NCBI GenBank assembly: GCA_003268905.1 | Contig: QLTU01000009.1 | Location: forward strand, 1-64,000 | DNA length: 64,000 nucleotides | Reading direction: 5' to 3' | DNA from: Acidovorax defluvii | GTDB taxonomy: Bacteria; Pseudomonadota; Gammaproteobacteria; Burkholderiales; Burkholderiaceae_C | In this document: positions 1 through 64,000 of the stretch, one piece after another | Layout: every line of letters starts with the position of its first letter | How positions within the stretch are numbered: position 1 is the first letter of the stretch | The notes under the pieces: model-generated | The model's database searches: none | Told to the model about the DNA's origin: nothing | Seen by the model: only the letters and a program-made list of their open reading frames with translations | Position numbers and translations under genes: made by a program

Positions 1-352
1 AACCCGAAGGTCTTTGCACTTTCTTCACCAGCCACCGCCTCCGGCAACTCGCTACTCTCAGCGCAGCCTTGAATTATATACCGGGTTTTTACCCAATCAA
101 ACCCAAAATCACCTTTTTGCAAACCTTCTTCTCCACCACCCAGATCTTCCCAACAGGGACACCTCTGAACAGCGAAGCCTGCGACTATAGCATGGAAAAG
201 TTGACACCTGAAGCAGGTCGTCGATTCTTTGCAAGTCAGCGGAATACTGATTCCCGTCACGACGCTTCGCAAGCGAAATGCACTGCACGGCATGACCCGC
301 CCCCGCCCAACACCAACCGTCAATTGTCGCTCCCCTGATAATCAGCGCCACC
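1..352. other. Region before the first gene; no supported gene
   Basis: No convincing gene is seen in these 352 bases. Bases 1-72 read open in frame +1 to a TGA and could be the last 23 codons of a rightward gene entering from the left, but nothing in the short translation is recognisable. A TTGACA-like hexamer at 201-206 with a weak ATTCTT 17 bases later could be a promoter for the downstream ATPase gene. The rest looks non-coding. Confidence 0.4.
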
Positions 353-2251
353 ATGTCACTTATCACCTTACTGGACGCCCAACTCGCATTTGGGCATGTC
401 GCACTGCTGGATCACGCCGGCTTTTCCCTTGAAACCGCGGAGCGCATTGGCCTGATCGGGCGCAACGGAGCAGGCAAATCTTCTTTGCTCAAAATTCTGG
501 GGGGATTGGCCAAGCCAGACGATGGCAACCTGCACGTCCAGCAGGGGGTTCGTATCGCCTACGTAGCTCAGGAGCCGACCCTTGATCAGCAAGTCACCAT
601 TTTCAAGGCGGTTTCTGAAGGCTTGCAACATGTGATTGCCGTGAGGGACCAATACCTGTCAGGAGCAGATGGACTTGATCTCGACGCGCTGCAGTCCGTG
701 ATTGAAGCGTACGACGCATGGAACTGGGAGCAGCGCGTCGAAGAGACGCTGCAACGCCTGCACCTGGATCCGGATGCGATCGTAGGGACGCTCTCCGGCG
801 GTACAAAGAAGCGCGTTGCGCTCGCCCAGGCGTTGGTCACACGGCCGGATGTGCTGCTGCTGGACGAGCCCACCAATCATCTGGATCTTGACTCTATTGA
901 ATGGCTGGAGGACTTGCTGCTCGACTTTCCGGGCAGCGTTGTCACGATTACCCATGACCGGGCGTTCCTGGACCGGGTCGCAACCCGGATTGTGGAGCTG
1001 GACCGAGGACAGCTGCGCTCGTATCCCGGTAACTTCGCTCAGTACCTTGTGCAGAAGGAAGACCAGCTTGCGCAAGAAGCCGTAATTTCAGCCAAGGCAG
1101 ACAAACTGCTGGCGCAGGAAGAGGTGTGGATTCGCAGGGGCGTGGAAGCGCGGCGTACCCGCAGCCAAAGCCGAATCAGCCGGCTTGAGCATCTACGCGC
1201 TCGTCGCGAGGCGCGGCGAGATGTTGTGGGCAGCGTCAAGATGGATGTCGCTACGGGTTCGCAAAACGGCTACCAGGGAAAAATCGTTGCCGAGCTGACC
1301 GGGGTTAGCAAGGCATTTGGCGACAAGACCATTGTTCGAAAATTCAGTGCCACGATCCTGCGCGGTGACAAGGTCGGGCTGATTGGTCCGAACGGTGCGG
1401 GAAAAACCACCTTGCTGAAGCTCATCCTGGGTGAACTTCAGCCTGACGAAGGCCAGATACGCCAGGGTGCCAACTTGCAGGTGGCGTATTTTGACCAGAT
1501 GCGACACGCGATCAACCTGGATGCCACCCTAGAGGACTTCATCAGCCCCGGCAGCGAGTGGATCGAGATTGGCGGACAGCGCAAGCATGTCAAAAGCTAC
1601 CTGAGCGATTTCCTGTTTTCCCCGGCACGTGCACATTCACCTGTGAGGTCCCTGTCCGGCGGTGAGCGCAACCGACTATTGCTGGCGCGGCTGTTTGCGC
1701 GCCCCGCCAATGTGCTGGTGCTCGACGAGCCGACCAATGACCTGGACATCGACACGCTGGACTTGCTGGAAGATCTGCTGGAATCGTATGAAGGCACCGT
1801 ATTTCTTGTAAGCCACGACCGCACCTTCCTGGACAACGTGGTAACCAGCACCATCGCTTTCGAAGGCGATGGCAACTGGCGTGAATACGAGGGCGGTGTG
1901 CAGGATTGGCTGATCCAATCCAAGCGAAGCCGGGCCCTGACGGCGGCTGCGCCCACCCCGAAGGAGCGCGCGACACAAAATTTGAGCGAAACAACGGCTG
2001 AGCGCTTATCAGATAAGCCTGAGCAGCTATCAAAAAAGAAACTTAGCTACAAAGAGCAACGAGAACTGGATCAATTGCCCCAACGCATCGCCGATCTGGA
2101 GACCGAGCAAAAAACCTTGCAGGATGAACTGGCCGACGGCAAGGTGTACAGCCAGGACGCCGCCAGGGCAGCTACCCTCCACGCGCGCGAAGGAGAAATT
2201 GAGGAGCAACTGATGGCAGCGCTCGAACGCTGGTCAGCGCTTTCCACCTGA
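353..2251 (+). CDS. uup: ABC-F family ATPase (Uup/EttA-like)
   Basis: A soluble protein with two tandem ABC ATPase domains and no membrane segments, typical of the ABC-F family that acts on ribosomes or DNA intermediates rather than in transport. The first Walker A (GRNGAGKS) is at residues 36-43 and the second (GPNGAGKTT) near 345. The signature sequences LSGGTKKR and LSGGERNR and both DEPTNHLD/DEPTNDLD Walker B regions are present. A charged linker and a C-terminal coiled coil (after KKLSYKEQ, about 560-630) are characteristic of Uup. The linker at about residues 548-562 is encoded by a copy of a dispersed short repeat (about 2001-2040). The 632-residue length is normal. The gene converges with cheB. 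Uup is the best guess within ABC-F. Confidence 0.9.
   Translation: MSLITLLDAQLAFGHVALLDHAGFSLETAERIGLIGRNGAGKSSLLKILGGLAKPDDGNLHVQQGVRIAYVAQEPTLDQQVTIFKAVSEGLQHVIAVRDQYLSGADGLDLDALQSVIEAYDAWNWEQRVEETLQRLHLDPDAIVGTLSGGTKKRVALAQALVTRPDVLLLDEPTNHLDLDSIEWLEDLLLDFPGSVVTITHDRAFLDRVATRIVELDRGQLRSYPGNFAQYLVQKEDQLAQEAVISAKADKLLAQEEVWIRRGVEARRTRSQSRISRLEHLRARREARRDVVGSVKMDVATGSQNGYQGKIVAELTGVSKAFGDKTIVRKFSATILRGDKVGLIGPNGAGKTTLLKLILGELQPDEGQIRQGANLQVAYFDQMRHAINLDATLEDFISPGSEWIEIGGQRKHVKSYLSDFLFSPARAHSPVRSLSGGERNRLLLARLFARPANVLVLDEPTNDLDIDTLDLLEDLLESYEGTVFLVSHDRTFLDNVVTSTIAFEGDGNWREYEGGVQDWLIQSKRSRALTAAAPTPKERATQNLSETTAERLSDKPEQLSKKKLSYKEQRELDQLPQRIADLETEQKTLQDELADGKVYSQDAARAATLHAREGEIEEQLMAALERWSALST
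2001..2040 (-). repeat. Dispersed palindromic repeat, copy a (inside the ABC-F gene)
   Basis: On the minus strand this reads TTTTTTGATAGCTGCTCAGG, then CTTATCTGATAAGCGCTC. It matches the repeat family seen at six other places in the window (GATAGCTGCT core, then an AGCGCTTAT/ATAAGCGCT inverted pair). It lies in frame in the linker before the C-terminal coiled coil of the ATPase, where related proteins tolerate length variation. Confidence 0.6.
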
Positions 2252-2269
2252 CATGCTGATTTTTACAGG

Positions 2270-2296
2270 CCGCAAAGCGCTCCCAGCGCTTTGCGG
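2270..2296. terminator. Hairpin between convergent genes
   Basis: A perfect 11-bp inverted repeat (CCGCAAAGCGC / GCGCTTTGCGG, 5-base loop) fills the gap between the convergent stops of the ABC-F gene and cheB. Neither side has a proper T tract, so it may stop transcription weakly or act only as an mRNA 3' hairpin. Confidence 0.5.
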
Positions 2297-2304
2297 GCAG
2301 CATC

Positions 2305-3402
2305 TCAGATGCGGTGGTGCAGGCGGTCGGTGGCTCCGCGCAACCGCGTGATCAAGGCGGAGGCAATCTGGTTCAACGGAAGCACCTCATCTGCCGCACC
2401 GTGGGCAATGGCCTCGCGCGGCATGCCAAACACGATGCAACTCGCTTCATCCTGCACATAGTTGTAGCTGCCTGCGTCCTTCATCACCTTCATCGCAGCC
2501 GCTCCATCGTTGCCCATGCCCGTGAGCATGATGCCGAATGCATTGCGGCCCACCACGGCAGCCGCAGATTTGAAGAGCACCTCCACCGATGGCTTGTGAC
2601 GATTGACTGGTGCGCCATCGTCCACCACCGCGACATAATTGGCGCCACTGCGCGCCACATGAAACTGGGTGCCACCGGGGGCAATATAGGCATGCCCCGG
2701 AAGGATGCGCTCACCATTGACCGCTTCCTTGACCGTGATCTGACACAAGCCATTGAGCCGCGCCGCAAAACTGGTGGTAAAGCCGGGCGGCATGTGCTGG
2801 GTGATCACAATCGCTGGCGAGTCTGCCGGCATCTGCACCAGCACTTCGCGAATTGCCTCCGTGCCGCCGGTCGATGCACCGATGCAAATCAGCTTTTCTG
2901 TCGACAACCTGCCCAGCAACGCCGTTGCTGGTGCAGGATGAGCAACCCCACCGGACGAAGCGGACGCAGCCACCTCACGCGGCGCAGAACGGCGCACCTG
3001 AGCCACCGCGGCCACCCGGATCTTGTCTACGATCAGGGAGGCGAGCTCATTGATTCCGCTCGCCAGCCCCACGCGCGGCTTGGCCACAAAATCCACGGCA
3101 CCCAACTCCAGCGCTTTCATGGTGACCTCTGCACCGCGCTCTGTCAGGGTGGAAATCATCACCACCGGCATAGGTCGCAAGCGCATCAATCGGCCAAGAA
3201 AATCAATGCCGTCCATGCGCGGCATCTCAACGTCCAAGGTGATCACATCGGGGTTCAGTTCGCGAATCATTTCGCGTGCGACCAGTGGATCGTTCGCCGT
3301 GCCAACGCACTCCATGTCCCTCTGTCGGTTGATGATTTCCGCGAGCAAGCTGCGCACCAGCGCCGAATCATCCACCACCACCACTCGAATTTTCTTGCTC
3401 AT
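2305..3402 (-). CDS. cheB: Chemotaxis protein-glutamate methylesterase CheB
   Basis: Removes methyl groups from chemoreceptor glutamates once phosphorylated by CheA, giving adaptation. The N-terminal receiver domain has the acidic pair DD11-12 and the phospho-acceptor Asp57 ([11 protein letters not shown]). The C-terminal esterase domain carries the catalytic triad: Ser177 in GASTGG, His203 in TQHMPPGF and Asp299 in GMGNDGA. The 365-residue length is normal. It is the last gene of a leftward block cheA'-cheW-cheR-cheD-cheB, 15 bases after cheD. The gene itself looks intact, but its partner kinase upstream is truncated, so phosphorylation would need another CheA. Confidence 0.96.
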
Positions 3403-3417
3403 TCCCTCACACCTTCC

Positions 3418-4125
3418 TCAAAACAGATCCACCGAACCACCAGATGTGGTCTTGGCAACGATCGCTGCATTGCCGCGAACCTCCTGAGCCACAAGTGTTT
3501 CGGGGTGGGTATGGGCCAGCCGCTTGACCATGGCTTTGCCGGTTACGGGGAAAAAAACCACTTTGCGTGGATAGATATCCAGCACGTCCTCAGACATGAT
3601 GGGAATACGTTCCGTCTGAAGATAGTTCAGCACGAAATTGGTGTTGCGCTCTCCCACATTCATCGTGGTGAAGTTGTGCATGACCTGGGCTCCGCCAAAA
3701 ATCTTGGCTTGCATCGTCTCACGCCGGGCGCCGAGCTTGAGCATCTCATTGATCAGCAACTCCATGGCGTAAGACCCATAGCGGCCCGAGGCATCTGCCA
3801 TATCCCCGTCTGGAAGCATGAAATGGTTCATTCCACCAATGCGGGCTCTGCTGTCCCACAGGCAAGCCGCAATGCATGACCCCAGCACCGTCATGATGAT
3901 CATGTTCTCGTCCGACACAAAGTATTCACCCGGCAACACCTTCACAGCGTTGTGCTGGAAATGATGGTCGGCGTAAAAAAACGATGCCTCACCAGGTTTG
4001 CGCGCCTGGGCTTTCAACCCCTGCAGCGACGACTCTTTCGCAACCGCAGTGCCAGTGGAGTAAACGTCTGCGCTCAAGGGGGCAATGCGCGGCGCACGCC
4101 GCCGCTCTGTGGTGTCAAATGCCAT
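3418..4125 (-). CDS. cheD: Chemoreceptor glutamine deamidase CheD
   Basis: Deamidates specific glutamines of chemoreceptors. The catalytic Cys84 lies in VLGSCIAACLWD and the catalytic His101 in GGMNHFMLP, the two hallmark positions of the family. An N-terminal extension of about 60 residues precedes the core, giving 235 residues (longer than many CheD proteins, usual in this group of bacteria). It lies between cheR and cheB in the leftward chemotaxis block, with 84 bases separating it from cheR. Confidence 0.95.
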   Translation of the reverse strand: MAFDTTERRRAPRIAPLSADVYSTGTAVAKESSLQGLKAQARKPGEASFFYADHHFQHNAVKVLPGEYFVSDENMIIMTVLGSCIAACLWDSRARIGGMNHFMLPDGDMADASGRYGSYAMELLINEMLKLGARRETMQAKIFGGAQVMHNFTTMNVGERNTNFVLNYLQTERIPIMSEDVLDIYPRKVVFFPVTGKAMVKRLAHTHPETLVAQEVRGNAAIVAKTTSGGSVDLF

Positions 4126-4209
4126 GGGAATGGCTCCCTGAAAGACCAGTGGCCAAATGGCGCCGGATCATAGGTTGGTCGTGGAAACTGCGTGGCATCA
4201 GTGAGGCTG

Positions 4210-5121
4210 TCAACGCCGTTCGTACACCGTTTTGCCACGCAGGGTAAAGAGATCCCGTGATTCGCTGAAATTTTCGGCATGGCCAACGAACAACATTCCG
4301 CCCGGCTTGAGCACCCGATGGATTCGCTCCAGCACCTTCCGCTGGGTCGGGGCGTCAAAATAAATCATGACATTGCGACAAAAAACCACATCAAAAGACT
4401 CCCGGAAAGGCCAGTCGTCGCGGATCAGGTTCACGCTGATGAACTCGATTGCCTTGCGCATCTCGGGTTTGGCGCGAACCATGCCTTCATTGCCGGCCTT
4501 TCCACGCAGGAAAAAATGCCGAAGGCGCTCGGGGCTGAGCCCTTTGACGTTGTCCACCCGATAAACACCTTGTGCCGCAGTCGCCAGTACGCGCGAGTCG
4601 ATATCACTGGCCGTCAGCTTGAAAGGTGCATTCGGGCCCAGCGCTTCCAGCGCAGTCATGACAATGGAATATGGCTCTTCCCCGGTGGATGCCGCATTGC
4701 ACCAAACCCGCCACGGCGTGCCAGAAGGCTTGCTCTTCAGATGCGCAGCAAAAATTTCAAAATGGTGCTGTTCACGGAAAAATGCCGTCAAATTAGTGGT
4801 CAAGGCATTCACGAACTCTTGCCACTCGGGACCGTCATGCTTTTCCAGCCAGCTCAGATACTCATTAAAGCTCGTATGCCCCGTCTCCCTGAGACGACGC
4901 GAGAGTCGGCTGTAAACCATTGCGTGCTTGCCATCGTGCAAACTGATGCCAGCGCGCTGGTAAATGAGTCCCTGGACCCGCGCGAAATCGGCCGTTGTCC
5001 AGACAAATTCACGCCCTTGCGAAAGGGGGCCGGAGGACGCCGTTGCAGCAACGGCAGTATCCGCCCTGCCGGAAAGAGTGCGCGTTCGCGCCGCAGTTGA
5101 AGGGGTGGCAGTCGAGGACAT
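4210..5121 (-). CDS. cheR: Chemotaxis protein methyltransferase CheR
   Basis: SAM-dependent methylation of receptor glutamates, the reaction opposed by CheB. The N-terminal helical domain (about 35-105) is followed by the methyltransferase fold, with NLTAFFRE, the SAM-binding NAASTGEEPYS loop and FCRNVMIYFD, all standard CheR motifs. The first 35 residues are low-complexity Ser/Thr/Ala, so a slightly later start cannot be excluded. It sits between cheW and cheD. At 303 residues it is full length and shows no defect. Confidence 0.95.
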   Translation of the reverse strand: MSSTATPSTAARTRTLSGRADTAVAATASSGPLSQGREFVWTTADFARVQGLIYQRAGISLHDGKHAMVYSRLSRRLRETGHTSFNEYLSWLEKHDGPEWQEFVNALTTNLTAFFREQHHFEIFAAHLKSKPSGTPWRVWCNAASTGEEPYSIVMTALEALGPNAPFKLTASDIDSRVLATAAQGVYRVDNVKGLSPERLRHFFLRGKAGNEGMVRAKPEMRKAIEFISVNLIRDDWPFRESFDVVFCRNVMIYFDAPTQRKVLERIHRVLKPGGMLFVGHAENFSESRDLFTLRGKTVYERR

Positions 5122-5206
5122 GTGTTTCCTGTTCGCTCCATAGGGCCAGTGAAAAAACTCACCGGCCTGTGTTTCCCTGGGCCAACATTTGAATGGCCCA
5201 ATCGTG

Positions 5207-5695
5207 CTACTCGTCCGTAGTCACCAAACCCATGTCCACACTGGACATCAATTTCTCAATGTCCAGCAGGATGAGCATGCGCTCGCCTACCGAGCCCAGA
5301 CCCAAGATACAACTGTTGTCGATGGCGCTTTCAATATCGGGGGCGGCGCGAACACTGCCCGAGGCCAGTTCCATGACATCGCTGACCGAGTCCACCACAA
5401 TCCCGACCACACGCTGACGCAGATTCAGAATGATCACCACCGTAAAGGTGTTGTAGTCGGCCTGGGTGCAGTTGAACTTGATGCGCATGTCCACGATGGG
5501 CACGATCGTTCCCCGCAAATTGACCACGCCTTTGATGAACTCTGGTGCATTGGCAATGCGGGTGGGAGGCTCGTAACCCCGAATTTCCTGAACCTTCAGG
5601 ATGTCGATGCCGTACTCTTCCTGGTCGAGCCTGAACGTCAGATACTCCCGGGCACTGGACGCAGTGGTTTCTTCTGATTTTTCCATCACACTCAT
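5207..5695 (-). CDS. cheW: Chemotaxis coupling protein CheW
   Basis: Couples receptors to the kinase CheA. The reading frame begins [16 protein letters not shown] and contains [33 protein letters not shown] and the later [11 protein letters not shown], all typical of the CheW SH3-like double barrel. I chose the ATG at 5695 because AAGGAAG precedes it at good distance; a start six codons earlier would use that Shine-Dalgarno as coding sequence. 162 residues. It lies 54 bases downstream of the cheA remnant, which has lost its own 5' end and therefore any promoter previously shared. Confidence 0.94.
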
Positions 5696-5749
5696 GGTGA
5701 TTCTTCCTTTCAAGACAGCGCCTGCAACAACCGGCGCAGGCGCAAGAAT

Positions 5750-6649
5750 CTAGTGGCGTGCCCGTCGCACCAGCCCACCCGTATCCAGAATAAGGGCCAC
5801 GGTGCCGTCGCCCAAAATCGTGGCCCCCGACACATTGGGAACTTTGCGATAGTTGGATTCGAGGTTCTTGACCACCACTTGGTGCTGACCCAGCAACTCA
5901 TCCACCAGCAGGGCGACACGGCTACCGTCTGCTTCCACTACCACCATGATGTTGCTGGACTTGCTGGCGTCGAAGCGAGGCACCTGGAAAATCTTTTCCA
6001 GGGCAATCACGGGCATGTATTCGTCCCGCACCTTGACCAACTGCGACCCTTGCGCCACTGTGCTGACATCTTCGGGGTTGACCTGGAACGACTCGACCAC
6101 CGACGACAACGGAAGAATGTAGACCTCGTCGCTGACGCCCACGGACATGCCATCCATGATGGCCAACGTCAGGGGCAGGCGCACGGACACCCTCATCCCG
6201 TAGCCTTCTGCCGAATCGATCTCGACCGAGCCGTTGAGCGCCGCAATGTTTCGCTTGACAACGTCCATTCCCACACCACGGCCTGACACGTCCGTAACCT
6301 CATCGGCGGTGGAAAATCCCGGTGCAAAGATAAGCTGCCAGACATCGGCGTCACTCATGTGCTCGGACACATCAAGACCGCGCTCCTGCGCTTTGCTCAG
6401 TATCTTTTCGCGCGACAGCCCTTTGCCGTCATCTCGCACCTCGATCACGATCGAGCCGCCCTGGTGAGAGGCTGATAGCGTAATGGTGCCGTGCTCCGGT
6501 TTGCCTTTTGCCAGACGATCGGCAGGCATTTCGATGCCGTGATCGCAACTGTTTCGCACCAGGTGAGTCAACGGGTCGGTGATTTTTTCAACCAGACCCT
6601 TGTCGAGTTCGGTGGCCTCACCCAGCGTCACAAAATCCACCTTCTTCCC
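5750..6649 (-). pseudogene. cheA: cheA, 3' portion only (kinase core and CheW-like domain)
   Basis: The surviving 299 codons begin at GKKVDFVTLGE. They contain the H-box-like LVRNSCDHGIE, the ATP-binding DDGKGL, PGFSTADEV and GRGVGMDVV motifs and a complete regulatory P5 domain ending SGATILGDGTVALILD. Missing are the P1 HPt domain with the phosphorylated His, P2, and the P3 dimerisation helices: more than half of a normal CheA. The frame stays open rightward to 6907, but those extra 86 codons are the antisense of flhF and resemble nothing in CheA. The product could not autophosphorylate in the normal way. The break abuts flhF' head to head at about 6650. Confidence 0.9.
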
Positions 6650-6665
6650 GATCAAGACCAGCGGC
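6645..6665. other. Rearrangement junction cheA'::flhF'
   Basis: Left of about 6649 the minus strand codes for CheA. Right of about 6651-6678 the plus strand codes for the C-terminus of FlhF. Both genes are cut at their 5' sides, leaving no space for promoters of either operon. No repeat or insertion sequence is visible at the join. Exact placement within a few bases is uncertain because ATC/GAT codons fit either side. Confidence 0.85.
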
Positions 6666-6935
6666 TCGCAGCAAGCCATCCTTTCGAAGGTGGACGAGGC
6701 CGTCAAGCTGGGCCCCGCCATGGATGCACTGATCCGCCACCAGATGGTGCTGCGCGGCATCACCAATGGCCAGCGCGTCCCTGAAGACTGGGAAACCGCC
6801 GATGCGCACAAACTCATCAGCACGTCGATGCGCGCGCCCACCAAGTCGGCTTTTGACCCCAAGGCAACCGATCTGGACTTCTTCTTCTCCCACTCGACCG
6901 ACCCCATGACCGAACGGGAGTTTGTGGATGCTTGA
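6651..6935 (+). pseudogene. flhF: flhF, 3' end only (SRP-type GTPase fragment)
   Basis: The plus-strand frame from the junction reads QAILSKVDEA, then GPAMDALIRHQ and the FlhF/SRP-GTPase signature TNGQRVPEDW, ending with a DLDFFF tail. This is the C-terminal end of FlhF, the GTPase that places the flagellum at the pole. Only about 94 codons remain of a protein usually over 400 residues. The P-loop and most of the G domain are missing, so it cannot work. Its stop overlaps the start of the next gene by 8 bases (ATGCTTGA), the usual flhF-flhG coupling. Confidence 0.85.
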
Positions 6936-7731
6936 CACCAGTTTTCACCAGGGCGCCGGCCTGCACAGCTTCACACCACAGTCCGAATTGCGCGTGCTGG
7001 CCGTAGCCAGTCAGGAACAGGCAGAAAGCGGCCTGGAGATGGAAACCCTCTGGCAGCTGTGCGCCAGCCTGCAGCGACTGGGTTACCCGGTGGTGGTACT
7101 GGATGGCACTGCCTATGAGACCGAGGCATCCCCCGGTCTCCACCACCTGCTCAGACAAGCCCCCTGGAACGAAGGCGCCAGCCTGGAGGCGGATGGAAAC
7201 GTATCGTCCCTGGCCGTCCTGCCGGCTGCCAAGGGGTTATCGGAACTGGTGCGCATCGCACACGCAACCTATGCACCTCCCCTGCAGGGGCTTCTGCCTT
7301 ATTTTCGAGCCTACGGGCTGCTGGTACTTCACGCACCGGCCAGCGTGCTGGGCCCGTTGCTCACGCACACGGCCACAACGCCCCTGGTCGTGATGCCAAA
7401 GGGTGCCGCAGGCGTGCTCACCAGCTACAAACACCTCAAGCAGATCGCACAGCACTCGGGTTTGCCATGCACCGTGGCTGCGGTACTGCAGGGCAACGGA
7501 GCGCCGGAACGCAGCAAAGCACAGGGTGCACTGCGCACCTTGCAGCAATGCGCAGACCGTCACCTGGGAGGGCGGATGCACACCACCACACTATCTGTCG
7601 ACAATGGTCAGGATATACAGCGGCTGGCCTTGCAACTGCTGGAAAACGCGGGCACCATTGGCGGATCGCTGTCTGCAATGCCCACCCACAACCTGACCGG
7701 ACTGCCTTCGCATGGTGTTCGGAGCCACTGA
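6928..7731 (+). CDS. FlhG-position protein, MinD/ParA-like fold without P-loop
   Basis: A 267-residue protein between flhF' and fliA, the usual place of FlhG, the MinD-type ATPase that limits flagellar number. The weak pattern fits a MinD fold: an LRVLAVAS first strand, a middle LLVLHAPAS strand, then TTPLVVMPKGAAGVLTSYKHLKQI resembling the MinD segment after the second Walker motif. The deviant Walker A (KGGVGKS) is absent, however; the N-terminus reads QSELRVLAVASQEQAES. It is therefore a degenerate FlhG or a structural relative unlikely to hydrolyse ATP. The ATG at 6928 overlaps the flhF stop. With flhF broken, its native promoter is lost. Confidence 0.7.
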   Translation: MLDTSFHQGAGLHSFTPQSELRVLAVASQEQAESGLEMETLWQLCASLQRLGYPVVVLDGTAYETEASPGLHHLLRQAPWNEGASLEADGNVSSLAVLPAAKGLSELVRIAHATYAPPLQGLLPYFRAYGLLVLHAPASVLGPLLTHTATTPLVVMPKGAAGVLTSYKHLKQIAQHSGLPCTVAAVLQGNGAPERSKAQGALRTLQQCADRHLGGRMHTTTLSVDNGQDIQRLALQLLENAGTIGGSLSAMPTHNLTGLPSHGVRSH

Positions 7732-7735
7732 TCTG

Positions 7736-8452
7736 ATGTATACCGCCAAAGGCCAGCTCGACCGTGATGCGCTGATCCGCCAGCACGTACCGCTGGTTCG
7801 ACGGATTGCCCACCACATGATTGCCAAGCTGCCCCCCAATGTGGAGGTGGACGACCTGATCCAGGTGGGAATGATGGGTCTGGCAGAAGCACTGTCCCGC
7901 TACGAAGCCACGCAAGGTGTTCAGTTCGAAACCTTTGCCACCCAGCGCATCCGCGGAGCCATGCTGGATGAGTTGCGCGAGGGCGACTGGATGTCCCGAA
8001 GCTCCCGCAAGAGCCAGAAAGACATCGAACACGCCGTGCGTCGGCTGGAACAAAAGCTGGGGCGCAGCCCCCTGGAGTCAGAAATTGCCGCAGACATGGG
8101 CATGACCCTTCCCGAATACCAAAGCCTGCTCGGCAAGGTACGGGGCACCCAGCTGGTGTACCTGGAAGACATGACCCACGGCAACGAAGACGACGATGGT
8201 TTTCTGGACCGCCACGTTGCCGACAGCGATGCCGACCCCGTCGAACTACTGCGCGACCACCGGCTCCGCACCTCTTTGGTTCAGGCCATTCAGAGCCTGC
8301 CCGAACGGGAGCAGCACATCATGGGCATGTATTACGAACATGACATGAATCTGAAGGAAATTGCGGCTGTGCTGGGCGTCACAGAATCACGGGTGTGCCA
8401 GTTGCACAGCCAGTCGATTGCCCGCCTTCGCGCAAAAATGCGCAGCCACTGA
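7736..8452 (+). CDS. fliA: Flagellar sigma factor FliA (sigma-28)
   Basis: Directs RNA polymerase to late flagellar promoters. Region 2 reads HVPLVRRIAHHMIAKLPPNVEVDDLIQVG followed by YEATQGVQFETFATQRIRGAMLDELR, which is diagnostic for FliA. Region 3 (LGRSPLESEIAADMGM) and region 4 (LPEREQHIMGMYY, LKEIAAVLGVTESRVCQLHSQ) are complete. I prefer the ATG at 7736 (MYTAKGQLDRDA) with GGAG 11 bases upstream; an in-frame ATG at 7712 overlapping the previous gene is possible. About 238 residues, full length. Its activity would be held by FlgM, encoded nearby. Confidence 0.95.
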   Translation: MYTAKGQLDRDALIRQHVPLVRRIAHHMIAKLPPNVEVDDLIQVGMMGLAEALSRYEATQGVQFETFATQRIRGAMLDELREGDWMSRSSRKSQKDIEHAVRRLEQKLGRSPLESEIAADMGMTLPEYQSLLGKVRGTQLVYLEDMTHGNEDDDGFLDRHVADSDADPVELLRDHRLRTSLVQAIQSLPEREQHIMGMYYEHDMNLKEIAAVLGVTESRVCQLHSQSIARLRAKMRSH

Positions 8453-8495
8453 GGCGGGTGGTTTGTTTGGGTGGGTGGCGCTCCACCGAGCACCG

Positions 8496-8517
8496 GGTGC
8501 GCACACCACTGCGCACC
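8496..8517. terminator. Hairpin between convergent fliA and flgN
   Basis: A perfect 8-bp inverted repeat, GGTGCGCA / TGCGCACC with a 6-base loop, lies between the convergent stops of fliA (8452) and flgN (8529). On the plus strand TAAATTTT follows a few bases later, giving a moderate intrinsic terminator. Confidence 0.45.
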
Positions 8518-8528
8518 TGCGTAAATTT

Positions 8529-8897
8529 TCAGCTCGCAGACCGGTAGATGCGGGCCACACTGCCGGCATTGCGCCCGCCCATGGCGCTTCCATATGTGGC
8601 GGCAGCATCTGCGGGGGGTAGCAAACCTGCGGCTTGCCGGTCGGTGATGGCCGCCAGGCGGGCCAGGCTCTCACGTTGAACCGCGAGCAAAGCGCCGACG
8701 GCCTGCAGGCGCTTTTGCAGGCCAGCAGGCGCAACACCTTGCCGAGAAATCTGTTCCATGACTTGTGACAGCTGTGCTGCTGCGTTGCGCAGCTGGGTGC
8801 TACCCGTTTCGAGCGCCTGTGGATCTGCAGCCAAAAGCGCAGCAGAAATGCCCTGCAGTTGGTGTTCTACGGTGGTGAGCGCGTCTTCCAGTTGCAT
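8529..8897 (-). CDS. flgN: Flagellar export chaperone FlgN
   Basis: A small 122-residue all-helical protein with heptad-like leucines (LEDALTTVEHQLQGISAAL; LTRLAAITDRQAAGLLPP region). It ends with an Ala/Gly-rich tail and matches FlgN-type chaperones that keep hook-filament junction proteins FlgK and FlgL export-ready. Sequence conservation in this family is poor. The call rests on size, helix pattern and position directly after flgM in a flgA-flgM-flgN leftward arrangement, standard in beta- and gammaproteobacteria. Confidence 0.8.
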   Translation of the reverse strand: MQLEDALTTVEHQLQGISAALLAADPQALETGSTQLRNAAAQLSQVMEQISRQGVAPAGLQKRLQAVGALLAVQRESLARLAAITDRQAAGLLPPADAAATYGSAMGGRNAGSVARIYRSAS

Positions 8898-8936
8898 GGT
8901 GCCTGTGTGCGGGTGAAGACGTTATGGGGAAACGGG

Positions 8937-9254
8937 TTACCCGCGTGAGCGGGTGAGTATTTCCTGGGCGTTCGACAACATCTTGTCGGCAATGGCCCCG
9001 GCATCCACGGTGAACGTGCCTTGATCGATGGCTGCTCGCACTGCCTTGACCCGACCGGCGTCGAAATCTCCGGCCGTTCGCGCCGTCTGGGCAAGGGTTC
9101 GGGCGCTCATGGACACCGTAACGGGCACACCAGCGGCCGACGCCGAGCTTGCGCCTTTCGTTGCTTCTTCCGCTGCTGCAGGGGTTTTTGTCTGTTTGGA
9201 CAGCCCTGTTTGCGCGAGTGCTCCCGGGAGTTCCGGTTTTTGACCAATCTTCAT
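8937..9254 (-). CDS. flgM: Anti-sigma-28 factor FlgM
   Basis: Binds and inhibits FliA until the hook is complete, then is exported. The 105-residue protein begins MKIGQKPELPG and has a disordered Lys/Ala/Thr-rich first half. The conserved C-terminal sigma-binding helices follow: FDAGRVKAVRAAIDQGTFTV, then AGAIADKMLSNAQEIL. The start at 9254 gives the family-typical MKI beginning; a start 14 codons earlier reads unlike FlgM. A clear sigma-28 promoter lies just upstream (9299-9325), giving the usual feedback. Confidence 0.93.
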   Translation of the reverse strand: MKIGQKPELPGALAQTGLSKQTKTPAAAEEATKGASSASAAGVPVTVSMSARTLAQTARTAGDFDAGRVKAVRAAIDQGTFTVDAGAIADKMLSNAQEILTRSRG

Positions 9255-9298
9255 CGCTCTCTCCACCACCCCGTTCGATGTGGGGCACAGTAGCAATG

Positions 9299-9325
9299 TT
9301 TTCGACCTATCCGGGCCAGACTTTA
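9299..9325 (-). promoter_or_regulatory. Sigma-28 promoter of flgM
   Basis: Read on the minus strand: TAAAGTCT, an 11-base spacer, then GTCGAAAA. The sigma-28 consensus is TAAAGTTT-N11-GCCGATAA, so the -35 and -10 elements match at 7/8 and 6/8 positions with exact spacing. It ends about 45 bases before the flgM start, so FliA would drive its own inhibitor. Confidence 0.75.
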
Positions 9326-9347
9326 GCCATTTCTGGCCAGTGGTGCA

Positions 9348-10127
9348 TCAAAGAGATGCAGCTATTGTCCCATCTTCATTGACAATGCCCGATATCAATC
9401 GACCATTACTCATGCGGATGCGAACAGTCTGCCCCACGGTTCCGTTCGACATTGCCTGGCCCGACGATGTTACCGAATAGCCGGGGCCCTGAGCCACCAC
9501 ACGAACCTGTGCACCCGCGCGGAAAACACTGGGTGCCCGCACCATGGACTGCCGCACCGCCTGCCCCGCCATCAACTGGCGGGATGCCACCTGCCCCACC
9601 CATTGCTCGGGGTTGGCGATGACAGGCGCCACTTCGGCAGCCCAATCCACCTCGGATTCGCTGGCATCCGCCGCCGTCAACACGGTTCCGGTGGTGACAT
9701 TGTTGTTCAACACCCAGGCCGGGCCAAAAGCCTTGATGGTCACCGGCAGAAAAACGTTCCAGGCCGTGGCACCCTCCACGCAGCGAAGCCCCAGGCGCGT
9801 GCGTCCCCACAGGCGGGAGCCGGCTGGCAAGTAGGGCTCTACGCGTGCGCAAGGCGCCAGGCGCAACCGGCTATCGAGCGTGCCCACGCTGACTTCCATG
9901 CGCAAGGGCAAACCACCAGACGGGCTGCTCGCCAGCGCATTGTCCAGCCAGCGCTGCGTCAGCGGCCCCAGATCAGCGGCGGGGTCCATCACAGCCTGTG
10001 CCAGCAACGGACCGCCGTACATTGCCGACCCCAAACCCGCCAGCACCAGCGTTGCACGCAAAGCGGTACGCCGCAACAGCGGCAGGAACACCCGCAGCAA
10101 GTGGGGAAAGGGGTTAAGGGGCAGCAC
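9348..10127 (-). CDS. flgA: Flagellar P-ring assembly chaperone FlgA
   Basis: Periplasmic chaperone for FlgI. After a signal peptide with a hydrophobic core around ATLVLAGLGSAMYG, the protein carries the SAF domain region VLNNNVTTGTVLTAADASESEVDW. The FlgA C-terminal pattern follows: AGQAVRQSMVRAPSVFRAGAQVRV and GTVGQTVRIRMSNGRLISGIV. I chose the GTG at 10127 because AGGAG lies 7 bases upstream; an ATG at 10172 is an alternative with no good Shine-Dalgarno. 259 residues. It is divergent from flgB and heads a flgA-flgM-flgN series, although flgM has its own promoter. Confidence 0.92.
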   Translation of the reverse strand: MLPLNPFPHLLRVFLPLLRRTALRATLVLAGLGSAMYGGPLLAQAVMDPAADLGPLTQRWLDNALASSPSGGLPLRMEVSVGTLDSRLRLAPCARVEPYLPAGSRLWGRTRLGLRCVEGATAWNVFLPVTIKAFGPAWVLNNNVTTGTVLTAADASESEVDWAAEVAPVIANPEQWVGQVASRQLMAGQAVRQSMVRAPSVFRAGAQVRVVAQGPGYSVTSSGQAMSNGTVGQTVRIRMSNGRLISGIVNEDGTIAASL

Positions 10128-10339
10128 GGCAATCTCCTGGGCGGATGGGCTGCCAGCCACCGGGCAGACCATTTCACCGCTGCAACTATAGGCAGACCTT
10201 GGCGGGATGAACCCGAAAACTGCACGCCAATGTCCGCTTTCTTCGCGCTTTAGAAAAATCCGGCGATTTCCATAATCAAGCCACGCCGGAAACCCTCTCC
10301 AGGGCCCGGCGCCACTGCAACCCAGAGTGTGAGGCACAC

Positions 10340-10783
10340 ATGCTTGACAAGATGACCAACCGGCTGGACTTTCACGGCAACGCACTTTTGCTGCGCGCCG
10401 AGCGCCAGCGCGCCATCGCCAGCAACATTGCCAATGCCGACACGCCCGGGTACGTGGCCCGCGACTTCAACTTTGCCCAGGCCATGCGTGACGCCACTGG
10501 CTCTTCCGCAGGCAACAGCGCAGCCCGCCTGGCCAGCAGTGGCGCAGGGGCTTCCGGCACCACCGACGCGCGCCACATTCCGCTGCCCGCCTCAGGCGCT
10601 GGCGCCGGATCACAAAGCACGCTGGGGTACGCCATGCAAACCCAGCCCAGCTTGGACAACAACACCGTGGACCTCGACCGGGAACGCGCCAACTTTGTGG
10701 ACAACGCCGTGCGTTATGAGGCCACGCTGCGCTTCCTCAACGGGCAATCCAAAACCATGCTCAGCGCCATTCAGGGCCAATAA
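10340..10783 (+). CDS. flgB: Flagellar proximal rod protein FlgB
   Basis: The first gene of the rightward rod-hook operon. The N-terminal rod signature ALLLRAERQRAIASNIANADTPGYVARDF is clear, and the C-terminal helix VDLDRERANFVDNAVRYEATLRFLN is typical. Ala/Gly/Ser-rich middle. 147 residues, normal. The divergent gap to flgA (10128-10339) must contain the operon promoter; I could not identify a convincing sigma-54 or sigma-28 site in it. Confidence 0.96.
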   Translation: MLDKMTNRLDFHGNALLLRAERQRAIASNIANADTPGYVARDFNFAQAMRDATGSSAGNSAARLASSGAGASGTTDARHIPLPASGAGAGSQSTLGYAMQTQPSLDNNTVDLDRERANFVDNAVRYEATLRFLNGQSKTMLSAIQGQ

Positions 10784-10813
10784 GCCAGGCCGCGCAGACA
10801 ACGGGAAATCACC

Positions 10814-11218
10814 ATGTCCATGTTCTCCATCTTCAGTGTTTCAGGCAGCGCCATCAGCGCCCAGTCACAGCGGCTCAACGTCGTGGCCAGCAACCTGGCC
10901 AACGTGGATGCCGTGGCCGGGCCGGACGGCCAGGCGTACAAGGCCCGTCAGGTGGTCTTCCAGACCACCCCCATGGGCGCAGACAGCTCTGCCGGTGTGC
11001 GCGTGAGCGCCATCAACGAAAACAACACGCCGGGGCGGCGCATCCACGACCCGGGGCACCCTTCCGCCGATGCAGAGGGCTACGTGACCCATTCCAACGT
11101 GAACGCCGTGGACGAGATGGTCAACATGATTTCCGCATCGCGCTCCTATCAGAACAACGTCGAGGTCATGAACACGGCCAAGACGTTGCTGCTCAAGACC
11201 CTGCAAATGGGCCAGTAA
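10814..11218 (+). CDS. flgC: Flagellar proximal rod protein FlgC
   Basis: Rod component assembled after FlgB. The N-terminus has SAQSQRLNVVASNLANVDAVAG and the C-terminal end VNAVDEMVNMISASRSYQNNVEVMNTAKTLLLKTLQMGQ, both standard for FlgC. 134 residues. It follows flgB by 30 bases with GGAAA ahead of the ATG and precedes flgD by 17 bases. Confidence 0.96.
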   Translation: MSMFSIFSVSGSAISAQSQRLNVVASNLANVDAVAGPDGQAYKARQVVFQTTPMGADSSAGVRVSAINENNTPGRRIHDPGHPSADAEGYVTHSNVNAVDEMVNMISASRSYQNNVEVMNTAKTLLLKTLQMGQ

Positions 11219-11235
11219 TTTCAGGACAAGCCACC

Positions 11236-11901
11236 ATGATCAACAGCGCAACCTCCGCCACTTCGGGCTCTACGGCCGTGGGCACCACGGCAACCAGGGC
11301 CGACACCACGACCGATGCCTCGGCGGGACAGGACCGGTTCCTGAAGCTTCTGGTGGCACAGCTCAACAACCAGGATCCGATGAATCCGCTGGACAACGCG
11401 CAGATGACCTCGCAGATCGCGCAGATCAACACGGTGACCGGAATCCAGCAACTCAATGACACCGTCAAGGGGCTAGTCAGCCAGTTTGCTGCACAGCAAA
11501 TGCTGCAGGGCAGCGCCATGGTGGGGCATCAGGTGCTGGCAGAAGGCAATACCCTGTCCGTGGACACCGAGAGTGGCGAGGCTACCGGCGCCTTCGACCT
11601 CGCCGGATCGGCCGCCAGCGTGAAGGTCCAGGTGCTCGACGCCGCCGGCAAAGAGGTGGGGACTGTCGACATGGGCAGCCTCCCGGCAGGCCGCTACAAC
11701 TTTGCATGGGATACCGCTGGCTACCAGGGCGACAGCGCGCTGCGCTTCAAGGTGCTGGCCGCCAATGGCGACACCAGCGTGGGATCCACCGCACTGATGA
11801 TCGACAAGGTCACCGCCGTCAGCATGGACAACGGCAGCCTGCAGCTGCAACTTTCGCGCGGCGGCATGACCACCCAGGCAGGCATCAAGGCCATTTTGTA
11901 A
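11236..11901 (+). CDS. flgD: Hook cap / scaffolding protein FlgD
   Basis: Caps the growing hook so FlgE can polymerise. The conserved N-terminal part reads FLKLLVAQLNNQDPMNPLDNAQMTSQIAQINTVTGI, the classic FlgD motif. Two beta domains follow (tudor-like and Fn3-like, GRYNFAWDTAGYQGDSALRFKV). 221 residues, normal. It lies between flgC and flgE. The C-terminal beta segment lines up with known FlgD proteins and shows nothing unusual. Confidence 0.96.
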   Translation: MINSATSATSGSTAVGTTATRADTTTDASAGQDRFLKLLVAQLNNQDPMNPLDNAQMTSQIAQINTVTGIQQLNDTVKGLVSQFAAQQMLQGSAMVGHQVLAEGNTLSVDTESGEATGAFDLAGSAASVKVQVLDAAGKEVGTVDMGSLPAGRYNFAWDTAGYQGDSALRFKVLAANGDTSVGSTALMIDKVTAVSMDNGSLQLQLSRGGMTTQAGIKAIL

Positions 11902-11928
11902 TTTCAAGAATCACCAGGAGTACACACC

Positions 11929-13200
11929 ATGGCTTTCCAACACGGCCTCTCGGGACTGAACGCCTCCAGCAAGAACCTGGACGTCATTGGTCACAACATC
12001 GCCAATGCCAACACCACGGGTTTCAAGTCGTCGCGCGCCGAGTTCGCGGACCTGGTGGCATCGTCCATGGGAGCGGGCGGTGGCGCCAACTATGGCATCG
12101 GCGTCGAAGTGGCGGCGGTGGCCCAGCAGTTCTCGCAGGGCAACGTCACGGTGACGGGCAACAACCTGGATGTGGCCATCAACGGCAACGGTTTTTTCAA
12201 GGTGCAGCAGGCCGATGGCTCGGCCGCATACACGCGTGCCGGCAATTTCAAGCTCGACAAGACGGGCGATCTGGTCACCAACGGCGGTGCCCAGGTGATG
12301 GGATTCAGGGTGGACCCCGCCACGGGCCTCAGCACCTCTGAGGCACAGCCCCTGAGCTTCCCAACGGGAGCCCCCATCCAGGCCAAGCAAACCGAATCGA
12401 TCAAGGCCACACTGAACCTGGACGCGCGCGCCAAGGATTCTGCGGGCGACGCGACCGCCACGCCTCCCGTTCCCGCCACGCCGCGCTCCACTTACGGCAC
12501 GTCGATCAATGTGTACGACACCCAGGGCGTGGCCACGCCGGTGAACCTGTACTTCATGAAGACAGCCAACCCCAACGAATGGGCGGTCTACAACCAGCTC
12601 GATGACCCGACGGCAGTTCCTCCCGTGACGGCCATCTCCCTGGGAACCATTGCGTTCGACGAAAACGGCAAGATCGATCCCGCCACAGCAACACTCACAC
12701 TGACGGTCTCCCCCACCGCCAACCCGAATGCAGGGACCGCAGCACCGGCCGTGGCAAATTTCCCCGTGGACATCGACATGAGCGGAGCCACCCAGTTCGG
12801 CAGCAAGTTCGCCGTGGCGGATCTCTCGCAAGACGGCTATGCCTCGGGCGACCTCACGAGCATCAATATCTCCAACGACGGCATGGTCATGGCCAGTTAC
12901 TCCAATGGCGTGACCCGTTCCGAGGCGCAGGTGGCGCTGGCCAATTTCCGCAACCCGCAGGGCCTGCTGGCCGTGGGCGGCAACAACTGGGTGGAGTCGT
13001 TTGATTCCGGCCCCGCCGTGCTGGGAAAACCCGGCGACGGCAACTTTGGCGCGCTGCGCTCGGGGGCGCTTGAAGACTCGAACGTGGACCTCACCGCCGA
13101 GCTGGTCAACATGATGACCGCCCAGCGCGCCTACCAGGCCAACGCCCAGACTATCAAGACGCAAGACCAGGTGATGTCGACCCTGGTGAACCTGAGATGA
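11929..13200 (+). CDS. flgE: Flagellar hook protein FlgE
   Basis: The hook subunit. The N-terminal rod/hook signature (HGLSGLNASSKNLDVIGHNIANANTTGFK) and a second motif (NNLDVAINGNGFFKVQ) are present. The C-terminus (LEDSNVDLTAELVNMMTAQRAYQANAQTIKTQDQV) shows the coiled tail common to axial proteins. 423 residues with a variable surface domain in the middle. A GGAG lies upstream of the ATG. An unusually long GC-rich gap (185 bases) separates it from flgF. Confidence 0.97.
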   Translation: MAFQHGLSGLNASSKNLDVIGHNIANANTTGFKSSRAEFADLVASSMGAGGGANYGIGVEVAAVAQQFSQGNVTVTGNNLDVAINGNGFFKVQQADGSAAYTRAGNFKLDKTGDLVTNGGAQVMGFRVDPATGLSTSEAQPLSFPTGAPIQAKQTESIKATLNLDARAKDSAGDATATPPVPATPRSTYGTSINVYDTQGVATPVNLYFMKTANPNEWAVYNQLDDPTAVPPVTAISLGTIAFDENGKIDPATATLTLTVSPTANPNAGTAAPAVANFPVDIDMSGATQFGSKFAVADLSQDGYASGDLTSINISNDGMVMASYSNGVTRSEAQVALANFRNPQGLLAVGGNNWVESFDSGPAVLGKPGDGNFGALRSGALEDSNVDLTAELVNMMTAQRAYQANAQTIKTQDQVMSTLVNLR

Positions 13201-13202
13201 AG

Positions 13203-13365
13203 CAACACCCCCCTGTGGCGCTGCGCGCCTTCCCCCCGCTCTCGCAACGCTGCGCGCTGCGGGCGAGGGGACGCAGCCAGCGCGGCGGGGCGGCCCTTGC
13301 GCGGCTGCCCTGGCCCTGGGCGCGCCAGTTTCTGGCGCCGCAGGCGCAGTGCGGCTCGGTGAAAC
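13203..13365. repeat. GC-rich intergenic element between flgE and flgF
   Basis: About 160 bases of very GC-rich sequence with internal inverted segments (for example CCCCCCGCTCTCGCAACGC facing GCTGCGGGCGAGGGG) interrupt the otherwise tight flg operon. From memory, similar blocks (CGCTGCGCGCCTTCCCC ... GCGCGGCGGGGCGGCCCTTGCGCG) recur between genes in Comamonadaceae genomes. No second copy occurs in this window, so the repeat status is recalled, not shown. Confidence 0.45.
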
Positions 13366-13385
13366 ACTGAAAGGAAAGCAGGACC

Positions 13386-14126
13386 ATGGACCGCATCATC
13401 TACACCTCCATGACGGGCGCCAACGCCGCCGCGCACCGGCAGGCGGTGCTGGCCAACAACCTGGCGAACGCATCCACCACCGGGTTCCGTGCCGAAATGT
13501 CCACCTTCCGCTCGGTGCCACTGCAGGGCGAGGGGTCTACCACGCGTGTCTTCGCGCTGGAGGCCACGTCTGGCCACGTCACGGCGTCCGGCCCCGCACA
13601 AACCACGGGGCGCAACCTGGATGCCATGGCCAAGGGCAATGCCTGGTTCGCCGTGCAAGGGCTCGATGGCACCGAGACATACACCCGCGCAGGCCATTTC
13701 CAGGTCTCCCAGGGCGGGCAACTGGTCACCCCCACCGGACTGCCGGTGCTGTCGGATGGCGGTGCGCCCATCGATATTCCGCCCAACGCCACCATTTCCC
13801 TGGGTGCGGATGGCACGGTCACGGCCAAGACGGGCAACGAGCCACCGGTTCCCGTGGCCCGCCTCAAACTTGCCACGGCCACCGCCGACAACCCGGTGCG
13901 ACGGGGCGACGACGGCCTGTTCCGCGCCGCCAACGGTGACGCCCTGCCGGCCGACCCCAACGCGCAAATGCTGGCCGGTGCGCTGGAGGGCTCCAATGTG
14001 AACGCGGTCGAATGCATGGTGGGCATGATTGCCGCGTCCCGCCAGTTCGAGCAGCAAATGAAGCTGCTGCAAACCGCAGAGAGTGATGACAAGGCCGCAG
14101 GCCAGCTACTGAGCCTCAACGGCTGA
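13386..14126 (+). CDS. flgF: Flagellar proximal rod protein FlgF
   Basis: Rod protein. The N-terminus MDRIIYTSMTGANAAAHRQAVLANNLANASTTGFRAEM is typical FlgF. The middle motif RNLDAMAKGNAWFAVQ and the C-terminus GALEGSNVNAVECMVGMIAASRQFEQQMKLLQTAE support it. 246 residues. It follows the GC-rich spacer and lies 17 bases upstream of flgG. AAAGGAAA precedes its ATG. Confidence 0.96.
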   Translation: MDRIIYTSMTGANAAAHRQAVLANNLANASTTGFRAEMSTFRSVPLQGEGSTTRVFALEATSGHVTASGPAQTTGRNLDAMAKGNAWFAVQGLDGTETYTRAGHFQVSQGGQLVTPTGLPVLSDGGAPIDIPPNATISLGADGTVTAKTGNEPPVPVARLKLATATADNPVRRGDDGLFRAANGDALPADPNAQMLAGALEGSNVNAVECMVGMIAASRQFEQQMKLLQTAESDDKAAGQLLSLNG

Positions 14127-14143
14127 AGAAAAGGACAACCGCC

Positions 14144-14926
14144 ATGATGAATTCACTGTGGATCGCCAAGACCGGCATGACCGCCCAGCAAACCCAGCTG
14201 GACGTGATCTCGCACAACCTCGCCAACGTCTCCACCACTGGTTTCAAGCGCAACCGTGCAGAGTTTCAGGACCTGATCTATCAGAACCTGCGCCAGGTTG
14301 GCGCCCAGACCACCGAGGAAAACCAGTTGCCTACGGGCCTGCATCTGGGCCTGGGCGTGAACGTGGTGGCTACCAGCCGCAATTTCACGCAGGGCGGCCT
14401 GCAACAGTCGGGCAACAACCTTGATGTGGCCATCAATGGCGACGGGTTTTTCGAGGTCACTTTGCCCGATGGCACCACCGGCTACACACGGGACGGTTCG
14501 TTCCAGCTCGACGCTCAGGGCCGCATAGTCACCTCCGGCGGCCTGCCCGTGGCCCCCGGCATCACCGTGCCCGCGGGCACGAAAAGCATCAGCATCAGCG
14601 AAAACGGTGAAGTGAGTGCCATCGTGGCGGGCTCCGTCGCACCGCAGCCACTGGGCTCGCTGTCTATGTCCAGCTTCGTCAACTCTGCCGGCCTGCAGCC
14701 GGTGGGCCAGAACATGTTCAAGGAGTCGGCTGCGTCCGGCGCTCCCCAGCAGGGCACGCCCGGCACCAACGGCCTGGGCATCGTGCGCCAGGGCTTTCTG
14801 GAGACTTCCAACGTCAACGTGGTGGAAGAACTGGTCAACATGATCCAGACCCAGCGCGCCTACGAGATGAACTCCAAGGCCATCCAGACTTCGGACCAGA
14901 TGCTGGCCAAACTGTCGCAAATGTGA
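14144..14926 (+). CDS. flgG: Flagellar distal rod protein FlgG
   Basis: Forms the distal rod that passes through the P and L rings. The N-terminus (MMNSLWIAKTGMTAQQTQLDVISHNLANVSTTGFKRNRAEFQDL) and the C-terminus (GFLETSNVNVVEELVNMIQTQRAYEMNSKAIQTSDQML) are almost invariant FlgG sequences. 260 residues. AAAAGGA precedes two adjacent ATGs; either could be used. It is followed by flgH with an 11-base gap. Confidence 0.97.
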   Translation: MMNSLWIAKTGMTAQQTQLDVISHNLANVSTTGFKRNRAEFQDLIYQNLRQVGAQTTEENQLPTGLHLGLGVNVVATSRNFTQGGLQQSGNNLDVAINGDGFFEVTLPDGTTGYTRDGSFQLDAQGRIVTSGGLPVAPGITVPAGTKSISISENGEVSAIVAGSVAPQPLGSLSMSSFVNSAGLQPVGQNMFKESAASGAPQQGTPGTNGLGIVRQGFLETSNVNVVEELVNMIQTQRAYEMNSKAIQTSDQMLAKLSQM

Positions 14927-14937
14927 GGAGCACCACC

Positions 14938-15633
14938 ATGAACACCCTCCTGCGCCTGATGGGCTGCGCCGCCCTCGCCGTGCTCGCCACGGGCTGCGCC
15001 AGCATCAACCCGCCACCGCCTGTGGACGTGCTGCCCACCACACTGCCACCCGTGGCCACCATGCCCCGGCCCGCCGGTCCTGCCACGGGCAGCCTGTTTC
15101 ATGCCGCCAGCTTTCGGCCCGCGTTCGAAGACCAGCGCGCCCGCCTGATCGGTGATCTGGTAACGATCACGATCAAGGAAGAAATCGACGCCAAGCAAAA
15201 CAGCACGTCGAACGTCGGCCGGTCGTCCAACACCGAGGGCCGCATCACGGCGCTGCCGCTTGTTTCAAGCAGCCTGGCTGCCAAGCTTGCTGGCAAGACG
15301 GCCATCGGTGCGGGCTATGAAAACACCTTCGAGGGCAAGGGGGACACCCTGGCCAAGAACGATTTCAAGAGCAACATCACCGCCATCGTCACCGACGTGC
15401 TGCCCAACGGGCATCTGGTCGTTGCGGGCGAAAAGCAGGTGGGCGTGAACCGCAGTGTGGACGTGCTGCGCTTTTCGGGCATCGTGGATCCACGCCGTCT
15501 GGCGCCTGGCAGCGTCATCGATTCCCGGTACGTGGCCAACGTGCGCGTGATCTCGCGCGGCATGGGCGAGCAGGCCGAGGCGCAGGCCATGGGCTGGCTG
15601 GCACGGGCGTTCAACACGGTCACGCCGTTCTGA
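14938..15633 (+). CDS. flgH: Flagellar L-ring lipoprotein FlgH
   Basis: Outer-membrane ring of the basal body. The N-terminus is a lipoprotein signal (LMGCAALAVLATGCAS, lipobox ATGC). The conserved body contains DQRARLIGDLVTITIKEEIDAKQNSTSNVGR, then FEGKGDTLAKNDFKSNITAIVTDVLPNGHLVVAGEKQVGVN and RVISRGMGEQAEAQAMGWLARAFN. I use the ATG at 14938 because GGAG lies 8 bases upstream; a start at 14923 would precede the signal by five odd residues. 231 residues. Confidence 0.96.
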   Translation: MNTLLRLMGCAALAVLATGCASINPPPPVDVLPTTLPPVATMPRPAGPATGSLFHAASFRPAFEDQRARLIGDLVTITIKEEIDAKQNSTSNVGRSSNTEGRITALPLVSSSLAAKLAGKTAIGAGYENTFEGKGDTLAKNDFKSNITAIVTDVLPNGHLVVAGEKQVGVNRSVDVLRFSGIVDPRRLAPGSVIDSRYVANVRVISRGMGEQAEAQAMGWLARAFNTVTPF

Positions 15634-15653
15634 CACAGGTTTGCACCGCGCCC

Positions 15654-16634
15654 ATGCACACCCTGCGCACACTGCTTCAACGCTCGGCGGCCCTGGTCCT
15701 GGTGATGTGCTGCGGCCTTGCTGGCGCAGCCGATTTTCGCGACCCGGTGGGGCAACCCTTTCTGGTCTGGCCCAATATTCCGGTCGTGCGCGCCACCGAT
15801 CTGGGCGAATACGAGCACGATCGCAAGCTGTTTGCAGACCTGCACACCGGCAAGGGTGATCCGGCCACGGTGCTTGCCGCACTGCAGGCCGTGGACAGCC
15901 TGCAGGCCCACCACGAGCGCACGGCGCTGGCCCAGCTGGGGCGCACGCTCAACACCCAATTGATTGGCGAGCTGGACCGCCAGGCACGGCGCATCAACAC
16001 CCGTTCGCCCAAGCTGCGCTTCGAGTTTGCCGGCATCACGCCCGAAGAGTTGCAGCGCGCCTCTGCGGCCGATGCCCGGGCGCTGGATGCCCTCAAGGCC
16101 AAGGCGGGCCGGATGGCGATGGTGGCCTACATCACCTACACACGGCTGGAGGGTTCGCTGGTGCAGGCCACCGCCACGCTGGTCAAGCTGGGCAGTGGCG
16201 AATCGCAAAGCTTCACCGTGACGGTGCCCGCGCCCACGCTGGCGGATGCGCTGGCGCGCGACATCTTTGATTACTTTCAGGGCACGCGCTTTTCTCAGCA
16301 CCAGAACCCGCTGGCCGCACGGGAATGGCTGATGGCCGCGCCGGGACACGCCGATCAGCTGGTCTCGCGCGAGGCGGCGCAGCGCTACTGCCAGTCGCAG
16401 AACGCGGCCCTGCCCACGGCAGGGGAGCTGGAGACGGCCGAGGCATCGGGTTTTTATGGCGGCGGCGTGGCGCTGCGGCCCACCGGCGTCTACCACATCC
16501 AGTCGGGTCTGTACGACACGGCACAGGCGCTGGCAGACAAGGTGCGCGCCAACCACATTGCCAGCGTGCCCAATGGCCACTACTACTGCATACGCAACCC
16601 GGTGGACACCAGGGCGGCCAGGGTGCGCAGGTAA
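15654..16634 (+). CDS. Secreted protein of unknown function inserted between flgH and flgI
   Basis: A 326-residue protein with a signal peptide (LVLVMCCGLAGA then AADF). I do not recognise a named family for the body. The N-terminal two thirds are helical and charged. The last 90 residues (AQRYCQSQNAALPTAGELE, then a Gly-rich stretch, HIQSG and HYYCIRN) loosely resemble the C-terminal domains of DUF1566/Lcl or sulfatase-modifying-like proteins, with two Cys that could form a disulfide. It starts 21 bases after flgH, in the same direction, so it is co-transcribed with the ring genes. flgH and flgI are normally adjacent. A periplasmic or envelope role near the P/L rings is inferred from place and signal only. 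Confidence 0.75.
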   Translation: MHTLRTLLQRSAALVLVMCCGLAGAADFRDPVGQPFLVWPNIPVVRATDLGEYEHDRKLFADLHTGKGDPATVLAALQAVDSLQAHHERTALAQLGRTLNTQLIGELDRQARRINTRSPKLRFEFAGITPEELQRASAADARALDALKAKAGRMAMVAYITYTRLEGSLVQATATLVKLGSGESQSFTVTVPAPTLADALARDIFDYFQGTRFSQHQNPLAAREWLMAAPGHADQLVSREAAQRYCQSQNAALPTAGELETAEASGFYGGGVALRPTGVYHIQSGLYDTAQALADKVRANHIASVPNGHYYCIRNPVDTRAARVRR

Positions 16635-16655
16635 GGTGAGCACGCAGTTAGTTCG

Positions 16656-16718
16656 TCAAAAATAATAGCTGCTAGCGCTTTACCGTAAAGGGCTAGAGCC
16701 ACATTTGGCTCATATTTT
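16656..16718 (+). repeat. Dispersed palindromic repeat, copy b (before flgI)
   Basis: Reads AATAATAGCTGCTAGCGCTT, then TACCGTAAAGGGCTAGAGCC and ACATTTGG. It is an intergenic copy of the seven-member family, in the gap between the secreted-protein gene and flgI. Could affect the mRNA here by forming a stem (TAGCGCTTTA / TAAAGGGCTA). Confidence 0.75.
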
Positions 16719-16828
16719 GATTACCCCCACCTCCCCGCACAAACCGGGGGCGAACACCGGCAATAAGGCGGCAGAAGCACGCTCTTTTCCCCTCTTTGCC
16801 GGCCGGGTGGCGCGCCACAATGGGTGCC

Positions 16829-17971
16829 ATGAAGACCTTGCCCCTCCCTCGCTTTGCATGGCTGCAGACACGCACGCTGTGGCTGGTGCTGGCCCTGTCC
16901 GTCACGGGACTCGTGGCGCCTGCCCATGCCTTGCGCATCAAGGAAGTGGCATCCGTGCAGGGCGTGCGCAGCAATCAGCTGTCGGGCTACGGCCTGGTGG
17001 TGGGGCTGGACGGCACGGGTGACCAGTCCACGCAGATGCCCTTTACAGCGCAGGCGATGGCCAACTACCTGCAGCAAATGGGCATCAGCCTGCCCCCGGG
17101 CACCAGCGCTCCGCAGCTCAAGAACGTAGCCACCGTGGTGATCACGGCCCAGTTGCCCGCCTTTGCGCAGCCGGGGCAGAACATTGACGTGGCCGTGTCC
17201 TCCATCGGCAATGCCAAGTCCCTGCGGGGCGGCACACTCATAGCCGCACCGCTGCGCGGTGCAGACGGCGAGATTTATGCCCTGGCGCAAGGCAACGTGG
17301 TGGTGGGCGGCGCCGGCGCCTCGGCCGGCGGCAGCAAGGTGCAGATCAACCACCTGAGCGCGGGCCGCATTCCCGGTGGCGCGCAGGTGGAGCGCTCGGT
17401 TCCCACGCCGCTGCACGTGGGCAGCACCATCACCCTGGGCCTTGATGCGGTGGACTTTCAGACCGCGCGCAAGGTGGCGCAGGCCATCAATGCCCGCCAG
17501 GGCGAGGGCACCGCCACCGCGCTGGACGGGCGCAGCGTGCAGGTGACGGCGCCGCAAGACCCAGGCAAACGGGTGAATTTCATCGCAGAGCTGGAAGAGC
17601 TGCAATTGCCCAACTCCACGCCCGCAGCCAAGGTGGTGATCAACGCCCGCACCGGCTCCATTGTGTTGAACCAGGCGGTGACGCTGGGGCCCTGCGCCAT
17701 CGCGCACGGCAATCTGTCCATCACCATCAGCAGCACGCCCGTCATCAGCCAGCCCAATCCCCTGTCGCAGGGAGTGACCGTAGTGGCGCAAAAAAGCGAC
17801 ATCGCCATCCAGAAGGAAGCGGGCAACGTCATCCAGATGCCACCGTCGCCGCAGCTGGCCGACGTGGTGCGCGCACTCAACTCCCTGGGCGCCACGCCCC
17901 AGGATCTGCTGGCCATTTTGCAGGCCATCAAGGCGGCCGGCGCCTTGAACGCCGAGCTCGAAGTGATCTGA
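16829..17971 (+). CDS. flgI: Flagellar P-ring protein FlgI
   Basis: Periplasmic ring around the rod. After a signal peptide ending APAHA, the mature protein starts LRIKEVASVQGVRSNQLSGYGLVVGLDGTGDQ, the near-invariant FlgI start. GTTLIAAPLRG-like (GGTLIAAPLRGADGEIYALAQGNVVVGG) and the C-terminal TPQDLLAILQAIKAAGALNAELEVI follow. About 380 residues. Starts at 16820 or 16829 are both possible; the latter has GGGTGCC upstream. flgA on the other side of flgB encodes its chaperone. Confidence 0.96.
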   Translation: MKTLPLPRFAWLQTRTLWLVLALSVTGLVAPAHALRIKEVASVQGVRSNQLSGYGLVVGLDGTGDQSTQMPFTAQAMANYLQQMGISLPPGTSAPQLKNVATVVITAQLPAFAQPGQNIDVAVSSIGNAKSLRGGTLIAAPLRGADGEIYALAQGNVVVGGAGASAGGSKVQINHLSAGRIPGGAQVERSVPTPLHVGSTITLGLDAVDFQTARKVAQAINARQGEGTATALDGRSVQVTAPQDPGKRVNFIAELEELQLPNSTPAAKVVINARTGSIVLNQAVTLGPCAIAHGNLSITISSTPVISQPNPLSQGVTVVAQKSDIAIQKEAGNVIQMPPSPQLADVVRALNSLGATPQDLLAILQAIKAAGALNAELEVI

Positions 17972-18020
17972 CCATGCCCTGCCCCACCAGCGCCCTGTCG
18001 GCCACGCACCAGGAGTCACC

Positions 18021-18926
18021 ATGGCTTTGACCCTGCCCTCTTCCGCGACCTCCAGCACCACCAACGCGCTGGCGGCCGATGCACGCTCGCTCAACGCCCT
18101 GAAATACGAAGCCGGGCAAAACAGCGCCCAGGCCGCCAAAGAGGCCGCCAAGCAGTTTGAATCGCTTTTCATGCGCGAGCTGATCAAGAGCATGCGCGAA
18201 GCCACCATGAAATCCGGCCTGATGGACGGTGCCCAGGGTGACCTGGGAACCGACCTGCTGGACCAGCAACTGTCGGTCAGCATGTCGGGCGCGCCCGGCG
18301 GCTTGTCAGAAGCCATTGCGCGCCAGCTTTCGCGCCAGATGGGTGGGGCCGACACCACCATCTCGGCACCGTCCACGCTCAGCCTGCCCGGCGTGACCTC
18401 ACGCAGCGCGGCCAGCAGCGCCACCGTGGCCACCGGCCCCGTGCCCAAGGGGCGGGACGGTTTTGTGCAGTCGCTCAGCGCCACCGCCGAGCGCGTGGCA
18501 CAAGACAGCGGCATTCCGGCCAGCTTCATGCTGGGCCAGGCAGGCCATGAAACCGGCTGGGGCAAGAGCGAGATCAAGAACGCCGACGGCTCCACTTCGT
18601 TCAACCTGTTTGGCATCAAGGCTGGCAAGGGTTGGACCGGCAAGGTGGCCGAGATCACCACCACCGAATACATCAACGGCAAGGCCCAGAAAGTAACGGC
18701 CAAGTTCCGCGCCTACGACTCGTACGAGGATTCTTTCCGCGACTACGCCCGGCTGATCAACGACAGCCCGCGCTACGAAAAAGCCCAGGCCACTGCCAGG
18801 ACCGGCTCGGCCGTGGCCTATGCCGCCGAGCTGCAGAAAGCCGGTTACGCCACCGACCCCGAGTACGCCAAAAAGCTCAGCAGCGCCATCAACAGTGCCC
18901 TGCGCGTGCAGCGCGCACAGGCCTGA
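18021..18926 (+). CDS. flgJ: Rod-binding protein and peptidoglycan hydrolase FlgJ
   Basis: Two-domain protein. The N-terminal rod-capping domain contains AAKEAAKQFESLFMRELIKSMREATMKSGLMDG. The C-terminal glucosaminidase domain (about 150-300) contains QDSGIPASFMLGQAGHETGWGKSEIKN with the catalytic Glu in GHETGWG, and later YDSYEDSFRDYARLINDSPRYEKA. It opens a hole in the cell wall for the rod. 301 residues, normal for the dual-domain form. It starts 49 bases after flgI. Confidence 0.96.
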   Translation: MALTLPSSATSSTTNALAADARSLNALKYEAGQNSAQAAKEAAKQFESLFMRELIKSMREATMKSGLMDGAQGDLGTDLLDQQLSVSMSGAPGGLSEAIARQLSRQMGGADTTISAPSTLSLPGVTSRSAASSATVATGPVPKGRDGFVQSLSATAERVAQDSGIPASFMLGQAGHETGWGKSEIKNADGSTSFNLFGIKAGKGWTGKVAEITTTEYINGKAQKVTAKFRAYDSYEDSFRDYARLINDSPRYEKAQATARTGSAVAYAAELQKAGYATDPEYAKKLSSAINSALRVQRAQA

Positions 18927-18942
18927 GCACACAAGGTAAGCC

Positions 18943-20904
18943 ATGAGCCTGCTCAACGTCGGATCCCGCGCCCTTCTGGCCAACCAGGCGGCCTTGCAGA
19001 CCGCAGGCCACAACATTGCCAACGTCAGCACGCCCGGCTATTCGCGCCAGACCGTGGTGCTGCAGACCGTGCAGGGCCAGTTCACCGGCGGTGGCTACAT
19101 TGGCAAGGGCGTGGATGTGCAGACCATCCAGCGCAACCACAGCGAGCTGCTCACGCGCCAGTCCACGGCCGCATCGGCGGTGGATGCGGGCGACACCGTG
19201 CGCATGGACCGCCTGCGCCAGTTGCAAGAGGTTTTCAGCGGCGGCGCCAGCGGCATTGGCGCATCCATCAACGACATGATGAACGCGCTCTCGGATGTCG
19301 TGAGTGCCCCCACCGACCTCACTGCGCGCAGCGTGGCCCTCACGCGCATGGACGAAACCGCCGCGCGCATGCGCGACGCCTCGCAACGCCTGGACGAAAT
19401 CGGCTACACCGTGGCCGAGCAGCTCAAGGGCAGCATGGTCGCGGTCAACAGCCTGGCCAAGAACATCGCCGGCATCAACGAGCAGATTGCCCGTGCCAAG
19501 GGCAACGGCCAGCCCGCCAACGACCTGCTCGACCAGCGCGACCAGCTCATCCGCGAGCTCAACCAGCACATCCAGACCTCGCAGGTGGCCGCCGACGACG
19601 GCACCGTGAGCGTGTTCGTGGCCGGCAGCCAGCCGCTGGTGCTGGGCAACCAGGCTGCCACGCTGTCGATTGACGATCCAATCGATTTTGGCGCGGGCAG
19701 CGGCAAAAAGGTGCTGAGCTTTCTGGCGCCTGGCTCCTCCACCAAGGTGGAATTGAACGAAAGCATGCTCGGCGGGGGCCAGGTGGCGGGCTTGCTGCGC
19801 TTTCAGAACAACGACCTCGCCGAAGGCCGCAACCTGCTCGGCCGCATGGCCATCGCCATCAGCGAGTCGATGAACACGCAGAACCGGCTGGGTCTAACGC
19901 TCAATGGCCAGCCGGGTGAAAACCTTTTCGCGCCCATCAGTCTGGGCAATGCAACACCCAGCAACTTCAATACCTCGACCGCCACCATGGCGCTGACGGT
20001 AGCCGACCCCACGGCGCTGCAGGCGTCGAGCTACACCGTCAGCTTCACGGCGGGCGACGCGGGCTCGGTCACCCGCCATTCGGACGGCAAAGTCTTCAAC
20101 TTCGATGGCTCTGCGCTGCCACCGGTCGCAGTGGCGAGCGTCTTTTCGGCACAGGGTCTGGGTGTCACGCTCTCAGGTGCGGTCAACGCAGGCGACCAGT
20201 TCGTGATCAATTCGCTGCAGGGCGCCGCGGCGGAGTTGCAGGCGCTGCAGTACTCGCCGACCGACCTGGCGGCTGCCAATCCGGTCAATGCCGCCATGGG
20301 GGCGACGAATGGGGGTTCGCTCCAGTTGGCATCACTGAAGGCAACCGGCCCGATCACGCAACCTGCAACGGGAAGTCCTGTCACGATTGCCTTTACAGCA
20401 GGGTCGCCTGCAACCTATTCGGCAACGGTTCCCGGCCCACCCGTAGCAACCATTGCTACCGGCAACTACGTTTCTGGCGAAAAAATTGCCATCAATGGCT
20501 GGGAAATCGCCCTACAGGGCGCACCCAAGAGCGGCGACACCGTTACGGTGGGTAACGCGACCGACTCCCAATATGGCGACTGGTACGAGCGCGACACCGG
20601 CAACGCCAGCGCGCTGATGGCCCTGCGCGATGTGCCGATGTTCGACAACGCCACGCTGGCCGACGGTTTTGCCAGCGCCATGGCGCAGGTGGGCACACGC
20701 ACCCAAAGCGCACAATTCGCGGCCGAGTTGTCTTCGTCGATCGCGGCCAATCTGGAGCGCGACCGCACGGCCGTCGCCGGCGTCAACCTCGACGAAGAGG
20801 CTGCGCGTCTGATCCAGTACCAGCAGGCTTACCAGGCCTCGGCCAAGATGATCCAGATCGCGCAAAATATCTTCGACACACTGATCCAGGGTCTCGGCCG
20901 CTAA
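18943..20904 (+). CDS. flgK: Hook-filament junction protein FlgK (HAP1)
   Basis: The N-terminus SLLNVGSRALLANQAALQTAGHNIANVSTPGYSRQTVVL and the C-terminus GVNLDEEAARLIQYQQAYQASAKMIQIAQNIFDTLI are diagnostic of FlgK. The motif NELDRRD-like NDLLDQRDQLIRELNQHI is also present. The middle (about 330-560) is the variable exposed domain. 653 residues, on the long side but normal for this group. It starts 16 bases after flgJ, and flgL follows after 31 bases. Confidence 0.97.
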   Translation: MSLLNVGSRALLANQAALQTAGHNIANVSTPGYSRQTVVLQTVQGQFTGGGYIGKGVDVQTIQRNHSELLTRQSTAASAVDAGDTVRMDRLRQLQEVFSGGASGIGASINDMMNALSDVVSAPTDLTARSVALTRMDETAARMRDASQRLDEIGYTVAEQLKGSMVAVNSLAKNIAGINEQIARAKGNGQPANDLLDQRDQLIRELNQHIQTSQVAADDGTVSVFVAGSQPLVLGNQAATLSIDDPIDFGAGSGKKVLSFLAPGSSTKVELNESMLGGGQVAGLLRFQNNDLAEGRNLLGRMAIAISESMNTQNRLGLTLNGQPGENLFAPISLGNATPSNFNTSTATMALTVADPTALQASSYTVSFTAGDAGSVTRHSDGKVFNFDGSALPPVAVASVFSAQGLGVTLSGAVNAGDQFVINSLQGAAAELQALQYSPTDLAAANPVNAAMGATNGGSLQLASLKATGPITQPATGSPVTIAFTAGSPATYSATVPGPPVATIATGNYVSGEKIAINGWEIALQGAPKSGDTVTVGNATDSQYGDWYERDTGNASALMALRDVPMFDNATLADGFASAMAQVGTRTQSAQFAAELSSSIAANLERDRTAVAGVNLDEEAARLIQYQQAYQASAKMIQIAQNIFDTLIQGLGR

Positions 20905-20935
20905 GAACAGGGCCCATGCCTGAACGGAGTCCATC

Positions 20936-22210
20936 ATGAGCAACGCTCTTTACCGGCTGAGCACAGCCAACCAGTACGACGTTGCCGTGCGCAACATCGG
21001 TCAGCGCCAGACATCCCTGTCCAACCTGCAGGAAAACCTGACCTCGGGCAAGCGCGTGGTGCGGGCCAGCGACGACCCGGTGGCAGCCGCGCAGGCCGAG
21101 CGCGCCCTCACGCGGCTGTCTCGTATCCAGACCGAGCAGCGCGCACTGGAAACGCAGCGCAACGCCATTGCGCAGGCCGAGTCCGCCATGGGCGACGCCG
21201 TGGGCCTGGTTCAAAACGCGCGCGAACTCATTGTGAGTGCAGGCAATGGCACCCTGACCCCCAACGACCGGGCCACCATTGCCAACCAGCTGCAGGGCCT
21301 GCGCGAACAGCTGTCGGAGGTGGCCAACCGCAAGGACACCAATGGCGTCCCCTTGCTGGGCGCCCTGGGCAGCGCTCTGTCACCATTCCTAGGGCCGCTG
21401 AGCACGTCGCCAGACTACAAATTCGATGGCCTGGCGGGGCAGTACAGCAGCACGGGGGCGGCCATTCCGAACACGCTGGATGGCGATTCGGCGTTCATGT
21501 TTCAGCCGCAGCGCGACGGGGTGTACAACGCCAGCCTCAGCGCCATTCCCAGCAGCCGTCGGCTGACCACCGATGCCATCAAGCCCGTGGATTTGGGCCT
21601 GGTGAACGGCCACAACTACTCCATCGTGTTCAGTGCAGTGGGACCAGGCGCTACGCTGGGCACCTCCACCGCCACCTACACCATCAATGACCTGACCCTG
21701 AGCACTTCGTCGGCCCCGGTCACGGTTCCCGACTTCCCAAGTGACAAACCCCTGAGCCTTGAAATCTCGGCTGCCACCAATCCCACAGTTCATGTTCCGG
21801 GACTGAGCTTCAAGATCACCGGCACGCCCGCCACGGGCGACACCATCACTCTGAAACCCAGCGCCAGCGTGTTCAGCGCCCTCGACAGCGCCATCAATGA
21901 CATCCGCAACGCACCCAACAGCAACGCCGCCAGTCAGGCGGTGGGCCAGGCGCTGGCCAACCTCGACTCGGGGCTGGAGCGCATGCACAACATGCGCGGC
22001 TATGCGGGCGAGTTGCTCAACCGCGCAGACCGCATCACGGGCGACCAGGAAAAACGCTCCATCCAGCTCGAAGACGACCGCTCGCGCGCCGAGGATCTCG
22101 ATATGATCAAGGGCATTTCGGACTTCCAGAACCAGCAGGTGGGATACGAGGCCGCCCTCAAGTCCTATGCCTCGGTTCAGAAGCTGTCCCTGTTCAACTT
22201 CATCAGTTAA
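20936..22210 (+). CDS. flgL: Hook-filament junction protein FlgL (HAP3)
   Basis: Flagellin-like N-terminus (LSTANQYDVAVRNIGQRQTSLSNLQENLTSGKRVVRASDDPVAAAQAERAL) and flagellin-like C-terminus (SIQLEDDRSRAEDLDMIKGISDFQNQQVGYEAALKSYASVQKLSLFNFI). The variable centre contains a beta-rich insertion, giving 424 residues. It is the last structural gene of the flg operon; the HDOD gene follows 72 bases later. Confidence 0.96.
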   Translation: MSNALYRLSTANQYDVAVRNIGQRQTSLSNLQENLTSGKRVVRASDDPVAAAQAERALTRLSRIQTEQRALETQRNAIAQAESAMGDAVGLVQNARELIVSAGNGTLTPNDRATIANQLQGLREQLSEVANRKDTNGVPLLGALGSALSPFLGPLSTSPDYKFDGLAGQYSSTGAAIPNTLDGDSAFMFQPQRDGVYNASLSAIPSSRRLTTDAIKPVDLGLVNGHNYSIVFSAVGPGATLGTSTATYTINDLTLSTSSAPVTVPDFPSDKPLSLEISAATNPTVHVPGLSFKITGTPATGDTITLKPSASVFSALDSAINDIRNAPNSNAASQAVGQALANLDSGLERMHNMRGYAGELLNRADRITGDQEKRSIQLEDDRSRAEDLDMIKGISDFQNQQVGYEAALKSYASVQKLSLFNFIS

Positions 22211-22282
22211 AACCTGCTCGCGCGGCGGAGGCCCGGCTCCGTTGCCAGGATCCGGCCCCGCTGTCTTATTGCTTCAACGCCC

Positions 22283-23518
22283 ATGGTCCAATCCGTCCTT
22301 GGCAGCCTGATTCTTGGCTACCGCCCTTTGTGGAACCGGGCCCGCAAACTTGCGGGCATTCAGCTCTATGCCCAGAACGAAGCCGCCACGGTGGTGGATG
22401 CCGCCCACCTGCTGCGCACGGTGCAAGAGATGTGGTCTTCCACCTCACCACCGCTTCTGTTGTCTGCGCAAACGCGCCAGCTTTTGTGCTCGCTGCTGGA
22501 TGACGCCCCGCGCGGCGCACCCTGGATCGAGGTGCGGGGCGACTGGCTGTCCGACAGTGCCATCTTGGCCCGCGTCAAGGCGGCGCACCAGCGCGGCCTC
22601 AAGATGGTGTGGCGCGGCGACCTGGCCCGCTTGCCCGGGCCCGAGGTGGCGCGTTGCTTTGACAACAGCCTGCTTTCGCTGCGCCCCGAAGACGCCGTGG
22701 CGGCACTGCAAACCGCCCCCACCCGGCCTGGTGGCCCGGCGCCGGTGGCCCACGCCAAAAGCCCGGTGCTGGCAGGCCAGATGTATGAAAACATCACCAG
22801 CCGCGCCCTCATGGAGCATTGTCTGGATCAGCAAAACGCCCTGGCACTGGCCGGGTGGCCCGCGGAAGACATGCTCTACCACCAGCGGCACCAGGCGCCT
22901 CAACCCTCGCACGCCGTCATCTTCAAGCTGATGAAGGCCATAGACGCCGAGCAGTCGCTGGAGACCTTCGAAGAAATCATGGGCGAAGACCCGCTGCTGG
23001 CCTACCGCTTCATGGTCTATACCAACTCGGCGGCATTGGGCCTGCGCACGGGCATTGACTCGTTGCGCCGGGGGCTGGTGATGATGGGCTATGGCTCAAT
23101 CAAGCGCTGGCTGTCCGACCAGTTGCCCCACGCCAGCACCGACCTGAACCTGCGGCCCGTGCGCGAGTCCATGCTGATCCGGGCGCAGCTCATGACGCAC
23201 CTGCTCGACGCTGGCGTAGAAAACGACCTGCGCCGCGAGATCTATCTGTGCGGGCTGCTGTCGCAACTGGACGATGTGATGGGCGAATCGCTGGGCACCA
23301 TCCTGCGCCGCATTCCGCTGTCGGAACGCATCTACGACGCCAATGTGCTCGGCACGGGCCCGTATGTCTCGGGCCTGCAGATGGCCCGGGCACTGGAATC
23401 CGAAGACGCCAGCACGATCCGCAAGCTGTGCGAAACCCACGAGATGGATCTGGAAGAAGTCAACCGTGCACTGCTGCGCGTGCTGGCCGATCTCGAAGTG
23501 GAGCGCCCCGCCGCCTGA
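22283..23518 (+). CDS. HDOD-domain protein with degenerate EAL-like N-terminus
   Basis: A 411-residue cytoplasmic protein. The C-terminal HDOD domain (about 205-400) is recognisable by AVIFKLMKAIDAEQSLETFEEIMGEDPLLAYRFMVYTNSAALGLR, then IDSLRRGLVMMGYGSIKRWL and ELAARLLA-like spacing; catalytic HD residues are not expected in this family. The N-terminal part resembles EAL domains in the YuxH architecture (GYRPLWNRARKLAGIQLYA, WIEVRGDWL) but lacks an EAL triad and metal ligands. Such proteins usually act in signalling, often alongside c-di-GMP control of motility. Position behind flgL suggests a motility link; this is inference. Confidence 0.85.
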   Translation: MVQSVLGSLILGYRPLWNRARKLAGIQLYAQNEAATVVDAAHLLRTVQEMWSSTSPPLLLSAQTRQLLCSLLDDAPRGAPWIEVRGDWLSDSAILARVKAAHQRGLKMVWRGDLARLPGPEVARCFDNSLLSLRPEDAVAALQTAPTRPGGPAPVAHAKSPVLAGQMYENITSRALMEHCLDQQNALALAGWPAEDMLYHQRHQAPQPSHAVIFKLMKAIDAEQSLETFEEIMGEDPLLAYRFMVYTNSAALGLRTGIDSLRRGLVMMGYGSIKRWLSDQLPHASTDLNLRPVRESMLIRAQLMTHLLDAGVENDLRREIYLCGLLSQLDDVMGESLGTILRRIPLSERIYDANVLGTGPYVSGLQMARALESEDASTIRKLCETHEMDLEEVNRALLRVLADLEVERPAA

Positions 23519-23542
23519 CCCTTTGCTGCCGCAACGCTGCTC

Positions 23543-23566
23543 CGGTCTGGCGGTCTGGCGGTCTGG
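23543..23566 (+). repeat. Three tandem copies of CGGTCTGG
   Basis: Three perfect 8-bp units in a row, just after the HDOD gene stop. This is the only clear microsatellite-like array I saw. It is non-coding and of unknown importance. Confidence 0.8.
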
Positions 23567-23577
23567 CAAAAATTCAA

Positions 23578-23624
23578 CCGTTCGCCCTGCGCTTGTCGAA
23601 GGGCTTCGACCTCAAGGCGAGCGG
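23578..23624. repeat. REP-like palindrome (GTTCGCCCTG...CTTGTCGAAGGG)
   Basis: An imperfect palindrome whose left arm, CCGTTCGCCCTGCGCTTGTC, resembles a very widespread proteobacterial extragenic repeat (GTTCGCCCTGAGCTTGTCGAAG). The right arm, GGTCGAAG-complement within CTTCGACCTCAAGGCGAGCGG, is degenerate. It sits between the convergent HDOD and MocR genes and could serve as a weak terminator. Family identity is from memory. Confidence 0.6.
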
Positions 23625-23656
23625 AATTTGAGATCCAACGCCTGATCCAAACGCGG

Positions 23657-25117
23657 CTATCGGCTCTGCGCCACCACCCGCTGGAGCACGCGCCAAAAGG
23701 CCGCGTCCTGCGTGGTGGTGAAGTTGATGCGCATCAGCGTGCACGGTTGCCGGCTGGCATGGAACAACGCCCCGGGCGCCAGCAGGTAGCCCTCGTCCAG
23801 CATGCGCTGGGCCAGCACGTCGGTGTCCACGCCCGTTTCCACCCAGCCGAACAGCCCCGCAGGTTCGGCGGCAAAGGTGCAACCTGCCTCCAGCGCCAGC
23901 TGCACGCTGCGCGAGCGCGCCTGGGCCAGGCGCAGGCGCATGCGCTCGGCATGGCGGCGCAACTGGCCCTGGTCGATGCACAGGGCCAGCGCCTTCTCCA
24001 GGATGGACGGTGTGGTCAGGGTGGACAACAGTTTGGTGTCGAGCAGGCGCTCCACCAGATCGGGTGGCGCCGCCAGGTAGCCCACGCGCCAGTTGGGCGC
24101 CAGGATTTTGGCGAAACCGCTCACATAGATGGTGCGCCGCAGGCCGTCGAGCACCGACAGCCGCGTGGCGTGTTCGGGCGCGATGTGGCTGTAGGTGTCG
24201 TCTTCCACCACATGAAAGTTGTGCTGCTGTGCCAGCTGCAGCACCTGGTGCGCGCTGCCGGGCGACAGGCAATAGCCCGTGGGATTGTGGAACACGCTCA
24301 CGCTCACGAACAGCTTGGGGGCGTGGGCCTCGCAATAGCGCGCCATCACGGCCAGATCGGGCCCGTCGGCGCGGCGCGGCACGGGCAGGATGTGCATGCC
24401 CAGGGCATCCAGGCGCGCAAACTCCACCGACCAGCCGGGCTCCTCGACCATCACCGGGTCGCCGGGCCGCAGCAGGGTGCGGCTCACGATGTCAAGCGCA
24501 TGGGTGGCGCCCACCGTGGTCATGATCTGCCCGGCCCGCGCGGGAATGCCCAGGCCCGCCAGCTTGCGCGCCAGCACCTGGCGCAGGCCGGGGTCGCCCA
24601 TGGGTTCGCCATACTGCAGAGAGCCCTCTTGCAAGGCCCGGCTGCCGGTGACTTTGCGCACCGCCGCCGCCATGAAGCCCGTCTCCAGCCAATCGGCCGG
24701 AAACACGCCCGCGCCGGGTTGCGGATGGGTGGACGCCTGGTGGAACATGCCCCGGATCAGCGCCGTGGCGTTGATGCGCGAACCCGATGGCAACGACCCC
24801 GTGCCCGTGGCCACCCTGAGCGCCACACCCGCTATATTTTGTATAGCTGCTTGCGCTTGTCCCTCTTGGGCTAGAGCCCCATTTTGCACAAAATCCCGCA
24901 CATAAAAGCCGCGCTGGCTGCGCGCCTCTACCAGGCCCTGGGCCTGCAACTGGTCGTAGGCGGCCACCACGGTGTAGGGGCTGACGCCCTGCTGGCGCGC
25001 GCATTCGCGCACCGACGGCAAGCGCGCGCCCGCAGGCAGCAGCCGCGAACGGATGCGCTCGGCAAAACGCTCGGCCAGCTGTTCGGTCAGGGTGTGGTTG
25101 CTGGAACGGGTAAGCAT
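23657..25117 (-). CDS. MocR-type transcriptional regulator (GntR HTH fused to aminotransferase fold)
   Basis: The N-terminal winged helix (QLAERFAERIRSRLLPAGARLPSVRECARQQGVSPYTVVAAYDQLQAQGLVEARSQRGFYV) is of GntR type. The remainder is a fold-type I aminotransferase domain, with the PLP lysine at about Lys337 in VSGFAKILAPNWRVGY. 486 residues. The linker between the two domains (about residues 75-95) is encoded by a dispersed repeat (24835-24892), an odd but in-frame addition. It is transcribed divergently from a LysE/EamA pair with a repeat-rich operator region between, so it likely controls those exporters in response to PLP or an amino compound. Confidence 0.92.
   Translation of the reverse strand: MLTRSSNHTLTEQLAERFAERIRSRLLPAGARLPSVRECARQQGVSPYTVVAAYDQLQAQGLVEARSQRGFYVRDFVQNGALAQEGQAQAAIQNIAGVALRVATGTGSLPSGSRINATALIRGMFHQASTHPQPGAGVFPADWLETGFMAAAVRKVTGSRALQEGSLQYGEPMGDPGLRQVLARKLAGLGIPARAGQIMTTVGATHALDIVSRTLLRPGDPVMVEEPGWSVEFARLDALGMHILPVPRRADGPDLAVMARYCEAHAPKLFVSVSVFHNPTGYCLSPGSAHQVLQLAQQHNFHVVEDDTYSHIAPEHATRLSVLDGLRRTIYVSGFAKILAPNWRVGYLAAPPDLVERLLDTKLLSTLTTPSILEKALALCIDQGQLRRHAERMRLRLAQARSRSVQLALEAGCTFAAEPAGLFGWVETGVDTDVLAQRMLDEGYLLAPGALFHASRQPCTLMRINFTTTQDAAFWRVLQRVVAQSR
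24835..24892 (+). repeat. Dispersed palindromic repeat, copy c (inside the MocR gene)
   Basis: Plus strand reads TTTTGTATAGCTGCTTGCGC, then TTGTCCCTCTTGGGCTAGAG and CCCCATTTTG. It matches the family core (ATAGCTGCTnGCGCTT ... GGGCTAGAGCC). In the minus-strand gene it encodes the interdomain linker NGALAQEGQAQAAIQNIA without breaking the frame. Confidence 0.75.
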
Positions 25118-25153
25118 GCAAGGCCTTGTACAAAAAACGGCAACTGTGCTGAC

Positions 25154-25224
25154 ACAATGACCACTACAGATCGCTTCATTGTCAGCCTATCTGTATTGGC
25201 ACTGTATTGTAATTACCTCTACAG
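25154..25224. promoter_or_regulatory. Probable MocR operator in the divergent gap
   Basis: Two direct repeats CTGTATTG at 25191-25198 and 25202-25209, spaced exactly 11 bases, are flanked by inverted half-sites CTACAG at 25164-25169 and 25219-25224. A further pair, ACAATGA (25154) and TCATTGT (25177), is inverted. Direct repeats about one helical turn apart are typical of MocR/PdxR binding sites. The array lies between the regulator start (25117) and the exporter start (25254). Confidence 0.6.
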
Positions 25225-25253
25225 TAACCGCCAATCCTCCTCATTTCAACGCC

Positions 25254-25853
25254 ATGCCACCTGTTGAATTCACTGCCCTGCTGGCACTGGCCACCGCCAT
25301 GAGCTTCAGCCCCGGCCCCAACACCACGCTGTCCACCGCGCTGGCGGCCAACCGGGGCCTGCGCCACGCAATGCGCTTTGTCTGCGCCGTGCCCGTGGGC
25401 TGGAGCGCCCTGCTGCTTTTGTGCGCGGGCGGCTTGGGCGCCGCGGTGGTGGCGGTGCCCGCGCTGCGCTGGGCCATCAAGGCCGTGGGCATTGCCTACC
25501 TGGTGTGGCTGGCCTGGAAACTCAGCCAGAGCGGCCAGCTGGGCGAGGCCGACGCTGCCCGCATGGACGTGGGCTTTTGGCAAGGCGCGGCACTGCAATT
25601 CGTGAACATCAAGGCCTGGCTGCTGTCGCTGACCATCGTCGCGGGCTGGATCGTGGGACGCGACGACAGCCTGCAACGCCTGGGCGTGGTGCTGCCCGTG
25701 ATGGCCCTGTTTGCGCTGTCCAGCAATTTTGCGTATGCCTGCGTGGGCGCGTTGCTGCGCCACTGGCTGGCGCACGGGCGCCGCCTGCTGTGGTTCAACC
25801 GCGCCATGGCGCTTGTCTTGGTGGTGACGGCGGCCTGGATGGTGCGCGCATGA
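25254..25853 (+). CDS. LysE family amino-acid/metabolite exporter
   Basis: A 199-residue inner-membrane protein with about six hydrophobic segments. The N-terminal LysE/RhtB signature ALATAMSFSPGPNTTLSTALAANRGLRHA is clear, and AIKAVGIAYLVWLAWKLSQS and ALQFVNIKAWLLSLTIVAG fit the family. The ATG at 25254 gives the standard short N-terminus (MPPVEFTALLALATAMS). It probably exports an amino acid or similar compound. It overlaps the following permease gene by 4 bases (ATGA) and is divergent from the MocR regulator. Confidence 0.92.
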   Translation: MPPVEFTALLALATAMSFSPGPNTTLSTALAANRGLRHAMRFVCAVPVGWSALLLLCAGGLGAAVVAVPALRWAIKAVGIAYLVWLAWKLSQSGQLGEADAARMDVGFWQGAALQFVNIKAWLLSLTIVAGWIVGRDDSLQRLGVVLPVMALFALSSNFAYACVGALLRHWLAHGRRLLWFNRAMALVLVVTAAWMVRA

Positions 25854-26779
25854 CGCCGCCCCGCGCCCATCCAGCCCACGGCGCTGAGGCCCGCGGACTG
25901 GCCCTGGGCCTGCTCGGCGTGACGATCTTTGCCCTGACCCTGCCCATGACCCGGCTGGCCGTGGGCACACCCGATGCGCCACTGATGTCGGGCCTGTTCA
26001 TCGCTATGGGGCGCGCGGCCCTGGCGGGGCTGCTTTCGGGGGCGCTGCTGCTGGCCCTGCGGGCACCCCTGCCGCAGCGCGCCGACGCCTGGCCGCTGGT
26101 GCTGACGGCGCTTGGTGTGGTGTTCGGTTTTCCGCTGCTCACCTCGATAGCCATGCGCCATGTCAGTGCCGTGCACGCCAGCGTGATCGTGGGCGTGCTG
26201 CCGCTGGCCACTGCGGCTGTGGGCGCGCTGCTGCACCGCCAGCGCCCGTCGCCAGCCTTCTGGGCCTGTGCGGCGCTGGGCACCGGGCTGGTGGTGGGGT
26301 TTGCCGTGTTGCGCTCGGGCGCCGCCGGGCTGGCGCTGCACCCGGCCGATCTGCTGCTGCTGGGCGCCATGCTGTGCGCGGCCGTGGGCTATGGTTTTGG
26401 CGCGCGGCTGTCGCAGCACATGCGCGCCGAGTTCGTGATCTGCTGGGCACTGGTGATCTCGCTGCCAGTCACGGCGCCGCTGGCCGCGCTGTCGTGGCCT
26501 GACGTGTCCGTGCCCGCCGTCGCCTGGAGCGGGTTTGCCTATGTATCGGTTTTCTCGATGTGGCTGGGCTTTTTTGCCTGGTACCGGGGCCTGGCGCTGG
26601 GCGGCACGGTGCGCGTGAGCCAGGTGCAACTGGTGCAACCCTTTCTGGGCATGTTGTTTGCCGTGCCCCTGCTGGGCGAGGGCCTGGACGCGGTGAGCGT
26701 AGGCTTTGGCCTGGCTGTGATGGCCACCGTGTTGCTGGGCCGTCGCATGCCGGTGCGGGCGCGGGCCACGCAGGGATGA
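25850..26779 (+). CDS. EamA/DMT family permease
   Basis: A 309-residue inner-membrane protein of two EamA repeats, about ten transmembrane segments. Examples are LGLLGVTIFALTLPMTRLAVG in the first half and SGFAYVSVFSMWLGFFAWYRGLALGG with VQLVQPFLGMLFAVPLLGE in the second, both typical of drug/metabolite exporters. The ATG overlaps the LysE stop (ATGA), so the two are translationally coupled and likely work on related substrates under the divergent MocR regulator. Substrate unknown. Confidence 0.9.
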   Translation: MTPPRAHPAHGAEARGLALGLLGVTIFALTLPMTRLAVGTPDAPLMSGLFIAMGRAALAGLLSGALLLALRAPLPQRADAWPLVLTALGVVFGFPLLTSIAMRHVSAVHASVIVGVLPLATAAVGALLHRQRPSPAFWACAALGTGLVVGFAVLRSGAAGLALHPADLLLLGAMLCAAVGYGFGARLSQHMRAEFVICWALVISLPVTAPLAALSWPDVSVPAVAWSGFAYVSVFSMWLGFFAWYRGLALGGTVRVSQVQLVQPFLGMLFAVPLLGEGLDAVSVGFGLAVMATVLLGRRMPVRARATQG

Positions 26780-26898
26780 CGATGACAACCCGCCACGCCC
26801 CCCCACAACCCCCACGGGCCCACGCCGAGACAGGCGCGTCACGCCCATCGGGCGGGTTAAAGTGCGACCCCATCGGTCCACCCGCACCCCCTGGCCCC

Positions 26899-26917
26899 GC
26901 CGCAAAGCGGCCCTTTT
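26899..26917 (+). terminator. Possible intrinsic terminator after the EamA gene
   Basis: GCCGC-AAA-GCGGC followed by CCTTTT. The stem is short (5 bp), so this is a moderate candidate. The rest of the 187-base gap before the aminotransferase gene holds nothing else recognisable. Confidence 0.4.
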
Positions 26918-26966
26918 AATCGGATGACAAGCGCGCCCCTGCCGGGCGCCCACTGGAGATGACTGC

Positions 26967-28154
26967 ATGACGAACTGGACCCTGGCTGCACGCGCCGCCA
27001 AGATGAACCCCTCGGCAATCCGCGAGATCCTCAAACTCACCGACAAGCCCGGCATCATCAGTCTGGCCGGCGGCCTGCCCTCGCCCAAGGCGTTCCCTCT
27101 TCAGGAGTTCACCGCGGCCTGCAACACCGTGATGGCACGCGACGGCGCGGCCGCCCTGCAATACGCCACCAGCGAGGGCTATGCCCCCCTGCGCCAGGCC
27201 GTGGCCGACATGCTGCCCTGGGCGGTGGACCCGGACCAGGTGCTCATCACCACCGGCTCGCAACAAGCGCTCGATCTGATCGGCAAGGTGTTTCTCGACA
27301 AGGACAGCCGCATGCTGGTGGAAACGCCCACCTACCTGGGCGCGCTGCAGGCCTTTGCGCCGCAAGAACCGCTGGCCGTGAGCGTGGCCAGCGACGACGA
27401 CGGCATCCTGGTGGACGACTTTGCCGCCAAGGTGGGCACCGGCGCCGACAAGGCCCGGCTGGCCTATGTGCTGCCCAACTTCCAGAACCCCACGGGCCGC
27501 ACCATGACCGAGGCACGCCGCGCCGCGCTGGTGGCCAAGGCGGCCGAGCTGAACATTCCGCTGATCGAAGACAACCCCTATGGCGACCTGTGGTTTGGCG
27601 AGGCCCCACCCGCGCCCCTGACCGCCCGCAACCCCGACGGCTGCATCTATATGGGCTCGTTTTCCAAGGTGCTGGCTCCGGGCCTGCGCATCGGATTTCT
27701 GGTCGCGCCCAAGGCCATCTACCCCAAGCTGCTGCAAGCCAAGCAGGCGGCCGACCTGCACACGCCCGGTTTCAACCAGCGTGTGGTCGCCGAAGTGATC
27801 CGGGACGGCTTTCTCGACCGCCATGTGCCCACGATCCGCGCACTCTACAAGCAGCAGCGCGACACCATGCTGGACGCGCTGGAGCGCGAAATGGCCGGCC
27901 TGGATGTGACCTGGACGCGCCCGGCGGGTGGCATGTTCCTGTGGGTGATGCTGCCCGAAGGCATGGATGCGCAGGCCCTGCTGCCGGCGGCCGTGGAGCG
28001 CAACGTGGCCTTTGTGCCCGGTGCGCCGTTTTATGCCGAACACCCCGACACCCGCACCCTGCGCCTGTCGTATGTCACCGCGACCAGCGACGAGATCCGC
28101 ACCGCCATCGCCGCGCTGGCAGCGGCCATCCGCGCGCAACTGGCAAAGGGCTGA
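26967..28154 (+). CDS. PLP-dependent aminotransferase (class I/II, 2-aminoadipate type)
   Basis: A 395-residue fold-type I aminotransferase. MNPSAIREILKLTDKPGIISLAGGLPSPKAFP at the start is typical of the MocR-related/2-aminoadipate and multisubstrate aminotransferases. The PLP-binding Lys is about Lys234 in GSFSKVLAPGLRIGF, the substrate carboxylate Arg lies in TRTLRLSY-like DTRTLRLSYVTA, and YVLPNFQNPTGRT is present. It would transfer amino groups between an amino acid and a 2-oxo acid. GGAGATGACTGC precedes the ATG. The glutathione transferase gene follows after 2 bases. Confidence 0.9.
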   Translation: MTNWTLAARAAKMNPSAIREILKLTDKPGIISLAGGLPSPKAFPLQEFTAACNTVMARDGAAALQYATSEGYAPLRQAVADMLPWAVDPDQVLITTGSQQALDLIGKVFLDKDSRMLVETPTYLGALQAFAPQEPLAVSVASDDDGILVDDFAAKVGTGADKARLAYVLPNFQNPTGRTMTEARRAALVAKAAELNIPLIEDNPYGDLWFGEAPPAPLTARNPDGCIYMGSFSKVLAPGLRIGFLVAPKAIYPKLLQAKQAADLHTPGFNQRVVAEVIRDGFLDRHVPTIRALYKQQRDTMLDALEREMAGLDVTWTRPAGGMFLWVMLPEGMDAQALLPAAVERNVAFVPGAPFYAEHPDTRTLRLSYVTATSDEIRTAIAALAAAIRAQLAKG

Positions 28155-28156
28155 GC

Positions 28157-28780
28157 ATGTTGCGGCTATGGGGGCGGCTCTCGTCCATCAATGTGCGCAA
28201 GGTGGTATGGACCGCGCAGGAACTGGCGCTGCCGTTGCAGCGCACCGATGCCGGGGGGCAATTTGGCATCGTGCGTGACCCACATTACCTGGGCCTCAAC
28301 CCCAACGGCCTGGTGCCCCTGATCGAAGACGAGGGCGGCGTGGTGCTGTGGGAGTCGAACACCATCGTGCGCTACCTGTGCGCCCGCTATGCGCCCGGCC
28401 AGCTCTATCCCGAAGCCCTGCCTGCCCGGTTTGTGGCCGAGCAATGGATGGATTGGCAGCAAACAACGCTCAACCCTGCCGGGCGCGACGCCTTCATGCA
28501 GTGGATTCGCACACCGGCCACGCAGCGCAACGACGCGCTCATCCACCGCTCGGTGGCCGCCACCGAAGCGCTGTTGGCGCTGCTGGACGCGCACTTGGCG
28601 CACCAGCCCTTCATGGCAGGCGAGCACTTCACCATGGCCGACATTCCCGTGGGCTGCGAGATCCACCGCTGGTGGGGCCTGCCCCAGGAACGCACCGCCC
28701 GGCCCCACCTGGAACGCTGGTTCCAGGCCCTGCGCGAGCGCCCCGGCGCACGCGGCGTGCTGGACCAGCCGCTGTCCTGA
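28157..28780 (+). CDS. Glutathione S-transferase family protein
   Basis: 207 residues. The N-terminal thioredoxin-like domain has LWGRLSSINVRKVVWTAQELALPLQR, the cis-Pro region NPNGLVPLIEDE and the glutathione-binding ESNTIVRYLC. The C-terminal helical domain contains PFMAGEHFTMADIPVGCEIHRWWG. Usually conjugates glutathione to electrophiles or isomerises them. The ATG starts 2 bases after the aminotransferase stop, so the two are co-translated; PhzF follows after 23 bases. Confidence 0.92.
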   Translation: MLRLWGRLSSINVRKVVWTAQELALPLQRTDAGGQFGIVRDPHYLGLNPNGLVPLIEDEGGVVLWESNTIVRYLCARYAPGQLYPEALPARFVAEQWMDWQQTTLNPAGRDAFMQWIRTPATQRNDALIHRSVAATEALLALLDAHLAHQPFMAGEHFTMADIPVGCEIHRWWGLPQERTARPHLERWFQALRERPGARGVLDQPLS

Positions 28781-28803
28781 GTTCTTTCCTTCCAAGCCCC
28801 GCC

Positions 28804-29706
28804 ATGCGCCAACGCCCTTATCTGCAGGTCGACGTATTCACCCCCGAGCCCTACCGTGGCAACCCGCTGGCCGTGGTGCTGGACGGTGAAGGCCTCACGG
28901 CCGAAGCCATGCAGCAGTTCACCAACTGGACCAACCTGTCCGAAGCCACGTTTGTGCTGCCGCCCACGCCCGAGGGCCGCGCAGCGGGCGCGGACTACCG
29001 CGTGCGCATCTTCAGCCCGGGCCGCGAGCTGCCGTTTGCCGGCCACCCCACGCTGGGCAGCTGCCACGCCTGGCTGCAATCGGGCGGCCAGCCCCGCGTG
29101 GCGGGCCGCGTGGTGCAGGAATGCGGCGTGGGCCTGGTCGCGCTGCGCCAGGACGATGACCGCCTGGCCTTTGCGGCCCCACCGTTGATCAAAAGCGGCC
29201 CGCTCGACGAAGCCGATGTGGCCCGCATCGCCCAGGGCCTTGGTGTGGCGCGCAGCGACATCCTGCACCACGCCTGGTGCGACAACGGCCCGAACTGGCG
29301 CGGCGTGATGCTGCGCTCGGCCGCGCAGGTGCTGGCCTTGAAGCCCGACGGCGCCATCCTTGCCGGGCTGGATGTGGGCGTGGTCGGGCCAACCGCTGAA
29401 GGCGGCGCGTCCGCGCCGCGTGGCAAGGTCGGCGTGGTGGGCAGCAGCGATGCGGACGGCATCGCCTTCGAAGTGCGCGCCTTCTTCCCCGGCAACAACG
29501 GCCTGGCGGAAGACCCCGTCACGGGCAGCCTCAATGCCGCGCTGGCGCAATGGCTTATTGGCGCGGGCCTCGCGCCCGCGCGCTACGTGGCCAGCCAGGG
29601 CACCGCGCTGGGGCGCGCCGGGCGGGTGCATGTAGAACAAGACGGCGCGGATATCTGGGTGGGTGGCCACACCGTCACCTGCATCAGCGGCACGGTGCGG
29701 TTGTAA
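28804..29706 (+). CDS. PhzF family isomerase-like protein
   Basis: 300 residues with the two-fold PhzF/diaminopimelate-epimerase-like fold. Conserved VDVFTPEPYRGNPLAVVLDG is at the N-terminus, the catalytic Glu47 lies in NLSEATFVLPP, FSPGRELPFAGHPTLGS follows, and FPGNNGLAEDPVTGSLNAAL is near the C-terminus. Members isomerise small hydroxy- or amino-acid-like molecules, but the physiological substrate is unknown in most. It lies between the GST and dehydratase genes, in the same direction. Confidence 0.92.
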   Translation: MRQRPYLQVDVFTPEPYRGNPLAVVLDGEGLTAEAMQQFTNWTNLSEATFVLPPTPEGRAAGADYRVRIFSPGRELPFAGHPTLGSCHAWLQSGGQPRVAGRVVQECGVGLVALRQDDDRLAFAAPPLIKSGPLDEADVARIAQGLGVARSDILHHAWCDNGPNWRGVMLRSAAQVLALKPDGAILAGLDVGVVGPTAEGGASAPRGKVGVVGSSDADGIAFEVRAFFPGNNGLAEDPVTGSLNAALAQWLIGAGLAPARYVASQGTALGRAGRVHVEQDGADIWVGGHTVTCISGTVRL

Positions 29707-29768
29707 AAAACAAGCCAAAACAGCTCCAAGCGGCCATTCAGCAAGCGCCAGCAGCTATCAAAACAGAA
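29704..29768 (-). repeat. Dispersed palindromic repeat, copy d
   Basis: Minus strand reads TGTTTTGATAGCTGCTGGCG, then CTTGCTGAATGGCCGCTTGG and AGCTGTTTTGGC. It fills the gap between PhzF and the dehydratase gene and ends about 10 bases before the next ATG, so it forms the 5' leader of that gene. Confidence 0.75.
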
Positions 29769-29777
29769 GTTTTCTCC

Positions 29778-30743
29778 ATGCCCCTTCCCACCCTGGCCGA
29801 CATCGAAGCCGCCGCACAGGTGGTTTACCGCGACTTTGCCGCCACGCCGCAATACCGCTGGGCGCTGCTGAGCGAGCGCCTGGGCGCCGACTGCTGGCTC
29901 AAGCACGAAAACCACACCCCCGTGGGCGCTTTCAAGATCCGGGGCGGGCTGACCTATTTTGACCAGCTCGCGCGGCGCGGCGCACTGCCGCGCGAGGTGG
30001 TCAGCGCCACGCGCGGCAACCACGGCCAGAGCATGGGCTGGGCCGCGCGCCGCCACGGTGTGGCCTGCACCATCGTCGTGCCACGCGGCAACTCGGTCGA
30101 AAAGAACGCCGCCATGCGCGCCCTGGGCGTCACGCTGGTCGAGCACGGCAGCGACTTCCAGGAGGCCCGCGAACACGCCATGCACATCGCAGCCGAGCGC
30201 GGCGCGCACATGGTGCCGAGCTTTCACACCGACCTGCTGCGCGGCGTAAGCACCTACTGGTGGGAGTTTTTGCGCGCCGTGCCGCAGCTTGATGTGGTGT
30301 ATGTGCCCATCGGCCAGGGCTCGGGCGCTTGTTCGGCGATTGCGGCCAAGCTGGCACTGGGCCATGGCGTGCGCGTGGTGGGCGTGGTCAGCAGCCACGC
30401 CACCACCTATGCCGATTCGGTGGCCGCAGGCCGCGTGGTGGAGGCCCCCGTGACCACCCAGCTGGCCGACGGCATGGCCTGCCGCGTGGCCGACGCCGCG
30501 GCACTGGCCATCATCGCCCCGCACATCGACCACATCGTGCAGGTGAGCGACGACGAGGTGGCCGCCGCCATGCGCGCCCTGTTCACCGACACGCACAACG
30601 TGGCCGAAGGTGCAGGCGCCGCAGCCTTCGCGGCGGCGCTGCAAGAGAAAGACCGGCTTGCGGGCCAGACGGTGGGCGTGGCGCTCACGGGCGGCAATGT
30701 GGATGCGGACATCTTCAGCCAGGTGCTGCACCCCGCACCCTGA
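29778..30743 (+). CDS. Threonine dehydratase-like PLP enzyme
   Basis: 321 residues, fold-type II PLP enzyme. The PLP lysine is Lys53 in PVGAFKIRGGLTYF; ATRGNHGQSMGWAARRHG binds the substrate carboxylate, and VPIGQGSGACSA is the phosphate-binding glycine loop. It lacks the C-terminal ACT-like regulatory domains of IlvA, so it resembles catabolic or specialised dehydratases (TdcB/EutB type). It would deaminate threonine, serine or an analogue to a 2-oxo acid. The start at 29778 is the first Met with family similarity; upstream sequence is a dispersed repeat. Confidence 0.88.
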   Translation: MPLPTLADIEAAAQVVYRDFAATPQYRWALLSERLGADCWLKHENHTPVGAFKIRGGLTYFDQLARRGALPREVVSATRGNHGQSMGWAARRHGVACTIVVPRGNSVEKNAAMRALGVTLVEHGSDFQEAREHAMHIAAERGAHMVPSFHTDLLRGVSTYWWEFLRAVPQLDVVYVPIGQGSGACSAIAAKLALGHGVRVVGVVSSHATTYADSVAAGRVVEAPVTTQLADGMACRVADAAALAIIAPHIDHIVQVSDDEVAAAMRALFTDTHNVAEGAGAAAFAAALQEKDRLAGQTVGVALTGGNVDADIFSQVLHPAP

Positions 30744-30870
30744 ACCGGCGGCAGCCACAGGCCCCGGCCTTGCGTACAGGGCGGCCAGCACCGCGTGGTT
30801 CGCTTCTCTTTCAATAGCATGCGTCGCCCGCGAGACATAGGCAGACTGGCTATTCCCCTAAATTCCCGCC

Positions 30871-31542
30871 ATGGGAACCCTCTACCTTGTGCGCCACGGC
30901 CAGGCCTCGTTTGGTGCCGACGATTACGACCAGCTCAGCACGCGGGGGCGTGAGCAGGCGGTGCGGCTGGGCGAACACTGGCGCGCACAGGGCCAGGCAT
31001 TTGACGCCATCCTTACCGGAACGCTGCGGCGCCACACGCAGACGCTTGAAGGCATTGCCGAAGGCCTGCAGATCACCCCCGAGCCGCTGCAGATGCCGGG
31101 CCTGAACGAATACGACAGCCTGGCGCTCATCCGTGCCATCCACCCGCAGCCCCTGGCCAAGCCCGACACGCCCGAGCTATACCGCCACCATTTCCGCCTG
31201 CTGTGCGACGCGCTGGCGCAATGGATGGCGGGCGTGATCAGCCCGCAGGGCATGCCCAGCTGGGACGAATTTGCCGACGGCGTGCGCGCCGCGCTCGACC
31301 ATGTGCGCCACCAGCACGCGGGGCACAACGTGCTGCTGGTCAGCAGCGGTGGCCCCATTTCGGCGGCAGTGGGCGAGGTGCTGGGCACCGCGCCCGAGGT
31401 GACCATTGCGCTGAACATGCGCATCCGCAACAGCGCTGTGACCGAGTTCAGCGTGTCGCCCAAGCGGCTGATGCTGCAGACCTTCAACACCCTGCCGCAC
31501 CTGAACGGGCGCGAGCACACCGACTGGATCACGCACGCCTGA
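30871..31542 (+). CDS. Histidine phosphatase family protein
   Basis: 223 residues. The phosphoglycerate-mutase-like motif LYLVRHGQASFGADDYDQLSTRG contains the catalytic His9 (RHG). Further conserved elements are AILTGTLRRHTQTLEG and the second His region NVLLVSSGGPISAAVGEVL, where the usual SHG/THG is SSG: the second catalytic histidine appears to be replaced. Function is therefore uncertain; it may bind or hydrolyse a phosphate ester. Stand-alone gene; a palindromic element begins at its stop codon. Confidence 0.87.
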   Translation: MGTLYLVRHGQASFGADDYDQLSTRGREQAVRLGEHWRAQGQAFDAILTGTLRRHTQTLEGIAEGLQITPEPLQMPGLNEYDSLALIRAIHPQPLAKPDTPELYRHHFRLLCDALAQWMAGVISPQGMPSWDEFADGVRAALDHVRHQHAGHNVLLVSSGGPISAAVGEVLGTAPEVTIALNMRIRNSAVTEFSVSPKRLMLQTFNTLPHLNGREHTDWITHA

Positions 31543-31642
31543 TTCCGTTTCTAAATCACCCGTGTCGTCGTTGCTTCGCCTTGTCGTGCTACAGCACTGC
31601 CTGCGGCTTCGCGCCTAGACACGAATGATTTGGAAACGGAAT
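31542..31642. repeat. 100-bp inverted-repeat element (MITE/REP-like)
   Basis: Terminal inverted repeats of 24 bases, ATTCCGTTTCTAAATCACCC... at 31542-31565 and its complement at 31619-31642, agree at 21 of 24 positions and flank about 53 bases of GC-rich core containing GTGCTACAGCAC. It lies between convergent genes (phosphatase stop 31542, Nudix stop 31678). It has no coding capacity. It may be a non-autonomous mobile element or a bidirectional terminator. Confidence 0.7.
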
Positions 31643-31677
31643 GATCACAGAGGCATCGGCCCGCTTCATGCAGGCTG

Positions 31678-32385
31678 TCAAAGCCCGCAGCAGGCGCCCA
31701 GCACCAGTGCGGCCTCCAGCGTGAACCCGCCCGAAGCAATGCATTCGCGCACCTGGGCAGGGCTCCACAGTTCGAACCGCTCCACCTCGCCGTCCTGGTT
31801 GCGCGGCTCCAGCCCTTCGGGCACGGTGCAGCGAAACCAGTCGATGCGCTCGACCATGTAGCCCACGCCGCCGCCCTCGCGGCTGGGGCGGCTGAAATTC
31901 ACCTGCCCGCCCAGCTCCACGCCGTGCAGCGCGGGCAGGCGCAAGCCCGCCTCCTCCCAGGTTTCGCGCTCCAGCGCCTGCTGCAAGGTGTCGGCGGCCG
32001 AAACCATGCCGCCCATCAGCGTGTCCCACATGCCCGGGTTGTTGGGCTTGGTTTTGGAGCGTTGCTGCACCCAGATGCGTCCATCCGGCGCCCTGCCCAC
32101 CAGGTGCACGGCCCGCGTGGCGATGCCCAGCACACGCACGGCGCCACGCTCGATGGTGCCCAGCCGCTCGCCATGGGCGTTGCACACCGCCAGTTGCTCG
32201 TCGCGCCACGGGCCGCACTGGCCCTGGGCGCGCAGGGCCTGCGCCAGCAGGTTCAGCGCAGGGGTGGTGGCGTCGGGCGCCACGTCGAGGTGCCACGTCC
32301 ATTCACCAGAATGCTCCTGATTCAGTAGCTGGTAGCGCTTATCTGATAAGCGCCAAAGGTCGATTTGGTCATTTTTTCTCGCCAA
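31678..32385 (-). CDS. Nudix hydrolase (DUF4743-type)
   Basis: 235 residues. The Nudix box runs GGMVSAADTLQQALERETWE-EAGL. The REUxEE core (RETWEEAGL) is intact, but the first Glu of the canonical GX5E is Asp here. The N-terminal half fits the DUF4743 domain found in thiamine-pyrophosphokinase-like or heme-related Nudix proteins. Substrate probably a nucleoside- or thiamine-type diphosphate. The first 20 codons (MARKNDQIDLWRLSDKRYQL) are encoded by a dispersed repeat, so the real conserved protein may begin later, or the repeat supplies the start codon. Confidence 0.85.
   Translation of the reverse strand: MARKNDQIDLWRLSDKRYQLLNQEHSGEWTWHLDVAPDATTPALNLLAQALRAQGQCGPWRDEQLAVCNAHGERLGTIERGAVRVLGIATRAVHLVGRAPDGRIWVQQRSKTKPNNPGMWDTLMGGMVSAADTLQQALERETWEEAGLRLPALHGVELGGQVNFSRPSREGGGVGYMVERIDWFRCTVPEGLEPRNQDGEVERFELWSPAQVRECIASGGFTLEAALVLGACCGL
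32318..32378 (+). repeat. Dispersed palindromic repeat, copy e (5' end of the Nudix gene)
   Basis: Reads TTCAGTAGCTGGTAGCGCTT, then ATCTGATAAGCGCCAAAGGT and CGATTTGG. It has perfect complementary arms AGCGCTTATC / GATAAGCGC. On the minus strand it contributes the first ~20 codons of the Nudix gene and nearly reaches its ATG. Confidence 0.75.
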
Positions 32386-32391
32386 CCCTGC

Positions 32392-33405
32392 TCACGCGCC
32401 TGCAGGCGGCACAATGGCCTGGTCGATGGCGCCGAAGATGCTGGTGCCGTCCGGGCCCTTGGTTTCGATGCGAATGGTGTCGCCGAACTTCATGAACTCG
32501 GTGCTGGGCTGGCCGTCCTGGATGGTTTCGATGCAGCGCTTTTCGGCGATGCAGCTGTAGCCCTTGGGCCACTCGGTGCGACCGCTCTGCTCCACGCCCT
32601 TGTTGCTGACGGTGCCGCTGCCGATGATGGAGCCGGCGCGCACGTTGCGTGTCTTGGCCACATGGGCGATCAGCTGGCCGAAGTGGAAGGTCATCTCCGG
32701 GCCGGCGTCGCACATGCCCACCTTGCGGCCGTTCCAGGTGGAATGCACCACCAGGTTCAGGCGGCCGTGGTCCCAGGCGTCACCCAGTTCGTCGAGCGTC
32801 ACAGCCACAGGGCTGAACGCAGTGGCGGGTTTGCTCTGCATGAAGCCAAAACCTTTGGCCAGCTCGGCGGGAATGAGGTTGCGCAGGCTCACGTCGTTGG
32901 CCAGCATCACCAGGCGAATGCCGTCGAGGGCCTGCTCGGGGCTGGCACCCATCCTCACGTCGCCGGTGACCACGGCAATCTCGGCCTCGAAGTCAATGCC
33001 CATGGCCTCGCTGGGCACCACCACATCGTCGCAGGGGCCGATGAAGTCGTCGCTGCCGCCCTGGTACATCAGCGGATCGGTGTAAAAACTTGCGGGCACT
33101 TCGGAGTTGCGCGCTTTTCGTACCAGTTCGACATGGTTGATGTACGCAGAGCCATCGGCCCATTGGTAAGCGCGCGGCAGCGGGGCCATGCACTGCTTGG
33201 GATCGAACGGGAAGCCATGGCGCGCGCGGCCGCTGTTCAGCTGGTCGTACAGGTCCTGCAACTGGGGCGAAAGGAAGTTCCAGTCATCCAGCACCTGCTG
33301 GAGCTTGCTGGCTATGCCGGTCGCATAATGGGCCGTGCCCAGGTCGCGCGAGACGACAAGCAGCTGGCCGTCGCGCGAGCCGTCTTTGTAGGTGGCGAGT
33401 TTCAT
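32392..33405 (-). CDS. Fumarylacetoacetate hydrolase family protein
   Basis: 337 residues. Conserved FAH elements are present: SFYTDPLMYQGGSD, then GIDFEAEIAVVTGDV with the metal-binding Glu/Glu/Asp cluster, LVMLANDVSLRNLIPAEL, SKPATAFSPVAVT and the C-terminal GTVSNKGVEQSGRTEWPKG and FGDTIRIET. It hydrolyses C-C bonds of acylpyruvate-type intermediates of aromatic or other ring degradation; the true substrate is not set by sequence. The start at 33405 gives the family MKLATYKDGSRDGQL. It is divergent from an IclR regulator that probably controls it. Confidence 0.93.
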   Translation of the reverse strand: MKLATYKDGSRDGQLLVVSRDLGTAHYATGIASKLQQVLDDWNFLSPQLQDLYDQLNSGRARHGFPFDPKQCMAPLPRAYQWADGSAYINHVELVRKARNSEVPASFYTDPLMYQGGSDDFIGPCDDVVVPSEAMGIDFEAEIAVVTGDVRMGASPEQALDGIRLVMLANDVSLRNLIPAELAKGFGFMQSKPATAFSPVAVTLDELGDAWDHGRLNLVVHSTWNGRKVGMCDAGPEMTFHFGQLIAHVAKTRNVRAGSIIGSGTVSNKGVEQSGRTEWPKGYSCIAEKRCIETIQDGQPSTEFMKFGDTIRIETKGPDGTSIFGAIDQAIVPPAGA

Positions 33406-33461
33406 GGGGGCAGGACCTCTGTCTCTGTGTGTCGTGGGGCGCATCCAGCAAAAATTACGCT

Positions 33462-33503
33462 GGGTGAAATTGATTTAACTAAACAAAACTTGCAAATTTT
33501 AGT
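33462..33503. promoter_or_regulatory. AT-rich divergent promoter region
   Basis: An AT-rich island in otherwise GC-rich DNA lies between the FAH and IclR starts. It contains TTGATT at 33470 and an imperfect palindrome CTAAAC...GCAAATTTTAG that could hold overlapping promoters and an IclR operator. Confidence 0.45.
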
Positions 33504-33507
33504 GCAC

Positions 33508-34290
33508 ATGGACAAAGAACGTGCAGGCATCCAGTCCGTGGAGGTGGGGTTTTTGCTGCTGGAGGGGCTGACGCGCTCGCGCGGGCCGCTCATGCTGAAA
33601 GACCTGGCGGCCTCGGCCGGCATGAGCGCGGCCAAGGCCCACCGCTATCTGGTGAGCTTTCAGCGCCTGGGGCTGGTGGTGCAGGACAGCCGCACCGCAC
33701 ACTACGACCTGGGCCCGGCGGCGCTCAAGCTGGGCCTGGCCTCGCTGTCGCGCCTGGATGCGGTGCGCCTGGCGCGCGAACGCATGCCTGCACTCATGCA
33801 GACCATTGGCCACACCCTCGCCCTGGCGGTGTGGGGCAACCGGGGGCCGACCATCGTGCACTGGGAAGAGTCGTCCCAGGCCGTTACCGCCAACCTGCGC
33901 CTGGGCGATGTGATGCCACTGCTGTCTTCGGCCACGGGCCGCTGCTTTGCCGCCCACATGCCGCGCGAGGCCGTGGCGCCCCTGCTGCAGGACGAGCTGG
34001 CCCACGCCGGCAAGCTACGCCGCACCGATCTGCCCACCACCGCGGCGGCGGTCGATACCCTGCTGACCGAGGTGCGCACGCACGGATCGGCCCGCGTGGT
34101 GGACACGCTGCTGCCCGGCATCGTCGCCTTCTGTGCGCCGGTGTTCGACGCCGACGGCCACCTGGTGCTGGGCATCACCACGTTGGGCTCGGTGGCCACG
34201 TTCGATCCCGACTGGGGCGGCGCCATCGACACCCCCTTGCGCGTCGCCGCTGCCCAGCTCTCGCAAGACCTGGGCGCGGGCTGCGCCTGA
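33508..34290 (+). CDS. IclR family transcriptional regulator
   Basis: 260 residues. The N-terminal winged helix (GIQSVEVGFLLLEGLTRSRGPLMLKDLAASAGMSAAKAHRYLVSFQRLGLVVQD) is followed by the IclR effector domain (LALAVWGNRGPTIVHWEES, PLLSSATGRCFAAHM, GIVAFCAPVFDADGHLVLGITTLG). Binds a small metabolite and controls nearby catabolic genes. It starts 102 bases from the divergent FAH gene, its probable target. The ATG at 33508 fits the usual short lead before the HTH. Not expected to regulate the downstream DUF3108 gene. Confidence 0.92.
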   Translation: MDKERAGIQSVEVGFLLLEGLTRSRGPLMLKDLAASAGMSAAKAHRYLVSFQRLGLVVQDSRTAHYDLGPAALKLGLASLSRLDAVRLARERMPALMQTIGHTLALAVWGNRGPTIVHWEESSQAVTANLRLGDVMPLLSSATGRCFAAHMPREAVAPLLQDELAHAGKLRRTDLPTTAAAVDTLLTEVRTHGSARVVDTLLPGIVAFCAPVFDADGHLVLGITTLGSVATFDPDWGGAIDTPLRVAAAQLSQDLGAGCA

Positions 34291-34310
34291 CACCCGCCGG
34301 AGCCCCTGTG

Positions 34311-35534
34311 ATGCCACGCCGGCCGCTGCTTGTATTGACCCTTCTGGTGCTGGCGCTGCACTGGCTGGTGCTGCAAGGAATGCCCCTGGACTGGGACGGC
34401 ACCCCATCCGCAGCCCCGGCGGCACCGGTTTTCAGCACCCGCAACATTGCCCCACCGCCGCCCCGCCCCGTGGTGGCGCAGGCATCTCCGGCACCCGCCC
34501 GCCCCGCCGCCGCGCGCAAGAAACCCGCGCCGCAGCCCCGCACCACGCTCCCCAAGGCGAAGGCAGCGGCCACCGCACCGCCGCCAGAGCCCCAGGCACA
34601 GGCCCAAAGCCCCGTCGAAACCGGTGAATCACCACCATCGGCTCCGGCGGAAGACGACCAGGGAACGCCCTCTTCCGAGGCAACCGCCGAGACAGAAGCG
34701 ACAGCGCAAGCAGAGGTGGTGGCCACGGCCCCGCAGCCCCCAGCCAGCACGGCAGCGCCCCCACCCCCCAGCCCCGAAAGCCCCGCCCCTGCCACGGCCC
34801 CCGCCACAGCCCAGGACAGCGGCACGGGCGCAGGCGTGGACATCAGCCCACCCGGTGGCGGCACGGGCCGCATGGCCAGCACGGCCGCGCCCGCCGTGCG
34901 CCTGCCCGCGCCGGTGCGCCTGGCGTTTGACGTGAGCGGACAAGCAAAAAAGTTCAACTACAACGCGCGCGCCGAGCTGCTGTGGAAGCACGACGGCAGC
35001 CGCTACGAAGCCCGGCAAGAGATCAGCGCCTTTCTGGTGGGCAGCCGCTCCCAGAGCAGCGTGGGCCAGGTTACGCCACAAGGGCTGCAGCCAGAGCGCT
35101 TTGCAGATCGTTCGCGCAGTGAACAGGCGGCCCACTTTGACCACGCCCAGGGCCGCGTTACCTTCAGCGCCAACACCCCGCAGGCGGCCGTGGGCCCCGG
35201 CGTGCAGGACCGCTTGAGCGTATTCATCCAGCTCGGTGCGCTGCTGGCGGCCGACCCGGCGCGGTTTGTGCCCGGCACCCAGGTCACCCTGACCACCGTC
35301 AGCGCCCGCAGCGCCGACCGCTGGACTTTCTCGATCGAGGAGCAGGAAACACTGGACCTGCCCGCCGGCCCCACCCCGGCCTGGAAGCTGCTGCGCCTGC
35401 CGCGCCGCGACTACGATCAGAAAGCCGAGCTGTGGCTGGCGCCCGATCTGGGCTATGTGCCCGTGCGCATCCGCCTCACCCAGGCCAATGGCGACTTTGC
35501 CGATCTGCGTCTGAGCAGCAGCGGGCCGCCCTGA
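34311..35534 (+). CDS. DUF3108 domain protein with Pro/Ala-rich linker
   Basis: 407 residues. An N-terminal hydrophobic segment (PLLVLTLLVLALHWLVL) could be a membrane anchor. About 170 residues of Pro/Ala/Glu-rich, low-complexity sequence follow, then a folded C-terminal beta-rich domain from about 200 (VRLAFDVSGQAKKFNYNARAELLWKHDGSRYEARQEISAFL) matching DUF3108, a periplasmic family of unknown function. The layout resembles TonB-like periplasm-spanning proteins. It starts 20 bases after the IclR stop. Confidence 0.8.
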   Translation: MPRRPLLVLTLLVLALHWLVLQGMPLDWDGTPSAAPAAPVFSTRNIAPPPPRPVVAQASPAPARPAAARKKPAPQPRTTLPKAKAAATAPPPEPQAQAQSPVETGESPPSAPAEDDQGTPSSEATAETEATAQAEVVATAPQPPASTAAPPPPSPESPAPATAPATAQDSGTGAGVDISPPGGGTGRMASTAAPAVRLPAPVRLAFDVSGQAKKFNYNARAELLWKHDGSRYEARQEISAFLVGSRSQSSVGQVTPQGLQPERFADRSRSEQAAHFDHAQGRVTFSANTPQAAVGPGVQDRLSVFIQLGALLAADPARFVPGTQVTLTTVSARSADRWTFSIEEQETLDLPAGPTPAWKLLRLPRRDYDQKAELWLAPDLGYVPVRIRLTQANGDFADLRLSSSGPP

Positions 35535-35711
35535 TTGGCCACGCCGGGCGTTCGGTGTTGCTTGCGGGCGCCATTGCGGCGAAAAGCCCCCACGAATCCG
35601 GCACAGCCCCTTTTTCGTGAAATACTGCAAAGCATCAGGTACCGGGAGCCGTGGGACTTGAACTCTGCCCACCCGCTGTCATCTGATTCATATATCGACT
35701 GGGGGAACTCC

Positions 35712-36008
35712 ATGCAAATGCTCTACGACTCTGACTCTTTTGTGGTGGTCCACATGCTGCCTGACGCCGTCGAGCAAAAAGGGGGGCCACTCAATGACAC
35801 CGCGCCGCCAGCACCGCAGCTGGCCCGCCACGGCTTCGAAATTGTGGACAAGCGCTCGGGCAAAGAGGTGTACCTGGACGGTTCCTGGGCCGAAATGTTC
35901 CAGCAGCAGATCCTGGCCTGGCAACGCGACACCCCAACCCAGGAAGAAGTGGAAGACGCACTGGACCGCTATGCCGGTCTGGCGCAAAACCCGGTGGTGG
36001 TGCACTGA
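35712..36008 (+). CDS. DUF3567 protein
   Basis: A 98-residue acidic cytoplasmic protein: MQMLYDSDSFVVVHMLPD, then GFEIVDKRSGKEVYLDGSWAEMFQQQILAW and EEVEDALDRYAGLAQNPVVVH. This matches DUF3567, a small family I associate with Burkholderiales; function unknown. The gap before it (35535-35711) holds no other gene. GGGGGAACTCC precedes the ATG. A strong terminator follows. Confidence 0.88.
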   Translation: MQMLYDSDSFVVVHMLPDAVEQKGGPLNDTAPPAPQLARHGFEIVDKRSGKEVYLDGSWAEMFQQQILAWQRDTPTQEEVEDALDRYAGLAQNPVVVH

Positions 36009-36021
36009 GAAGGTGTGATCG

Positions 36022-36049
36022 AAAAAAAGGGGCATCGCCCCTTTTTTTC
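36022..36049. terminator. Intrinsic terminator, probably bidirectional
   Basis: AAAAAAAGGGGC / GCCCCTTTTTTT with a 2-3-base loop. The GC stem and the T run suit the plus-strand DUF3567 gene, and the symmetric A/T tract also suits the minus-strand gene ending at 36080. Confidence 0.9.
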
Positions 36050-36079
36050 TGCCCGATGCCGGTCGCCTTGCGTCGCCGC

Positions 36080-37147
36080 TCAAGCCGTCGGCGGGTAAAT
36101 GCGCCGGAACAAGGGCTCCACCAGCACCAGCACGGCAATCAGCCGGCACACCTGAAACGCCGTGACCACCGGCACGCCCAGTTGCAGCACCTTGGCCGTG
36201 ATGGCCATTTCCGTGATTCCCCCCGGTGAAGTGCCCAGCAGCAGCGTGACCCAGGGCAGCCCGGTGGCCCGCGCCAGCAACCAGGCGAACAGCGCACATA
36301 CGCCCATCAGCACCAGCGTGCCCCCGGCCACCGTGGCCAGCCAGCGCGGCGCGGTGCGCAAAAAGTCGGCGCGAAACCGCACGCCCAGGCTCACGCCAAT
36401 CACCAGTTGGGCCGCGTTGACCAGCCCCTGGGGCACCGCCGACAGTGCGACGCCCGCCATGGCCAGCCCCATCGACACCACCAGCGTGCCCATGAACCAG
36501 GGGTTGGCGCGGCCCAGCCGCTCCATGACCAGCGCACCCGCACCGGTAAGAACGGCCAGCAGCGCCAGCCCCGGCCAGCTCACTGCGCGCACGGTGGGCG
36601 GCAGGATATCGAAGCCATGCAGGCCGCTCCACTGCAGCGCAAAGGGAATGGTCACCGTGACGATCAGCAGGCGCAGGCTGTGGCTGGCGGCCACGAGGTC
36701 GGTGCGGGCATTTTCGCGCTCGGCCAGCAGTGTCATTTCAGACGCCGCGCCAATGGCCCCCGAGAAATAGCTGGTGGCCCGCATCATCGACGCCGGCACG
36801 CCATGCATGCGCGGCGCATGAACCCGGTACAGCCAGACACCAAACAGCCAGCCCAGCACCAGCGCCCACACAATGCCCAGCGCGATGGCCCACCACAGGC
36901 TGGCCACCAGCGCCACCACCTGTGGCGTGAAATAAAGCCCCAGCGAGGCGCCAATCGACCACTGGCCAGCATTGCGCAGCGGGGCCCAGCTTTCGGTGGG
37001 TGCGCCACCGATGGACAGCAGCGAGGTGACCAGCAGCGGGCCGATCATCCAGGGCAGCGGGGTGTGCAGTGCCACACAGGCGGCGGCGGCAGCCCAGGCC
37101 AGGGCCAAGGTGATGGCCACGCGGGCAAAAAGCAAAGGGTTACGCAT
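36080..37147 (-). CDS. AbrB-type membrane protein (often called AmoA-like regulator)
   Basis: 355 residues of mostly hydrophobic sequence, about ten membrane segments. Two repeats of a pattern rich in PWMIGPLLVTSLL and PGGITEMAITAKVLQLGVPVVTAFQVCR identify the AbrB/DUF membrane family. Despite the name, this is not the DNA-binding AbrB; the role is unknown, perhaps transport. Start at 37147, preceded by GGGTTCGT. It is the last gene of the long leftward block; a dispersed repeat separates it from the hemerythrin gene. Confidence 0.82.
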   Translation of the reverse strand: MRNPLLFARVAITLALAWAAAAACVALHTPLPWMIGPLLVTSLLSIGGAPTESWAPLRNAGQWSIGASLGLYFTPQVVALVASLWWAIALGIVWALVLGWLFGVWLYRVHAPRMHGVPASMMRATSYFSGAIGAASEMTLLAERENARTDLVAASHSLRLLIVTVTIPFALQWSGLHGFDILPPTVRAVSWPGLALLAVLTGAGALVMERLGRANPWFMGTLVVSMGLAMAGVALSAVPQGLVNAAQLVIGVSLGVRFRADFLRTAPRWLATVAGGTLVLMGVCALFAWLLARATGLPWVTLLLGTSPGGITEMAITAKVLQLGVPVVTAFQVCRLIAVLVLVEPLFRRIYPPTA

Positions 37148-37239
37148 ACGAACCCGCCAGTATCCAGCGTGCACGCCCCAGCCTCGTGCAGCGCGCCCAT
37201 GCCCTTGGGGCATGGCAGGCGTCGCTCTTTGCGAAGCGA

Positions 37240-37300
37240 TTTTTAGGCAAATCGAGCTCTGGCGCTTATCCAATAAGCGCGAACAGCTATCTTTTTTGAA
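37240..37300 (-). repeat. Dispersed palindromic repeat, copy f
   Basis: Minus strand reads CAAAAAAGATAGCTGTTCGC, then GCTTATTGGATAAGCGCCAG and AGCTCGATTTGC. It begins directly after the hemerythrin stop codon (37301) and may act as its 3' hairpin (GCGCTTATTGGATAAGCGC is a perfect stem-loop). Confidence 0.8.
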
Positions 37301-37861
37301 TTATTGCCGCACTGGCGGCGGCGCCTTGCGTCGGGCAGCCATTTCGTTGCCCATGGCCTGCAGCGCAGGCGTTGCCAGCAGGGCTTGTGCCGAAGGGTAG
37401 GCCACGGTTTCCTCGTCGGCGATGTGCCGGTCGTACCGGGCCGTGAATTGGTCAAACGCTGCACCATCGGCATCGCTGAACCCCTTCAGATCGCCATCGA
37501 CCAGGGCCTGAAGCGCCTTGCGTGCATCAGCCCAGTCGGCGGCCATGCAGGCATGGTCGTCCTGCAGGCGCCGCACCAGCGCAGCCACGTCAGGGGAGCC
37601 TTGCGCCAGGAGCAGCGGAAACACATGCAGCTCCTCGTCTTCATGGTGCAGGGGCGCAGCGATGTCAAAGTAGCGCAGCACGTCGCGCGCGGCCTGCTGT
37701 GCGGGCACATCTGCGCCGTGCTCCAGCACATGGGCGCGCAGCCGCTGCAGCAGGGCCAGCGTGCGCTGCACGCGCTCGTGGCATGCCTCCAGCATGGCAA
37801 AGGGCTGCTCGAACCCCACGGCAGGCGCGTTGAAACCGGGCAGGGCCGAAGAGGTGGCCAT
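37301..37861 (-). CDS. Hemerythrin HHE domain protein
   Basis: 186 residues, a four-helix bundle with a di-iron site. Ligand motifs appear in order: CHERVQRTLALLQRL (first His), APLHHEDEELHVFP (HHxxE), DDHACMAAD and YDRHIADEETVAYP (HxxxEE). Such proteins bind O2 or NO or protect against oxidative and nitrosative stress. It lies in the leftward anaerobic block a few genes downstream of nnrS, so a role in nitrate/NO metabolism is plausible. It starts 8 bases after the small gene upstream of it. Confidence 0.9.
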   Translation of the reverse strand: MATSSALPGFNAPAVGFEQPFAMLEACHERVQRTLALLQRLRAHVLEHGADVPAQQAARDVLRYFDIAAPLHHEDEELHVFPLLLAQGSPDVAALVRRLQDDHACMAADWADARKALQALVDGDLKGFSDADGAAFDQFTARYDRHIADEETVAYPSAQALLATPALQAMGNEMAARRKAPPPVRQ

Positions 37862-37869
37862 GGCTGCGG

Positions 37870-38283
37870 CTACCCGAACCGGACCGGCTGGCCCTGCCGG
37901 TCAAACGGAATATAGGCGCCATGGGCGCCGCCCTTGATGGCATCGACCATGCGCTGCAGGGGCGCCTCGGCGTCGGCGCTGCTGGGGGCCTGGTTCAGCG
38001 TGCCCGACAGGGCTGCAGCGAACACCATGGCCCAGTCGTGGCCGGGGGCAGTGAACTGGCGGGCCTCCTCCACCAGGGCACTGAACGAGGGCAAATCCTG
38101 CGGGGTCTTGTCCACACACATCAGCGGCACCAGGGCGCCGCCCTGCCCGGCTTCAAAGCGCGCACGCTGGGCGGGGGTGGCATCGTCGGGCAATTCAACC
38201 GCTGCAAACACAAACAGAAGACGCTGGGGTTCGGGCTGCATGCGCGCGGCTTGCAGCAGATCGTCGAAGCTGGAAATATCCAT
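37870..38283 (-). CDS. Small conserved protein of unknown function
   Basis: 137 residues: MDISSFDDLLQAARMQPEPQRLLFVFAAVELPDDATPAQRARFEAG, then GGALVPLMCVDKTPQDLPSF and a C-terminal AHGAYIPFDRQGQPVRFG. No signal, membrane segment or catalytic motif is obvious; the single CVDK is conserved in my recollection of related entries, which carry misleading names. The ATG at 38283 opens this frame. It sits between the nitroreductase and hemerythrin genes with short gaps (35 and 8 bases), so it is probably co-expressed with them. Confidence 0.7.
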   Translation of the reverse strand: MDISSFDDLLQAARMQPEPQRLLFVFAAVELPDDATPAQRARFEAGQGGALVPLMCVDKTPQDLPSFSALVEEARQFTAPGHDWAMVFAAALSGTLNQAPSSADAEAPLQRMVDAIKGGAHGAYIPFDRQGQPVRFG

Positions 38284-38318
38284 GGAAAAAATCTCGCAAT
38301 GAAAGAAGTTGGCAAGGG

Positions 38319-38990
38319 TCAGAATCCAGGCACCACGCCCCGATCCGCGTCCAGCGTGCTGACGTAGTCGCTTGGCACGGGCCGCGCACGCGCCGCCTTG
38401 CGCGACAGCACGGTGCCGATGCTGATGAAGCACAGGGCCCGCTCGCAAGCCGACAGCCGAAACAACGCCCGCAGGCTGGCCGCCTTGAGGGCTTTGCCGC
38501 TGGTCAGCGCCGATCCATAGCCCTGTGCGGTGGCCATCAGCAGCATGTTCTGCACGGCGCACCCCGCTGAAAGCAGCCGCTCGGCCAAGTCAATCTCGGG
38601 GTCGCCGCGTTCGCCATCCACCACCACCAGCATCAGCACCGGCGCACGGAAGGCTTTTTCGCGCGCCTGGCCGCACTGCTCGGGCGTGGCGCCGGGATCA
38701 CGCTCCAGCAGCGCCTGCGCAAACACCTCGGCCAACAGGGGGCGCGCTGCATCAGGTACCAGCACAAAGCGCCAGGGCAGCAACTGGCCATGGTCGGGCG
38801 CATGGGCGGCGGCATTGACGATGCTGGCCAACTCGGCGGGCGCCGGGCCGGGGGCACCCAGCCGCTTGGGCAGGATGGTCTGGCGTGACTGCATCAGCGC
38901 CGTGGCCATGGCGGCCATTGCGCCGTCGTCCGAGACAACGGGGTGCGCCGCAACGGGCACGTTGTTCAATGGAACGGGCGTGTCAGCCAT
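38319..38990 (-). CDS. Nitroreductase family flavoprotein
   Basis: 223 residues, FMN-dependent nitroreductase fold. RQTILPKRLGAPGPAPAELASIVNAAAHAPDHGQLLPWRFVLV is the conserved first part with the FMN-contacting segment; QNMLLMATAQGYGSALTSGKALKAA is a typical later part. It uses NAD(P)H to reduce nitro groups or quinone-like substrates. Start at 38990 (MADTPVPL) preferred over 39002. It lies 15 bases after nnrS. Confidence 0.9.
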   Translation of the reverse strand: MADTPVPLNNVPVAAHPVVSDDGAMAAMATALMQSRQTILPKRLGAPGPAPAELASIVNAAAHAPDHGQLLPWRFVLVPDAARPLLAEVFAQALLERDPGATPEQCGQAREKAFRAPVLMLVVVDGERGDPEIDLAERLLSAGCAVQNMLLMATAQGYGSALTSGKALKAASLRALFRLSACERALCFISIGTVLSRKAARARPVPSDYVSTLDADRGVVPGF

Positions 38991-39005
38991 GGGCAGATCC
39001 AAGCA

Positions 39006-40337
39006 TCAGCCCGGTCGCCCATCGGCACGCAGGCAACCGTACCAACGCCCCAGCCGCAGCCCCCAGACTCCCATGGTGCCAGCCCACAGGCCGGCCGCCA
39101 CGGGCAACAACCACGGCAAAGAGAGCCCGGCGATGCCCGGAACAGACGCTGCGATGCGCAGCAGCGCAGCCGCCTGCAGGCACCAGAACAGCGACCAGGC
39201 AATGCGGTCAGCCACCAGCGCGCGGCCGCTGTGGCCGCAGGACACACGCGTGACCATGGCCAGCATCAGCGAGGCGAGGCAGCCCATGGTCAGCGCGTGC
39301 AGCGCTCCCAGTGCCAGCACTCCCATGCCCAGCGTGCCCACCAGCCACTGCGACACCCCACCCAGCAGGAACGCCACACCCAGCCACAGAAAGCCGATGT
39401 GCAACATGGCCAGCAATTTATTCTTCAAGCTTTGCACCAGCCCCCACACCCAGGCCAGCCAGACCAGTACGCCGCCCACCATCAATTGCAGCGTGCCGTG
39501 CACAAGCAACCATGCCGTGCCAGTCGCGCTGGACGGCACTCCAGCCAGCTCCAGCCAAGCAGCCAGCACCTGCAACGCCGCCGCCGCCAGCATCAGCCAC
39601 AGCACCCAGAACGGGCGCCAGGCCTCGACCATGGGCATGGCGCTGGAGGTGAAGAACGGAATCATGCGGTGCGCCACCGTGACGTAGACCACCACCACAA
39701 AACCCCAGAGTCCCGTGAAAACCCAGGCGCGCGCTGCGGCGTGGGCCTCAAAAACCAGGCTGAGCAACAGCCCTGCCAGGCTGGCACAACCCACCATACA
39801 GGCCGCGCCGATGACACGGGCATGGAGCTGGTCCGGCGCCTGGCTGCGCCGTATGCGCCCCCAGAACTGCACGGTCATCCACACCAGGCCGAAACAGGCC
39901 AGCGCCAGCCCCGCCCATGCGACACCGGCATGCAGGTGCGCGCCGACCAGCCACAGCAGCCAACCCGCCGCCAGCGAGAACAGCGGCACGCGCAGGTCCT
40001 TCGCCAGCGGGGCCTCCACGCCCAACCATTTGGGGCCGGCGGTGAAAAGGAATCCCGAAAAGAACAGCGGAATAAAGCCGAACGCCATGACCGCCGAATG
40101 CACCAGCGTGGGTGATATCACCGAGGGCAAGGCAAGCCAGCCGGTGGACCGGTCGAGTTGCACCAGCGCCCACCACAGGCCCGACGCCACCAGCACCACC
40201 ATGGCCAAAAAGAAACCGAGGCGGTGCGGCGCCAGCATCAGGTAACGCACGCGCCAGCGCTTGTCCATGTTTGCCAGCGCCTGCGCGGAAGGTTTACCGG
40301 ACGCCACCCGCACCGGAATGACGGGCCGGGTTGTCAC
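39006..40337 (-). CDS. nnrS: NnrS family heme-copper membrane protein
   Basis: About 443 residues with around twelve transmembrane segments. Family markers: APHRLGFFLAMVVLVASGLWW, then SPTLVHSAVMAFGFIPLFFSGFLFTAGPKWL, HRMIPFFTSSAMP and LGALHALTMGCLASLMLAMVTRVSCGHSGR, with conserved His residues for heme and copper. NnrS relieves NO stress in denitrifiers. The stop of nrdJ and a GTG at 40337 overlap as GTGA, so translation is coupled; this extends the protein to the family N-terminus (VASGKPSAQALANMDKRWRVR). An ATG at MDKRW is the alternative. Confidence 0.9.
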   Translation of the reverse strand: MTTRPVIPVRVASGKPSAQALANMDKRWRVRYLMLAPHRLGFFLAMVVLVASGLWWALVQLDRSTGWLALPSVISPTLVHSAVMAFGFIPLFFSGFLFTAGPKWLGVEAPLAKDLRVPLFSLAAGWLLWLVGAHLHAGVAWAGLALACFGLVWMTVQFWGRIRRSQAPDQLHARVIGAACMVGCASLAGLLLSLVFEAHAAARAWVFTGLWGFVVVVYVTVAHRMIPFFTSSAMPMVEAWRPFWVLWLMLAAAALQVLAAWLELAGVPSSATGTAWLLVHGTLQLMVGGVLVWLAWVWGLVQSLKNKLLAMLHIGFLWLGVAFLLGGVSQWLVGTLGMGVLALGALHALTMGCLASLMLAMVTRVSCGHSGRALVADRIAWSLFWCLQAAALLRIAASVPGIAGLSLPWLLPVAAGLWAGTMGVWGLRLGRWYGCLRADGRPG

Positions 40338-42766
40338 CCACAGGTCCCCAGGTGGCCGCACTGCGTGCAGTAGTCGCAGCCATCCTTGCGGATGACGGCG
40401 TGCGCACCGCATTCGGTGCACTTCTTGCCCGCCATGGCGGGCGGCATGCCACTGACCTGCGATGCCGGCTCCTCCAGGGGCAGCACCTGCTGCACCGGAT
40501 CGGTCACGCGCCGCGCCAGGATGTTCTGGACGGCATAGGCCATGGCCGCCACCTCGGAGTCGTGCCACATGGGCACGCGGGTGCCGTCATCCTTCTGGTG
40601 CGTACCCAGGCGCACGGGGCCGCGGTCCCATGCCACCTTGCGCATGTCAGAAAGTGCCCGCTCCAGAAAACCGCCACGCGCCGCCAGGGACAGCAAACGC
40701 ATGCTGGCAGTGATCCACTGCTGCGACTCGCCACTTTGGCCCACCGGCATGAAGAACTCAATGGCGCGATCGACCGTTCCCGAGCCAACGCCCGTGGGCA
40801 CCGGGAGGAACGAGACAATGAGGTACAGCGTCTTGTGGCCCTCTTGCGTCCAGTACTCCACCTTCTCGGCCACCGCGGAAAGCCCACCCTTGGGCCGGCT
40901 CTCGATCACCGTGCGCATGGGATCCACTGACGGGGTTGCAGGCGCAGCCACCGGTGCAGGCTCTGCCGCATGGGTTTCGAGCACCGAACCCAGGATGGCA
41001 TTGGGCCGGTAGGTGGCCAGCCCCTTGAGTCGGGCGCGCCAGGCCTGCAGATACAGGTCCTTGAAGTCATCGTAGGGGTAGTCGGCCGGGATGTTCACGG
41101 TCTTGGAGATGGCCGTGTCCACAAAGGGCTGCACTGCTTCCATCATGGCGATATGCCCTTCGGCAGGCATGGCCAGCGCCGAGATGAAATAGTCGGGCAA
41201 TGCATCCACGTCGCCGCCCAGATCGCGGTAAAGACGCCAGGCATGGTCTTCCACCGCGTACTCGCTGGTGCTGCCGTCGGCCTCGCGCTTCTTGCGCTTG
41301 TACATCCAAGAAAACGGTGGTTCGATACCGTTGGAGGCGTTGTCGGCAAAGGCCAGGCTCACGGTACCCGTGGGGGCAATCGACAGCAGGTGGCTGTTGC
41401 GGATGCCGTGCTTGCGAATGGCTTTCTTGATCGGCTCTGGCAGGCGGCTGGCAAAGGTGCCGGCCGCCAGGTAGGGCTCGGCCTCGAACTTGGGGAAGGC
41501 ACCCTTTTCGCGGGCCAGCTCCACCGAGGCGAGATAAGCCGCATCGCGCATGGATTGCGCAATGCGCGCCGCCATCGCGCGCCCTTCCTGCATGTCGTAG
41601 CGCAGGCACAGCATGGCCAACGTGTTGCCCATGCCGGTAAAGCCCACGCCAATGCGGCGCTTGGCCATGGCCTCGTCGCGCTGCTGCGGCAGGGGCCAGA
41701 AAGTCACATCCAGCACATTGTCGAGCGCGCGGACCTGCAGGGCCACCACTTTCTCGAAGGCCTTGAAGTCAAATGCCGGCAACCCGTCGAATCCGAACGG
41801 GTGGTGCACAAACCGCGTCAGGATGACAGGGCCAAGGTCGCAGCAACCATAGGACGGCAGGGGTTGCTCGCCGCAGGGGTTGGTAGCGGCAATGTCTTCG
41901 CAGTAATTGAGGTTGTTGTCCTCGTTGATGTGATCGAGAAACAGGATGCCCGGTTCGGCAAAATCGTAGGCCGACTTCATGATGGTGTCCCACAGCGCCC
42001 GCGCCTGCACAGTGGAATAGACCCACATGCCATCGGCGCGCTGGTAGGCGCCCTGCGCCATGGCCACAGCGCCCGGACGCGCACGGTGCACCAGCTCCCA
42101 GGGTTGGCCCTGCTGGACAGCCTCGATGAAGGCATCCGACACCCCCACCGACACATTGAAATTGTTCCAGCGCCCGGGTGTGCGCTTGGCCGTGATGAAC
42201 TCGTGCACATCGGGATGATCGATGCGCAACACACCCATCTGCGCACCGCGCCGCGCCCCCGCGCTTTCGACGGTGGAGCACGACTGGTCAAACACGTTCA
42301 TGTAGCTGCACGGGCCCGAAGCCACGGATGCCGTGGCCTTGACCTGGGCGCCCTTGGGCCGGATGCGCGAAAAATCGTAGCCCACGCCACCGCCGCGGCG
42401 CATGGTTTCGGCGGCCTCGCGCAGGGCTTCATAGATGCCGGGAAAGCCCTCGTCGTCCACGCCCTGAATGCAATCGCCCACGGGCTGCACAAAACAGTTG
42501 ATGAGCGTGGCCTGGATGTCGGTACCGGCCGCGCTCATGATGCGCCCGGCGCCGATGGCACCCGCATGCAGGTTCTCCAGGAACAGCGTTTCGTACTTTT
42601 CGCGCAGGTCGGGCGCTTCTACCGAGGCCAGGGCGCGGGCCACGCGGCGGTAGAGGTCTTCGGCGCTGGTTTCGCCGGTTTTGAGGTATTTTTCACGCAG
42701 CACATCCAGGCTGATGGGCTGCAACGAAGAGGTGGAATTCATGGGGGGATTGGGTTCGCGCTTCAT
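40334..42766 (-). CDS. nrdJ: Adenosylcobalamin-dependent ribonucleoside-diphosphate reductase (class II)
   Basis: 810 residues. Makes deoxyribonucleotides with B12 instead of oxygen, suiting anaerobic growth. Early NCFVQPVGDCI, glycine-rich RRGGGVGYDFSRIRPKG, SYMNVFDQSCSTVESAGARRGAQMGVL, the NPCGEQPLPSYGCCDLGP active-site loop and APTGTVSLAFADNASNGIEPPFSW match NrdJ. The C-terminus ends in a zinc-ribbon-like CTECGAH...CDYCTQCGHLGTCG that supplies the redox cysteines. The start at 42766 or 42742 (MNSTSS) is unresolved. It is downstream of carbonic anhydrase and upstream of nnrS. Confidence 0.96.
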   Translation of the reverse strand: MKREPNPPMNSTSSLQPISLDVLREKYLKTGETSAEDLYRRVARALASVEAPDLREKYETLFLENLHAGAIGAGRIMSAAGTDIQATLINCFVQPVGDCIQGVDDEGFPGIYEALREAAETMRRGGGVGYDFSRIRPKGAQVKATASVASGPCSYMNVFDQSCSTVESAGARRGAQMGVLRIDHPDVHEFITAKRTPGRWNNFNVSVGVSDAFIEAVQQGQPWELVHRARPGAVAMAQGAYQRADGMWVYSTVQARALWDTIMKSAYDFAEPGILFLDHINEDNNLNYCEDIAATNPCGEQPLPSYGCCDLGPVILTRFVHHPFGFDGLPAFDFKAFEKVVALQVRALDNVLDVTFWPLPQQRDEAMAKRRIGVGFTGMGNTLAMLCLRYDMQEGRAMAARIAQSMRDAAYLASVELAREKGAFPKFEAEPYLAAGTFASRLPEPIKKAIRKHGIRNSHLLSIAPTGTVSLAFADNASNGIEPPFSWMYKRKKREADGSTSEYAVEDHAWRLYRDLGGDVDALPDYFISALAMPAEGHIAMMEAVQPFVDTAISKTVNIPADYPYDDFKDLYLQAWRARLKGLATYRPNAILGSVLETHAAEPAPVAAPATPSVDPMRTVIESRPKGGLSAVAEKVEYWTQEGHKTLYLIVSFLPVPTGVGSGTVDRAIEFFMPVGQSGESQQWITASMRLLSLAARGGFLERALSDMRKVAWDRGPVRLGTHQKDDGTRVPMWHDSEVAAMAYAVQNILARRVTDPVQQVLPLEEPASQVSGMPPAMAGKKCTECGAHAVIRKDGCDYCTQCGHLGTCG

Positions 42767-42822
42767 GGTTTCGGATGATTGGATATTCGCCTTCAGGTGG
42801 CCTGCGATCCGTCAAGAAGGAA

Positions 42823-43503
42823 TCAAAGCTCGTCCAAAAGAACCTGCCCGTCATGTTCCACATAGGGGTGGTACGGACCCGTACCACTGTTGTCAGCCAG
42901 CGACGCGGGCACAAAGCCCCCCGTCTTGACGTCAAACACATGCACTTCCCCCTCCTCGATCACGTAATGCCAGCCGTGCAAGCTGATCTGACCTGCCTGC
43001 ACTCGGCTACGGACCATAGGATATTCCATCAGCCGCTCCAGCTGCAAAATAACGGCCCTTTGCTCGGTGCGACGCAACGCTTCCGGTCCGGGTTGCACCG
43101 GCAGCAGGGCCTCGCGGCCCAGATCGAGCCAGCGTTCCAGGTTGGGAGCCTCAGGCGACACTTCACCATACATCGCCTTGATAGCCCCACAATGACTGTG
43201 GCCACAAACGATGATGCGCTGAACTTTCAGATTGAGCACCGCGAATTCAATCGCCGCCGTGGTGCCGTGGTGGCCATGCGATCCGTCGTAAGGCGGAATG
43301 AACGCCCCCACATTGCGCACAAGAAACAGTTCGCCGGGCCCTGCCCCGGTCAGCAGGTAAGGAACCAGTCGGGAGTCAGAGCAGCCGATGAAAAGCGTGG
43401 TGGGATGCTGCCCCTCGTCCACCAAGTCCTGGAACTGCTGGCGGTATTGGGGGAAAGCATCGTCATGGAACCGACGCAGGCGATCGAGCAACTCATCCGG
43501 CAT
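42823..43503 (-). CDS. Beta-carbonic anhydrase
   Basis: 226 residues. Interconverts CO2 and bicarbonate. Zinc ligands are visible: Cys41 and Asp43 in GCSDSRLVP, and His102 and Cys105 in CGHSHCGAIKA. NVGAFIPPYDGSHGHHGTTAAIEFAV is the conserved middle. The gene lies 24 bases after the isomerase gene of the nar operon and 56 bases before nrdJ, so it reads as part of the same anaerobic unit, perhaps balancing bicarbonate supply or pH during nitrate respiration (inference). Confidence 0.95.
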   Translation of the reverse strand: MPDELLDRLRRFHDDAFPQYRQQFQDLVDEGQHPTTLFIGCSDSRLVPYLLTGAGPGELFLVRNVGAFIPPYDGSHGHHGTTAAIEFAVLNLKVQRIIVCGHSHCGAIKAMYGEVSPEAPNLERWLDLGREALLPVQPGPEALRRTEQRAVILQLERLMEYPMVRSRVQAGQISLHGWHYVIEEGEVHVFDVKTGGFVPASLADNSGTGPYHPYVEHDGQVLLDEL

Positions 43504-43527
43504 GACATTCGCCCATACCCTTGAAAA

Positions 43528-44466
43528 CTACTGAACCAGCGGCGAATCCGCCGCATCCAGCACCACACCCTCCACCACGGCGGCGCCCGCCAGCAACTGA
43601 AGGTATTGCCGCAGGGCGTTGACCCAGGCCTGCTGGCGCAAGGTAAGACCAATCGCCTGCCGCACCTCTTCAAACGAAGGCTGCTGCCCCGCCTCGCGGG
43701 CCACCACTTCGACCACATGCAGGCCGAAACGGCTATGCACCAGCCGTGCGAGCACACCAATTTCGGCACTGCCGAACACTTCCCGGGCGAACTCGGGCGC
43801 GCAGTCGGCCCGGGTCAGCCAGCCCAGGTCGCCACCTTGCTGCCCGCTGGGGCAGTTGGACCATTGTTTGGCAGCCTCTGCAAAGCGCACCCCGCCGTCG
43901 TCTGCACAACGCAGGTCGATCAGCATTGCCTCTGCGCGCAGGCGCAGCTGTTTCACATCCACTCCGGGCGTCACGGCAAATAGCACATGGCGCAGCTGTG
44001 CACGCTCGCCATGGGCGTGCGCGGCAGGATGGGCCTCATGGTAGCGACGGCACGCCTCTTCGGAAGGCTCTGGAATGGGCAGCTCCCGCTCCAGCAATTG
44101 CTCGATGGCGGCGGAAGCCGCAGCGCTGGTGGCACCGTCGGTACCCGGCATGTCATCTGACGACAGCAGGCCCGCTTGCTGGGCCGCCTGGCGCAACAGC
44201 TCTGTGCACGCACGCTGGCGCAGCGTTTCCTCGTCCAGCAGCTGCCCCACTTCATGCAAGGCAATGCCGTTGATGGCGGCCAAGGGCATCACCTGCGCCA
44301 CGCCTGCCGGCGCCTGTGAAGACTGGGCCACGGGTGCCGCCTCCATGGCCGTTGCCAGGGCTTCGTACGCCACGGCCTGCTCGGCGGTGAGCGTGCTTGC
44401 GCCCGTTTCCTTTTCGTTTCCGGTGGAGGCGCAGCCGCAGCCTCCCGATCCACATCCATGGCTCAT
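43528..44466 (-). CDS. Parvulin-type peptidyl-prolyl isomerase with Cys-rich N-terminus
   Basis: 312 residues. The C-terminal half carries a parvulin/PpiC domain (RHVLFAVTPGVDVKQLRLRAEAM, CPSGQQGGDLGWLTRADCAPEFAREVF, HSRFGLHVVEVVAREAGQQPSFEEVR). The N-terminus MSHGCGSGGCGCAST is a cluster of four Cys in 12 residues, unusual for this family and metal-binding in look. No signal peptide is apparent, so it may act in the cytoplasm, like NifM for nitrogenase. As the fifth gene after narGHJI (25 bases from narI) it probably helps mature nitrate reductase. Confidence 0.88.
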   Translation of the reverse strand: MSHGCGSGGCGCASTGNEKETGASTLTAEQAVAYEALATAMEAAPVAQSSQAPAGVAQVMPLAAINGIALHEVGQLLDEETLRQRACTELLRQAAQQAGLLSSDDMPGTDGATSAAASAAIEQLLERELPIPEPSEEACRRYHEAHPAAHAHGERAQLRHVLFAVTPGVDVKQLRLRAEAMLIDLRCADDGGVRFAEAAKQWSNCPSGQQGGDLGWLTRADCAPEFAREVFGSAEIGVLARLVHSRFGLHVVEVVAREAGQQPSFEEVRQAIGLTLRQQAWVNALRQYLQLLAGAAVVEGVVLDAADSPLVQ

Positions 44467-44491
44467 GTTGTGCTCCTTGACAGTGTGGACA

Positions 44492-45226
44492 TCAGGCGCG
44501 GCGCTGGTCATTGGGCTGCATGTGGCCTTGCGGCAAATTCATGCGGCGCGCACGCACCAGCTGATAGGGGCGCAGCACATAGGCCAGCGTGCCAAAACCG
44601 CTCCACACATGCACCAGTCGGGTGAACGGGAAGATCAGAAAAATGCTCATGCCCAGCGCCATGTGGGCCTTGAAGATCCAGCCCGCGTCCGCCAGCAGCT
44701 CTACCCCACCCGTACGGAAGGTCACGATGCGTTGCGCCCACTCGGCCAGATTCATCATCATGGAACCATCCAGGTGCTGGGCCGACAACGGAATCGTGGC
44801 CAGCCCCAGAGCCAGCTGCAGCCACAGCAAAAGCAACAGCACGATGTCGCTCGTCTTCGAGGTGGCGCGGATGCGCGGGTCCGTCAGACGGCGGTGCAGC
44901 AGGACAGAAACCCCCACAAACCCCAGCAGCCCGGCGATACCGCCCGACACCATGGCCATCACCTGCTTGTTGCCCGCGCTGATGAAGGCTTCATACATGA
45001 AGTGCGGCGTGAGCATGCCCACGGTGTGGCCGAAAAACAGGAACAGCACACCAATATGAAACAGGTTGCTGCCCCAGCGCAGACTGCCCGTGCGCAGCAG
45101 TTGGGACGAATCGCTTTTCCAGGTGTACTGGTCGCGGTCAAACCGCACCCAGCTGCCAATGAAAAAGACAGAAAGGCAAATATAGGGATAAATGCCGAAC
45201 AACAGGGTATCAAGCCAGGCGGTCAT
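44492..45226 (-). CDS. narI: Respiratory nitrate reductase gamma subunit NarI
   Basis: 244 residues, membrane cytochrome b with about five transmembrane helices. It takes electrons from quinol and passes them to NarH. Typical parts are the first helix LFGIYPYICLSVFFIGSWVRFDRDQYTWKSDSSQLL and later LFHIGVLFLFFGHTVGMLTPHFMY with heme-ligand histidines. The C-terminal FLIFPFTRLVHVWSGFGTLAYVLRPYQLVR is also characteristic. The ATG overlaps the narJ stop (ATGA). Confidence 0.96.
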   Translation of the reverse strand: MTAWLDTLLFGIYPYICLSVFFIGSWVRFDRDQYTWKSDSSQLLRTGSLRWGSNLFHIGVLFLFFGHTVGMLTPHFMYEAFISAGNKQVMAMVSGGIAGLLGFVGVSVLLHRRLTDPRIRATSKTSDIVLLLLLWLQLALGLATIPLSAQHLDGSMMMNLAEWAQRIVTFRTGGVELLADAGWIFKAHMALGMSIFLIFPFTRLVHVWSGFGTLAYVLRPYQLVRARRMNLPQGHMQPNDQRRA

Positions 45227-45924
45227 ACGGAGACTCCTTCTGGTGCCCGCTCGGGGCGGGGGGTACGAACAAAATGAACAGGCTGTGGCTGGTCAGGCTT
45301 GGCCTGGCCCTGGGTGCTGCAACCGCCAAACGCTTCGGGCTCTGCCCAGACCTCATCCATGGGCGGCTCGGGCGTGAGCGCCACCGACTGCACGCGCTGT
45401 CCCGACACTTCGAGCACGGCGGCAATCACGCTGGCATAAGGGCTGCTCCTGGCCACCAGCGCGCTGAAAAGTGCATTCAGGATGTGGGCCATTTCGCCCA
45501 GAAACTCCTTGGCCACTTCAGGCGGCTGGGTGGAGGCGAACTCCAGCACCACCGGCAGGTGGTCGGGCAGCTCGTCGGCCTCGAATTGCAGGCCGGCCTT
45601 TTCGTAGGTCTGCATCAGGTCGATGAGTGCCGGTCCCCGGTCGCGCGAGTCGCCGTGCACATGTTCGAACAGGTGCAGCGAAGTCTGGCGACCGCGGTCG
45701 AAGTTATCGACATAGCGCGCCTCGGCTTCCATCGGATCGAGTGCCGCGAGGTGCTCGCACACCCCCTTCAACTCGGACATGCGCTCATGCGTCAGTGCCT
45801 GCTCTGCCTGCAAGGCATCGATGAGTTGCGGCATCACGCTGCGCAGTTGCGCATCGGGGTAGCTCAGCAGGTAGCCCAGGGCGCGCAAGGTCAGGCGCAC
45901 GGAGGTCGGGTTCTTCTTGAACAT
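45223..45924 (-). CDS. narJ: Nitrate reductase assembly chaperone NarJ
   Basis: 233 residues of the TorD/NarJ chaperone family, needed to insert the molybdenum cofactor into NarG. Conserved: ALGYLLSYPDAQLRSVMPQL, EARYVDNFDRGRQTSLHLFEHVHGDSRDRGPALIDLMQTYEKAGL and ELPDHLPVVLEFAS. It lies between narH and narI and overlaps narI by 4 bases. The C-terminal Pro/Glu-rich tail is variable in the family. Confidence 0.95.
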   Translation of the reverse strand: MFKKNPTSVRLTLRALGYLLSYPDAQLRSVMPQLIDALQAEQALTHERMSELKGVCEHLAALDPMEAEARYVDNFDRGRQTSLHLFEHVHGDSRDRGPALIDLMQTYEKAGLQFEADELPDHLPVVLEFASTQPPEVAKEFLGEMAHILNALFSALVARSSPYASVIAAVLEVSGQRVQSVALTPEPPMDEVWAEPEAFGGCSTQGQAKPDQPQPVHFVRTPRPERAPEGVSV

Positions 45925-45944
45925 GGTGATTCCTTTGCCTGCGC

Positions 45945-47468
45945 TCAGACCGTCGCTTTGATGGGGATGGTGCGCGGCTTCTTGCCACCAAACATGCTCG
46001 TCTCGGTGGCGCCGTCGGAACAGCCGTTGCCAAACGAGAAACCGCAGCCGCCCCGGATGTCAAACGCGTTCTCAGCGTACTCGCGGTGGGCCGACGGAAT
46101 CACGAAGCGGTCTTCGTAGTTGGCGATGGCCATCACCTGGTACATCTCCTCGACCTCGGCCAGCGACAGGCCTGCCTGCTTGAGCACAGACAGGTTCTGG
46201 CGCTGCTCCACATGCTTGTCGCGCTGGTAGGTACGCATGGCCAGCATGCGCTCCAGTGCCCGCACCACAGGGCCGGTGTCACCGGCGGTAAGCAGGTTGG
46301 CAAGGTACTGCACCGGAATGCGCAGTTGCGACACGTCGGGGATGTCGCCATTGACCCCTACATGGCCCGCGTTGGCGGCAGCCGTGATGGGCGACAGTGG
46401 CGGCACATACCAGACCATGGGCAGCGTGCGGTATTCGGGGTGCAGCGGGAGGGCCACCTTCCATTGCACCGCCATTTTGTAGACGGGGCTGTTGCGGGCG
46501 GCTTCCATCCAGCTGTCAGAAATACCGTCGATGCGTGCCTGGCGGATCACATCGGGGTCGTTCGGGTCCAGGAAGATGTCGAGCTGCGCCTGGTACAGGT
46601 CGCGGTCGCGCTCCACGCTGGCGGCTTCCTGGATGCGGTCTGCGTCATACAGCAGCACACCGAGATACCGGATGCGGCCCACGCAGGTTTCGGAGCACAC
46701 CGTGGGCTGGCCGGCTTCGATGCGCGGGTAGCAGAAGATGCACTTCTCGGCTTTGCCCGACTGCCAGTTGTAGTAGATCTTCTTGTAGGGGCAGCCCGAG
46801 ACGCACATGCGCCAGCCACGGCACTTGTCCTGGTCGATCAGCACAATGCCGTCTTCCTCGCGTTTGTAGATCGAGCCGCTGGGGCACGATGCCACGCACG
46901 CCGGGTTCAGACAGTGCTCGCACAGGCGTGGCAAATACATCATGAAGGTGTTTTCGAACTGGCCGTAGATGTCCTTTTGGACATCGTCGAAGTTCTTGTC
47001 CTTGCTGCGCTTGCTGAACTCGCCGCCCAGGATTTCTTCCCAGTTCGGGCCCCATTCGATCTTCTCCATGCGCTTGCCGGTGATCAGGCTGCGCGGACGG
47101 GCCGTGGGCGCAGCCTTGCTCTCGGGCGCCGACTGAAGGTGGTCGTAGTCGAACGTGAAGGGCTCGTAATAGTCGTCGATCTGCGGCAGGTTGGGGTTGG
47201 CGAAGATGCGCATGAGCAGCTTCCACTTGCCGCCCTGGCGGGGAGCGATGGAGCCGTCCGGGTTGCGTACCCAGCCGCCGTTCCATTTGTCCTGGTTTTC
47301 CCATTCCTTGGGATAGCCAATGCCGGGCTTCGTTTCAACGTTGTTGAACCAGGCGTACTCCACCCCGGGGCGGCTGGTCCAGACGTTTTTGCAGGTGACC
47401 GAACAGGTGTGGCAACCAATGCACTTGTCCAGGTTCAGCACCATGCCGATTTGTGCGCGAATTTTCAT
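45945..47468 (-). CDS. narH: Respiratory nitrate reductase beta subunit NarH
   Basis: 507 residues, iron-sulfur electron carrier between NarI and NarG. Four cysteine groups are seen: CIGCHTCSVTCKNVW near residue 18, then CEHCLNPACVASCPSG, CRGWRMCVSGCPY and CIFCYPRIEAGQPTVCSETC. Trp in place of Cys in CRGWRMC is the hallmark of the 3Fe-4S cluster in NarH. 20-base gaps separate it from narG and narJ. AAGGAGAAAAACG precedes the ATG. Confidence 0.97.
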   Translation of the reverse strand: MKIRAQIGMVLNLDKCIGCHTCSVTCKNVWTSRPGVEYAWFNNVETKPGIGYPKEWENQDKWNGGWVRNPDGSIAPRQGGKWKLLMRIFANPNLPQIDDYYEPFTFDYDHLQSAPESKAAPTARPRSLITGKRMEKIEWGPNWEEILGGEFSKRSKDKNFDDVQKDIYGQFENTFMMYLPRLCEHCLNPACVASCPSGSIYKREEDGIVLIDQDKCRGWRMCVSGCPYKKIYYNWQSGKAEKCIFCYPRIEAGQPTVCSETCVGRIRYLGVLLYDADRIQEAASVERDRDLYQAQLDIFLDPNDPDVIRQARIDGISDSWMEAARNSPVYKMAVQWKVALPLHPEYRTLPMVWYVPPLSPITAAANAGHVGVNGDIPDVSQLRIPVQYLANLLTAGDTGPVVRALERMLAMRTYQRDKHVEQRQNLSVLKQAGLSLAEVEEMYQVMAIANYEDRFVIPSAHREYAENAFDIRGGCGFSFGNGCSDGATETSMFGGKKPRTIPIKATV

Positions 47469-47488
47469 CGTTTTTCTCCTTGCGGGGC

Positions 47489-50400
47489 TCAGGCGTGTGC
47501 GCCGGTGTCAGACACTTCGTCGTCCAGCCAGTCCACGCGGTCCATCTTGCGCACCAGCACAAACTCATCGCGGTTGGTGCCAATGGTTCCGTAGTAGTTG
47601 AAGCCGTAGCTGTATTGCGCGTAGCCGCCAATCATGTGGGTGGGCTTGAGCACAATGCGCGTAACCGAGTTGTGGATGCCGCCGCGGGTACCCGTGATCT
47701 CGGAGCCGGGGGTGTTGATGATCTTCTCTTGCGAGTGGTACATCATCACCATGCCGGGGTTCACACGCTGGCTCACCACCGCACGGGCTGCAATGGCGCC
47801 GTTGGCGTTGAACAGTTCGACCCAGTCGTTGTCCACAATGCCAGCGCTGGCCGCGTCGTCTTCGCTCAGCCACACCACCGAACCGCCCCGATTGAGCGTG
47901 AGCATCATCAGGTTGTCGCTGTACGTGCTGTGGATGCCCCACTTCTGGTGCGGCGTGATGAAGTTGAGCGCGATCTCGCGGTTGCCGTTGGGCTTCTTGC
48001 CTTCGACTTCGTGCAGCGCTTTCAGGTGCACCGGCGGGCGATAGCTCACAAAACCTTCGCCAAAGTCGCGCATCCACGGATGGTCCTGGTAGAACTGCTG
48101 GCGGCCCGTGAGGGTGCGCCATGGGATGTATTCGTGCACATTGGTGTAGCCCGCGTTGTAGCTGACCTTTTCGCTTTCCAGGCCTGACCAGGTGGGCGAA
48201 CTGATGATCTTGCGCGGCTGCGCCTGGATGTCGCGGAAGCGGATCTTCTCGTCCTCGCGGTGCAGCGCCAGGTGCACGTGGTCGCGCCCGGTCTGCTTGC
48301 CCAGGGCCTCCCAAGCCTTGCAGGCCACATGGCCGTTGGTTTCGGGAGCCAGCATCAGCACCACTTCGGTGGCGTCAATATCGCTCACGATGCGGGGCAT
48401 GTCCTGCGTCACGCCCTCTTCCTTCACACGGCCGTTCAGGTCGCCAAGCTGGCCGACTTCGGTTTGCGTGTTCCAGCCAATGCCCTTGCCACCGTTGCCG
48501 GCCTTGTCCATCAATGGGCCCAGGGCTGTGAAGCGTTTGTACAGGTTGGGGTAGTCGCGCTCGACCACCGTGACCTGCGGTGCCGTCTTGCCGGGGATGA
48601 GCTCGCACTCGCCCTTCTTCCAGTCGCGCACACCGTAAGGCTGGGCCATTTCGCCTGCTGTGTCGTGCATGATGGGCGTCAGGACCACGTCCTTTTCCAC
48701 GCCCAGGTGGCCCACGCTGACCTCGCTCACGGCCTTGGCGAAACCCTTGTAGATCTCCCAGTCACTCTTGGCCTGCCAGGCAGGGTCCACTGCGGTGGAC
48801 AGCGGGTGAATGAAGGGGTGCATGTCGCTGGTGTTGAGGTCGTTCTTCTCATACCAGGTGGCCGTGGGCAGCACGATGTCGGAGTAAAGGCAGGTCGTGC
48901 TCATGCGGAAGTCCAGCGTGACCAGCAGGTCCAGCTTGCCTTCGGGCGCATTGGCATGCCACTGCACTTCTTCGGGCTTGGCTTCGTCGCGGCCCAGGTC
49001 CTTGCCCTGCACGCCGTGCGTGGTTCCCAGCAGGTGCTTGAGGAAATACTCATGCCCCTTGCCCGAGGAGCCCAGGATGTTGGAGCGCCACACGAACATG
49101 TTGCGCGGCCAGTTGGACGGATGGTCCGGGTCCTCGCAGCTCATCGTGAGCGTGCCATCCTTCAGCGACTTGACGACGTAATCCTTCGCATCCATGCCCG
49201 CTGCAGCGGCATCCTTGGCCACCTGCATGGGGTTGGTCTTGAGCTGCGGCGCCGAAGGCAGCCAGCCCATGCGCTCGGCGCGCACGTTGTAATCAATCAT
49301 CGAGCCGCTGTAGGACTTCTTGTCCGCCAGGGGCGAGAGGATCTCTTCCATGCCCAGCTTTTCGTAGCGCCACTGGTCGGTGTGGGCATAGAAGAAGCTG
49401 GTGCTATTCATCTGGCGCGGTGGGCGAATCCAGTCGAGCGCAAAGGCCAGCGCCGTCCAGCCCGTCTGGGGGCGCAGTTTTTCCTGGCCCACATAGTGCG
49501 CCCAGCCGCCGCCGCTTTGGCCAATACAACCGCACAGCATCAGCATGTTCATGATGCCGCGGTAGTTCATGTCGCAGTGGTACCAGTGATTCATCGCAGC
49601 GCCGATGATCACCATGGACTTGCCATGCGTCTTGTCGGCGTTGTCGGCAAACTGCCGCGCCACGGCAATGATCTGCTCGCGCGGCACACCGGTGATGGAT
49701 TCTTGCCATGCGGGGGTGTAAGGGCGGTCAGCGTCGTAGCTGCCGCCGGCTTCTTCACCAGGCAGGCCGCGGTCGATGCCGTAGTTGCCAGCCAGCAGGT
49801 CGAACACGGTGGCCACCATCACGCGGCCCTGGGCTTCGTGTCCGGCCAGTTCCAGGTGGCTCACCGGCACACGGCGTACCATCACATCGCCACCTTGCTC
49901 GTTGGCCGTGAAGTTAGGCGTCTGCACACCGCCAAAGTACGGGAAGGCAACGTCAGCTACGTCGTAGGCCTGCTCGCCATCTTCGATCACCGAGAGCTTG
50001 AGCTTGACGGTGTTACCGGTGCGCGCTTCCTTGTTCTCCAGGTTCCACAGGCCCTCGTCGGCGCGGCCATCAGCGCCCCAGCGGAAACCGATGGAGCCAT
50101 TGGGCAGCGTGACCTGGCCCAGTTCGTCGTAGCCCACGGTCTTCCAGTCGGGGTTGTTGGACTGGTCGAGCTGGCCGGGAAAGTCGCTGGCGCGCACATA
50201 GCGGTCGGGCACCATCACCGTGCGACCATCGGGCAGCGTCTTTTCCTTCAGCACCACCAAGAGCGGCAGGTCGGTGTAGCGGCGTGCGTAGTCGTCAAAG
50301 TAGGTGCTGCGGCCCTTGCCGCCGTCCTTGAAGTAGAACTCCTTCAGGATCACATGGCCCATGGCCATGGCCACGGCGGCATCGGTGCCCTGCTTGGGGT

Positions 50401-51289
50401 GCATCCACAGATCACCGAGCTTGGCCACCTCAGAGTAATCGGGCGTGATGGACACGACCTTGGTGCCCTTGTAGCGCACTTCGGTCAAGAAGTGCGCATC
50501 GGGCGTGCGTGTCTGGGGCACGTTGGAGCCCCAGGCAATGATGAAGCTGCTGTTGTACCAGTCGGCCGATTCGGGCACGTCGGTCTGCTCACCCCAGACT
50601 TGCGGGCTGGACGGGGGCAGATCGCAATACCAGTCGTAAAAGCTCATGCAGACGCCGCCAATCAGGCTGAGGTAGCGGCTGCCGGCGGCGTAGCTGATCA
50701 TGCTCATCGCCGGAATGGGCGAGAAACCGATGATGCGGTCAGGGCCATGCTTCTTGATCGTGTAGACGTTGGCCGCCGCGATCATCTGGTTGACTTCGTC
50801 CCAGGTGCTGCGCACGAAGCCGCCCAGGCCGCGCTGCTTTTGCCATTCGCTCTTGGCGGCGTCGTTCTCGACGATGCTCGCCCAGGCGTCCACCGGGCTC
50901 TTGGCCAGCAGCAGCGCCGCGCGCCAATGCTTGAGCAAGCGGCCACGCACCATGGGGTACTTCACGCGGTTGGCGCTGTACAGGTACCAGCTGTAGCTGG
51001 CGCCCCGGGCGCAGCCGCGGGGCTCGTGGTTGGGCAGGTCGGGCCGTGTGCGGGGGTAGTCGGTCTGCTGGGTTTCCCAGGTGACGATCCCGCCCTTGAC
51101 GTAAATCTTCCACGAGCAGCTGCCCGTGCAGTTCACGCCGTGGGTGCTGCGCACGATCTTGTCGTGCGCCCAGCGGTCGCGGTAGGCGTCTTCCCAGGTG
51201 CGGTCTTCACCGTTGGTCAGGCCATGTCCATTGGAAAAATCTTCCGTGGGAGCCGAGAAATAGCTCAGTCGGTCGAGGAAGTGACTCAT
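47489..51289 (-). CDS. narG: Respiratory nitrate reductase alpha subunit NarG
   Basis: 1266 residues, the molybdenum bis-MGD catalytic subunit that reduces nitrate to nitrite at the cytoplasmic face. The FS0 iron-sulfur ligands are His50, Cys54, Cys58 (HGVNCTGSC) and Cys93 (PRGCARG), the same positions as in E. coli. The Mo-ligand Asp lies in YDWYCDLPPSSP near residue 223. Quinol-derived electrons reach it through NarH. The C-terminal MoPterin-binding QFYQDHPWMRDFGE region is complete. It starts 45 bases downstream of narK. Confidence 0.98.
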   Translation of the reverse strand: MSHFLDRLSYFSAPTEDFSNGHGLTNGEDRTWEDAYRDRWAHDKIVRSTHGVNCTGSCSWKIYVKGGIVTWETQQTDYPRTRPDLPNHEPRGCARGASYSWYLYSANRVKYPMVRGRLLKHWRAALLLAKSPVDAWASIVENDAAKSEWQKQRGLGGFVRSTWDEVNQMIAAANVYTIKKHGPDRIIGFSPIPAMSMISYAAGSRYLSLIGGVCMSFYDWYCDLPPSSPQVWGEQTDVPESADWYNSSFIIAWGSNVPQTRTPDAHFLTEVRYKGTKVVSITPDYSEVAKLGDLWMHPKQGTDAAVAMAMGHVILKEFYFKDGGKGRSTYFDDYARRYTDLPLLVVLKEKTLPDGRTVMVPDRYVRASDFPGQLDQSNNPDWKTVGYDELGQVTLPNGSIGFRWGADGRADEGLWNLENKEARTGNTVKLKLSVIEDGEQAYDVADVAFPYFGGVQTPNFTANEQGGDVMVRRVPVSHLELAGHEAQGRVMVATVFDLLAGNYGIDRGLPGEEAGGSYDADRPYTPAWQESITGVPREQIIAVARQFADNADKTHGKSMVIIGAAMNHWYHCDMNYRGIMNMLMLCGCIGQSGGGWAHYVGQEKLRPQTGWTALAFALDWIRPPRQMNSTSFFYAHTDQWRYEKLGMEEILSPLADKKSYSGSMIDYNVRAERMGWLPSAPQLKTNPMQVAKDAAAAGMDAKDYVVKSLKDGTLTMSCEDPDHPSNWPRNMFVWRSNILGSSGKGHEYFLKHLLGTTHGVQGKDLGRDEAKPEEVQWHANAPEGKLDLLVTLDFRMSTTCLYSDIVLPTATWYEKNDLNTSDMHPFIHPLSTAVDPAWQAKSDWEIYKGFAKAVSEVSVGHLGVEKDVVLTPIMHDTAGEMAQPYGVRDWKKGECELIPGKTAPQVTVVERDYPNLYKRFTALGPLMDKAGNGGKGIGWNTQTEVGQLGDLNGRVKEEGVTQDMPRIVSDIDATEVVLMLAPETNGHVACKAWEALGKQTGRDHVHLALHREDEKIRFRDIQAQPRKIISSPTWSGLESEKVSYNAGYTNVHEYIPWRTLTGRQQFYQDHPWMRDFGEGFVSYRPPVHLKALHEVEGKKPNGNREIALNFITPHQKWGIHSTYSDNLMMLTLNRGGSVVWLSEDDAASAGIVDNDWVELFNANGAIAARAVVSQRVNPGMVMMYHSQEKIINTPGSEITGTRGGIHNSVTRIVLKPTHMIGGYAQYSYGFNYYGTIGTNRDEFVLVRKMDRVDWLDDEVSDTGAHA

Positions 51290-51334
51290 TGTGGGTCTCC
51301 GAAATAGGGGGAAATCGCGTTCAAGTGGGCGCGT

Positions 51335-53005
51335 TCAGGGGTTGCGGATCTCGGCACCCTTGCGCAGGTAGAACCACCAGTTGATGACCAGGCAGATCGC
51401 GTAGAACACGGCGAACCCGTACATCGCGTACTCGGGCGAGCCGGCCTTGATCTGCTGGCCGATCACCACGGGGGCGATGAACGAGCCGTACGCGCCGATG
51501 GCCGATGTCCAGCCCAGCACAGGGCCGGCCTGCTGGCGGTCGAAAATCACGCCGATGGTGCGGAAGGTCGAGCCGTTGCCGATGCCGCTGGCTGCGAACA
51601 GCACCACGAACAGCGCCATGAAGATGAAGAAGTACTGCTCAGGCGTTTGCGACTGGTAGGCCAGCAGCATCACGTAGCCCACGGCGGCTGAGGCGAACAC
51701 CATGACGGCCGAGATGACCTGGGTGACGATGGAGCCGCCCACCTTGTCCGACACCCAGCCGCCCAGCGGACGGATCAGAGCGCCGACGAACGGGCCGATC
51801 CAGGCGTAGGTCAGTGCCGATGGTGCATTGGGATTCTTCAGCGTGTGGGTCCATGCGCCAGTGCTGGGGTCCAATACGTGCTGGAAGCCGAAGATAACGG
51901 TGATGGACAGCGGCAGCGCCATCGAGAAGCCGATGAACGAGCCGAAGGTCACGATGTACAGCGCTGTCATCGACCACGTGTGCTTGTTCGAAAAGATGGC
52001 GAACTGCTTGGCAATGCCAGCCTTCATCTCGCCAAACGCGGCAAGCTTCATCAGCAGCACGGTCACCACCACGATCAGCGGCAGCGCCACCCACATGTTC
52101 AGCAGGCCCAGGCCAGTGGGCGCTGGCAGGTACAGGTACAAGCCCACCACGCCGACGATGGACGTCAGGCCCCACAGGTAGAGGATCTTGCCGAAGGCTG
52201 CCAGCGTGCCGCCATAGTTGGGCGACAGAGGCAGCAGGTTGTTCATGCCGAACCAGGCCGCAACGACCAGCGGCACCAGAATCGCGGCCCAGATGAAGCC
52301 AGCGTTCTGGATATAGGTTTCGGTGCCCGCGACGATCTTGCCCAGCAGCCAGCCAGAGTCCTTCGTCAGCGTCATCGAGCCGCCGGCGAAAGCGCCGAAC
52401 ACCGCGATGGTCATGGCCAGCGGGATCAGGATCTGCATCGTGGTCACGCCAAAGTTGCCCAGGCCGGCGTTCAGCCCCAGTGCCGTGCCCTGCTGGCTCT
52501 TGGGATAAAAGCCGCTGATGTTGGACATGGAGCAGGCGAAGTTGCCGCCGCCGATGCCCGACAGGAATGCGCACAGCTGGAACACCCACAGCGGGGTGGC
52601 TTTGTCTTGCAGCGCCATGCCGGTGATGAACGCGGGGATGATCAGCAGCGCGCTGGTCAGGAAGATGGTGTTGCGGCCACCCGCCAGGCGAATGAAGAAC
52701 GACGCGGGAATGCGGAACGTGGCACCCATCAGGCCCGCGATGGCGGTGAGGGTGAAGAGCTCGGCCTGGGTGAAGGGAAAGCCCAGGTTCAGCATCTGAA
52801 CCGTGATGATCCCCCACATCAACCAGACGGCGAAGCCGATCAGCAGGTTGGGGATGGAGATCCACAGGTTGCGGGTGGCAATGGCCTTGCCGGTGGTAGC
52901 CCAGAAGCGCTCATCTTCCGGACGCCAGTCCGCGATGTCGGCGCCCGAATAGGTCTTCTCCGTGGCCGTCTGGGCGTGGGCGGCGCGAAGTTTGTTGGTG
53001 CTCAT
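51335..53005 (-). CDS. narK: Nitrate/nitrite antiporter, NarK (type 2)
   Basis: 556 residues, major facilitator with about 12-14 membrane helices. The NNP-family segments are GGGNFACSMSNISGFYPKSQQGTALGLNAGLGNFGVTTMQ in the first half and, in the second, GIGNGSTFRTIGVIFD, closest to E. coli NarK. It would swap nitrate in for nitrite out. The start at 53005 (MSTNKLRAAHAQ) has CTGGAGAG upstream; an in-frame earlier start would add an unlikely 38 residues. It lies immediately upstream of narG and has its own leader with palindromes at 53120-53175. Confidence 0.94.
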   Translation of the reverse strand: MSTNKLRAAHAQTATEKTYSGADIADWRPEDERFWATTGKAIATRNLWISIPNLLIGFAVWLMWGIITVQMLNLGFPFTQAELFTLTAIAGLMGATFRIPASFFIRLAGGRNTIFLTSALLIIPAFITGMALQDKATPLWVFQLCAFLSGIGGGNFACSMSNISGFYPKSQQGTALGLNAGLGNFGVTTMQILIPLAMTIAVFGAFAGGSMTLTKDSGWLLGKIVAGTETYIQNAGFIWAAILVPLVVAAWFGMNNLLPLSPNYGGTLAAFGKILYLWGLTSIVGVVGLYLYLPAPTGLGLLNMWVALPLIVVVTVLLMKLAAFGEMKAGIAKQFAIFSNKHTWSMTALYIVTFGSFIGFSMALPLSITVIFGFQHVLDPSTGAWTHTLKNPNAPSALTYAWIGPFVGALIRPLGGWVSDKVGGSIVTQVISAVMVFASAAVGYVMLLAYQSQTPEQYFFIFMALFVVLFAASGIGNGSTFRTIGVIFDRQQAGPVLGWTSAIGAYGSFIAPVVIGQQIKAGSPEYAMYGFAVFYAICLVINWWFYLRKGAEIRNP

Positions 53006-53127
53006 GTGAAGCTCTCCAGGTGGGAAACAGGTGCTTGGCCACCCCCCTGATGACGGGTAGGTAGCACAGGCTCCACTGTGCTTTCCGGCGCCTCTCCTGA
53101 ACATCCCCCAGAGGAACACACCCCCTG

Positions 53128-53183
53128 GTCTGAAAGACCGACCCCCTTCGGTGCTCCATCGTCCGAAAGGACTACTACCCTCG
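53128..53183 (-). promoter_or_regulatory. Palindrome-bearing leader of narK
   Basis: On the minus strand GTAGTCCTTTCGGACGATGG (a GTCC-TTTC-GGAC stem plus GATGG) overlaps the end of the upstream narK-like gene, followed by GGTCTTTCAGACC. The same layout (palindrome then GATGG) recurs in front of the universal stress gene, so this may be a shared regulator site, or a leader hairpin. I find no perfect FNR box or NarL heptamer pair here. Confidence 0.45.
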
Positions 53184-54434
53184 CGCGTCCGCCTTGCGCT
53201 GGACCACGTCGGTGCGTCGCATTTCTGCCCAATACATCCAGATCAGGGACAGCCACACCCAGGCGTACAGCACCATGAAGGCGCTGCTGCGGATGCCGGT
53301 GGCGTCCAGCAGCATCCCGAACAGCACCGGCAGCGCGAACCCCGCCAACCCGCCAACCATGCTCACCACGCCGGTCACTGCGCCGATGGAGTCCGGATAG
53401 TCTTCACTGATGTACTTGAACACGCTGGCCCGCCCGAAAGACCACGCAATGCCCAGCACCATGACCAGCACGGTGAACCAGCGCACGCCCAGCCCCAGCT
53501 GAAGGGACAGGCCTCCCCCGTCGGTGTGAATGACAAGGTCCGTGGGCGGGTAAGACAGCAGGAACAGGCAGATCCAGCTCACCCATAAAACCCACCAGGT
53601 CACGCTGTGCGCTCCGTAACGATCTGCCAGTACGCCCCCCACGCCACGCATGAGGCCACTGGGCAGTGTGAAGAGCACCGCCAGCAGCGCAGCATTGCGG
53701 ATGTTCAGTCGGTACTCGCCCACATAGTGCTGCACGAGCCACAACGCCAGCGCGACAAATCCACCAAAGACGACGCTGTAGTACTGGCAGTAGCGCAGCA
53801 CCTTCGGCTCCAGCAGCAGCCGCATTTGCTGCCGCCAGCGCATGGGTGGCTTGTGCGCCTTGGGCGGAGCCGGGTAGCTCAAGCCCCAAAAGACGATCAC
53901 GGTCAGGAGCATGAGCGCCGCATACATCTGGGGCACCGCCGCCCAGCCAAAGCCCACCAGCAGCACGGGCGCCACCAATTGATTGAGCGCGGCCCCCACG
54001 TTGCCCGCACCAAACACGCCCATGGCCATGCCTTGCTGGCTGCGGTCGAACCAGTACGCCACATACGGCGTGCCCACAGCAAACACTCCGCCCACCAGGC
54101 CAATCACCCCTCCGGCCAGCAAAAACTGCCAATAGGCGGTGGCAAAGGTCAGTGACCACAGGGCGGGAATCGCCAGCGCCAGCATGCACACCATCAGACG
54201 TCGTCCGTCGCTGCGGTCCGTCCACAGTCCCAGCGGCATTCGCACCAGAGATCCGGTGAGGATCGGCAGGCCCATCATGAGGCCCACTTCGGTCGCACTG
54301 AGCTGCAGCATGCGCCCGACCGGGATGCCGAGCACCCCGAACATCATCCACACCATGAAACACACGGTGAAAGCCAGCGTGCTCGCAATGAGCACCAGCC
54401 AGGCTTGGCGTCTTTGGCGCAGTTTGGTGGGCAT
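53175..54434 (-). CDS. NarK-type nitrate transporter (type 1-like)
   Basis: 419 residues, 12-helix major facilitator of the nitrate/nitrite porter family: MPTKLRQRRQAWLVLIASTLAFTVCFMVWMMFGVLGIPVG at the start, GLWTDRSDGRRLMVCML, GVFGAGNVGAALNQLVAP and GRASVFKYISEDYPDSIGAVTGVVSMVGGLAGF. Length and motifs suggest the NarK1 class (proton-coupled nitrate uptake). It is the middle of three tandem porters. Start at 54434 because the preceding 16 residues are atypical. Confidence 0.9.
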   Translation of the reverse strand: MPTKLRQRRQAWLVLIASTLAFTVCFMVWMMFGVLGIPVGRMLQLSATEVGLMMGLPILTGSLVRMPLGLWTDRSDGRRLMVCMLALAIPALWSLTFATAYWQFLLAGGVIGLVGGVFAVGTPYVAYWFDRSQQGMAMGVFGAGNVGAALNQLVAPVLLVGFGWAAVPQMYAALMLLTVIVFWGLSYPAPPKAHKPPMRWRQQMRLLLEPKVLRYCQYYSVVFGGFVALALWLVQHYVGEYRLNIRNAALLAVLFTLPSGLMRGVGGVLADRYGAHSVTWWVLWVSWICLFLLSYPPTDLVIHTDGGGLSLQLGLGVRWFTVLVMVLGIAWSFGRASVFKYISEDYPDSIGAVTGVVSMVGGLAGFALPVLFGMLLDATGIRSSAFMVLYAWVWLSLIWMYWAEMRRTDVVQRKADARG

Positions 54435-54462
54435 GGCAATCAGGTGAAGGGTGGCGTCATGG

Positions 54463-54486
54463 AAAAAGGCCGTGACGGGCACGGCC
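54463..54486 (-). terminator. Intrinsic terminator after the first NarK-family gene
   Basis: Minus strand: GGCCGTG-CCCGT-CACGGCC followed by TTTTT. It lies 45 bases after the stop at 54531 and 29 bases before the next start, so read-through from the first to the second porter would be reduced. Confidence 0.75.
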
Positions 54487-54530
54487 TCTCTGTAGAGATC
54501 AGCGGGTTGTTCGGAAATCCGTCTGGCAGG

Positions 54531-56174
54531 TCACTTGCTGGTCAGGCCGTGCTTTTCAAAGCGTTGCATGAGGACACGCAATTCGTCCACGCTGCGAAAG
54601 CGCGCGGTCACCGTGAAGCCATCGCCCTTGTCAGCCAGCTCGACCTTCTCGCTGCCTTGGAAGACCATGGCCAACTGGGCCTGGGCTTCGCGCTTTTGGC
54701 GCGCTTCCTCAGCGATGGCCTGATCCACTGACGAGATCACATACTCGTCGCCGAACCCGCCTTCGGGCTCCTTGAGCCACACCAGGCAGACGACCCAGCT
54801 CATGAAGGCGCCCGCGGCGATGATGAGAAAGAACTGCGAAGGGGTGACGAACATGAACACGAGCAGGTAGAACACCGCGCCCACATTGCCATAGGCACCG
54901 GCCATGCCGGAGATCTGGCCCGTCAGGCGGCGCTTGATCGAGGGGATGATGCCGAAGGTCGCGCCTTCTGCACCCTGCACGAAGAACGAGCAGCCCACCG
55001 TGATCGCCACTGCGATGACGAGCGGCCACTTGCTGTTCATCAGGCCCATGAGGGCAAAGCCCACGGCAATGCCCAGCATATAGGCCAGCATGACGAAGCG
55101 CCGGTTGCCGAAGCGGTCCGACACCAGCCCGCCCATGGGCCGGGCGAACAGGTTCACGAAGGCAAAGGTCGAGGCGATCAGCCCCGCTGCGGCGGCCGTG
55201 AGGCCCCAGGTTTCCTCAAAGAACATGGGCAGCATCGAGACCACGGCCAGCTCGGCGCCAAAGTTGGCGAAGTAGGTGGTGTTGAGCGCCGCCACGGAGC
55301 TGAAGGGGTAGCGGTCATCCGCGGGAATGCCCTTCTTCAGGATGGGCAGGTTCACACGGAACACCTGCACCAGCTGGTACAGGATGACCACGGCGATCGC
55401 CAGATAGCACGCCCACGCCGTGATGTCATCGATGTAGCCGGTGCGCTGCACCCGCCATACCAGCACCGCCAGGATGCCGACCATGGGAACGGTCATGACG
55501 GACAGCATGATCAGGTCGCGGTAGCTGGAGACTTCCAGCGCTGCGGCCTTGCGGGGCTTCTTGTGGGTGTCTGCGGTGGGCCCGTCGGTGATGGCGAACC
55601 AGTAGAACACGCCATACACCCCCATGACCAGGCCTGACAGGGCCACGGCGTAGCGCCAGCCTTCGGGGCCGCCGAACATCGTCAGGGCGATGGTGGGCAG
55701 CGTCATGGCCGCGGCAGCCGAGCCAAAGTTGCCCCAGCCAGCGTAGAACCCTTCGGCAAAGCCGATGTCACGGGGCTTGAACCACAGGGCAGTCATGTGG
55801 ATACCGACCACGAAGCTGGCACCGACCGAGCTGAGGATCAGACGCGAGACGAAGAGCTGTTCCTTGGTGTCACCCAGCGCGAAGAACAGCGTGGGGACGG
55901 CCATGAGCACCATCAGGATCGAGAAGACGCGGCGAGGACCGAACCGGTCCAGCGCCATGCCCACGATGATGCGGGCCGGGATGGTGAGCGCCACGTTCGC
56001 GATGGCGAACAGGCGGATATCGTCCTTGGTCAGCCAGCCCACAGTTTTGAGCATGGACGACGCCAGCGGCGCCATGTTGAACCAGACGTAGAAACAGATG
56101 AAGAACGCAATCCACGTGAGGTGGAGTGCCTTAATTTCCCGGTTCTTGAACCGGAAGAGATCACTGACTTGCAT
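54531..56174 (-). CDS. NarK/NasA-type nitrate transporter with C-terminal extension
   Basis: 547 residues: 12 membrane helices (LHLTWIAFFICFYVWFNMAPLASSM, FAEGFYAGWGNFGSAAAAMTLPTIAL with the NNP AGWGNFG motif, IIPSIKRRLTGQISGMAGAYGNVGAVFYLL). A cytoplasmic tail of about 70 residues follows (EGGFGDEYVISSVDQAIAEEARQKREAQAQ ... FRSVDELRVLMQRFEKHGLTSK). It is the first porter after the universal stress gene (30-base gap) and possibly the uptake system used at low nitrate. A hairpin terminator follows it. Confidence 0.91.
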   Translation of the reverse strand: MQVSDLFRFKNREIKALHLTWIAFFICFYVWFNMAPLASSMLKTVGWLTKDDIRLFAIANVALTIPARIIVGMALDRFGPRRVFSILMVLMAVPTLFFALGDTKEQLFVSRLILSSVGASFVVGIHMTALWFKPRDIGFAEGFYAGWGNFGSAAAAMTLPTIALTMFGGPEGWRYAVALSGLVMGVYGVFYWFAITDGPTADTHKKPRKAAALEVSSYRDLIMLSVMTVPMVGILAVLVWRVQRTGYIDDITAWACYLAIAVVILYQLVQVFRVNLPILKKGIPADDRYPFSSVAALNTTYFANFGAELAVVSMLPMFFEETWGLTAAAAGLIASTFAFVNLFARPMGGLVSDRFGNRRFVMLAYMLGIAVGFALMGLMNSKWPLVIAVAITVGCSFFVQGAEGATFGIIPSIKRRLTGQISGMAGAYGNVGAVFYLLVFMFVTPSQFFLIIAAGAFMSWVVCLVWLKEPEGGFGDEYVISSVDQAIAEEARQKREAQAQLAMVFQGSEKVELADKGDGFTVTARFRSVDELRVLMQRFEKHGLTSK

Positions 56175-56204
56175 GGTGGGATCCGGGTTGGGGGTTGTTG
56201 GCCC

Positions 56205-56669
56205 TTACTCCGCGTGGGTGGGAATGATGAGCAAAGGGCACTGCACTCGCCGCGCCAGGAAGGCGCTGACCGAGCCGAACGTCATGTGGTCGAACTCCTC
56301 GACCAGGGCATCAAGCCGGCGGGTGATGAAGTTGCCGTCGGGCTTGTACGAATGGCGGGCCATGACCAGCACGTCGGGCTTGCGCTCGTGGGTGGCGCGC
56401 AGGATCATCTTGCGGGCGTCCCCCTCGGCCACCAACACCTTGGCGCTGAAGCCGGCGGCTACCAGCTCGGCAGCGGCCCGCTCGGCGCCCTGCTTTTGCT
56501 CCTGGTACTGGGCTTCGAACATTTCATCGCCAGCACTGGTGTTGCTGCCGGGCTCTTCGATCACCGAGATCAGGGTGACCGTGGGCAGTTCCTTGGCGAA
56601 CAGTTGTTTGACAGCCTCGAGCGCGATGCGTGAATTTCGCGAGTGGTCGTACGCGAGCATGACTTCCAT
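56205..56669 (-). CDS. Universal stress protein (UspA family)
   Basis: 154 residues. MEVMLAYDHSRNSRIALEAVKQLFAKELPTVTLISVIEEP is the usual Usp start with D8 for adenine nucleotide contact. The C-terminus has AEGDARKMILRATHERKPDVLVMARHS, then the GSVSAFLARRVQCPLLIIPT ending (GS9-10GS-type loop). Such proteins assist survival under low oxygen. It is placed between narL and the porters, so it may be expressed with the nitrate genes. Confidence 0.92.
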   Translation of the reverse strand: MEVMLAYDHSRNSRIALEAVKQLFAKELPTVTLISVIEEPGSNTSAGDEMFEAQYQEQKQGAERAAAELVAAGFSAKVLVAEGDARKMILRATHERKPDVLVMARHSYKPDGNFITRRLDALVEEFDHMTFGSVSAFLARRVQCPLLIIPTHAE

Positions 56670-56743
56670 GTTTTTCTCCAGTTCGCTGTGGCCACACTTG
56701 GGCCAGAGTCAGTACGAACTGTGAAAGCAACGGGCTGGGTTGC

Positions 56744-56824
56744 CCATCCTTCCATGGAAGGCCCCGCGCGGTCCGTAAGGAGGACCCGCGGGCACGGCCC
56801 ATCCTCCGAAGGAACTACGCCCGA
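56744..56824 (-). promoter_or_regulatory. Palindrome cluster in the leader of the universal stress gene
   Basis: Three palindromes in 80 bases: CTTCCATGGAAG (56749-56760, perfect), GGTCC-N7-GGACC (56770-56786) and TCCTCCGAAGGA at about 56803. Two are followed (minus strand) by GATGGGC, as in the narK leader (GATGG). Good candidates for a shared operator of the nar genes. Confidence 0.5.
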
Positions 56825-56865
56825 CACGCCCTCGGGAGCCGGCCCATGCGCCGATGCTCCAGCCG

Positions 56866-57591
56866 TCAGCCGATGCGACTGTTGGCTGCAAGCACCGCAG
56901 CCTGCACCCGGGACGTCAACCCGAGCTTGCGAAGGATGTGCTGGACGTGGATCTTGACGGTGGTTTCGGCAATGTCGAGCGTGCGGCCTATCGCCTTGTT
57001 GCTGTCCCCCCGGGCGATCAGCATCAGGATTTCGCGCTCCCGCGGGGAGAGCAAATGAAGCCCCTGGGACGGCACCTCCGCAAGCACAGGCGGTGGTGGC
57101 GCAGGTGCCGCCGCCACCGGCAGCCCGGAAGCGGCTGGTGACGGAGCCGGCGGGGGCCGCTGGCGGAACGCGGACACCAGCTTGGTGAGCATTTCGGGGC
57201 TGATCACCGAGTCGCCGGTCATCACCTTCTCGATGGTCTCGGCCAGCTGCTCGGACTCCATGGTCTTGAGCAGGTAGCCGTCAGCGCCGCCCTGCAGTGC
57301 AGCGGCAAGGTCTTCGGCGTTTTCGCTGACGGTGAGCATCAGCACCCGCACGCCGGGCAAGGCATCCTTGATGGCCCCGATCCCGTCCACGCCGCGAACT
57401 CCGGGCAGGTGGTTGTCCAGCAGCACCAGGTCGGGATTGATCTGCGCCAGGCAGCGAAGCGCCTCGCCCAGATCGCCCGCCTCGCCCGCAACTTCCAGGC
57501 GGCTGTCCAGGGACAGCAGGGCCTTGAGGCCCCGCCGGAACAGGGTGTGGTCATCGACCAGCAGGAGTCGGATTGGGCGGTTGTTGCTCAT
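56866..57591 (-). CDS. narL: Nitrate response regulator NarL
   Basis: 241 residues. The receiver domain holds DD13-14 and the phosphorylated Asp59 (NPDLVLLDNHLPG), then VLMLTVSENAEDLAAALQGGADGYLLKTM. The C-terminal LuxR-type DNA-binding domain reads LSPREREILMLIARGDSNKAIGRTLDIAETTVKIHVQHILRKLGL. The Pro/Ala-rich linker between (about 145-180) is long. Its ATG overlaps the narX stop (ATGA). It would activate or repress the nar promoters to the left. Confidence 0.96.
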   Translation of the reverse strand: MSNNRPIRLLLVDDHTLFRRGLKALLSLDSRLEVAGEAGDLGEALRCLAQINPDLVLLDNHLPGVRGVDGIGAIKDALPGVRVLMLTVSENAEDLAAALQGGADGYLLKTMESEQLAETIEKVMTGDSVISPEMLTKLVSAFRQRPPPAPSPAASGLPVAAAPAPPPPVLAEVPSQGLHLLSPREREILMLIARGDSNKAIGRTLDIAETTVKIHVQHILRKLGLTSRVQAAVLAANSRIG

Positions 57592-59513
57592 GGCGTCTGG
57601 GGGCCGAATTGTGGCAGATCGAGCCCCACGGTGGCCACGTTGACGGCCGCTACGGGATAGGGTGGCAGCGTGAGCGTGACGGACGTGCCTTCGCCCTTGT
57701 GCGACTCCACCCGCACCTGCGCGCCGATGCGCTCGGCGCGCTCGCGCATGATCTTGCTGCCCACATGGGTTTCGCCGTGCTGGACGCTGGTGTCAAACCC
57801 AATACCGTTGTCGCGCACCGTGAACTGCCAGCGCGCGCCCTTTTGCACATCCAGGCTGACATGGGTTGCGCCGGCATGCTTGCGCACGTTCGACAAGGCC
57901 TCCTGCATGACATGCAGCACCTGCACCTGCACGTCAGCGGGCAGCGGCAGGCCCTCCCCCAGGATCTCCAGGCGCGTGGGGAGGCCGGTCTGGTGCTGGA
58001 ATTTCTGCAGCGTCTCTTGCAGCGCGGCCTCGATATCGTCGCTGTTGGTGCGGGTACGAAAGTGCACCAGCAGTTCGCGCACGTCGTTGATGCTCTCGCG
58101 CAGCCCCTCGTCCAGCTCGTCCATCGTCCGCTGCACTGTGTCGGGCTGGGACCGCTCCAGCGCAGTGCGCAGCAGTTGCACCTGGATCTTCAAGAACACC
58201 AGCGACTGCGCGATGGAGTCGTGTAGCTCGCGCGCCAGCAGCGCCCTCTCTTCGCCCACCGCCGCTTCGCGCTCCAGCGCCGCCGCGCGCAGGCCTTCGA
58301 GCGCGCTTGCCAGATGGCTGGCCAGCGCGTCCAGCAGTTCGGACTCGTCCGCGCTCAGGTGCACATCGCTGCGGAAGAACAAGTCCACCTCGCCCAGCAT
58401 GCGCTGCTGCAACCGCACGGGCACGCTCACCAGGTTGCGGTAGCCCGCCCGCGCGCAGTGGCGGATAGGCTCGGCACCGTGGTGGTGGATGGGGATGACC
58501 CGGGTGCGAGCATCAGGGCGCAGGCTGCCGCAGGCGCAGGCGCCCGCCAGCAGGCTGCGCTCGTCCTCCTGCATCTCTGCAGGAAAGCAGTTGGACGCCA
58601 GCATCAGGTAGCGCTGGTTCACCTCGTCGGACCAGCGCACCACCACAGCGTCGGCCTTCATCACCACGCGCACGCGCTGCGAAAAACCGTTGGCCAGCTC
58701 TTCGATCGTGCTGGCCCGCGCCAGGAAGGCGCTGACCTCGTACAAGGCCTCCAGCCGGGCCCGCTGCGCTTCGATCCGCTTGGTTTTATCCACCACCTTG
58801 GCTTCCAGCCCCTCGTACATGGACTGCAGGGTCAGCGCCATGTGGTTGAAGCCGGCGGCCACCTGGCCGAACTCGTCCTGCGTGTCCACGTTCACCCGGG
58901 CAGAGAAATCCCCCGACTCGAGCTTGCGCAATCCCTGGCGCAGGTAGTCCAGCGGATGGATCACATACATGTACCCCGTATAGACCATCACGACCGTGCC
59001 AATGATGGCCAGCGCCATCATGGAGAACTGAAAAAGATTCAAAAGCGCGGTCAGGCTGGACAGTTGCATTTCGATGGCCAGCACGAACCGGTCGATGGCC
59101 TCGACAAAGTCCTGCGCGGCCACCTGCGACGCCCGCCCGCGCTCCATGGCCCCGATGGACCACACCGGCCGCTGGGAGGACCAGACGGCCTCCACCGCCT
59201 GGAAGCGGCGGCTGACCTCCTGGTCCCAGGGCACAAACAGGGGTCGCGCGGCGTCACCTTCGCGCAAAAGCACAAGACTCTGGTCGAACGTGTTGATGAG
59301 GCCTTGGACCTCCTGAGGGGGCAGTTCGGCCTGCACCGCGCTGCTCAAGCGCCAGGCTTGCATGCGCATGCGGCCCGCTTCATTGACCGCTGCGGCGCCG
59401 CCCTCCAGGTTCCAGGTGACCCACAGGGTCAGGCCGATGGACGCCATGGCGACCAGCAAGAAACCGGCGCCCAGGGCAAGGAGCTTGGTCTTCAGGGTAG
59501 GCTTGTTGCGCAT
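57588..59513 (-). CDS. narX: Nitrate/nitrite sensor histidine kinase NarX
   Basis: 641 residues, membrane kinase. The first helix (about 10-32) leads to the periplasmic nitrate-binding P-box (VNEAGRMRMQAWRLSSAVQ), then a second helix (FQFSMMALAIIGTVVMVYTGYMYVI), a HAMP segment, a GAF-like part with a Cys group (ACACGSLRPDAR) and a HisKA_3 domain with the phosphorylated His near 431 (ARELHDSIAQSLVFLKIQ). The ATPase has DNGIGFD and GLRIMRERA-like (SKIMRERAERIGAQ). The start at 59513 follows upstream sequence unlike the family. It phosphorylates NarL, encoded next. Confidence 0.96.
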   Translation of the reverse strand: MRNKPTLKTKLLALGAGFLLVAMASIGLTLWVTWNLEGGAAAVNEAGRMRMQAWRLSSAVQAELPPQEVQGLINTFDQSLVLLREGDAARPLFVPWDQEVSRRFQAVEAVWSSQRPVWSIGAMERGRASQVAAQDFVEAIDRFVLAIEMQLSSLTALLNLFQFSMMALAIIGTVVMVYTGYMYVIHPLDYLRQGLRKLESGDFSARVNVDTQDEFGQVAAGFNHMALTLQSMYEGLEAKVVDKTKRIEAQRARLEALYEVSAFLARASTIEELANGFSQRVRVVMKADAVVVRWSDEVNQRYLMLASNCFPAEMQEDERSLLAGACACGSLRPDARTRVIPIHHHGAEPIRHCARAGYRNLVSVPVRLQQRMLGEVDLFFRSDVHLSADESELLDALASHLASALEGLRAAALEREAAVGEERALLARELHDSIAQSLVFLKIQVQLLRTALERSQPDTVQRTMDELDEGLRESINDVRELLVHFRTRTNSDDIEAALQETLQKFQHQTGLPTRLEILGEGLPLPADVQVQVLHVMQEALSNVRKHAGATHVSLDVQKGARWQFTVRDNGIGFDTSVQHGETHVGSKIMRERAERIGAQVRVESHKGEGTSVTLTLPPYPVAAVNVATVGLDLPQFGPQTP

Positions 59514-59652
59514 CCGCGCAGTGTAGGGGCGCGCGGTCTGCCGCGCTCGCAGCGGGCCGTACACACCGAGTTAGCATGGGGCGATGCACCGCAAACCCTA
59601 TTTTTTCAAGCGTGGCTGGTGCCGCCTACTCCCTTCGGGCTGTGGGCGGGCA

Positions 59653-60480
59653 ATGCGCCGCGCGTTGGTGCCGCTGGCTCTGGCCGTCATCGCGGCCGGC
59701 TGCGCGTCCGTGCTGGAAGCCTCTGCACCACCGCCCTGGCCCGAACGCCTGCAAACCCTGCTGCCTGCGGATGTCGTGCTCTTCGGTGAACAGCATGACG
59801 CTCCAGACCACCAGCGACTTCAGCGCGACGCAGTGGAATGGCTGGTGGCCCGAGGGCAACTTGCTGCACTGGTGATCGAAATGGCCGAGCGCGGCCAGAG
59901 CACTGCAGGGCTGCCCGCGGATGCCACCGAGAACCAGGTGCGCGCCGCCCTGCTGTGGCAAGACGCAGCCTGGCCTTGGCCCGCCTATGGCCCGGTCGTG
60001 ATGGCTGCAGTGGGCGCGGGCGTGCCCGTGCTGGGGGGCAACCTGCCTCGCAGTCAGATGCGCGCGGCCATGGCGGACGCCGCGTGGGATGCACACCTTC
60101 CCGCCGCAGCGCTGGCCCGGCAGTACGATGCATTGCGCGAGGGGCACTGCGGTCTTCTCCCTGAAACGCAGATCGCCCCCATGGTCCGCATTCAGATTGC
60201 CCGGGATTCCGCCATGGCTGTGACTGCACGGGAGGCCTTGCGCGCCGGCCAGACCGTGCTGCTGGTGGCCGGTGGCGGCCACGTGCTGCGCAGCCAGGGC
60301 GTGCCGACCCATTGGCCAGAAAATATCCAGTCAAAAGTGGTTTTGGCCCAATCAGGTAAAGCGCGGGATGCTATCAAAACTGAAGACGCCGACGCCTGGG
60401 TGTCCACCCCTGCCACACCGGCCCAGGACCACTGTGCAGAGCTGCGTCGCCGCTGGGGTACAGGCACATCGGGCGGCTAG
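59653..60480 (+). CDS. ChaN-like lipoprotein (heme/iron regulated)
   Basis: 275 residues. N-terminal lipoprotein signal MRRALVPLALAVIAAGCASV (lipid Cys17). The ChaN-like domain contains DVVLFGEQHDAPDHQRLQRDAVEWLVARG, then LVIEMAERGQ and GNLPRSQMRAAM, and ends with LLVAGGGHVLRSQGVP. Members bind heme in pairs at the cell surface. The C-terminal tail after residue 215 (ENIQSKVVLAQSGKARDAIKT) is encoded by a remnant of the dispersed repeat. It is divergent from narX. Confidence 0.87.
   Translation: MRRALVPLALAVIAAGCASVLEASAPPPWPERLQTLLPADVVLFGEQHDAPDHQRLQRDAVEWLVARGQLAALVIEMAERGQSTAGLPADATENQVRAALLWQDAAWPWPAYGPVVMAAVGAGVPVLGGNLPRSQMRAAMADAAWDAHLPAAALARQYDALREGHCGLLPETQIAPMVRIQIARDSAMAVTAREALRAGQTVLLVAGGGHVLRSQGVPTHWPENIQSKVVLAQSGKARDAIKTEDADAWVSTPATPAQDHCAELRRRWGTGTSGG
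60330..60381 (-). repeat. Dispersed palindromic repeat, copy g (decayed, inside the ChaN-like gene)
   Basis: Minus strand reads CAGTTTTGATAGCATCCCGC, then GCTTTACCTGATTGGGCCAA and AACCACTTTTGAC. The family core is recognisable but the inverted arm is degraded, consistent with drift under coding constraint in the C-terminal tail of the lipoprotein. Confidence 0.55.
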
Positions 60481-60661
60481 CCCCTGTCGGCCCCCGCAAA
60501 CTCGCCGCTGCGCCAGGGCAGCAGCAGCGCCTTGGGGCCCTACGGCCCAGCGCCAGCGTCCCCAGCAAAGGCATTGCGGCAAAAAGGTCAGCCAAGTCGT
60601 GATGAAAGCTGCTTGTGTGTGACGGTAGAGCGAGAAACCGTGCCGTCGCGCCTTGGCCGCC

Positions 60662-63337
60662 TCACCCCCCTGCGCGGCCTTCGCGCAGCAGCGCGGCGAA
60701 CGCATCGGCCGGAACGGGGCGGCTGCACAGGTAGCCCTGGTAGGTATCACAGCCGCGTTCCTGCAGGAAGGCCAGCTGCCCGGCCGTTTCCACGCCCTCG
60801 GCCAGCACCGACAGGCCCATGCTGTGCCCCATGGCAATGATGGCGGCGCTGATGGCCATGTCGTCCTCGCTCTGGGGGATGTCGCGGATAAAGCCCTGGT
60901 CGATCTTGAGCACGTCGATGGGAAACCGTTTGAGCTGCGCCAGCGACGAATAGCCGGTGCCGAAATCATCCACCGCCAGCCGCAAACCCAGGTCGCGCAG
61001 GCGCCGCATGGTCAACAGCGCCTCGTCTTCGCGTTCGGCCAGCGCGCTTTCGGTGATTTCCAGTTCCAGCAGGGCGGCCGAGTATCCGGTTTCTTTCAGG
61101 GCCGATGCGATGCAGCCCACCAGGTCGGTCAGCTGAAACTGCCGCGGCGACACGTTCACCGCGATCGTCAGCGGGGGCAAACCTTCGTCGTGCCAGCGCT
61201 GCCCCTGGCGGCAGGCCTCGCCGATGATCCATTCCCCCAGGGGGCCGATGATGCCCGACACCTCGGCCACAGGGATGAAACGCCCCGGTGCAATCAGGCC
61301 TTCTTCGGGGGTCGTTCCAGCGCACCAGCGCACCAGCGCCTCGGCGCCCACGATGCGCCCCGAAGCGATGTCGATCTGCGGCTGGTAATGCAGCACCATG
61401 TGCCCTTGCGCCAGCGCCAGGCGCAGGCGCGATTCGAGCGCCAGCCGCTCGCGCGCTGCCTGGGTCATGTTCTCGGTGTAAAAACACGATGATCCGCGCC
61501 CCAGCGCCTTGGCCCCATAGACTGCGGCGTGGGCGCCCTGCAGCAGCGTCGGGGCCGTGGTCGCATGTTCCGGGAACATGCAGATGCCCACGCTCACTCC
61601 GGCCATCACCTCAAACCCTTCGGGCGAATTCCAGGGCTCTGCCACCGCAGCAATCAGCTGGCGCGCCAGCGCTGCCGCGCCATCGGCATGGCGCAGGTTG
61701 CGCGCCACCACGGCCAGTTCGTCCCCCGCCATGCGGCCCAGCAGGTCGCCCGGCCGCATGGCAGCCTGCACCCGGCGCGCAATGTCCTTGAGCATCAGGT
61801 CGCCAATGGCATGGCCATAGCTGTCGTTCACATCCTTGAACCGGTCCAGGTTGAGCTGCAGCACGGCCATGCGTTCGCCGCTACCGCGCGCCTGCACCAC
61901 CGCGTCTTCGAGCTGCTCGCAAAACCACAGGCGGTTGGACAGCCCGGTGAGCGCATCGTTGTTGCCCAGAAACTCCAGGCGCTGGTGCTGCGCCTTCTTG
62001 CCGGAAATATCGCAGAACATGCACACATAGTGCGTTGGCGCGCCGGCCGCGTCGCGCGCCACACTCAGCGACATGTGCTCGGGAAACACCTCACCGTTCT
62101 TGCGCCGGTTCCAGATTTCACCCTGCCAGCGCCCGGTGCGCTTCACGGAATCCCACATCGCCTGGTAAAACGCCCGGTCGTGCCGTTCGGACTTGAACAC
62201 GCGCGGCGTCTTGCCCAGCAGTTCTTCCTCGGTGTAGCCCAGCAACCGCGTGACCGAGGCATTGACCGAAAGGATGCGGTTGTTCGTGTCGGTCACGATC
62301 ACGCCCTCGCTCATGTTCTCCATGACGGTGGCGGCCAGCCGCTGGCGCTCATCGATCTGGCGCTCGCGGGTCAGGTCGGTCAGGATGCCCGAAAAGCGCT
62401 CAGGCTGCCCCGCATCGCTCAGGTGACGCACCCCGCGTGCCATGAACCAGCGGTAGTTGCCGTCAAAGCACTGCAACCGCAGCTTCTCGACGAACGGCTC
62501 GCCCGAGGTCAGGGCGTATTGCAGGGCCAGCCGCACGCGCTCGCTGTCGTCGGGATGCAGGCGCTCGCGCATGCGGAAATCACGGGAGAAATCGTCGCCC
62601 GTGTAATGCAGCATGCGCGCCACGGTGGGCGAATACACGGTCTGGTCCCGCACCAGGTCGTGGTCCCACATGCCGCTGCCGCTGCCCTCGACCGCCAGGC
62701 GAAGGCGTGTCTCGCTGCGCTCAAGGGCGGTGCGCGCGGCCTGGATCTCGCCCATTTCTTGCAACACGCAGTCCAGGCGGGCCGGTTCGTCGCCCTCCTC
62801 GGGCACGTAGGTCACGGTGTTGAGCATATGCACCACATGCCCGTCAGACGGCCGGGTGTAGTGCCGCGGCCCCAGGTGGTGGTCAATCTCGCCCGCCAGC
62901 AGGCGTGCCAGCTGCTGCGTGGCCTGTTCCGGGTCGTCTGCCTGAACGATCTTGCGGATATTCTGGGCCTGCAATTCGGCCAGCTCCATGCCCAGCATTC
63001 GGCACAGGCAGCCATTGGCCCACAGAATGTGCCCATCCAGTGCCACGCGCGCCATGCCCACCGGCGCGTGGTGCACTATCTGCGCCAGCTCGCGCGCCAC
63101 CGCCGAGCGTTGCCGCTCCACCTTGCGCATGCGCGCCAGCAGCCAGCCGGCCAGGGCACTGGTGAAGAGCACATACGCCCAGCCCTTCCAGGTCTGAAAA
63201 TGCGCAATCTGCTCGGGCGTGCCAGCCCATTGGGCCAACAGCGCATCGCCCGCGAACACCCATGCAACGCCAAAGGCGAGGTACAGCGCCACTCCCCACC
63301 AGGGGGTGAGTTTCGCGACGAAACACGGGATGTACAT
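60662..63337 (-). CDS. PAS-GGDEF-EAL signalling protein, GGDEF site degenerate
   Basis: About 891 residues. Two N-terminal membrane helices (WWGVALYLAFGVAWVFAG, GWAYVLFTSALAGWLLARM) are followed by three PAS-type sensors, a GGDEF domain (FLGNNDALTGLSNRLWF start) and an EAL domain. The cyclase active site reads RMAGDELAVV instead of GGDEF, so c-di-GMP synthesis is doubtful. The EAL part has GAEALVRW, NVSPRQF, LELEITES, DDFGTGYSS and KIDQGFI and looks competent as phosphodiesterase. The start at 63337 has AAGGAACTTC before it. It lies divergent from purU with a 51-base gap. Confidence 0.93.
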   Translation of the reverse strand: MYIPCFVAKLTPWWGVALYLAFGVAWVFAGDALLAQWAGTPEQIAHFQTWKGWAYVLFTSALAGWLLARMRKVERQRSAVARELAQIVHHAPVGMARVALDGHILWANGCLCRMLGMELAELQAQNIRKIVQADDPEQATQQLARLLAGEIDHHLGPRHYTRPSDGHVVHMLNTVTYVPEEGDEPARLDCVLQEMGEIQAARTALERSETRLRLAVEGSGSGMWDHDLVRDQTVYSPTVARMLHYTGDDFSRDFRMRERLHPDDSERVRLALQYALTSGEPFVEKLRLQCFDGNYRWFMARGVRHLSDAGQPERFSGILTDLTRERQIDERQRLAATVMENMSEGVIVTDTNNRILSVNASVTRLLGYTEEELLGKTPRVFKSERHDRAFYQAMWDSVKRTGRWQGEIWNRRKNGEVFPEHMSLSVARDAAGAPTHYVCMFCDISGKKAQHQRLEFLGNNDALTGLSNRLWFCEQLEDAVVQARGSGERMAVLQLNLDRFKDVNDSYGHAIGDLMLKDIARRVQAAMRPGDLLGRMAGDELAVVARNLRHADGAAALARQLIAAVAEPWNSPEGFEVMAGVSVGICMFPEHATTAPTLLQGAHAAVYGAKALGRGSSCFYTENMTQAARERLALESRLRLALAQGHMVLHYQPQIDIASGRIVGAEALVRWCAGTTPEEGLIAPGRFIPVAEVSGIIGPLGEWIIGEACRQGQRWHDEGLPPLTIAVNVSPRQFQLTDLVGCIASALKETGYSAALLELEITESALAEREDEALLTMRRLRDLGLRLAVDDFGTGYSSLAQLKRFPIDVLKIDQGFIRDIPQSEDDMAISAAIIAMGHSMGLSVLAEGVETAGQLAFLQERGCDTYQGYLCSRPVPADAFAALLREGRAGG

Positions 63338-63388
63338 GAAGTTCCTTATTCCGACACCTGCGGGCCTTGCTGCGACAATCGCACAGCT

Positions 63389-64000
63389 ATGACCCACGCT
63401 TACATCCTTACTCTCTCGTGCCCCGACCGCCTGGGGCTGGTGCACGCCGTCTCTGGTTTTCTGCTGGAGCATGGCGGCAACATCGAAGAAGCCGCCCAAT
63501 ACAACGACAACGCCACGGGCCTGTTTTTCATGCGGGTGCAGTTTGCCTGCGACCAGCACGACCACGCCACCCTGAAGACCCGCCTGGCCACCTTTGCAGA
63601 GCCCCACCAGATGTGCTGGAGCCTGCATGCCACGGCCCAGCCCGTCAGAACCGTGCTCATGGTCAGCAAGGAAGGCCATTGCCTGAACGATCTGCTGTTT
63701 CGCTGGAAGAGCGGCCTGCTGCCCATCGACATCCGCGCCATCATCAGCAACCACCGCGACTTCTACCAACTGGCAGCCAGCTACAACGTGCCGTTCCACC
63801 ACATTCCCCTCACCGGCACCACCAAGGCGCAGGCCGAGGCCAAACAGTACGAGATTATCGAGGCCGAAGGGGCCGAACTGGTGGTGCTGGCTCGTTACAT
63901 GCAGATACTTTCACTTGATCTGTGTCAAAAACTAGCCGGACGGGCCATCAATATCCACCACAGCTTCTTGCCAAGCTTCAAAGGTGCCAAGCCGTATTAC
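63389..64000 (+). CDS. purU: Formyltetrahydrofolate deformylase PurU (5' part)
   Basis: The first 204 codons are in the window; the frame runs off the right edge without a stop. An N-terminal ACT domain (TLSCPDRLGLVHAVSGFLLEHGGNIEEAAQY) is followed by the formyltransferase-like domain (VLMVSKEGHCLNDLLFRWKSGLLPIDIRAIISNH, ELVVLARYMQILS, INIHHSFLPSFKGAKPYY). It hydrolyses 10-formyl-THF to formate, feeding purine synthesis. The usual length is near 280 residues, so about a quarter is missing to the right. Confidence 0.95.
   Translation, partial: MTHAYILTLSCPDRLGLVHAVSGFLLEHGGNIEEAAQYNDNATGLFFMRVQFACDQHDHATLKTRLATFAEPHQMCWSLHATAQPVRTVLMVSKEGHCLNDLLFRWKSGLLPIDIRAIISNHRDFYQLAASYNVPFHHIPLTGTTKAQAEAKQYEIIEAEGAELVVLARYMQILSLDLCQKLAGRAINIHHSFLPSFKGAKPYY

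Follow-up and report, generated by a model that had tools for sequence, protein, structure and literature searches.

In the window analysed here, positions 1 to 64,000 of contig C9 in a draft genome of Acidovorax defluvii (4.11 Mb in 83 contigs, scored 100% complete), the 3' parts of two motility genes, cheA and flhF, lie head to head. The question raised by this arrangement is whether everything that once lay between the two genes has been deleted, whether the missing parts have been moved elsewhere, or whether the contig has been wrongly joined, and what the answer means for the flagellum. An earlier reading of the letters alone, called below the sequence-only reading, had named all three possibilities. 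They are weighed here by comparison with related genomes and by a search of the rest of the genome.

The join between cheA and flhF

The minus-strand coding sequence of cheA breaks off at 6649, and that of flhF resumes on the plus strand at 6650-6652 (Table 1). What is left is the 3' end of cheA, 299 of about 715 codons, and 94 of the roughly 495 codons of flhF. Both genes are cut at this single join and have lost their 5' parts, as the sequence-only reading had claimed; the gap of some 30 bases that it saw between the two coding sequences is in reality 0-2 bases wide.

Table 1. Features on either side of the join, with positions in the window
Feature	Position	Strand	Basis
cheB, intact	2305-3402	-	CheB_methylest 3e-65
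cheD, intact	3418-4125	-	CheD 1.5e-33
cheR, intact	4210-5121	-	CheR 1.1e-54
cheW, intact	5207-5713	-	CheW 5.1e-37
cheA remnant, last 299 codons (P4 ATPase and P5 CheW-like domains)	5750-6649	-	Pfam
Deletion join, 0-2 bases fitting neither flank	6649-6652		Alignments to nine relatives and base-level comparison
flhF remnant, last 94 codons	6651-6935	+	Identity to intact FlhF
Gene in flhG position, intact	6925-7731	+	Homologue in the corresponding position in relatives, 67-87% identity among the matches listed
fliA (sigma 28), intact	7736-8452	+	NCBIfam FliA 7.1e-89
flgN-position gene, flgM, flgA-position gene, unbroken	8529-10130	-	FlgM_jcvi 1.5e-17; the other two by position; homologues in relatives
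flgB, C, D, E, F, G, H, unbroken	10340-15633	+	Names by order; homologues in relatives
flgI, flgJ, flgK, flgL, unbroken	16796-22210	+	FlgI 2.9e-136; FlgJ-type rod-binding and glucosaminidase domains; flgL Flagellin_N; homologues of all four

The cheA remnant gives Pfam matches to HATPase_c (4e-19) and CheW (1.9e-28), and neither Hpt nor H-kinase_dim was found in it by Pfam; the intact CheA of relative G003 has 715 amino acids and carries all four domains. Over its 299 residues the remnant is 95-96% identical to the protein of five relatives. The flhF remnant matches, weakly, the end of the Pfam family SRP54. It is 81-89% identical to FlhF in 17 of the 18 other same-genus genomes, and 71% identical over 75 residues in the eighteenth. 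Its open frame measures 122 amino acids, whereas the frame is intact, with 497-533 amino acids, in all 18. Two open reading frames cross the join, one of 385 amino acids on the minus strand (5750-6907) and one of 118 on the plus strand (6579-6935). Since each continues into sequence antisense to the other gene, both are read as accidental.

Ten same-genus relatives (Acidovorax group) were compared around flhF, with extra upstream sequence for five of them. The block comprising an ABC-F gene and cheB to cheA and the block comprising flhF and fliA have the same order and orientation as in the window in nine of the ten. In all nine, the alignment of the left flank stops at 6649; that of the right flank begins at 6649 in two and at 6652 in seven. 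Viewed base by base, at most two bases (GA) fit neither flank of the relatives. In the divergent tenth relative, G002, the match starts no earlier than 6667, and a search within 60 kb did not recover the left flank. Because both flanks are collinear in the relatives and keep their ancestral orientation, the join is, as judged from these alignments, not a product of chance.

The edges of the join lie 29610, 29793, 29759, 31305 and 29874 bases apart in five of the nine relatives, and 38093, 38675, 38268 and 40380 bases apart, as calculated from coordinates, in the other four. The interval between cheA and flhF is thus 38-40 kb long in G007, G008, G013 and G015, against 30-31 kb in the five others.

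The conserved orientation of the flanks also bears on the idea considered first, namely that an inversion with breakpoints in cheA and flhF, or else a translocation, had separated the halves of the two genes and left the missing ones elsewhere in the genome. Ends in both genes could in principle set two 3' parts head to head. The halves that remain, however, already stand in ancestral order and orientation, so that an inversion need not be invoked, and searches of the genome did not turn up the other halves. Such a rearrangement is extremely improbable.

In a wider survey of the family, a match to the end of FlhF was present in 296 of 399 genomes and missing from 103, so that many members of the family lack FlhF. 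Among the matches listed, the other FlhF frames shorter than 400 amino acids belong to G371, G068, G071 and G274 and all start less than 900 bases from the start of a contig. A half-deleted flhF was seen among these matches only at contig edges, and none of them represents a second case of the cheA-flhF join.

The missing interval

The relative G003 is the best match that spans the interval, with 29.6 kb between the edges. From the cheA side, its interval, with genes assigned by Pfam, starts with the 5' part of cheA (Hpt and dimerisation domains), a cheY-type regulator and a histidine kinase with a receiver domain. These are followed by fliR, fliP, fliN, fliM, fliL, fliK, fliI, fliH, fliG, fliF, fliT, fliS, fliD and fliC. 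The interval ends with a second flagellin gene, motA, motB, a second gene of cheY type, cheZ, flhB, flhA and most of flhF. The genes fliQ, fliO, fliJ and fliE are expected here as well and are not among the assignments made by the family searches. The sequence-only reading had guessed that motAB, cheYZ, flhBA and flhDC were lost. The first three pairs do lie in the interval; the guess failed for flhDC, as flhC, the gene of that pair that was searched for, is intact on contig C3. The loss is also larger than supposed, extending to most of the fli genes and two flagellin genes.

When the DNA of the G003 interval was compared with the A. defluvii assembly, the matches consisted of the two edges and pieces of 35-55 bases only, among the best 40 of 221 and the best 40 of 335 candidates. 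Because only these best candidates were scored, the claim of absence is carried by the family searches. These gave no match to FlhA anywhere in the genome, and the single match to Flagellin_N is flgL in the window. The G domain of FlhF was not found elsewhere: SRP54 gave two matches above the cut-off, both read as being of the Ffh/FtsY type, and one weak match below it. The dimerisation domain of CheA has one match in the genome, an open reading frame of 2041 amino acids on contig C6. The sequence-only reading, which had called for such a search, had expected neither a motor nor a chemotaxis kinase to be made; this holds for the flagellar CheA, but one CheA-type kinase remains.

On contig C6 (86000-98500, L076) a chemoreceptor (MCP) gene of 771 amino acids precedes the frame of 2041 amino acids, and both are unbroken. 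The pair is probably a type IV pilus chemosensory locus, presumably of the pil-chp kind.

The same searches help to decide whether two unrelated contig ends were joined by the assembler while the true interval was left unassembled or unbinned. In favour of such an error, the genome is a draft of 83 contigs and the join is known from assembled sequence. However, neither the interval nor the absent 5' halves were found on any contig, although the genome is scored as complete, and the edges offer the assembler no overlap: the words shared by the two edges in five relatives are no longer than those in control stretches. The premature stops in the chemoreceptor genes described below, moreover, look like the result of chemotaxis having ceased to be under selection. 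A wrong join is therefore very unlikely.

Recombination between repeats was also considered as the cause of the deletion and rejected, as no word shared by the edges exceeded the control; this test used the edge sequence of the relatives, the ancestral edge being gone in the A. defluvii strain. Neither an insertion sequence nor a repeat was found at the join, and inserted DNA beyond the 0-2 bases is absent.

It may be asked whether the interval was lost in several separate deletions, perhaps begun by an insertion sequence that was itself lost later. Successive losses ending at the same edges would look alike, and the deletion described for Xanthomonas fuscans carries a copy of ISXfu2 at its scar, as far as the account of it goes (PMC3826837). 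Against this stand the virtual lack of inserted DNA at the A. defluvii join, the unbroken state of the adjoining genes and the greater simplicity of one event. A stepwise loss is unlikely. The collinear flanks in the relatives and the failure to find the interval in the genome point instead to a deletion in one step, as the sequence-only reading had proposed.

The genes left behind

Twenty flg, fli and che genes left next to the join have full open frames with no internal stops and have not yet decayed. The flg genes among them are unbroken, just as they had appeared in the sequence-only reading, which took this as a sign of a recent loss; their state fits such a loss. The gene in the flhG position has no match in Pfam or NCBIfam, and all five named loci with a homologue of it are from Acidovorax. 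Between flgH and flgI lies a gene for 326 amino acids (15654-16634, plus strand), also with no Pfam or NCBIfam match; among the loci searched, a homologue was seen only in the draft genome G012, at 90% identity.

For 17 of 20 genes or remnants the ratio dN/dS on the A. defluvii branch does not exceed 0.17, with the reservation that several dS values are near saturation and that a draft metagenome assembly served as the sister genome. For the cheA remnant the ratio is 0.011, which indicates strong selection on cheA for most of that branch. Higher values were obtained for flgD (0.60), flgE (0.34) and flgH (0.31), and these would be compatible with relaxed selection in the three genes. No usable pair was available for flgK, flgL and the genes at 22283 and 15654. 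The branch ratios gave no clear signal of relaxed selection in the flg genes, as would be the case if the loss were recent relative to the branch. At flhF, the DNA of the closest named relatives (L044 and L045) differs by 9-11%. The flhF frame is intact in G012, taken as the genome of L045, which would place the loss after that split.

A further, independent indication comes from the chemoreceptor genes. Premature stops occur in four of its 20 MCP genes. Three of these have one in-frame stop each in conserved sequence (a TAA in C11, L074, and a TAA and a TAG in the two genes of C17, L073); the fourth, in C3 (L097), has a TAG and a probable frameshift. A control scan of 464 kb of the genome (400 kb and the 64 kb window) showed no premature stops: the codon-based scan of the 400 kb gave four candidates, all of which are adjacent gene pairs of different Pfam families, and the window yielded no candidate. 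The scan detected three of the four MCP stops and missed the one at C17:72408. If stops fell at random over 498 kb, the chance that all three found by the scan would be in MCP genes is 3e-4, a value that is indicative only, as the test was prompted by the data.

The MCP stops fit a relaxation of selection on chemotaxis. The rate seen in the MCP genes predicts about two stops in the remnant flg and che genes, and the chance of finding none is 0.14, so that the two sets of genes do not really differ. Among 146 of 508 matches listed for the MCPs of relatives, a list that favours the best-scoring genes, there were no internal stops and three frames shorter than 420 amino acids. Stops in MCP genes may be common in motile relatives too. 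Because the remnant genes are unbroken and stop codons are just starting to appear in the MCP genes, the loss looks recent, and this suggests an event that is young compared with the divergence from the closest intact relatives.

A proposed course of the loss and comparable cases

By combining these observations it is possible to propose how the present arrangement arose. Judging from the sequence comparisons, it very probably goes back to a single deletion of about 30-40 kb that reached from within cheA on the left to within flhF on the right, the ends presumably being joined by illegitimate recombination. The size is taken from relatives and is approximate for the strain itself, because their intervals span 29.6-40.4 kb. 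Non-homologous joining of the ends would fit both the lack of a repeat at the edges and the two or fewer unmatched bases.

The deletion would have taken with it cheY and cheZ and the genes for motor, switch, export apparatus, filament and stator, and it would have stripped CheA of its phosphate-donor and dimerisation domains and FlhF of most of its length. Because the genes of the interval are absent from the genome, the flagellum could not be made and the flagellar CheA would be gone; the cell is predicted to have neither a flagellum nor flagellar chemotaxis. FlhC, FliA, the rod and hook genes, CheB, CheD, CheR, CheW and the 20 MCP genes would be left without the machine that they serve. It is conceivable, and on the whole improbable, that the deletion released the chemoreceptors from selection, that FlhC, FliA, the rod-hook operon and the four Che proteins keep a role outside swimming (regulation by FlhC and FliA, for example) and that the stranded genes decay in a set order.

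The locus would represent a cleanly resolved loss of a whole organelle, apparently in one step and before the stranded genes had decayed. With intact relatives, an exact breakpoint and the first stops in the MCP genes, it offers a natural case in which the order of decay of a motility system could be followed.

A search of the literature found no report of the deletion described here. One-step losses of this sort are already known from other bacteria; the event is ordinary in kind and unusual in its cleanness. Convergent loss of flagellar genes in Pseudomonadota has been linked to lifestyle and genome size (PMC13063649). The general pattern of loss is alike, as far as the survey's account extends; the survey runs across genomes, whereas the case described here is one resolved event with its breakpoint. 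Within the same genus, natural loss of flhC deprived one of a pair of almost identical Acidovorax delafieldii strains of flagellar function (PMC12888815). There a regulator was lost, and the abstract mentions no loss of structural genes; here FlhC is intact and the structure is lost.

From what its published account conveys, the closest case is a flagellar deletion of 33 kb in X. fuscans subsp. fuscans 4834-R, found in non-motile natural variants, in which 34 contiguous genes, including those for the rod, rings, hook and filament, were lost with a copy of ISXfu2 in their place (PMC3826837). Both are deletions in the flagellar cluster of a normally motile genus, and both left MCP genes behind. 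They differ, on the same account, in that the A. defluvii deletion took the fli, mot and flh genes, half of cheA and most of flhF, kept the flg genes and has no insertion sequence at its scar.
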